Virus record (IMG/VR): IMGVR_UViG_3300027513_000046
Coordinates: 1-24,606 of that record
Length of the DNA: 24,606 bases
Direction: 5' to 3' (one strand)
Origin: a virus
Of the stretch, positions 1 to 24,606 are shown piece after piece. A model generated the notes under the pieces. That model had not been told where the DNA came from and searched no databases. It saw nothing but the letters and a program-made list of their open reading frames with translations. A program made the position numbers and the translations under genes. Positions within the stretch are counted from its first letter, which is position 1, and every line of letters begins with the position of its first letter.

Positions 1-1
1 C

Positions 2-2017
2 AATCCACCAGCGAGCGGCGGGCAGTATATGGCGGCACACTCGGGCGCGGGGATCGGAGCGGTGCATATCGAGACGACTACTAATGTGTGGTACTGGGTC
101 ACGGGCCGGAAGGTTCGGAATGGGACCTGCAGTCTTGCGGTGTTCAACGCGACGACCCTGGAGCAGGTAGGAAGCACTTCGACGATTGCGCACGGCGACC
201 AGAATTCAAGTGAGTTTTTCTTTGGGCGAACGGATGGGCACGGCGACGGTCCATCGCGGCATATCCATTGGGACGATTTAGTAATCGACTGGACGACGGC
301 ATCATTCCCCTTGATGCCGTCCAACAACGTCTATTATGTGCGCCTGGATGGGAGTGATTCGAACAACGGGCATACCAACACGGCTGGCGGTGCGTTCCAA
401 ACGATCATCAAGGCAGCGGCGACGGCGGGGCCTGGGGACGTGGTGCGGATGCAGGCGGGGGCTTACGCGCATCGGGTCACGAACACGGTCGACGGATTGT
501 CAGGCGCGCGCATTGCATTTGTGGCGGACGGTGGGGTTACGAATCGGGGTTGGTTCATCAACGGGGCGGACAATATCGACATCGTTGGAAACGTGGTGAG
601 CCAGGAAGCGGAAGTGGGCACGCTCGGATACGACGGCTACAGGATCACTCAGGCGAGCAACGTGCGGCTTTTGGGAGGGTCAAATTCGACGGGGCGGATT
701 CAGTTTACCGACTCCGAGAATATCGAGTTTGACCGGGGGACGAATGTGATCGTGCGTGGGTTGACTATGATTTACCCTGATTATGACGTGGAGCCAGACA
801 TGGACCTGGCCAATATCGCTTCGACGTTCGCGCAGCATTCGACGCGGATTTATATTGAATACAATCAATTGAGTTTGAGCGGTGATTATGTGTTGCCAGC
901 GGGCGCTGAATGGTATGTTAGGAACAACCGGATCGGGCCGGACAACGGATCGGCGGTGCCGCACATCGACGGAATCCAGCCGAACAATGCGACGAGCAAC
1001 AGCGTTTTTGAGATGACGTTGAGTTATGAGAATCAGTCGAGCCACAACCATCTGTTTTTGAATCAGTTGGAGGCGAGCGACGGCTGGATAATTCGAGGCA
1101 GTTTAACGGTGCGGTCGAAGGGGTATCTGGACTTTTCGCAGGCGGACAAGCATCACCTATATCACAACACGTTCGTTTCGAATTTTGCGTATTACTCATC
1201 CTCCGTTCAGGTGTTTGAAAATGTCGGGAGCGGGACGAGCATCGACAACCTTTCTCGGAACAACATCTGGTATCGGTCGGTGAACCCGTCATCGACGACG
1301 CTCTATCAGTCGAGCCTGGCGATAGATGACGATTTCGAGGTGTTCATTGGGATCGGGGACCAGGGGCAAGCGAACGACCTGACGACGGACCCGCTGTTTA
1401 TCAGCATGGGCGGGGATGATTATAGATTGGGGCCGAGTTCGACATCAATTGATTCGGCGGGGGCAATTACGCTGGCAAACGGGGCATCGGGTGGGTCTTC
1501 TACATCGTTGACGATGGATCACCCGGCGTTCATGCCAGGGGATTGGATTTCAGTTGGTGGGACGGTGGTGAAAATCAGTTCGGCGAATTTCCTGACGACG
1601 AATTACACGCTGGCGACGGCTATTTCGTGGAGTGACAACGCAGAGATACGATGGGTGACGCCGCAAGGGGTGACAATAAACGACCGCGGGGCACTGGAGA
1701 CGGGAGCGGACGCGAGCACGCGGGCGGCTACGCTGACGGTCAGCGGCAACACAAACACGGTTGCGGTCGGTTTCCCGTGGAGGTTGATTGAAGTTTACGA
1801 GGACGGGATTCCGCAAGCGGACATTGTTGCGCCGGATACGGCGAGTTACACGAAGCAATTCGGCGGGGCGGTGATAATGATAGTGCGGCCGTTCTTCGTC
1901 AGTCAGCCGAATGAATCACTAGGCGTGCTGGCGACTGGCGTGCTGGCGACCGGCAATACAACTGTAACGGTAAGCGGACCAGGGAAAAGCTTCGCGAAGC
2001 CAGTTTATGGCAATTAG
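2..2017 (+). CDS. Beta-helix / ConA-like virion surface protein, 5'-truncated
   Basis: The frame is open from base 2, so the gene probably starts upstream of the window; the first internal ATG is at 29. Numbered from that ATG, residues 1-95 look like the end of a LamG/ConA-like domain (WYWVTGRKVRNG, WDDLVIDW). Residues 101-146 (YYVRLDGSDSNNG, then PGDVVRMQAGAY) match the opening of DUF1565/pectate-lyase-like right-handed beta-helix proteins, and the Asn/Gly/Ile-rich stretch to about residue 470 fits a beta-helix. A beta-rich C-terminal part follows. Such proteins on phages bind or cut surface polysaccharides, but no catalytic residues can be assigned here. The gene lies just before the head-tail connector, an unusual place for a tailspike, so a head fibre or decoration role is possible. 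It favours GCG, ACG and GGG codons more than its neighbours, which hints at transfer. Confidence 0.7.
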   Translation, partial: NPPASGGQYMAAHSGAGIGAVHIETTTNVWYWVTGRKVRNGTCSLAVFNATTLEQVGSTSTIAHGDQNSSEFFFGRTDGHGDGPSRHIHWDDLVIDWTTASFPLMPSNNVYYVRLDGSDSNNGHTNTAGGAFQTIIKAAATAGPGDVVRMQAGAYAHRVTNTVDGLSGARIAFVADGGVTNRGWFINGADNIDIVGNVVSQEAEVGTLGYDGYRITQASNVRLLGGSNSTGRIQFTDSENIEFDRGTNVIVRGLTMIYPDYDVEPDMDLANIASTFAQHSTRIYIEYNQLSLSGDYVLPAGAEWYVRNNRIGPDNGSAVPHIDGIQPNNATSNSVFEMTLSYENQSSHNHLFLNQLEASDGWIIRGSLTVRSKGYLDFSQADKHHLYHNTFVSNFAYYSSSVQVFENVGSGTSIDNLSRNNIWYRSVNPSSTTLYQSSLAIDDDFEVFIGIGDQGQANDLTTDPLFISMGGDDYRLGPSSTSIDSAGAITLANGASGGSSTSLTMDHPAFMPGDWISVGGTVVKISSANFLTTNYTLATAISWSDNAEIRWVTPQGVTINDRGALETGADASTRAATLTVSGNTNTVAVGFPWRLIEVYEDGIPQADIVAPDTASYTKQFGGAVIMIVRPFFVSQPNESLGVLATGVLATGNTTVTVSGPGKSFAKPVYGN

Positions 2018-2411
2018 AACGACAGATGAATTGGTGCAAGGAATCATCGAAGTTGATTCTAACATTGTGTTGGATCCTTTCATGACCGCTGCCAATGCTC
2101 TGATCAACACAATTGCCACTGATTCAGGTCATTCTGAAGAAGGACTACAACTCATCGAGACATGGCTGGCTGCTCACTTCTACGCTATGCGGGATCCGCG
2201 TTCGGTGCAGGAGGCTGCGGGTGATGTGCAAGTCACGTATCAAAGCAAGGTGGATCTCAATCTCTCAACATCTCATTACGGTCAAATGGCCATGGTCCTC
2301 GACACCAGCGGTCTTCTTCGGCAGTTGAATAAAGGACCTGGAAATATTAAAACAATTTCTGTAACATGGGTGGGTAAAGAAGACCACCGAGGAAATATAG
2401 AAAGCGACTAA
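2007..2411 (+). CDS. Head-tail connector (gp6/gp15-like adaptor)
   Basis: This 134-aa protein has the layout of HK97 gp6/SPP1 gp15-type adaptors: a helical N-terminal half (TDELVQGIIEVDSNI..., LQLIETWLAAHFYAMRDP) and a C-terminal part resembling 'GDVQVTYQSKVD...STSHYGQMAMVLDTSG'. Such adaptors form a dodecameric ring under the portal, linking capsid and tail. The call rests on this pattern, on the length, and on the position at the start of the head-completion and tail genes. The start overlaps the previous gene by 11 nt. A 12-nt palindrome (gcttcgcgaagc, 1989-2000) lies just upstream of the ATG, where a ribosome-binding site would be. I am fairly confident of the family and less so of the exact ring it corresponds to. 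Confidence 0.65.
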   Translation: MAIRTTDELVQGIIEVDSNIVLDPFMTAANALINTIATDSGHSEEGLQLIETWLAAHFYAMRDPRSVQEAAGDVQVTYQSKVDLNLSTSHYGQMAMVLDTSGLLRQLNKGPGNIKTISVTWVGKEDHRGNIESD

Positions 2412-2414
2412 TCT

Positions 2415-2831
2415 ATGGCATCCACAATATATCCACAGGGTCTCAAGGTCTTTCTTGAGACGGTTCGTCACCTTGAAGAAGCGGGTATGAAGGTGGTGTT
2501 GGTCAAAGGCACTTACACCTACGATGTCGTCCACGACTTCTACGATGACATTTCGGCTTTCCTGGTTGCCGGAACCGCTGCCATTGCACTCACCAATCCT
2601 TTGGTGACTGTCGCGAGCAATGTGCTGAAGTTTGATGCTGACGATACTGGATTGACTTGGGTCGATGTCACGGATGCAAATGACGTTGGAGGGGCCATTG
2701 TGTTCAACGACACGGGCAACGTGGCGACCAGTCCAGTAATTGCCTTTCTTGATGCTGCTGACTTGCAGACAAACGGGTCGGACATCACTCTGACCTTTAA
2801 CGCATCTGGTATTCTTACGATTGCCTGTTAA
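2415..2831 (+). CDS. Virion structural protein (small beta-rich)
   Basis: A 138-aa beta-rich protein. Features typical of a widespread uncharacterised phage virion family are visible: an N-terminal helix, then 'VLVKGTYTYDVVHDFYDDISA', a 'VTVASNVLKFDADDTGLTW' strand segment, 'GGAIVFNDTGNVATSPVIAFLD', and a C-terminal 'ITLTFNASGILTI'. In relatives the pattern is 'vkvaLlts.YtpdqDtHdf..dvs ... W .. Gvlri'. The role is probably structural (head or tail decoration); no enzymatic motif is seen. It starts 3 nt after the connector gene, with no obvious Shine-Dalgarno sequence, and is followed 2 nt later by the next gene, so it is translated within the morphogenesis operon. Confidence 0.5.
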   Translation: MASTIYPQGLKVFLETVRHLEEAGMKVVLVKGTYTYDVVHDFYDDISAFLVAGTAAIALTNPLVTVASNVLKFDADDTGLTWVDVTDANDVGGAIVFNDTGNVATSPVIAFLDAADLQTNGSDITLTFNASGILTIAC

Positions 2832-2833
2832 TT

Positions 2834-3475
2834 ATGCTGGCCAACGATTCAATTTTAGTCACGCCTGGTAGTGGTGCCACCGTCGCCACCCATCTGGTTA
2901 GTGGAAAAGAATACCCTGTCCACATTGAAGCACGCCACAGTGGTCATCTAATTGGTTCAGAACCTCTTTATTGCTACAACATTCCTTCGCAAGTCCATGT
3001 AAATACTGCCAACACTGTTCACTGGGATTTGTTCAATGCTCATGCCTCCTTGATTGTGAGGGTGGTGAGTATTATTCAGATTCCCAATGTTACTACGGGG
3101 GTGACTGGTATTGTATTTGATTGGCTGTTGGAACGAAGTTCTGCTGTAGGGACAGGTGGGACAGTTATTACTGCCTGGGAGCCTGATGAAAACGACACAG
3201 ACATTGATGCAGCTGTTACATGCCGTTCCAAACCTAGTGGTGGTGCCACTCAATCGACAGACTTGCGAAACTATTCGCTGTCCTCAGAAGAGACAAACGC
3301 TGCGACTATTATGGTGGCTGCATTGGGCGGATTGGAATTGATACCACCCGCCTTACAAATGATCAATGGAGGCAAGGGGATCACCTTACGCCAGAATAAA
3401 GGTCTTCGTTGTGTGCAGGTGACTCAGTCGGCCGCTGGGAATACTGGCTGGTTGATAACCATCATGGTTGAATGA
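2834..3475 (+). CDS. Virion structural protein, unknown
   Basis: A 213-aa beta-strand-rich protein with no recognisable enzymatic motif, signal peptide or membrane segment. The start 'SILVTPGSGATVATHLVSGKEYPV' resembles the N-termini of phage virion proteins that carry a 'tpGsGatvat..v.g..y' motif. The rest is alternating hydrophobic strands and Thr/Gly loops. It sits between two other putative structural genes and ends in an ATGA overlap with the next gene, so a virion role is inferred from context. The exact function is not known. Confidence 0.45.
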   Translation: MLANDSILVTPGSGATVATHLVSGKEYPVHIEARHSGHLIGSEPLYCYNIPSQVHVNTANTVHWDLFNAHASLIVRVVSIIQIPNVTTGVTGIVFDWLLERSSAVGTGGTVITAWEPDENDTDIDAAVTCRSKPSGGATQSTDLRNYSLSSEETNAATIMVAALGGLELIPPALQMINGGKGITLRQNKGLRCVQVTQSAAGNTGWLITIMVE

Positions 3476-4470
3476 GCCTCATCCTTTTATTTGCAGCCTC
3501 CACAGATCAGATCCTCATACCTGACACAGCAACAGCCACAGGTGCCGCTCATAATCCAACTATTGTCGGAGATGGTTCTGCCGATTTTGCACCAGCTACC
3601 GCAACAGCCACAGGTGCCGCTTGGAACCCAACTGTTTCAGGAGAAGGTGGTGTTAATTTTGGACCAGCTACTGCCACTGCGACAGGACAAGCACATGACC
3701 CGACAATCTCACCAACGGGTGATGCTGTTTTTGCTCCAACCACGGCAACTGCTACTGGACAAGCTTCAGATGGGTCCTTTACCGCATCGGGTGAGGCTCC
3801 CTTTGCGCCGGCCACGGCATTGGCCACAGGAACCGCTCACACAGCCTCCATAGATGCCACAGGATCGATTGATTTTGCTCCCACGACTGCGACTTCCACC
3901 GGGGCAGCCCACGGCCCCACAATCGAAGCCACGGGCGATACTGTGCTGGTCCCTGCCACTGCGACTGCGATTGGTGCTGCTCACAATCCTGCTATCTCAA
4001 TAGAAGGAGGTCCTCAGACTTTTCCAGTCGGTGTTGCTACCTCGACCGCTTCGGCCCTTAATCCTGCCATTACTGGCAGTGGCACCGCCACGTTCGCTGT
4101 CTCCCTGGCAACGGCTGGCGGTGTATCCTTCGATCCAATCTTCGAAACAGGATCGGTGGAATTTCCAGTTGGTTTAGCAACAGCTATTGGGCAAGCGATG
4201 GATTCGATCCTGGATGGATCAGGGGGGGTCGTGTTTGCTGTCACCACTGCCGGTGCCACGGCTCAGGCTTTTGACCCTGACATTCAATTGGTTGAAATGC
4301 TGTCCTTGTCCGTCGAGACTGCTATTGCGTCAGCCGTGGCCCATGATTGCAGTGTATTCTTTACTGGATATATTCTTAGACCTATTTCAATAGGATTTGT
4401 TCCAATATTTTCATTTTCTAAAAAGCGATTGATCACAGCTCGTAAATTCAAAAGACGGCCACTTTTATGA
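3472..4470 (+). CDS. 24-residue tandem-repeat Ala/Thr-rich virion protein
   Basis: A 332-aa protein. Residues 20-290 consist of about 11-12 copies of a 24-residue repeat whose core is 'TATGxAxxPxI...G...FxPATA'. The first six or seven copies are regular; the later ones have drifted (for example TSTASALNP, TAIGQAMDS). It has no Cys-rich, collagen or coiled-coil pattern; alternating short hydrophobic strands suggest a beta-structured rod. The C-terminus is basic (SKKRLITARKFKRRPLL). It overlaps the genes on both sides by 4 nt (ATGA), so it is a real member of the operon. A fibre, head decoration or adhesin-like structural role is inferred. I cannot assign a family. Confidence 0.6.
   Translation: MSLILLFAASTDQILIPDTATATGAAHNPTIVGDGSADFAPATATATGAAWNPTVSGEGGVNFGPATATATGQAHDPTISPTGDAVFAPTTATATGQASDGSFTASGEAPFAPATALATGTAHTASIDATGSIDFAPTTATSTGAAHGPTIEATGDTVLVPATATAIGAAHNPAISIEGGPQTFPVGVATSTASALNPAITGSGTATFAVSLATAGGVSFDPIFETGSVEFPVGLATAIGQAMDSILDGSGGVVFAVTTAGATAQAFDPDIQLVEMLSLSVETAIASAVAHDCSVFFTGYILRPISIGFVPIFSFSKKRLITARKFKRRPLL
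3529..4341 (+). repeat. About 72-bp tandem coding repeat
   Basis: This is the DNA basis of the 24-residue protein repeats: units beginning near 'acagccacaggtgcc' recur every 72 bp. Third-codon-position differences between copies show that the repeats are old and under protein-level constraint. Copies near 3529-3990 keep exact 72-bp spacing. Later copies vary by one codon. Confidence 0.75.
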
Positions 4471-5222
4471 CACCCCCAAGCGATTTATGGACACCAACAA
4501 GAGAATGGGAGGGAGCAGACGCTTTCCTAATTGGAGGAGGGCCTTCACTCAAAAACTTCGACTTTTCCTTATTGGAGGGGAAGAACGTGATTGGCTGCAA
4601 CGACGCTTATCATCTCGGCCCAACTATCGTCAGCATTTGCGTATTTGGTGATCAGAAGTGGTGGCAGCGGAACAAGTGGAAATTGGAAACATTTCCCAAT
4701 CGCATTGTCACGAACAGTCCTTCTCTTCTTGCCTACAGGCTGCCGACTAACTTCAGGAAGATGATACGACTCCATACTGGATTCAGCCATGGTGGTGATG
4801 CTCTGGCGTGGAACTATTCGACGGGTGCGCTGGCCATCAACCTAGCAGTGATCCTCGGTGCCAAGCGAATCTTCCTGCTCGGGTATGATCTAGGAGTCAA
4901 AGGAGCAGAACACCATTGGCATGATCACAATCCTGAACCGATTAAGGAATCTGTCTTCACCAGATTTATTGGAGGATTTCAAACAGTGAAGCAAGCCCTT
5001 CCCAAAGAGATTGAGGTTTTCAATGTCACGGATGGATCATCCAACCTGAAGATATTTCCTACCATGGATTTTACCAAATTCATCGGGATGCTTAAAACCA
5101 AGGTGGTGAGCGAGGACGAGGAAGAAGAATTAGAGAACACAATACACGGTAAGCAAATTACTCGGAAAGTGGCTCTTAAATCATTAGAGGAAGAACAGGA
5201 ATCCAATGGGTATAATTCGTAG
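4467..5222 (+). CDS. MptE/DUF115-like putative glycosyltransferase
   Basis: This 251-aa protein has the Rossmann-like signature of the DUF115 (MAF/MptE-like) and related sialyltransferase-like families. The glycine loop 'LIGGGPSLKNFDF' (residues 21-33) is followed by 'NVIGCNDAY' (40-48). 'STGALAINLAVILGAKRIFLLGYDL' spans 118-142 and a histidine-rich 'HHWHDHN' lies at 149-155. Family members transfer sugars or pyrophosphate groups using nucleotide-bound donors. The C-terminal 40 residues are a charged tail (EDEEEELE). The gene overlaps its neighbours (ATGA with the repeat protein, 17 nt with head closure), so it is embedded in the head-tail operon. It might glycosylate a virion protein, perhaps the Thr-rich repeat protein just upstream; that is inference. 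Confidence 0.6.
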   Translation: MTPPSDLWTPTREWEGADAFLIGGGPSLKNFDFSLLEGKNVIGCNDAYHLGPTIVSICVFGDQKWWQRNKWKLETFPNRIVTNSPSLLAYRLPTNFRKMIRLHTGFSHGGDALAWNYSTGALAINLAVILGAKRIFLLGYDLGVKGAEHHWHDHNPEPIKESVFTRFIGGFQTVKQALPKEIEVFNVTDGSSNLKIFPTMDFTKFIGMLKTKVVSEDEEEELENTIHGKQITRKVALKSLEEEQESNGYNS

Positions 5223-5550
5223 GATGCGGAAGCAGGAAGCGGTCTGGTGGGAGAGGTCTGCCACCCCTGGTCCGTCTGGGTCCTACACCTTTGGCAACCC
5301 AGTGGAAATCAAATGCCGATGGGTCGATCAAGTGGCAGAGTTTGTCAATGCTCAAGGCCAGGAACAAACTTCCAAATCTAAAGTTTATGTTGACCGGGAG
5401 ATGAAACCGGGCGATTGGCTGAGATTAGGTGAAATGGAATCCGATATGACGAACGACCCTTTCGAGCACGAAGGTGCTTATGAGATCCAAAGGTTTGATC
5501 GAACACCAAACTTGCGTGCGACTGAATTTCTTTTGACAGCTTATTTGTAA
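5206..5550 (+). CDS. Head closure / head-tail joining protein
   Basis: A small beta-rich protein of 114 aa between the connector and the HK97 gp10-like gene. That is where SPP1 gp16/HK97 gp7-like head closure proteins lie. Visible features fit this family: 'VWWERSATPGPSGSYTFGNPVEIKCRW', a strand with 'KSKVYVDREMKPGDWLRLG', and a C-terminal 'EIQRFDRTPNLRATEFLLTAYL'. It would form the ring that closes the connector and meets the tail. It overlaps the preceding gene by 17 nt, and its stop codon overlaps the next start (TAATG). The assignment depends on pattern and gene order. Confidence 0.6.
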   Translation: MGIIRRMRKQEAVWWERSATPGPSGSYTFGNPVEIKCRWVDQVAEFVNAQGQEQTSKSKVYVDREMKPGDWLRLGEMESDMTNDPFEHEGAYEIQRFDRTPNLRATEFLLTAYL

Positions 5551-5963
5551 TGGCGGTAATCAGACATCTTGAAGGATTGGACAATGTCTTAAAAAATCTA
5601 AGACGTGAGAAGAAGTCCATGGGGGACCGTGTCTCATTGGGTTTGAAAGCTGCTGGATTATTCCTGCAAAGAGAAAGTCAGAAGGTGGTCCCGGTTGAAG
5701 ATGGCAACCTGAAAGCATCTGCTTTCACCCGTGCTGAAGGTCAAGGCTATGACACGAATGTGAGTGTCGGCTACACTGCCAACTATGCTCTTTACGTCCA
5801 CGAAGCTGTTGGCATGGTTTTGAAGGGTCAGCCTCGACCGAGTGGGAAGGGGAATTACTGGGATCCAGCGGGACGGGGGCAGGCCAAATTCCTTGAGGAG
5901 CCTTATCGACGACTGACACCTGAACTTAAAAAAATTATTCAGAACTACGCCAAGATCAAATGA
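5550..5963 (+). CDS. HK97 gp10-like tail component
   Basis: A 137-aa protein with the typical HK97 gp10 pattern: an N-terminal helix 'LEGLDNVLKNLRREKKSM', a central helix 'GLKAAGLFLQRESQKVVPVEDGNLKASA', then 'VSVGYTANYALYVHEAVGM' and a C-terminal 'KFLEEPYRRLTPELKKIIQNYAKI'. The family forms part of the head-tail interface or tail completion complex. Its start shares a base with the previous stop (TAATG) and its end overlaps the next gene by 4 nt. Family confidence is high because both the 'P..tG.L..S' region and the 'YA.yvH' motif are present. Confidence 0.85.
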   Translation: MAVIRHLEGLDNVLKNLRREKKSMGDRVSLGLKAAGLFLQRESQKVVPVEDGNLKASAFTRAEGQGYDTNVSVGYTANYALYVHEAVGMVLKGQPRPSGKGNYWDPAGRGQAKFLEEPYRRLTPELKKIIQNYAKIK

Positions 5964-6544
5964 CATTAGGAGGGACATCATTAGGAGCAGGGACCCTCGG
6001 AGGTTCTATTTGGGGTGTGCCTCTTTCGTCAGTTGGGAAGTCAACCCAGCTCTTGTGGGCGATTCAGGCGGTAGTCGGTCGTTCGGTACAACTCGTTTGG
6101 GGGGTGGAAGCAGTATCAATTCAACCACCTTCGGTAATTTTTTATCACCTCTTCGATGAAGGTCAGATGGATATTTTGCAGGGGTATCAATTGTTCTATT
6201 CTTTTCTGCCCGACGACCCTGACAATGCCATCGCCATCTTCGATACGTCTGGAAGGCTTGACGGAAGACTCATGAGGACAGGTGAGCAGATCGAGCATTA
6301 CGGTATTCAAATCCAGGTTAGAGGAAGAGATTATGTAGAGGCTTGGAGACTAGCCAACACGATTGCCACCTACCTTGATTCGCTGAGGAAAGAAGTAGTT
6401 GTAACTGAGGCAGGTGACGCCTATATTCTCCATAACGTATCAAGAAGTGGTGCAGTGATCCCGATTGGGGTCGAGACGGTGAATACCCGTTTGCGTCGTC
6501 TCTTTTCAATAAACATGACTGTGACATTGTCTAGAGAAAATTAG
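5960..6544 (+). CDS. Tail terminator / minor capsid protein with N-terminal VGKS repeat
   Basis: Residues about 55-194 match phage minor capsid/tail terminator proteins: 'MDILQGYQLFYSFLPDDPDNAIAIFDTSGRL', 'HYGIQIQVRGRDYVEAWRLANTIATYLD' and a C-terminal strand pair. Its place before the tail tube gene is that of the tail terminator ring. The first 52 residues are an unusual addition: a Gly-rich start, then two degenerate copies of a motif, 'VGKSTQLLWAIQAV' and 'VGRSVQLVWGVEAV' (residues 25-52). The same tandem motif occurs in the adhesin at 12589-14346. The start overlaps the previous stop by 4 nt. Confidence 0.7.
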   Translation: MTLGGTSLGAGTLGGSIWGVPLSSVGKSTQLLWAIQAVVGRSVQLVWGVEAVSIQPPSVIFYHLFDEGQMDILQGYQLFYSFLPDDPDNAIAIFDTSGRLDGRLMRTGEQIEHYGIQIQVRGRDYVEAWRLANTIATYLDSLRKEVVVTEAGDAYILHNVSRSGAVIPIGVETVNTRLRRLFSINMTVTLSREN

Positions 6545-6559
6545 AGAAAAAGGAAAACT

Positions 6560-7012
6560 ATGGCCTACAATGAACGACTGGATGACGGGTTCTCAACCTA
6601 CTTCACCCTATCAAACATCCCCAACGTAAAAATTTACGAGAAGGAAATCACTCCTCCTGGCATCACTGCCGGGGGTCCCATCGACACGACCACGATGCGG
6701 AACATCACATGGCGAACCATGAAGCCTCGTGCGTTGAAGTCGCTTACGCAGGGCTCAGCGAGTGTTGCCTTCGCCACGGAATCGATCCCAATCATCATGG
6801 GTCAGATCAGGGTCAATCAACAAGTCACCGTCACTTTCCCCGACCAGTCCACGCTGACCTTCTGGGGATGGTTGGAAGAATTCACCATTTCCGCCTTGGT
6901 GGAAGGAGAGCAGCCCACTGCAACCATTACCATCCAACCGAGCAATATGAACAACAGCGATGTCGAGGTAGCGCCTGTCTACACACCTCCTGCTGATTCA
7001 TCTAATGGCTAA
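6560..7012 (+). CDS. Major tail tube protein
   Basis: A 150-aa protein placed between the tail terminator and the tail chaperones, the usual slot of the tail tube subunit. Its sequence fits: an N-terminal arm, then 'VKIYEKEITPPGITAGGPIDTTTMRNITWRTMKPRAL', then strands including 'VTVTFPDQSTLTFWGWLEEFTIS' and 'QPTATITIQPSN'. Tube subunits stack as hexamers around the tape measure. It has one of the better ribosome-binding sites in the region, an A/G-rich tract (agagaaaaaggaaa) 3-4 nt before the ATG, in keeping with high expression. The Ser/Pro-rich C-terminus may be exposed. Confidence 0.75.
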   Translation: MAYNERLDDGFSTYFTLSNIPNVKIYEKEITPPGITAGGPIDTTTMRNITWRTMKPRALKSLTQGSASVAFATESIPIIMGQIRVNQQVTVTFPDQSTLTFWGWLEEFTISALVEGEQPTATITIQPSNMNNSDVEVAPVYTPPADSSNG

Positions 7013-7026
7013 ACGGTTTTTGATTT

Positions 7027-7395
7027 ATGTCTGAAACTATTAAACTAAACCTGAGGAAGAACAGCGTTCCCATTGAATTGGAAGGTGCTGAAGGTGAAAC
7101 CCCCATCAAGTTGGTCATGCACGAGATGACCGCAGCAAAGCGTGACGCTTACCTTGATACTTTGTCGTCACGCACCCGTTACGATGCCAACGGGAAAGCA
7201 GCGGGGGTGAAAAAGTTTGATGGAATGCAGGCTGACCTTCTCGTGGCTTGCATTGTCAAGGAAGACGGCAGTCCCATAACCATCAAAGAAATTCAGAATT
7301 GGCCTTCCTCGGTGGTCTCTGAGTTGTATGAAAACGCTCAGGAATTGAATCACCTCGGAGTCGATAAGAAGGAACAGTCGGAAAAAAACGACTGA
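7027..7395 (+). CDS. Tail assembly chaperone G (unshifted product)
   Basis: A 122-aa protein directly between the tail tube and tape measure genes, the position of lambda gpG. It is a mixed helix/strand protein ('PIKLVMHEMTAAKRDAYLDTLSSRTRY', 'DLLVACIVKEDGSPITIKEIQNWPSSVVSELYENAQELNHLGV') typical of gpG-like chaperones, which coat the tape measure and recruit tube subunits. Its last sense codons read GAA AAA AAC GAC before TGA and form the slippery frameshift site. No clear Shine-Dalgarno sequence precedes the ATG. Most ribosomes should stop here and give free G protein. Confidence 0.8.
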   Translation: MSETIKLNLRKNSVPIELEGAEGETPIKLVMHEMTAAKRDAYLDTLSSRTRYDANGKAAGVKKFDGMQADLLVACIVKEDGSPITIKEIQNWPSSVVSELYENAQELNHLGVDKKEQSEKND

Positions 7396-7706
7396 CGGGT
7401 GAGAAGATAGCTTGGCATAGGGTTGCTTCTCACCTACATACAACGGTCTGGGAGTTGCAGTGTCGAATAACCTATACCGAGTTTTTGGACTGGCTCAAGT
7501 TCCTCGAATGGGAGGAAATGCGACGGACCAAGTTCGATTGGTATCTTGCTCAACTCACCTCTGCCGTTGTCCAACCCAACCTGAAGAAAGGCAAGCACGC
7601 CACCATCAAGGATTTCTTAATTGTTTACGAAGAGGAAGTCAAACGCGCTCAGAAGTCCAAAGCATCCTGGTTGTCTCTTGTCGGAATAGACCCAAAGAAA
7701 AACTAA
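7027..7706 (+). CDS. Tail assembly chaperone GT fusion (made by -1 frameshift)
   Basis: Shifting back one base on A-AAA-AAC (7383-7389) avoids the TGA at 7393 and continues in the -1 frame to TAA at 7704-7706. The product is 226 aa by my count: 120 codons of G, a Lys at the slip, then 105 residues. The T part (RLTGEKIAWHRVASHL...TYTEFLDWLKFLEWEEMRR) is like gpT domains, which bind the tube subunit. The -1 frame is open from the slip site to its stop, with no ATG until well inside it, so the downstream reading frame makes sense only as an extension. The small GT share relative to G is known to matter for tail length and assembly in lambda-like phages. Confidence 0.85.
7383..7434 (+). promoter_or_regulatory. 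Programmed -1 frameshift signal (slippery heptamer plus stem-loop)
   Basis: The heptamer A AAA AAC (7383-7389) is in the correct X XXY YYZ phase relative to the G frame and lies inside a run of seven A's. Eight bases later, GGTGAGAAG (7398-7406) pairs perfectly with CTTCTCACC (7426-7434) around a 19-nt loop. A G-U pair could add one step at the base. Heptamer, 5-9-nt spacer and strong stem are the textbook elements of bacterial and phage -1 frameshifting. Confidence 0.9.
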
Positions 7707-7707
7707 T

Positions 7708-10311
7708 ATGGCGAGGATAGGCGCGACAGCAATGATGGGGGCGGGTTCACTCGGGACCCTCTTTGTCCGCTTGACTGCCGATTCGATGGGGCTGGTAAGG
7801 GGGCTGGAACAGGCTGAGAGAAGACTTTCTTCCAGTAGCGCCATTATGGTCAGGCAGGCTGCCATGATCGCCACAGGGGTCACTGCTTCCCTGAGTATCA
7901 TTGGTATTGCTGCTGTCAGGGAGTTCGCCAAATTCGACAAAGCCATGACCGAAGCTCTCGCGATTATGGGCGATGTCAGCGAGCAGATGGAACAGCAGAT
8001 GAAGGACGTAGCCCGATCCATCGCTCGTGAGGGTGTGAAATCTGCGGAGGATTTGGCTCACTCCTATTTCTTTTTAGCCTCTGCCGGCTTTAAGGCTGAA
8101 GAAGCCATGGGTGCTCTTCCCACAATGGCCCGCTTCGCCACTGCCGGCAACTTTGATTTGGGAAAAGCAACCAACCTGTTGGTCGATGCTCAATCTGCTT
8201 TGGGTCTCAGGACAAAGGATGTGACCCAGAACCTTGAGAACATGACTCGGGTTTCGGACGTTCTCACCAAAGCGAATATTATATCGACAGCACAGGTAGA
8301 AGAATTCAGTGAAGCTTTGACCAACAAAGCAGCTAATGCAGCACGGCTGGCAGGCAAGGATGTTGAGGAGGTCACAGCAGTTTTGGCTGCGTTCGCTAAT
8401 CAAGGCATCAAAGGACGTGCGGCAGGTGAGGCTTTCTCGATTATGATGCGGGATTTGCAGACACGAGCACTCACGGCTGCGAACACTTTTAAGAAATTTA
8501 ACGTAGCTGTGTTTGATCAGCATGGAAAGATAAGGAACATAGCTGATATTATTGAAGACCTAGAAAAGACCATGAGGGGGGCAACGGACGAAGAAGAACG
8601 CGCCATTCTCAAAAAGATGCAGTTCCAAGATCGATCCGTAGCCAATATCCAAGCGTTGTTGGGGCTCTCTGAAAAGATTCGTGAATATGAAAAAGCTTTG
8701 AGGTCTGCTGGTGGTGTCACTCAGGACGTTTCTGAGAAACAACTCACTTCTTTCACAGCGCAACTCACAATAACTTCTAATTTAATCAAAGACCTTCTCA
8801 TTACTATTGGGGAAGGATTGGAACCCAGTCTCACCTTGCTGAATGAAGCCTTGCAGGGGACCCTTCAAACTCTCACTGCCATGAACAAACCTATCAAAGC
8901 GATAGGTGACTACATCGGCAAGGTTTTGATTGTGGCGATAGTGGGGATGTTGGAGATCCTCAAAAAGGCCATCGAAGGAATGGTTCCTCTGGCAGTTGCG
9001 GTCAATGAGATCATCATCAAGATCAACAAGGGGATTGGTGCTGTTCGAGAGACGGCCGGTAAAGTTCCAATCAAATCAGGATTTACTGATTTCCTGGAGA
9101 AGCTTGAGGACATCGACACAATCAACATTGTAGAACTTGCGAAGTCACTGGATGTTGGAATTGAACTTGTCAAGAAAGCCCAAGCTCGGATAGCGGTAGG
9201 TTTTGTTGAGGATGCTCTCAAGCCAAATGAGCAGATGATCACTCGGTTGTGGGGTGATCCTGAATGGCTGTCTGCTGTTAATAAAACGATTAACGCAGTC
9301 AACCAACTAAACGGAGCAGCCAAGAAGGTGAATGAAACGGTGGGTGAGGGCACCAAGCACATGAGGAGTCAGGCTGATCAAATTGAAAAAGTTCTGGATA
9401 TGATGGGGATGCCCGAAGGATTCAGATCATCAGCCCCTTCTGCACAGGAACTCCTTGACGCATTAAATGAGCAGGGTGATGCGGGCACAGTCAAAGCCAA
9501 AGATGCCGAGAGGATGCTTAGGGAGGCCGGGATGCTGGGTAGCGGGGGTGCGTTTGGAACGCGCACTCAGGCCCAGGAACTTCAGGACGAGATTGAAGCC
9601 CAGCAGAACAAGCTGAAGGTTTTAGAAAAGTTTTACGAGAGGAGATTTGATCTGGAAACCAGTCTGCAAAACAGGATTGAAGAATCCATTGCTGCTCACA
9701 ACCAGCGTGTCAGGGACCTTCAACGGGCTCAGAATTTGTTGGTTGTTCGAGCCGGTCAGGAGATGTTCGATGCTTTGTCGGAAGCGGCAGAGGGGTATGC
9801 AGGCAAACAATCTGGTCTCTATAAGACCATGTTCGCTGTGTCCAAGGCGTTTGCTATCGCTGAATCCATTATTAAAATACAACAGGGTATTGCAGGGGCA
9901 CTTGCCAGTGGTGCCACCTGGCAGGAAAAGTTAATTGCTGCTGCTTCAGTAGCATCGGCTGCTGCCAACATTATGTCCACCATTCGGACGACTCACCTTG
10001 AAATTGCCGGTGAGCGTGCTCAAGGCGGTTCAGTTGGAATGGGACGGCCTTATTTGGTGGGTGAACGAGGACCTGAAATTTTCACTCCGGGAAGAAGTGG
10101 CGGCATCACACCAAATGACATGATTGGTGGTCTCAATGTGAATATCTACAACAACACCGATAATCGTGTCGAGGTCAAGCAGACTGAAAGTGGCGTGGAT
10201 ATATTTGTGGACAAGGTCGAAAAGGAACTCGCTTCCAGGACTCGTGACGGCAGGGGTAATTTCACACGAGCATTGGAACAGACTTATGCTTTGAAGAGAG
10301 GTCGTGGATGA
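7708..10311 (+). CDS. Tape measure protein (TP901-type)
   Basis: This 867-aa protein sets tail length and passes through the tube. The N-terminal 270 residues contain the TP901 tape measure core ('EFAKFDKAMTEALAIMGDVS', 'EDLAHSYFFLASAGFKAEEAMGALP', 'VEEVTAVLAAFANQGIKGRAAGEAF'). The middle has hydrophobic segments at about 340-440 (DLLITIGEGLEPSLTLLNE, VLIVAIVGMLEILKKAI), as is usual for tape measures that insert in membranes. The end carries coiled-coil stretches and the common 'YLVGERGPEIFTPGRSGGI' motif. At roughly 0.15 nm per residue the tail would be about 130 nm long. It starts one base after the GT stop and ends in ATGA with the next gene. Confidence 0.92.
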   Translation: MARIGATAMMGAGSLGTLFVRLTADSMGLVRGLEQAERRLSSSSAIMVRQAAMIATGVTASLSIIGIAAVREFAKFDKAMTEALAIMGDVSEQMEQQMKDVARSIAREGVKSAEDLAHSYFFLASAGFKAEEAMGALPTMARFATAGNFDLGKATNLLVDAQSALGLRTKDVTQNLENMTRVSDVLTKANIISTAQVEEFSEALTNKAANAARLAGKDVEEVTAVLAAFANQGIKGRAAGEAFSIMMRDLQTRALTAANTFKKFNVAVFDQHGKIRNIADIIEDLEKTMRGATDEEERAILKKMQFQDRSVANIQALLGLSEKIREYEKALRSAGGVTQDVSEKQLTSFTAQLTITSNLIKDLLITIGEGLEPSLTLLNEALQGTLQTLTAMNKPIKAIGDYIGKVLIVAIVGMLEILKKAIEGMVPLAVAVNEIIIKINKGIGAVRETAGKVPIKSGFTDFLEKLEDIDTINIVELAKSLDVGIELVKKAQARIAVGFVEDALKPNEQMITRLWGDPEWLSAVNKTINAVNQLNGAAKKVNETVGEGTKHMRSQADQIEKVLDMMGMPEGFRSSAPSAQELLDALNEQGDAGTVKAKDAERMLREAGMLGSGGAFGTRTQAQELQDEIEAQQNKLKVLEKFYERRFDLETSLQNRIEESIAAHNQRVRDLQRAQNLLVVRAGQEMFDALSEAAEGYAGKQSGLYKTMFAVSKAFAIAESIIKIQQGIAGALASGATWQEKLIAAASVASAAANIMSTIRTTHLEIAGERAQGGSVGMGRPYLVGERGPEIFTPGRSGGITPNDMIGGLNVNIYNNTDNRVEVKQTESGVDIFVDKVEKELASRTRDGRGNFTRALEQTYALKRGRG

Positions 10312-10688
10312 CGCTAACCATCAACAATGAGTGGCCAGCCGAACTCCCGTTGCCTCTGATTGACTATTCAGGAACTCCCCGGAATGGGACCATTCGAAGC
10401 CCGGATGAGACCCCCATTGCTGTCTACCGTCAAAGGTTCACCCGATCCTACAATACGCTCAATGTGGGGTGGTGTTTCACTGAGGAACAGTTTGACCGAT
10501 TTCAGAATTTTGTCCTTTACGACTTGGGGAATGGAACTGCTCAGTTCAAACTGGAATTGAAATTTCCAAAGAACTCAGCCTTGACTGAGTGGGCGGTAAG
10601 ATTTGAAGCGTCTTACGAAGCTGAACATGATGACGGTGTTTGGAAGACTACCGCAGCTCTTGAACTTGTAAATCCAATCATTTTTTAG
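10308..10688 (+). CDS. Minor tail protein after tape measure (gpM-like position)
   Basis: A 126-aa beta-rich protein whose ATG overlaps the tape measure stop by 4 nt, with a good ribosome-binding site (gagagg). Its features are 'WPAELPLPL', 'YRQRFTRSYNTLNVGWCFTEEQFDRFQNFVL', 'LGNGTAQFKLELKF' and 'WAVRFEASY...WKTTAALELV'. Its position matches lambda gpM or other distal-tail proteins at the tube tip. A homologous domain forms residues 255-360 of the adhesin at 12589-14346, sharing WP..P.PL, VGW.FTE..F..F..F and NG...F..EL. The specific role is inferred from context only. Confidence 0.6.
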   Translation: MTLTINNEWPAELPLPLIDYSGTPRNGTIRSPDETPIAVYRQRFTRSYNTLNVGWCFTEEQFDRFQNFVLYDLGNGTAQFKLELKFPKNSALTEWAVRFEASYEAEHDDGVWKTTAALELVNPIIF

Positions 10689-10770
10689 GTATGGATGCCA
10701 AATTGTGCGATATGCCACTGGTGCCGGAGCCGGTGCTGCCGGGATCGTCAAATGGTTCTTCAAATAATTT

Positions 10771-11220
10771 ATGAAAACAAAAAACACAGTGGCGGTAATG
10801 CTGCTCATATTCTGTGCAGCATCGGTGATAGCCCAAACCACAACCAACATCCCCCCGGCAGATAACCCCGTCGTGGATGCAAACGATCAGACCATCCGAG
10901 CCTTCCTGACAAAATATTCCCTTGTGAAGTTACTCATCGTTCCTTTCGTCACCATTCTGGTGATGGCTGTGCGAAGGTGGATTGGATACATCCCGGATCA
11001 GGTGTGGCCCTGGGCGACTCCCATCATCGGTGCCCTTTTGGACTATGCGGGATCGAAAGCTGGGTTCTGGACGGACAATGTCACAGTAGGAGCAGCAATG
11101 GGCGGTCTTGCCACTTGGTTCCACCAAATAGGTGCTCAAACGCGAGAAGTCACCAAAAAAGGTTTCACCTACAGCAAGTCGTCTAAACCGGGAGACGAAG
11201 AAAATAAATCCAAAAAGTAG
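10771..11220 (+). CDS. Holin-like membrane protein
   Basis: A 149-aa membrane protein. Residues 4-21 are a signal peptide or first membrane segment (VAVMLLIFCAASVIAQ). A second hydrophobic segment (LVKLLIVPFVTILVMAV, about 51-67) is followed by RRWIGYIP. Two weaker ones (WATPIIGALLDYAG and TVGAAMGGLATW) precede a basic hydrophilic tail (KKGFTYSKSSKPG...NKSKK). This layout recalls small phage membrane proteins often called holins. The two next genes resemble spanins, so a lysis cassette is plausible, but no endolysin is visible in the window. The start is 82 nt after the previous stop, with no clear Shine-Dalgarno sequence. It could also be a non-lytic membrane protein. Confidence 0.45.
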   Translation: MKTKNTVAVMLLIFCAASVIAQTTTNIPPADNPVVDANDQTIRAFLTKYSLVKLLIVPFVTILVMAVRRWIGYIPDQVWPWATPIIGALLDYAGSKAGFWTDNVTVGAAMGGLATWFHQIGAQTREVTKKGFTYSKSSKPGDEENKSKK

Positions 11221-11262
11221 GTGCCGCTGTTACTGGCATTCTAAAGTGGTTTTTGCAATAAC

Positions 11263-11817
11263 ATGAACAATGCATCTCTAAGTCCGTTTGGGGTTGCGTT
11301 GATTGCCTTTGCCTCTTCAATGCTGGCAATCGTGATTCCACTCTGGTTTTCCAGTCGTCGCAAAACCAAAGACAACGAGGAGGCTCGACTGGCTAAACAA
11401 GAGGATTGGAAACGCCAGGACCAGGTTGCCAGCCAGGCGGCCGAGGCTGCTAAATTGCTTTTGGATCGACAGGAATTGGATTCGCTGAAGACCGCCGAAG
11501 CCGCGAGGCTGTTGTTGGCAGCGAATGAACGGGTCGCGAAAAGTTCAGGCGAGATGAATAAAAAAATGGATGTCATTCACACGCTGGTGAACAGCAAGAT
11601 GACCGAGGAAATGCAAGGACGATTGGAAGAGACGCAGCGCAGCCTTGCCAGTCTGGAAGAAATAGTCAGCTTAAAGGAAGCTGCCGGCCGCGCCCCTTCT
11701 CCTGAAGCACTGGGCATGATCAAAAATACGAAAGAACGAATCACGGAACTGAAGGCAAGGTTGCATGATCGATTTGAACAACAAAAGAAGATCGACGAAC
11801 GCACGGCAAAGGATTGA
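11263..11817 (+). CDS. Membrane-anchored coiled-coil protein (candidate i-spanin)
   Basis: A 184-aa protein with one membrane segment near the N-terminus (FGVALIAFASSMLAIVIPLWF, about residues 9-29), then basic SSRRKTK. A long charged, Ala/Leu/Glu-rich coiled coil runs to the C-terminus (EEARLAKQEDWKRQ..., LARLHD-type heptads). This is the topology of Rz-like inner-membrane spanins. A tiny proline-rich lipoprotein follows 43 nt later, as an o-spanin would. Usual Rz proteins are about 100-180 aa. There is no sequence signature that proves this, and a holin-associated or structural coiled-coil protein remains possible. Confidence 0.45.
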   Translation: MNNASLSPFGVALIAFASSMLAIVIPLWFSSRRKTKDNEEARLAKQEDWKRQDQVASQAAEAAKLLLDRQELDSLKTAEAARLLLAANERVAKSSGEMNKKMDVIHTLVNSKMTEEMQGRLEETQRSLASLEEIVSLKEAAGRAPSPEALGMIKNTKERITELKARLHDRFEQQKKIDERTAKD

Positions 11818-11860
11818 GATAAAGGTTGCGCTAACTACCATCTGGTTGTAAACACATACA

Positions 11861-12028
11861 ATGAAACGAAGCGTTCTGTCTCTCATCGGACTCCTCCTTC
11901 TCGCAAGTTGCGCCGGCCCTTCAAAGGAGACCACGAACGTTCCGGTGGCTGTGACCAACGCTCCTCCGGTTTCAGCGACGACGAATGACCCGCCTCCACC
12001 TCCCCTTAGAACGGTTTCTCCTCCTTAA
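11861..12028 (+). CDS. Small proline-rich lipoprotein (candidate o-spanin, Rz1-like)
   Basis: This 55-aa gene starts 'MKRSVLSLIGLLLLASC' followed by AGPSK. That is a lipoprotein signal peptide with lipobox LASC and the lipidated Cys at residue 17. The mature part is about 39 residues and very Pro-rich, with five consecutive Pro at residues 44-48. Short, Pro-rich lipoproteins directly downstream of a membrane-anchored coiled-coil gene are typical of Rz1-type outer-membrane spanins, which fuse with the inner spanin to breach the outer membrane. No strong ribosome-binding site is seen. The reading frame, lipobox and composition make it a likely gene; the spanin role is inferred from context. Confidence 0.65.
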   Translation: MKRSVLSLIGLLLLASCAGPSKETTNVPVAVTNAPPVSATTNDPPPPPLRTVSPP

Positions 12029-12033
12029 AGGGT

Positions 12034-12576
12034 ATGGCTATTCTAGAAGCTGACATTCTTTACAAACTCAGTATCAAAACCGGGTCGGCTGGCAATTCAG
12101 CGGCACAACCGGATCCGAACGCTTCGCTTGGTAAATACATCTCTACCACTCAATTGGTCAGTGCCGTCATCTCCAACTTGTTCGACACTGTCACCGGGGA
12201 CGAGAACACGGCGAGTGATGTTGAATATCGTTGCATCTTTGTTCACAACTCCCATGCAACCTTGACCCTGATTTCTCCAGTGGTTTGGATTTCTGCCGAC
12301 ATCGCCGGTGGTGCTGCTCTGGCTATTGGGGTTGATCCGACTGCGGCGAGTTTGATAGGCGCTGCTGGTGCCCAGGCAGTTGAGATCGCCAATGAAGGAG
12401 CAGCACCAGGTGGCGTAACTTTTTCGGCTCCTGTCACCAAAGGAACAGGACTCTCACTTGGAGACATTCTCCCAGGACGCTGCAAAGCATTTTGGTTCAG
12501 GCGCAGTGCCGCCAACACAGGCGCAGTGGCCAGTGATGGAGGAACTTTTAGGGTTGAAGGTGACACTGAGGCTTAA
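12034..12576 (+). CDS. Virion-associated beta-sandwich protein
   Basis: A 180-aa protein with a pattern seen in uncharacterised phage virion proteins: 'LYKLSIKTGSAGNSAAQPDPNASLGKYISTT' at the start, then 'NLFDTVTGDENTASDVEYRCIFVHNSHATLTL', 'VVWISADIAGGAALAIGVDP', 'IANEGAAPGGVTFSAPVTKGTGLSLGDI', and a final 'CKAFWFRRSAANTGA'. It has no signal peptide or catalytic motif. It begins 5 nt after the lipoprotein gene, with AAAGGG close to the ATG, and is followed by the adhesin gene. A structural role at the tail tip is likely from context. Confidence 0.5.
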   Translation: MAILEADILYKLSIKTGSAGNSAAQPDPNASLGKYISTTQLVSAVISNLFDTVTGDENTASDVEYRCIFVHNSHATLTLISPVVWISADIAGGAALAIGVDPTAASLIGAAGAQAVEIANEGAAPGGVTFSAPVTKGTGLSLGDILPGRCKAFWFRRSAANTGAVASDGGTFRVEGDTEA

Positions 12577-12588
12577 CCATGTTCTCAA

Positions 12589-14346
12589 ATGATTTCCGAG
12601 GTTGCAGGACGAAGAGCCACCGGACGTGGTGTTGGAACAGTCTTCACAACACCTTTTCCCGGTAATGTAACTTCTGGAAATCTTCTAATAGTTTCTGGCT
12701 CGATTGCTAGAAACTTTTCATCTGGAGCTCTACCGACTGTTACCGTAACTGATTCCAGAGGGACATCATACACCGTTGTGATGGGAACACCCACGTTGTT
12801 TGGGATTGTCGGTCGAAACACCTTCATTGCTTATGGACTGGCTCCTTCTTCTGGGGCGAATACGGTCACTATCACTCTCAGTGTATCGGCAACCATATCT
12901 TATGCGATAGACGAATTCACAGGCACTCATGCCACGGTCCCTTTGCACGTAGCTGCTGCCAGCACCGGGACTTCCAATACCCCATCAGTCAATGTCTTTT
13001 CCAGTGTAGCCGATGTGATGTTCGTTGGGGTCATGACACATAGTAATGATACCGCACCAATAACTCCTGTTTTTGATCATACTCAAATAGGAGAGTGGGA
13101 AACGAACTCGATAGCCAATGACTCGGATTCGGCTTACAATGCTCTATATCGGGTGGTTACCGGGTTCGGTAGTTTTACGACATCATGGACGACTGCTTTT
13201 GTTTCTTGGACCGTATTGGTCATAGCGTTCAAACCCCCCACGCCAATCACCCCTGAGCGAACCGCAGTGGGGAAATCGGCATCCGTTCTTTGGAAGATAA
13301 GGAACACAATTGGAAGCTCAGCGATGATCTTGTGGACGGTTGAGGTTCTTGAATGGCCTGACATACCCGTCCCGCTTCGTTCCCATCGTCGATCTGCTGA
13401 TTTGCAAAATCTCACGACTGAAATGGAAACAGGTCACTTGCGGAAGAGGCGGCAGTTCGAGGACCATCGTGAGCTTTGGGAGGTCGGTTGGAATTTCACT
13501 GAAGATAAGTTTGAAACCTTTAAGACTTTCTTTGATGTAACTCTTAAAAATGGTTCAGTGAGATTTCATATTGAACTGTTTGGATTGGACAGGATCGCTG
13601 AGTTTTTTGAGCCTTATAACTTAAGTCGCAGTGACAATCTTTACAGCGTGGGTGCCACTCTGTTGGTCCATAGATTCAGTCCTTTGCAGATCGGAAGTTT
13701 GATGATTTGGTTGGACGGTCAGTCGATTACTTCGATTGACGCAGCAGCGGTTTCTTCGTGGCAGGACCAAAGCGGGAAGGGGAATCACGCCACACAAGAG
13801 ACCGCCGATAACCGTCCCACTATTCGCAAGCGAGTCCTTAATAACAAATCAGTGGTCAGGTTTGATGGGACTAATGACTTTTTGATCCTGCCAAACACTC
13901 TGGCAGCTTTGACTGAAGGAGAGATGTTTATAGTTTTGAAAGCTGTCAATGACCCCGGCACTGATTTTGTTTCATCCCCATGGCACTTTGGCACTAATCC
14001 ATCCACGTTCTATCCTTATTCCGATGGGATTATTTATGACGATTTTGGAACAACGACTCGCAAGACAACAGTAAACCCATCCTTGAATCTGTCCTCTTTC
14101 CGTCTCTACAATGTGAATTCAAAATCAGGTGAGTGGACCAGTCGGCTAAACGGAACGCAGCTCTTCACCACAGAGGTGAACACTGTTGCCTTCCCAACCA
14201 ACCCGGCTCTTGGCACGGGTAACAATGGAACAGGACAGTTGTTCAGTGGTGACATTGCTGAAGTCATCGTTTTTGGAAGAAGTTTAACCTCGATTGAGAG
14301 AGGATACGTGCAGGACTATCTCAATACCAAATACAATTTATTCTAA
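12589..14346 (+). CDS. Mosaic tail-tip adhesin with LamG/ConA-like C-terminal domain
   Basis: A 585-aa protein built of four parts. Residues 1-215 form a beta-rich domain (GNLLIVSGSIA, TISYAIDEFTG, SWTVLVIAFKPP). Residues 226-254 are a tandem VGKS/GSS-LLW motif shared with the tail terminator. Residues 255-360 are homologous to the minor tail protein at 10308-10688. Residues 368-585 form a LamG/ConA-like lectin domain (MIWLDGQSITS, WQDQSGKGNHATQ, VVRFDGTNDFL, IAEVIVFGRSLTSIERGYVQDYL). ConA-like domains on phage tails commonly bind glycans, so this is a good candidate for receptor contact. It sits before DUF1833 and NlpC/P60, where tail-tip proteins lie. The start choice is moderately sure; it is in frame with the preceding gene, after that gene's TAA. 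Confidence 0.65.
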   Translation: MISEVAGRRATGRGVGTVFTTPFPGNVTSGNLLIVSGSIARNFSSGALPTVTVTDSRGTSYTVVMGTPTLFGIVGRNTFIAYGLAPSSGANTVTITLSVSATISYAIDEFTGTHATVPLHVAAASTGTSNTPSVNVFSSVADVMFVGVMTHSNDTAPITPVFDHTQIGEWETNSIANDSDSAYNALYRVVTGFGSFTTSWTTAFVSWTVLVIAFKPPTPITPERTAVGKSASVLWKIRNTIGSSAMILWTVEVLEWPDIPVPLRSHRRSADLQNLTTEMETGHLRKRRQFEDHRELWEVGWNFTEDKFETFKTFFDVTLKNGSVRFHIELFGLDRIAEFFEPYNLSRSDNLYSVGATLLVHRFSPLQIGSLMIWLDGQSITSIDAAAVSSWQDQSGKGNHATQETADNRPTIRKRVLNNKSVVRFDGTNDFLILPNTLAALTEGEMFIVLKAVNDPGTDFVSSPWHFGTNPSTFYPYSDGIIYDDFGTTTRKTTVNPSLNLSSFRLYNVNSKSGEWTSRLNGTQLFTTEVNTVAFPTNPALGTGNNGTGQLFSGDIAEVIVFGRSLTSIERGYVQDYLNTKYNLF

Positions 14347-14347
14347 T

Positions 14348-14851
14348 ATGGCAAACCCCTCGTTATCTGAAGCCATTAAGGAAGCTTACGTTGTCTGTCC
14401 AACGAACAAAGCAGTTTACGACACCATTGAGATTCGTCAGGTCGGTGTGCAAAGCCCAATTTATTTAGTGAAATCCAGAGTTGGATTGATCGCCAACGAC
14501 GAGGATGGGATTGAGAGGACCTTTCGGCCATCTGGTTTTCAGTTCTCACTCCCCCCTGAGAATGAGGAAGGCTTCAGAAGTCTGAACATTGCCATTGACA
14601 ACATTGGTCGTGAAGTCAGTGATTTTATCGAAGCAGCCAAATCGTCACGGGTGCCAGTTGAAGTTATTTACCGTCCTTATGTGAGTGATGATTTGTCGGT
14701 CCCGCACATGAATCCTCCCTTGGTGCTCTACTTGAAAGATATTCAAATTACCACTTTGCAAGTTACTGGAAGAGCCACCTTCCTTGATATTGTGAACAAG
14801 AAGTTTCCGTCTGAATACTACACACACGGTCGATTCCCAGCCATAGGATAA
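14348..14851 (+). CDS. DUF1833-like tail protein
   Basis: From the ATG at 14348 (start MANPSLSEAIKEAYVVCP) the product has 167 aa. An upstream ATG at 14294 would overlap the adhesin by 53 nt and is less likely. The opening 'SEAIKEAYVVCPTNKAVYDTIEIRQ' and the later 'FQFSLPPENEEGFRSLNIAIDNIGREVSDFIEAA' and 'LYLKDIQITTLQVTGRATFLDIVNKKFPSEYYT' match the DUF1833 family of phage tail proteins. In many siphoviruses that family lies between the tape measure and the NlpC/P60 gene, as here. The stop shares a base with the next ATG (TAATG). Confidence 0.8.
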   Translation: MANPSLSEAIKEAYVVCPTNKAVYDTIEIRQVGVQSPIYLVKSRVGLIANDEDGIERTFRPSGFQFSLPPENEEGFRSLNIAIDNIGREVSDFIEAAKSSRVPVEVIYRPYVSDDLSVPHMNPPLVLYLKDIQITTLQVTGRATFLDIVNKKFPSEYYTHGRFPAIG

Positions 14852-15234
14852 TGCACTGGGCAACACCATACATCGGCATTCCTTACAAAGCGGGAGGACG
14901 GGAAAAAGACGGTCTCGATTGCTGGGGTCTGGTGCGTCTCGTTTATCGGGAGGAATTTGGAATTGATCTTCCGCTGGTTCAGGGTGCCCTCTCACGCGAG
15001 ACTTTGCTTGAGTGCAAACAAGGGTGGTTTGACATACCAGAACCGATTGAATACTGCGGGATCGAGATGACACAGAGATCGGTGGGCCACCACGCCGGCC
15101 TTTGGACGGAAGCAGACGGTGGTAAGATTATCCACTGCTGGGAAGGAACTCCAGTAGCAGCCGACACCCTGAAAACATTGCGATTCAAAGGCTTTCGTGT
15201 TATCAGATTCATCAGGTATGGCATTCATCCTTGA
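14851..15234 (+). CDS. NlpC/P60-type tail-tip peptidase
   Basis: A 127-aa cysteine peptidase. The catalytic Cys is Cys24 in 'DGLDCWGLVRLVY'. The catalytic His is His81 in 'VGHHAGLW', and a third polar residue is His95 in 'KIIHCWEG', giving the NlpC/P60 order. The start 'TPYIGIPYKAGGRE' is also typical. Its place before the J-like hub matches lambda gpK, a tail-associated enzyme thought to cut peptidoglycan peptides at DNA entry. AGGA lies before the ATG, and the start shares a base with the DUF1833 stop. The end overlaps the hub gene by 17 nt. Confidence 0.88.
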   Translation: MHWATPYIGIPYKAGGREKDGLDCWGLVRLVYREEFGIDLPLVQGALSRETLLECKQGWFDIPEPIEYCGIEMTQRSVGHHAGLWTEADGGKIIHCWEGTPVAADTLKTLRFKGFRVIRFIRYGIHP

Positions 15235-18200
15235 AGTCCCAAATCCTTTTCCTCCATTTGCTGGAATGCAGAAGCATCAGCACCCCGGAGGCATCACGAT
15301 TCGTCAATGGCTTAAGCGAGTTAAAGGAGAAGATTTTTCTGAGTTCGAACAACCTACTATCTGCCTGGTAAACGGGAATCCGATCTGGCGTCGAGACTTC
15401 GACAACATCATTCAACCTAATGATTTAATTCACTTCGTGGCAGCAATGGGAACGGGGGCACAGATTTTAATTGCTGTTCTCTTAATCGCTTCAGTAGCTT
15501 TGACTTTGGTGGTTGGTCCTCCCACCACTCCCGGTGAAGAACCAAACAGTGATCCTTTCTTCTCTGCCAAAGGCAGGTTCAACGACACTCGACTGGGTGA
15601 GCCCATCGAAGTCAACTATGGGAGGAACAGGATATATCCGTCTTTGGCTGCTCGTCCCTTCTTCCAATATCAGGGGGATGATCAGTTTCAACATTCTCTG
15701 TTCTGCATCGGGCAAGGGACTTATGATGTGGAGGCTGTTCAGATCGGTGACTCAGCATTGGATGATTTTCAGGAAGCAGATTACGAAATCATAGAACCTG
15801 GTGGTTCTGTTACTTTATTCAGAGCTGATGTCGTAACCTCCATCGAGGTCGCAAGTCAAACCCTGCTGGCACCCAACGAGGAAGGTTTTGATTATGTAGG
15901 TCCTTTTCCAGTGAGTCCGGGAGGGACCACCGTGGATAGAATTGAAATCGATATAGTCTTTCCCAAGGGGCTCTACCTTTTGGTTGAAGGTAATTTGTAT
16001 CGTGATAACATCATCGTCGAGTTTGAACATAGGCTGATTGATAATTTAGGAAATCCATTAGGAAACTGGACGGTCCTGTTCAATCGAACAGTTCGGGCAA
16101 AAACCACTTCCCCTTTCAGACGGTCCATCGCAAGGGTGGTTCTTGAAGGTCGCTACGAAGTTCGAGGGCGTCGTTTGAGCCCCAATGAGAATACCGGGTA
16201 TCACATTATTGGCAGTGTGCAGTGGGAGGCGATGAGGGGTTTCGTTGTCCATGTGGATTCTGCTATCGACTATGGCAATGTGACTTTGCTGGCAGTTCGT
16301 ATCCGATCTACCAACAACCTCAACAGTAGTTCCCAGGACAAATTCAATGTTATAGCCACTCGAAAACTCCCCATCCGGTATTCTGGAGCGGGGTTCACCG
16401 AGCCCGTTGCCACTCGATCAATCGTTTGGGCTTTTGTAGATGTCTTCAGAGCCACTTACGGAGCCAGAATCACAGATGAAGCTTTTTATGATTGGGGGGC
16501 TCTTGAAACGCTGGATGCTTTATATGAATCAAGGGGTGAACACTTTGACTGGTCGTTCCGAGATCCCATTACTGTCTGGGAGGCAGCCAAAGCCATTGCA
16601 AGAGTCGGTCGAGCTGTTCCTCTGATCACTGGATCATTAATCACGATGAAGCGGGATGGTCCTTTGACTGTTCCCGTAGCCCTCTTCAATACTGATAACA
16701 TTGTTAAGGGCAGTCTGCAAACAGAAGTCAAACTCTGGGAACCTGACGATTTCGATTCTGTTCGAGTCGAATACACGGATCCTGATACGGGCTATGAGCA
16801 GGAACAAATCAAGTGCACCCTGCCGGGTGATTTAGGTAATAACCCTGAAGATATTCGAATACCTGGAATTCAGGATCGGACCCACGCCTACCATGAAGGA
16901 CTTTATCTGGCAGCTATACGTCGATACCTGCGGGAGAACATCACCTTCGCTACTGGGATGGAGGGTTTCATTCCCAGCTATGGGGATCTCGTTGTTATTT
17001 CTCATGACGTGATGCGTTGGGGTCAGTCGGGTTACATTCTCACGGTCGAGGACATGAGTGGTTCCAATGTGTTTCTTTTGCACGTCTCAGAACCTTTACG
17101 ATTTGAAACTGTCGGGATTTACCAAATATATTTACGATCCAAGTCCAGTGATTTGCTTGGACCGCTCACGGCTACAGCGACGACTGATCCTAGAATCATT
17201 CGGGTGGTCATGGACGACAGCGAAGTGGATTTTCTGTTGGGGGGTGAGACTGAACCCATGTTGTTTGTCTTTGGATTGATTGGACAGATTACCAAGTTTG
17301 GTCGTCTGGTTAAGATTGAGCCTCAGGGAGGTGAACTCATCCGAATGACCTTGGTTAATGAAGAAGCCTTGATTCATTCTTTTGATGAATTAGAAGCTCC
17401 TGAATTGAATGAGGTTACTCTCCCACCCGAGGTGCCTGAACTACCCTCGATCTCCTCACTGACTCTGGCTCAGTTGGATGGGCAGATTCCCATCATCAGT
17501 GCTTCGTGGCCGGCTGTGTTTGGTGCTCAATACTATGTTGTTCAGTTTTCAACCAGTGAGCAGACGGATTCGAATGATGATGAGGATGTAATTTGGGAAG
17601 AAGCCGGGACCACGACTCGCGCCTCCATACAGATACAGGTTTCAATTGGGATCATCCAGGTTCGCGTGGCTGCGGTGGGTAGTGCTGGTCAAGGTCCCTG
17701 GATCTATGGAACGATTGAAGTGGGCATGGTTGCCGAATTGGTTCAGCACATCCCATGGATGGCTCTGGACTGGGGTGTTCGCTGGCGATCAAGAACCGAT
17801 CTGCGCGGGTGGGTAGTAAGGGTTTATGACAACAGTGATCCCGAATCTCCCGTGCTCAAAAGGACCTTACAGAAAGCCCCATCTCAAAGTGAATATGAAT
17901 ACGACTATGACATGGCTTCGGCTGATGGGAACCTGGTTCGTGATCATCTGGTGGAAGTCGATGCCTTGGTGCTGAATCCACTTACGAATACCATCGGTCC
18001 TCTTGGATTTGAAAGGTCATTGGCATTGCATAATGAGGTTCCAGCACACCCTGTTCACCTCGATCACCAAATCCTTTTTGATGAGAGTGGGGCAATTGGA
18101 TATGTCTACCATTTGACCTGGGTCACGCCAGCAGAAGCGGATTTGATCACAGTGAAGGTCTGGATGTCCGAATCCTTTGTTTTCGATCCTGAGGCTCCTC

Positions 18201-18685
18201 CTGTTCCTCAATACGAATTTACGGCTGGGACCCCCGGATTCGCTGGTCTTCCTGAAGAAGTTTATTTGGATGTGATTCCTGCTGGGAATGGCAGCGTCCC
18301 ACAAAAGATTTGGAGAGTGGCTTTGTTCGATGTTTGGGGGAATGAAATCGAAACGAACATCACTGATCCTCTTGCTGATGGTGGGGTCATTCCTCAAGTT
18401 TACGCTACTCCAACCGGACTGGCTATTATCACTAACATTCCTGATCTTGTAATTGTCATAGATTTTACTGACAACACCTTTGGTGGAGCTGCCCATGAGG
18501 TTTGGCGGAAAGTGGGAGCGGGGGCTTATTCCCTTGAAGCAACCCTTCCTCAAACCATTGTCGAGTATGAGGACCATGGTGTTACTTCAGGAGTGACTTA
18601 CGCTTATAAAGTAAGAGCTATCAATCCCGCTGGATCGGAATTGGGTTTCTCAATGTTTTCCAATGAAGATTCAGCGGTCAATTAA
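15218..18685 (+). CDS. J-like central tail hub / host specificity protein
   Basis: From the ATG at 15218 (MAFILEVPNPFPPF), preceded by AGG, the protein has 1155 aa; an ATG at 15197 is also in frame. The N-terminal ~75 residues are small and globular ('RQWLKRVKGEDFSEFEQPTI...NGNPIWR'). A hydrophobic segment follows (AQILIAVLLIASVALTLVV). Then comes the J/TipJ-type hub (FNDTRLGEPIEVNYGRNRIYPSLAARP, LFCIGQGTYDVEAVQIGD). The C-terminal third contains fibronectin-III-like domains (ASWPAVFGAQYYVVQFS, VRVAAVGSAGQG; and at the end YEDHGVTSGVTYAYKVRAINPAG). It should form the tail tip that meets the cell surface and is probably the main host-range protein with the adhesin upstream. Confidence 0.88.
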   Translation: MAFILEVPNPFPPFAGMQKHQHPGGITIRQWLKRVKGEDFSEFEQPTICLVNGNPIWRRDFDNIIQPNDLIHFVAAMGTGAQILIAVLLIASVALTLVVGPPTTPGEEPNSDPFFSAKGRFNDTRLGEPIEVNYGRNRIYPSLAARPFFQYQGDDQFQHSLFCIGQGTYDVEAVQIGDSALDDFQEADYEIIEPGGSVTLFRADVVTSIEVASQTLLAPNEEGFDYVGPFPVSPGGTTVDRIEIDIVFPKGLYLLVEGNLYRDNIIVEFEHRLIDNLGNPLGNWTVLFNRTVRAKTTSPFRRSIARVVLEGRYEVRGRRLSPNENTGYHIIGSVQWEAMRGFVVHVDSAIDYGNVTLLAVRIRSTNNLNSSSQDKFNVIATRKLPIRYSGAGFTEPVATRSIVWAFVDVFRATYGARITDEAFYDWGALETLDALYESRGEHFDWSFRDPITVWEAAKAIARVGRAVPLITGSLITMKRDGPLTVPVALFNTDNIVKGSLQTEVKLWEPDDFDSVRVEYTDPDTGYEQEQIKCTLPGDLGNNPEDIRIPGIQDRTHAYHEGLYLAAIRRYLRENITFATGMEGFIPSYGDLVVISHDVMRWGQSGYILTVEDMSGSNVFLLHVSEPLRFETVGIYQIYLRSKSSDLLGPLTATATTDPRIIRVVMDDSEVDFLLGGETEPMLFVFGLIGQITKFGRLVKIEPQGGELIRMTLVNEEALIHSFDELEAPELNEVTLPPEVPELPSISSLTLAQLDGQIPIISASWPAVFGAQYYVVQFSTSEQTDSNDDEDVIWEEAGTTTRASIQIQVSIGIIQVRVAAVGSAGQGPWIYGTIEVGMVAELVQHIPWMALDWGVRWRSRTDLRGWVVRVYDNSDPESPVLKRTLQKAPSQSEYEYDYDMASADGNLVRDHLVEVDALVLNPLTNTIGPLGFERSLALHNEVPAHPVHLDHQILFDESGAIGYVYHLTWVTPAEADLITVKVWMSESFVFDPEAPPVPQYEFTAGTPGFAGLPEEVYLDVIPAGNGSVPQKIWRVALFDVWGNEIETNITDPLADGGVIPQVYATPTGLAIITNIPDLVIVIDFTDNTFGGAAHEVWRKVGAGAYSLEATLPQTIVEYEDHGVTSGVTYAYKVRAINPAGSELGFSMFSNEDSAVN

Positions 18686-18691
18686 GATAAT

Positions 18692-19102
18692 ATGAGTATG
18701 AAAAAATTAGCATTGTTATTCGTCGCAGCCGCAATCCTGATCGTGCAGGCTGCTCCCATCAAATCCAACCGCTCGCCTCACAAGAGAACGCAGACGGTTC
18801 AAACCCAAACAGTCATTCAGTTGACCTTTGTGAATGACACCCCGTTCAACGTCTCGGCGCAATACGGATTGGAATTTGTCATCCCTCCGGGGATCAACAA
18901 GTATCAATTCCTTTTCAATCCGAATACGATTTTGGTGTTTGGAATCTTTCAGGGAGATGACAAACCCCACTACGGTTACGGATCAATTTATCCAGATCAG
19001 ATGACAGGGAACAACCAGGTGGTTGTTTATCATAGTGGGACTGACAGTTATCACATCCAATTTGATAACTACTTCAACGCACCGTTTGAAGTGCTGCCTT
19101 AA
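18692..19102 (+). CDS. Small secreted protein, unknown
   Basis: A 136-aa protein with a clear Sec signal peptide (MKKLALLFVAAAILIVQA, likely cut after VQA). A basic segment follows (KSNRSPHKR), then a beta-rich domain (VIQLTFVNDTPFNVSAQYGLEFVIPPG, GYGSIYPDQMTGNNQVVVYHSGTDSYHIQF). It is the last gene of the rightward late operon, 6 nt after the hub gene. A second Met at 18698 could also be the start. It has no lipobox and no recognised enzyme motif. A periplasmic or outer-surface role, such as exclusion of other phages or a tail accessory, is possible, but I do not recognise the family. Its stop overlaps that of the convergent gene by 4 nt. Confidence 0.55.
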   Translation: MSMKKLALLFVAAAILIVQAAPIKSNRSPHKRTQTVQTQTVIQLTFVNDTPFNVSAQYGLEFVIPPGINKYQFLFNPNTILVFGIFQGDDKPHYGYGSIYPDQMTGNNQVVVYHSGTDSYHIQFDNYFNAPFEVLP

Positions 19103-19671
19103 ATTTCAATAATCTTTCCAGTGGCCAGATTGTTATTGTGTGTAACAAAGATAATTTGCAGGCCCATATCTTTGGACAACTGCTCCAGCATCGACCGCAC
19201 GTTGTCCTGATAGTGTGCGCTCACAAACTTAAAGGGCTCATCCATCACCACCACCTTGCTTAGGCGAGGTCGGTGCAGGACTAGACAAGCAATCCTCAGT
19301 GCAAAGGCTGCTACATCGACCACCCCCCCTCCAGAAGCGGTTAGAGGATCGACATTGAGATCACCACGAAGGAATCGGAGGTGGGCTTCGGTGCGTCCTC
19401 GCTTGCGTTCAAACTCGATGTGGAACTGGTAGGGATCGTCTTCGAATACGGTGCTCAGACAGGACGACACCACCTCTGAAATCTTCTTGTGGGCTCGCTG
19501 CTGGACTGCCTGGGCCAAGTGCTGGAGGATCTCTTGAGCGTCCTGGGTCCGCTTGAGGGTATTCTCAGCCTTGATCAATTCCTTCTCCTCCCTTTTTATG
19601 GATTCTTTCAGAGAGTTGAGTCGGAAGGACAACTCGTGGATGTATGAATCTTCGAAGGCAAAGTCGATCAT
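19099..19671 (-). CDS. Rad50/SbcC-like ATPase, C-terminal half
   Basis: A 190-aa protein equal to the C-terminal lobe of an SMC/Rad50-type ATPase. A coiled coil (residues 10-65) leads into the lobe (FHIEFERKRGRTEAHLRF). An ABC-signature-like 'TASGGGVVDVAAFALR' is at 111-126. Walker B is 'SKVVVMDEPF', with Asp144-Glu145. The H-loop 'IIFVTH' ends at His178. It lacks Walker A, which is found 3 kb upstream in the operon (22513-23568); the two should pair to build one ATP site. Between the halves lies the Mre11/SbcD-like gene. The upstream coiled-coil gene (19717-19971) is in the same frame, separated by one TAG and 15 sense codons. No strong ribosome-binding site precedes ATG 19671. Confidence 0.82.
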   Translation of the reverse strand: MIDFAFEDSYIHELSFRLNSLKESIKREEKELIKAENTLKRTQDAQEILQHLAQAVQQRAHKKISEVVSSCLSTVFEDDPYQFHIEFERKRGRTEAHLRFLRGDLNVDPLTASGGGVVDVAAFALRIACLVLHRPRLSKVVVMDEPFKFVSAHYQDNVRSMLEQLSKDMGLQIIFVTHNNNLATGKIIEI

Positions 19672-19716
19672 ATCCGCACTGTCATGTTTTGAGAGGCATC
19701 CTCGATTCCCTGGGTG

Positions 19717-19971
19717 CTACGAATCATCGGTTTTCCATTTCTTTTCGTATTCCCGCATCGCCTTATCGAATTCCTTCTCAGCTTTGTCTTTTTTCGACTG
19801 CAAGTCTTCGAGCAGTGCCTTTGCTTCCTTAAGGGTCTTGCAGTCGTATTCATTCTTGAGTTGAATAATGAGCTGCTCGTAGGCACCTTTCGCCCGCTGT
19901 GCTTCGGACTTGGCTGAGTCAACATCCTTCTTCAGTCGGCGATACAGTTCTTCTGAAACTATTTCTGACAT
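19717..19971 (-). CDS. Coiled-coil protein, possible central segment of split Rad50
   Basis: An 84-aa, highly charged, fully helical protein (LYRRLKKDVDSAKSEAQRAK, LIIQLKNEYDCKTLKEAKAL, DKAEKEFDKAMREYEKKW) with heptad-like spacing. It has no membrane segment or enzyme motif. It overlaps the preceding gene by 13 nt. It ends in TAG, and the same frame stays open through to the C-terminal ATPase half. Its length plus the coil of that half is close to the about 170-residue coil in the N-terminal half. So it may serve as part of the antiparallel Rad50 arm, either as a separate protein or through suppression of the TAG. The role is inferred. Confidence 0.6.
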   Translation of the reverse strand: MSEIVSEELYRRLKKDVDSAKSEAQRAKGAYEQLIIQLKNEYDCKTLKEAKALLEDLQSKKDKAEKEFDKAMREYEKKWKTDDS

Positions 19972-20333
19972 ATTTTAATAATGTCTTCCAATGTTGTTAC
20001 GAGAATCCAAACACGCTTCCTTAGGACGTTCCGTTCCGTCTCAACTTCTTTGTGGTGACGGACAAACTCTTGGAAGTTGTCAAGCAAGTCATCGGACATC
20101 GTGCTTTTGCCGTCGTTGAATTCGTTCTTAATTCCTGATTCAATAGCTGCTAGGGTTTGTTTCAACCTCGAAACTCTGTCAGCTTCAGTGGCGTCTTCCT
20201 GAATCCGTTTTATTAGTTGTTCGACATCATGTCCAGGTGGTTGAGACCCGTCTGATCCCGGAGGTCGCCAACCCAACATCGAGTTGGCGACAGTCTCTCC
20301 AACTTCATTCAACCATTCGGCAGCGGGCTTCAT
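19959..20333 (-). CDS. Hypothetical small phage protein
   Basis: A 124-aa, mostly helical protein beginning 'MKPAAEWLNEVGETVANSML', with a Gly/Pro-rich segment (GWRPPGSDGSQPPGHD). Helical stretches follow (DVEQLIKRIQEDATEADRVS..., FQEFVRHHKEVETERNVLRKR). No known domain is recognised. Its start overlaps the previous gene by 4 nt (ATGA) and its end overlaps the coiled-coil gene by 13 nt, which supports it as a translated operon member. Confidence 0.6.
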   Translation of the reverse strand: MKPAAEWLNEVGETVANSMLGWRPPGSDGSQPPGHDVEQLIKRIQEDATEADRVSRLKQTLAAIESGIKNEFNDGKSTMSDDLLDNFQEFVRHHKEVETERNVLRKRVWILVTTLEDIIKICQK

Positions 20334-20578
20334 ATTTTCCTAAAACATCTTTGGAATTCCTCATCAGGCATGAGGGTTGTTTGCAAACTGTCCACGGCAC
20401 AGATGGCCCACTCACCCGTTCTGGCTTTCACACCCGAGGCCGCTCTCCACACATCTTTATCTTCAGTCGGTGTGAAGATATTCGCGACCCACTTCGGGAT
20501 GTATTCCGCTTCAGGATCAAACTGCCACGCTGCCACGTTGATGTGAGTGCCAAAAGTTGCTTGGTGGGTAGCAATCAT
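20330..20578 (-). CDS. Small phage protein, 'GEWAI..VDS' type
   Basis: An 82-aa protein: 'FDPEAEYIPKWVANIFTPTEDKDVWRAASGVKARTGEWAICAVDSLQTTLMPDEEFQRCFRKI'-like layout (given here by its key segments: IPKWVANIF, GEWAICAVDS, MPDEEFQRCF). It recalls the small phage proteins with 'P..i......GdwiirgvdGe.yPc..diFe.tY', but with drift from that consensus. Function unknown. It starts in an ATGA overlap with the 25-aa microprotein and ends in an ATGA overlap with the next gene. Confidence 0.55.
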   Translation of the reverse strand: MIATHQATFGTHINVAAWQFDPEAEYIPKWVANIFTPTEDKDVWRAASGVKARTGEWAICAVDSLQTTLMPDEEFQRCFRKI

Positions 20579-20652
20579 CGTTCTATTATTAGATTTACAA
20601 CAATCAATGTTATAAAACAGCCAATAAACATTCCAAATACCAAATCACTCAT
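20575..20652 (-). CDS. 25-aa single-span membrane microprotein
   Basis: This 25-codon reading frame fills the gap between two operon genes. Its ATG (20652-20650) overlaps the upstream TGA as ATGA, and its own TGA (20577-20575) overlaps the downstream ATG as ATGA. The product starts MSDLVFGMFIGCF and ends VVNLIIER. It is almost one uninterrupted hydrophobic helix with an acidic N-terminus and a charged C-terminus. Perfect coupling on both sides argues for real translation. Function is unknown; phage operons do contain small single-span proteins of this kind. Confidence 0.65.
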   Translation of the reverse strand: MSDLVFGMFIGCFITLIVVNLIIER

Positions 20653-20870
20653 GTTTTGAACCCCGGTGGCTGTTTCGGTTCCTGGATCAGTTCCAGCTCA
20701 AAGTCGGAATGCCACTTTTCACCTAAATCATGAGCCCATGTGACTAAATAAAAAGTCGTGCCCCTGCGAATGCAGATCCCAGTGATGATCCCTTGCTGGT
20801 CACCGACAGCAAATTTCACCTTCTGTCCGATTGAAAAGTTAATCAGTTGCTTCCAGACTTCTTCAGTCAT
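20649..20870 (-). CDS. Small SH3-like beta-barrel protein, unknown function
   Basis: A 73-aa protein with a short N-terminal helix and then 'FSIGQKVKFAVGDQQGIITGICIRRGTTFYLVTWAHDLGEKWHSDFELELI'-type strands; its key parts are IGQKVKF, GIITGICIR, YLVTWAHD and FELELI. This is the compact pattern of small SH3-like phage proteins ('G..V.f...g..G.V.gi..r......Y.V.w......h...ElEl'). It overlaps the genes on both sides by 4 nt. The molecular role is unknown; a binding or adaptor function is usual for this fold. Confidence 0.6.
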   Translation of the reverse strand: MTEEVWKQLINFSIGQKVKFAVGDQQGIITGICIRRGTTFYLVTWAHDLGEKWHSDFELELIQEPKQPPGFKT

Positions 20871-21055
20871 AGTGGTTGATACTTAAAAGTCAAAGTTGCT
20901 GGAACTAAATCTGGTGTGACTTGTTTATGGTAGACGTGCAAAAGGGTGGGATACCTCTCACCTATATGCCCTATGTCAAACATGAAAGGAAGCCCATGCG
21001 AGCCAATGCTGACATAGACTTTCATCTTCCTTACCCGTTTAGCTTTGTTCTTCAT
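20867..21055 (-). CDS. Small hypothetical protein
   Basis: A 62-aa protein with a basic start (MKNKAKRVRKMK), then 'VYVSIGSHGLPFMFDIGHIGERYPTLLHVYHKQVTPDLVPATLTFKY' type strands; key parts are SIGSHGLPF and PATLTFKY. No known family is recognised. It overlaps the stop of the Mre11-like gene by 4 nt (ATGA) and the next gene by 4 nt, so it is likely translated. An internal Met at residue 11 is an alternative start. Confidence 0.5.
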   Translation of the reverse strand: MKNKAKRVRKMKVYVSIGSHGLPFMFDIGHIGERYPTLLHVYHKQVTPDLVPATLTFKYQPL

Positions 21056-21957
21056 TTTATCGCCTCCAATATTATCTGTTTTGTTTCCTCGTCCATGTCG
21101 GCTTTGCGCAGATGGTTTTCCACTGCCTCACGGAAGTTCAGCCCGTGCTCGCCCAGTTCTTGAAGTTGCTCAATAAAGGCTTGCATATCAATAGGCACGT
21201 TCTTGCGTTCCTCTGGCTTCTCGTGGAACACATCCCCTGAAGTGTCCAGCTCTTTCCTTTTAATGGAACCATCACTGTAGATAAATCCAACAGAAGGTTT
21301 ATATTTGATTTCATCAGACTTGCGTCGAATAAAAGTCCCACAGTTCAGAACAGTCGTCCCTGTCTTAAGGTTTTTTAAGAAGCCTTCATGGTTGTCCCCA
21401 AACACCGCAACACCATAATCTTTCAGAGGCTTCATAAATTCGACTAGGTGTGCTTCTGCTGGCGCACCAGGATAGCCAGATTTTACTGTCCAACAGTATT
21501 GGTGAATGAGGGCAATCTGAGGAGCATTTTTCCGACGTGCTCGGGGTGGTGTGATCTTTTCGTTCCAACCAAAGCCATAAACAGACATTTCATGCACTGT
21601 AAACGGACAATTAGGAGTCAGGTTTAGGATCCTACCTGTTTCCACCAGCACACCGTAACCGCTGCGGTGCATATGGTCCATCCGATGGTTTGGAAGGTCA
21701 TGCTGTCCAGCCACACAGAGGCACCTTTCAGGGAGGTGTTCCAAGGCAAAGTTAATTAGTTCTGGTGGTGGATTCCACTTATCAAAAATATCACCAGCAA
21801 TCAGGACAGGGAATTTGGGATGCGGGCAAAGATCCCTTACCTGTTGCAGGTATCCAGCCTGCACGTCCAACCAGTCCTTGTCAGCACGGCAAGCGGGAGC
21901 AGTCAAAGACAGGTGCAAGTCCGCTATTGCTATTGCTATAGGAGACGGTGCTTTCAC
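21052..21957 (-). CDS. Mre11/SbcD-like metallophosphoesterase nuclease
   Basis: With GTG 21957 as start the protein has 301 aa. The calcineurin-like motifs are in order: Asp13-x-His15 (IADLHLS), Asp56 (AGDIFDKW), His86-Asp87 (GQHDLP, with Gln in place of the usual Asn), His152 (LIHQYCW), and Asp188/His190 (FGDNHEGF). This is the nuclease partner of Rad50/SbcC; both ATPase halves are in the same operon. The ORF extends upstream to ATG 22125 through a hexanucleotide repeat that would add 56 residues of alternating Val and mainly Glu or Arg. That is not a normal nuclease N-terminus, so I prefer the GTG at the repeat edge. A GAGG lies 8 nt before that GTG. Confidence 0.85.
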   Translation of the reverse strand: MKAPSPIAIAIADLHLSLTAPACRADKDWLDVQAGYLQQVRDLCPHPKFPVLIAGDIFDKWNPPPELINFALEHLPERCLCVAGQHDLPNHRMDHMHRSGYGVLVETGRILNLTPNCPFTVHEMSVYGFGWNEKITPPRARRKNAPQIALIHQYCWTVKSGYPGAPAEAHLVEFMKPLKDYGVAVFGDNHEGFLKNLKTGTTVLNCGTFIRRKSDEIKYKPSVGFIYSDGSIKRKELDTSGDVFHEKPEERKNVPIDMQAFIEQLQELGEHGLNFREAVENHLRKADMDEETKQIILEAIK

Positions 21958-22125
21958 GACCTCGACCTCGACCCTGACCCTGACCACGACCCTGACCTCG
22001 ACCCTGACCTCGACCATGACCTCGACTTCGACCTCGACCCTGACCTCGACTTCGACCACGACCCTGACCTCGACCATGACCCTGACTTCGACCCCGACTT
22101 CGACTTCGACCTCAACCCCGACCAT
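21958..22125. repeat. Hexanucleotide (GACNNN)28 tandem repeat
   Basis: Twenty-eight consecutive 6-bp units. The first triplet is GAC in 27 of 28 (one AAC). The second is always pyrimidine-rich: CTC, CCT, TTC, CAC, CAT or CCC. On the minus strand all three frames are open across it, encoding Val-x, Ser-x or Arg-Gly type dipeptide runs. The minus strand also carries repeated GAGG/AGGG motifs resembling Shine-Dalgarno sites. It lies exactly between the stop of the upstream gene and the conserved part of the Mre11-like gene. A shorter hexamer run (GCTATT-like, three units) is nearby at about 21923-21940. Confidence 0.9.
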
Positions 22126-22157
22126 TCAAACCCAATTTGTAGAATAACAGCGTTCAT

Positions 22158-22505
22158 CTATTTCTGAGAGCGGGGGAGTTTACAATCAAAGATAACAGCA
22201 TCAATTATTGAATCACGCCCAATCACGACTTTACTGTCGTCAGGATATGGCTCGACTTCATTGAACTTGCCTTCGGACACTGCTTGGGCAAAACGCCCGT
22301 CATCGGCAATCCACGCAGCATCTTCAAGGACGAGTTCCTGCGGATAGACTGCAACCAGTCTTCCTGTGAAGTGGTGTGTCACCGTCCGAATGAAGTAGCC
22401 CTTTCCGATTTGATAAGGATGACTTGAAGTTGACTGGTTTTGATTCCCAAACAAGGCAGCGATTTCCCGTGCTTCTTTGATTGTTAGTTCTTCGACGTTC
22501 TTCAT
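22158..22505 (-). CDS. Conserved phage/bacterial protein of unknown function ('TGRLVAVYPQELVLEDAAWIAD' type)
   Basis: A 115-aa protein starting MKNVEELTIKEAREIAALFG at ATG 22505; upstream in-frame codons overlap the ATPase gene and are not needed. The core segments 'HPYQIGKGYFIRTVTHHFTG', 'RLVAVYPQELVLEDAAWIAD' and 'VVIGRDSIIDAV' with the ending 'LPRSQK' make up a conserved pattern I know from many uncharacterised phage and bacterial proteins. It is beta-rich and acts as a single small domain. It sits 7 nt after the N-terminal ATPase half. Function unknown. Confidence 0.7.
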   Translation of the reverse strand: MKNVEELTIKEAREIAALFGNQNQSTSSHPYQIGKGYFIRTVTHHFTGRLVAVYPQELVLEDAAWIADDGRFAQAVSEGKFNEVEPYPDDSKVVIGRDSIIDAVIFDCKLPRSQK

Positions 22506-22512
22506 ACTTTTA

Positions 22513-23568
22513 TTATCTAATTGGGTTGTGACATAAAGGACAGAGTTTTCCCTTCGTGTTTTTCTCAAACATTTTCTCAGCATGTTCCAGCGCAGTGCCA
22601 GCAGTTTCAATTCGTGTGAATCGTTCACTCGCTTGTTCAATGATCTGTTCCAGCCCTTCAATTTGCAGATCGAGATCGTGCCAAATGTTAAACGATTTTT
22701 CTACTGAGGAGAAATCTGGCGGAGGTCGAGAAGCCTTTTCCCGCTCACTGAGATCGATGAGAACTGACTCAAGAGCAGTCGTGGCCTGTTGAGTATCAAG
22801 GGCGAGTCGTAGTCGAGTGAGAACATCCTCGCCATCTGCGCCCTTCTCTCCCAGTAGACTCGCTTGCTGACGAAGCTGATTTGCGTTCCTTCCGAGTGTG
22901 ACCAGTTGATTGCAAGTTTCTTCGGCATTTAGAAATCTTTCGTTCGCTGCCTTTAATTTTTTAAACTCTTCGATCCGATCCTGCTGTGGCTTCAGTTGCT
23001 CGTATTCCTTCTTTACCTCTTCGAGACGTTCATGGCAAAGGGTCTTTCTTTCCTGGGCTTGTCGGACGGCCGAGGAAATATTCGAGAGAGTTGTATCGAT
23101 GACGGAGAGATCCACCACGGCATTGAGACGACGCGAGACTTCGCCGGCTGTTTCGTTAAACCAAAAAGGAGAGTCGTGCTGGGACTGGAAATTGATTTCG
23201 TTGACGTTGAGCAGTTTGACGATGTCTTGTGGCACCCCTTGCCCGAATGCTTTGAGTTCCTCTCCGTTCAGTTCGTAGGTGTTGAGACCCGAGGTCCCTT
23301 TGATACGGGTGATGTCGTGGGAAAGATGATTGTCTCCAGTCTCCTTGGCAGTTTGGCAGACAGTCAGAATGACTTTCGTTTTCTTGGCACCCTCCCGAAT
23401 GAATTCGTCGCCTCCGAGATCGTTCAAACACACCCAGCGAAGTGCCCGCAGGATCGAAGACTTGCCTGCATCGGTGGGACCCTTCAGACTGGTAATCGTT
23501 TTGGAGAAATCGATGGTGATCTCCTCGTGCCCTTGGAAATCAACCAGTTTTATCGCGACCAATCGCAT
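22513..23568 (-). CDS. Rad50/SbcC-like ATPase, N-terminal half with zinc hook
   Basis: A 351-aa protein. Residues 1-150 are the N-terminal lobe: 'MRLVAIKLVDFQGHEEITIDF', Walker A 'GPTDAGKSS' (30-38; Lys36, Ser37), and a Q-loop region 'INFQSQHDSPFWF' (125-137). Residues about 165-340 are coiled coil with two breaks (GEKGADGED; SRPPPDF). The protein ends at a CxxC half-hook, 'CPLCHNPIR' (Cys343, Cys346). In complete Rad50/SbcC a second coil and the C-terminal lobe would follow; here a stop does, and that lobe is encoded 3 kb away (19099-19671). Hook Cys pairs bind zinc to dimerise molecules. It is the first gene of the leftward operon, with ribosome-binding site AAGGG 3 nt before the ATG. Confidence 0.88.
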   Translation of the reverse strand: MRLVAIKLVDFQGHEEITIDFSKTITSLKGPTDAGKSSILRALRWVCLNDLGGDEFIREGAKKTKVILTVCQTAKETGDNHLSHDITRIKGTSGLNTYELNGEELKAFGQGVPQDIVKLLNVNEINFQSQHDSPFWFNETAGEVSRRLNAVVDLSVIDTTLSNISSAVRQAQERKTLCHERLEEVKKEYEQLKPQQDRIEEFKKLKAANERFLNAEETCNQLVTLGRNANQLRQQASLLGEKGADGEDVLTRLRLALDTQQATTALESVLIDLSEREKASRPPPDFSSVEKSFNIWHDLDLQIEGLEQIIEQASERFTRIETAGTALEHAEKMFEKNTKGKLCPLCHNPIR

Positions 23569-23629
23569 TGCCCTTATTATCTCGAAATCATGGGCAAATC
23601 ACATCATAAAAGAAATTCAAAGAAAGTTC

Positions 23630-23657
23630 TTGCACTCTCTGAATAAATTAGTAAAGT
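23630..23657 (+). promoter_or_regulatory. Promoter-like element, copy 1
   Basis: TTGCAC, six bases, AATAAA, four bases, TAAAGT. With TTGCAC as a -35-like and TAAAGT as a -10-like box, the spacer is 16 bp. The same arrangement with identical spacing recurs at 24293-24320. Both lie just upstream of rightward genes, and this one gives a leader of about 80 nt to the ATG at 23743. Confidence 0.5.
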
Positions 23658-23742
23658 TGTGGACATGAAGAAAAACCAAATAATGAAAAACCAAACCAAA
23701 CCAAAGCACCCCTTATCGGACATCAACCCCGGAGGGTTGATA

Positions 23743-24021
23743 ATGGTCAATCCGTGGATGGCAATTCCATCCGACGAGGCAGAAGCCAACGTGAAGGCTG
23801 CTCAAGACGCTGGCGACATGGAGGTGATCGCTCTGTCCTATGAGACCATTGCTGCCGCTCCTGATCTGTTCAAAGAACTTGATGCAATTCTAGCAGCACT
23901 GGAAGCTGGCGAAACAGTTACAATCGAACCCGGCAGTGTCAAAGCACATGCAATCGGAACAGCAGTTGGAAAAGCCAACGGGACTGTCACCACCCTCACG
24001 CAACTCAACAAAACAAAGTAA
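23743..24021 (+). CDS. Small hypothetical protein, first gene of rightward operon
   Basis: I chose ATG 23743 because GGAGG lies 7 nt before it, the best ribosome-binding site in the window. The product has 92 aa (start MVNPWMAIPSDEAEANVKAA). Upstream in-frame starts (ATG 23683, ATG 23665, GTG 23659) lack such a site and would add a low-complexity Lys/Asn/Gln-rich segment. The middle is helical (DLFKELDAILAALEAGETV), then 'IEPGSVKAHAIGTAVGKANG'. No family is recognised. The stop shares a base with the next ATG. A promoter-like element is upstream. Confidence 0.6.
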   Translation: MVNPWMAIPSDEAEANVKAAQDAGDMEVIALSYETIAAAPDLFKELDAILAALEAGETVTIEPGSVKAHAIGTAVGKANGTVTTLTQLNKTK

Positions 24022-24290
24022 TGGACCGAGATAAATTACTCAAAACCGTCCGTGAACTATTCAAGGACAAACCGTCCATCATCGTTCGTGAGCAGGCATT
24101 CCTTGGATCGGGTGGTGCTCGCAGTGACTTTGAATCACTTGTTGTGCCCCCGAGTCACATCGTTGTGGTTGTTGAAGACCACCCCGATCTTGCGACAGCC
24201 ACAGGTTGGGTTTCGTTACAATTGTCTAAGAGCAAAATCCCATTCAAACAAACCTACGAACACGGGTGGATTGTGTTCGTCTTAACTTAA
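24021..24290 (+). CDS. Small hypothetical protein
   Basis: An 89-aa protein, coupled by TAATG to the gene before it. It starts 'MDRDKLLKTVRELFKDKPSIIVREQAF', then a Gly/Ser-rich turn (LGSGGARSDFE), a strand 'SHIVVVVEDHPDLATATGWV', and ends 'HGWIVFVLT'. No known family is recognised; it looks like a small alpha/beta protein. It has no membrane segment. The next gene has its own promoter-like element, so this is probably the last gene of a two-gene unit. Confidence 0.55.
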   Translation: MDRDKLLKTVRELFKDKPSIIVREQAFLGSGGARSDFESLVVPPSHIVVVVEDHPDLATATGWVSLQLSKSKIPFKQTYEHGWIVFVLT

Positions 24291-24292
24291 AC

Positions 24293-24320
24293 TTGCACCG
24301 ATCAAATAAACACTTAGAGT
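24293..24320 (+). promoter_or_regulatory. Promoter-like element, copy 2
   Basis: TTGCAC, six bases, AATAAA, four bases, TAGAGT: the same layout and spacing as copy 1 at 23630-23657. It lies 38 nt upstream of the ATG of the sigma-like gene, and an AGGAAAG ribosome-binding site lies between. The shared boxes suggest one RNA polymerase holoenzyme serves both units. Confidence 0.5.
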
Positions 24321-24358
24321 AACCACGTTCGAAAAACCATAGGAAAGTAATAAAACAT

Positions 24359-24606
24359 ATGAACCGAAAAATGCCGATTGATCCCAACGAAGTGTTCCCC
24401 CAGGTCGAAAACATGCTCTACTCCCTCGCGTGGAGCACAGCCAAAAAGTATCCAGTCACTTTTGAAGAAGCGAGGTCCGAGGCTTACTTCGCCTTCATGA
24501 AAGCCTGCACGGAATACAGCAGGGCCAAATCCAAAGGCGGGAAGTTCTCTTCCTGGTGCTACTTCAAAACCTGGACCCATTTGAAGACGTGGATCACCAA
24601 GCGAAC
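24359..24606 (+). CDS. Sigma-70 region-2-like protein, 3'-truncated
   Basis: The frame runs from ATG 24359 to the window end with no stop (82 codons seen). After 'MNRKMPIDPNEVFPQVEN' comes 'LYSLAWSTAKKYPVTFEEARSEAYFAFMKACTEYSR', then 'GGKFSSWCYFKTWTHLKTWITKR'. This matches sigma-70 region 2, in which 'A.KY......DL.QEg..gl.kA...y....g.kFssy.y..i...' covers core binding and -10 recognition. AGGAAAG precedes the start at 11 nt. A phage sigma-like protein could redirect host RNA polymerase to phage genes. The DNA-binding region 4 would lie beyond the window, so a full sigma factor cannot be confirmed. Confidence 0.65.
   Translation, partial: MNRKMPIDPNEVFPQVENMLYSLAWSTAKKYPVTFEEARSEAYFAFMKACTEYSRAKSKGGKFSSWCYFKTWTHLKTWITKR

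Follow-up and report, generated by a model that had tools for sequence, protein, structure and literature searches.

The window, a 24,606-nucleotide stretch of viral DNA, carries on its minus strand the parts of a Rad50/SbcC-like ATPase distributed over separate genes (Table 1). An earlier note on this DNA had placed Walker A, coil and zinc hook together in one gene, here called the N-half, and the signature, Walker B and H-loop in another, the C-half; both assignments are borne out, the coordinates given for the two genes are exact, and the Mre11-like gene and several small genes do separate them. A two-helix gene, referred to below as the hairpin gene, precedes the C-half. The remaining small genes of the window each occur in at most four distinct loci and were ruled out as members of the cassette.

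Table 1. Genes and sequence features of the split Rad50 locus in the window.
Feature	Position	Strand	Basis and remarks
Rad50 N-half, 351 aa	22513..23568	-	ABC N-lobe, long helical arm and C-terminal CXXC; sequence, profile search, model
Walker A GPTDAGKS, N-half residues 30-37	23458..23481	-	sequence; G30, G35, K36 invariant
Q-loop Q130	N-half	-	sequence; invariant among 51 N-halves
Predicted zinc-hook half-site CPLC, N-half residues 343-346, 5 residues before chain end	22531..22542	-	sequence; C343, C346 invariant
Small gene between N-half and Mre11, not a cassette member	22158..22502	-	in 2 distinct loci only
Mre11/SbcD-like nuclease gene	21052..22125	-	Pfam Metallophos, E 1.3e-6
Hexamer repeat array, consensus CGACCT, 27.8 copies, 73% matches	21957..22123	.	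5' end of the Mre11-like ORF
Four small genes (62, 73, 82, 124 aa) between Mre11 and hairpin, not cassette members	19959..21055	-	ORFs; locus comparison
Two-helix (hairpin) gene, 84 aa	19717..19971	-	conserved upstream of C-half
Rad50 C-half, 190 aa: long N-terminal helix, signature, Walker B, H-loop H178	19099..19671	-	sequence, profile search, model
ABC signature SGGGVVD, C-half residues 113-119 (SGGG 113-116)	19315..19335	-	G116, D119 invariant; aligned to Rad50 signature
Walker B VVVMDEP, C-half residues 140-146	19234..19254	-	D144, E145 invariant

The invariance of the residues marked in Table 1 across alignments of 51 N-halves (55 rows listed; L003, L047, L061 and L062 excluded) and 57 C-halves (58 rows; L066 excluded), together with Rad50 matches of both halves in PDB profile searches (9e-13 and 1e-8), argues that these motifs are not due to chance. 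CXXC is present in 55 of 56 distinct N ORFs and lies close to the C-terminal end except in two ORFs that extend further; the exception is the Magritte N-half, which stands outside the 51-row alignment. The C-half signature reads SGGG, versus SGGE in aligned Rad50. The N-half has the ABC-type N-lobe of Rad50/SbcC (Walker A, Q-loop) and the C-half has the C-lobe (signature, Walker B, H-loop), but in place of a single chain whose antiparallel arm runs through the hook there are separate genes or, in relatives, a permuted C-then-N chain. The predicted structures, with modest pTM values (0.44 and 0.59), are similar to the N and C parts, present as separate chains, of solved Rad50/SMC heads: the N-half model best matches N-terminal chains of SMC heads (5h66_A, 1xex_A), with Rad50 9a9j_A, 1f2u_C and 1f2u_A at ranks 10-12, and Rad50 9a9j_B, 1f2u_B, 1f2t_B and 1ii8_B hold ranks 1-4 for the C-half model. 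The Pyrococcus furiosus Rad50 ATPase domain (1f2t/1f2u, 1ii8; ranks 2-4 for the C-half and 11-12 for the N-half) likewise consists of N- and C-lobes in separate chains that form one head, although this separation is a laboratory construct and not a case of natural separate genes.

The family profile of the Mre11-like gene matches Mre11 structures (3e-9), and D12, H14, D55, H85, H151 and H189 are invariant over 50 aligned sequences (57 rows, seven excluded). Because the ORF opens with the hexamer-repeat stretch, its true start is probably downstream of the repeat, at a GTG at 21957. This partner gene lies near the Rad50 halves, Magritte being the exception.

The same split order recurs in other phages. 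N-half, Mre11, hairpin and C-half follow one another on the same strand in 55 of 73 distinct loci, where identical C-halves are counted once and L001, L003, L004 and L005 (own or duplicate records and Magritte) are excluded; the cassette is also held by 7 of 12 genome loci. In each of five whole phage records, the N-half, the C-half and the Mre11 gene occur once, with the genes dispersed in Magritte and Tunturi_5 and the split genes approx. 100 kb apart in the latter. In a search for a complete Rad50 gene at another place in the genome, covering the five whole phage records and a 40-kb sister contig (the window record is itself a fragment), the AAA_23 profile revealed no second gene above its cut-off; only the N-half passed, and one weak P-loop match in the sister contig fell below it. 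For Tunturi_5, the silence of AAA_23 is weak evidence because the profile also misses the N-half of this phage, which the N-half profile finds. In Microcystis phage Mvi-JY20, the neighbouring genes encode a UvsX-like recombinase, SSB, a primase and a RusA-like resolvase. The C-half of L086, used as a query in the viral scan, yielded no relative. Distance correlations among the four genes (0.47-0.81) were calculated without a control gene and are not counted as evidence. The suggestion of a two- or three-part Rad50 is well supported, since dozens of phage contigs share the split, the terminal hook motif of the N-half and the hairpin gene.

Rearranged forms occur on plasmids. In 11 of 11 large-plasmid loci, picked for spread over genera from 21 matching records, the ATPase is a single permuted chain in which the C-half is followed by the N-half and arm, with CXXC near the end. 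Two Bacillales plasmids encode an Mre11-N fusion together with a separate C-half, and an Alkaliphilus plasmid has a second ORF (623 aa) that matches the N profile at 3e-10. Four genomes of the genome collection gave one weak match to the permuted ATPase, a C-half.

The earlier note regarded the coiled-coil gene as an addition. The gene is present, with 84 residues, but it is not a mere extra: a blind scan with the hairpin profile found it as a regular member of the cassette in 63 of 73 distinct loci. In 62 of the 63 distinct loci with both genes it precedes the C-half (in L072 it lies behind it); in 43 of these 62 the two genes overlap or are no more than 60 nt apart, and in eight the spacing exceeds 300 nt, reaching up to 1.25 kb. 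Among the ten loci in which the profile found no gene, L013, L014, L056 and L088 are cut at the C-half, L089 is probably unrelated, and the others are L002, L007, L067, L069 and L086. The profile was also silent in three of the five whole phage records and, at E 1, in five of six plasmid loci (L113-L117). Where the ATPase is permuted, the ORF of the locus that matches the hairpin profile best is, in 8 of 11 cases, the small one immediately upstream of the ATPase gene (E 1e-4 to 4), and in Bacillales plasmids, a small gene with the hairpin pattern adjoins the C-half or lies one small gene away. A profile comparison of divergent hairpins from plasmids and distant phages with the window family gave 96.3% (E 1.7e-9) with the turn aligned, against 4% for the C-half, at most 1.5% for 30 column shuffles, 37% for the reversed profile and at most 26% for N-arm segments; these hairpins were selected by position and pattern, and the comparison was thus not blind. 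Against solved structures, the hairpin matched only weak generic coils (best, keratin, 0.019), and tblastn against phages returned nothing at E 0.1.

Among 61 distinct N ORFs (CXXC within approx. 40 residues of the end, none starting at a contig edge), arm lengths are stepped (148-156, 188-207, 238-246 and longer) at intervals of roughly 45 residues, and arm self-similarity peaks at lag 44 (z 12.3), with lags 20 (10.3) and 47 (9.5) also high. Arm length is correlated neither with the C-half coil (rho -0.05, taking ORF starts as listed) nor with hairpin length (rho 0.21, p 0.13). Because the steps are unmatched, the hairpin and the C-half helix cannot pair one to one with the whole arm in long members, and the idea that the hairpin simply completes a second arm of equal length does not fit these members. 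In the window, hairpin and C-half together amount to 274 aa (84 + 190), near the 269 aa that follow the hook in T4 gp46.

The hairpin protein probably serves as a third subunit. It might instead be an accessory factor (a chaperone, DNA-binding or regulatory subunit) that travels with the operon and stands outside Rad50, as could be argued from its indifference to the stepped arm, the distant or reversed placements described above and the lack of a profile match in L007, L067, L069 and L086. However, the order with respect to the C-half is almost constant in phage and genome loci, the pattern-bearing gene recurs at or near the C-half in Bacillales plasmids and upstream of permuted ATPases, and the association persists even where the other genes are rearranged; an accessory role is considered unlikely, if still a serious competitor. 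It is very improbable that the two halves are ATPase-like proteins that act independently, each with a task of its own: their genes are dispersed in Magritte and Tunturi_5 and the shared head is putative, but each half lacks the motifs that the other supplies, both occur once per record in the five phages, and they are joined as one chain in all 11 of the large-plasmid loci described above. Even less credible is a degenerate, non-functional Rad50 remnant. Mre11/SbcD nucleases of the calcineurin-like type carry the motifs DxH, GD, GNHD, H and GHxH, and the Mre11-like site departs from these (GQHD for GNHD, GDNH for GHxH); however, the altered positions are conserved in the family consensus and the catalytic motifs of both halves are invariant over diverse sequences. 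Finally, a single gene that only looks divided, through a sequencing error or a recoded stop codon, as the shared frame of hairpin and C-half in the window (with one TAG and a 45-nt gap between them) might suggest, is the least probable of all: recoding and frameshifting are rejected by reading frames and stop usage, as the two frames differ in 49 of 62 loci, so that hairpin and C-half are separate proteins, TAG, TAA and TGA all serve as stops of the four genes, and Mre11 or, in Tunturi_5, the long distance already noted separates the N- and C-halves.

We read the system as a real Mre11-Rad50 variant whose head is put together from halves without linkage through the arm. It is very likely a phage Mre11-Rad50 (SbcCD-like) DNA-end-processing complex, with Rad50 in several chains, a non-covalently assembled head and the hairpin as the most likely third subunit. 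The split, the motifs, their conservation and the permuted fusions are read from sequence and the ABC fold of each half is predicted; from these, we infer the following assembly. Lobe I of the ABC head, with Walker A and Q-loop, would come from the N-half, which would also provide a helical arm of one strand with the zinc-hook half-site at its end. Lobe II, with signature, Walker B and H-loop, would come from the C-half, whose helix would pair with the base of the arm. The two halves would form one ATPase head, non-covalently in the phages and covalently, in reversed order, in the plasmid relatives. ATP would close two heads and thereby gate the Mre11-like nuclease, zinc would bridge two arms at their free ends, and the hairpin may pack on the arm or on the C-half helix, replacing the missing return strand. 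Such a complex would act in phage recombination and replication. With Rad50/SbcC and Mre11/SbcD, including T4 gp46/gp47, it shares the Walker A/Q-loop lobe, the signature/Walker B/H-loop lobe, the helical arm, CXXC and the Mre11-like partner. In contrast to T4 gp46, which is one 560-aa chain with its hook (CPTC) at 288, the window chain stops at the hook, the C-lobe is encoded separately and a hairpin gene is present in addition. More tentatively, and with the balance tipping slightly towards doubt, a phage and large-plasmid branch with an open arm could be envisaged, in which the arm never connects the lobes, separate hairpin subunits (perhaps several, one per approx. 44-residue arm unit) provide the return strand, and the gene occurs in split, Mre11-fused and circularly permuted forms.

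Rearranged Mre11-Rad50 genes have been reported before, namely Mre11/Rad50 fusions of Mimivirus and others in viruses and plasmids (PMC3175470); the passages of that paper on these fusions do not describe a separate C-half of the kind found here. The same passages report that the fusion of Bacillus phage 0305phi8-36 (A7KV18), the second-best viral fold match to the N-half, lacks one P-loop segment, an oddity that the split reading might explain. No description of a split or permuted Rad50 of this sort was found in searches of an open-access library. The best PHROG matches of the halves, 16465 (exonuclease; N-half, 3e-23) and 15167 (ATPase; C-half, 3e-27), are two families with different names that are not united as one Rad50. 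A split Rad50 gives names to genes labelled hypothetical, ParA-like or exonuclease, and its parts offer separate handles for cloning and reconstitution. In models of Rad50/SMC proteins, a single chain is assumed to extend as far as the tip and then return, so that the closed arm carries ATP-driven head motion. The split and permuted genes suggest that assembly of the motor does not require the covalent connection long taken to join its halves, and a natural Rad50 with a separate return strand or reversed joining tests what the covalent arm is for, be it DNA tethering, signal transmission or assembly.

The C-half of the ATPase, used as a query against the viral collection, recovered 73 loci, and out of 78 sources, duplicates included, iterated profile searches detected the C-half in 76, the Mre11-like gene in 70, and the N-half and the two-helix hairpin gene in 69 each; the other small genes of the window showed no conservation across these sources in profile searches. 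When each distinct C-half was counted once and genome-collection loci were added, 73 distinct loci were obtained, 55 of which have the one-strand order N-half, Mre11, hairpin, C-half, so that the split order for which the earlier note proposed a search is indeed found in other phage genomes. The cassette is partial in 11 distinct loci, and in nine of these the C-half or the remaining cassette sits at a contig end; one partial locus (L007) yielded no hairpin in the 1.4 kb available upstream, and the match in another (L089) is probably to an unrelated ATPase, judging from 28% over 65 residues. The remaining seven loci show the orders N-M-C (L067, L069), N-C-M (L002, phage vB_BboS-125), N-hairpin-C-M (L066), N-M-C-hairpin (L072), C-N (L086) and N-hairpin-C (L087), where M is the Mre11-like gene. 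The full cassette is present in 7 of 12 genome-collection loci. The hairpin lies 5' of the C-half in 62 of the 63 loci that have both. In 43 of these 62 loci the two genes overlap or stand ≤60 nt apart; another 11 have gaps of 61-300 nt, and the last eight have wider ones that reach 1,250 nt. Walker A, the Q-loop and the hook cysteines are invariant in 51 N-half rows, as are G116, D119, D144 and E145 in 57 C-half rows. An alignment of the Mre11-like family (50 rows) shows conserved GQHD for GNHD and GDNH for GHxH, a variant metal site. Mobile-type elements, two of which are listed in the table, may be a source of cassette splitting or shuffling.

Coordinates of features in the window and in related loci
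Source	Feature	Coordinates	Strand	Remark
Window	Split cassette	23568 to 19099	(-)	N-half, small gene, Mre11-like gene, four small genes, 84-aa two-helix gene, C-half
Window	N-half	22513-23568	(-)	351 aa
Window	Mre11-like gene	21052-22125	(-)	
Window	Hairpin gene	19717-19971	(-)	84 aa
Window	C-half	19099-19671	(-)	190 aa
Window	Hexamer repeat array	21957-22123		27.8 copies, 73% matches; spans the opening ~57 codons of the Mre11-like ORF
Window	332-aa ORF	3472-4470		Reads as a low-complexity repeat protein
Window	72-base repeat	3529-3686		2.2 copies, in the 332-aa ORF
Window	ORF running off the end	24359-24604		Resembles a sigma-factor region, by eye only
L012 (related locus)	Mre11-like gene	5581-7037		Divided by a gap into ORFs of 208 and 113 aa; insertion possible
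L002 (vB_BboS-125)	AP2-domain gene, mobile-type	9407-9979		Inside the cassette, between N-half and hairpin
L002 (vB_BboS-125)	Mre11-like gene	11247-12227		NC_048735.1 22423-23403; falls in a gap of the public annotation
L118 (Cetobacterium plasmid)	iscB, mobile-type	5639-6892		Between C-half and Mre11
L117 (Alkaliphilus plasmid)	Second AAA ATPase ORF	6953-8824	(-)	623 aa; N-half profile 3e-10; adjoins the split cassette

The claim that the two Rad50 halves are distinct genes with the Mre11-like gene between them holds for the window, a viral record of 24,606 bases whose sister contig IMGVR_UViG_3300009609_000035 (40,278 bases) carries an identical gene set at 99.99% identity over 10,091 bases compared. 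In Pfam, the N-half matches AAA_23 (5e-12) and the nuclease gene Metallophos (1.3e-6); in PHROGs, the N-half matches family 16465 'exonuclease' (3e-23) and the C-half family 15167 'ATPase' (3e-27). The N-half, the C-half and Mre11 are each encoded once in Bacillus phage vB_BboS-125, Microbacterium phage Magritte, Microcystis phage Mvi-JY20, Tunturiibacter phage Tunturi_5 and the uncultured LR745208. A full-length Rad50 elsewhere in the genome, which would have spoken against a split, was not found with AAA_23 in these five records, where no gene other than the N-half passed the cut-off and where Tunturi_5 gave no AAA_23 match at all, even for its N-half. In Tunturi_5 the C-half lies at 19 kb, and Mre11 and the N-half at 125-128 kb. 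Mvi-JY20 has the exact cassette order, with all genes annotated as hypothetical, adjoining UvsX-like, SSB, primase and RusA-like genes. The hairpin profile matches just two of the five records at E ≤1, one of them within a longer open frame; gp34 of vB_BboS-125, at the expected hairpin position, shows the pattern by eye (E 0.12).

The N ORF carries CXXC in 55 of 56 distinct cases, Magritte being the sole exception, and the motif also lies near the N-half end in Mvi-JY20, Tunturi_5 and LR745208; two N ORFs (L061, L062) extend 34-42 residues beyond it. T4 gp46 is a single 560-aa chain with CXXC at 288 and 269 residues after it, compared with 84 + 190 = 274 aa for the hairpin and C-half of the window, a match in length that is no more than suggestive. 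As read from the sequences, the hairpin and C-half are taken to be separate proteins, given that their frames differ in 49 of 62 loci and that TAG, TAA and TGA are all used as stops of the four cassette genes. In the window both lie in one frame, with a single TAG between them and a gap of 45 nt, and a read-through of both could therefore be used for modelling.

AlphaFold2 models of the N-half (mean pLDDT 87.6, pTM 0.44) comprise a head, helix 154-279, a PPPD break (282-285), helix 287-338 and the hook turn. In the model of hairpin plus C-half (pLDDT 88.4, pTM 0.59), helices 2-42 and 47-85 are joined by a turn of four residues and followed by a low-confidence link, a 72-residue helix and the C-lobe. 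Foldseek placed N-terminal chains of SMC heads first for the N-half, followed further down by Rad50 9a9j_A, 1f2u_C and 1f2u_A (ranks 10-12). For the C-half, ranks 1-4 went to the Rad50 C-terminal chains 9a9j_B, 1f2u_B, 1f2t_B and 1ii8_B.

Among 61 distinct N-halves, the spacing between a conserved Asn and the hook is 148-156 (n=12), 188-207 (n=38), 238-246 (n=6) or longer (n=5), and self-similarity within 49 arms is maximal at lag 44. Neither C-half coil length nor hairpin length tracks arm length. Because of these length clusters, the lag-44 peak and the coil and hairpin lengths that do not follow, the arm seems to grow in units of ~44-46 residues without a matching partner. Two N-half arms may pair together, or multiple hairpins may sit on one arm.

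The C-half query also returned 18 plasmid records. The Alteromonas match is a single, permuted ORF in which residues 5-144 correspond to the C-half and 200-532 to the N-half, and its terminus reads CEKCGQEITRH; used as a query, it matched 21 plasmid records and no phage records at E 1e-10. The 11 plasmid loci read (Alteromonas, Aeromonas, two Pseudomonas, Vibrio, two Bosea, Variovorax, Acidiphilium, Rhizobium and Methylorubrum extorquens AM1) all have C before N and their last CXXC close to the chain end, Acidiphilium having ~60 residues beyond it; the Mre11 profile matches the following gene in eight, weakly in two. All 11 ORFs that matched both profiles in the fetched records have the C-N order, a count in which distant canonical forms could be missed because the C-lobe of T4 gp46 escapes these profiles. 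Two Bacillales plasmids carry an Mre11-N-half fusion, with the C-half and a small helical gene separate.

In 9 of 11 plasmid loci, a small ORF directly 5' of the permuted ATPase has the hairpin pattern when judged by eye. In blind scoring with the hairpin profile, this ORF tops all locus ORFs in eight of the 11 loci, at E values from 1.4e-4 to 4.1, with E ≤0.0075 in four loci, including L125; a different ORF outscores it in L123, and a blind scan of the locus ORFs gave no match in L119 and L128. Among the six plasmid loci L113-L118, five have no match to the hairpin profile at E 1. Profile comparison of divergent hairpins, from plasmids and distant phages, with the window family gave 96.3% with the turn aligned, and 95.0% when restricted to the nine hairpins of permuted plasmids, against ≤1.5% for 30 column shuffles, 37% for reversal and ≤26% for N-arm segments. 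The proposed link between the plasmid small ORFs and the hairpin rests on position and profile comparison.

Among the matches listed in a search of the open-access literature, with subscription journals and preprints outside it, there is no description of a split, separate or permuted Rad50/SbcC, and the wording 'split Rad50' is absent. PMC3175470 reports that one P-loop segment is missing from the Mre11/Rad50 fusion of Bacillus phage 0305phi8-36; this fusion (A7KV18) is the second-best viral match to the N-half model. A term search found neither SbcC nor ATPase in PMC6375668, on vB_BboS-125 and its kin, and the portions consulted of PMC7824862 and PMC12153180, which treat SbcC/Rad50 and unusual SMCs, leave split Rad50 unmentioned. 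Homology and fusion argue that the N- and C-halves very probably form one head. The hairpin is likely to be a stoichiometric subunit and, more tentatively, could form the return strand of the arm. The split Rad50 is a real, conserved and new variant of Mre11-Rad50.
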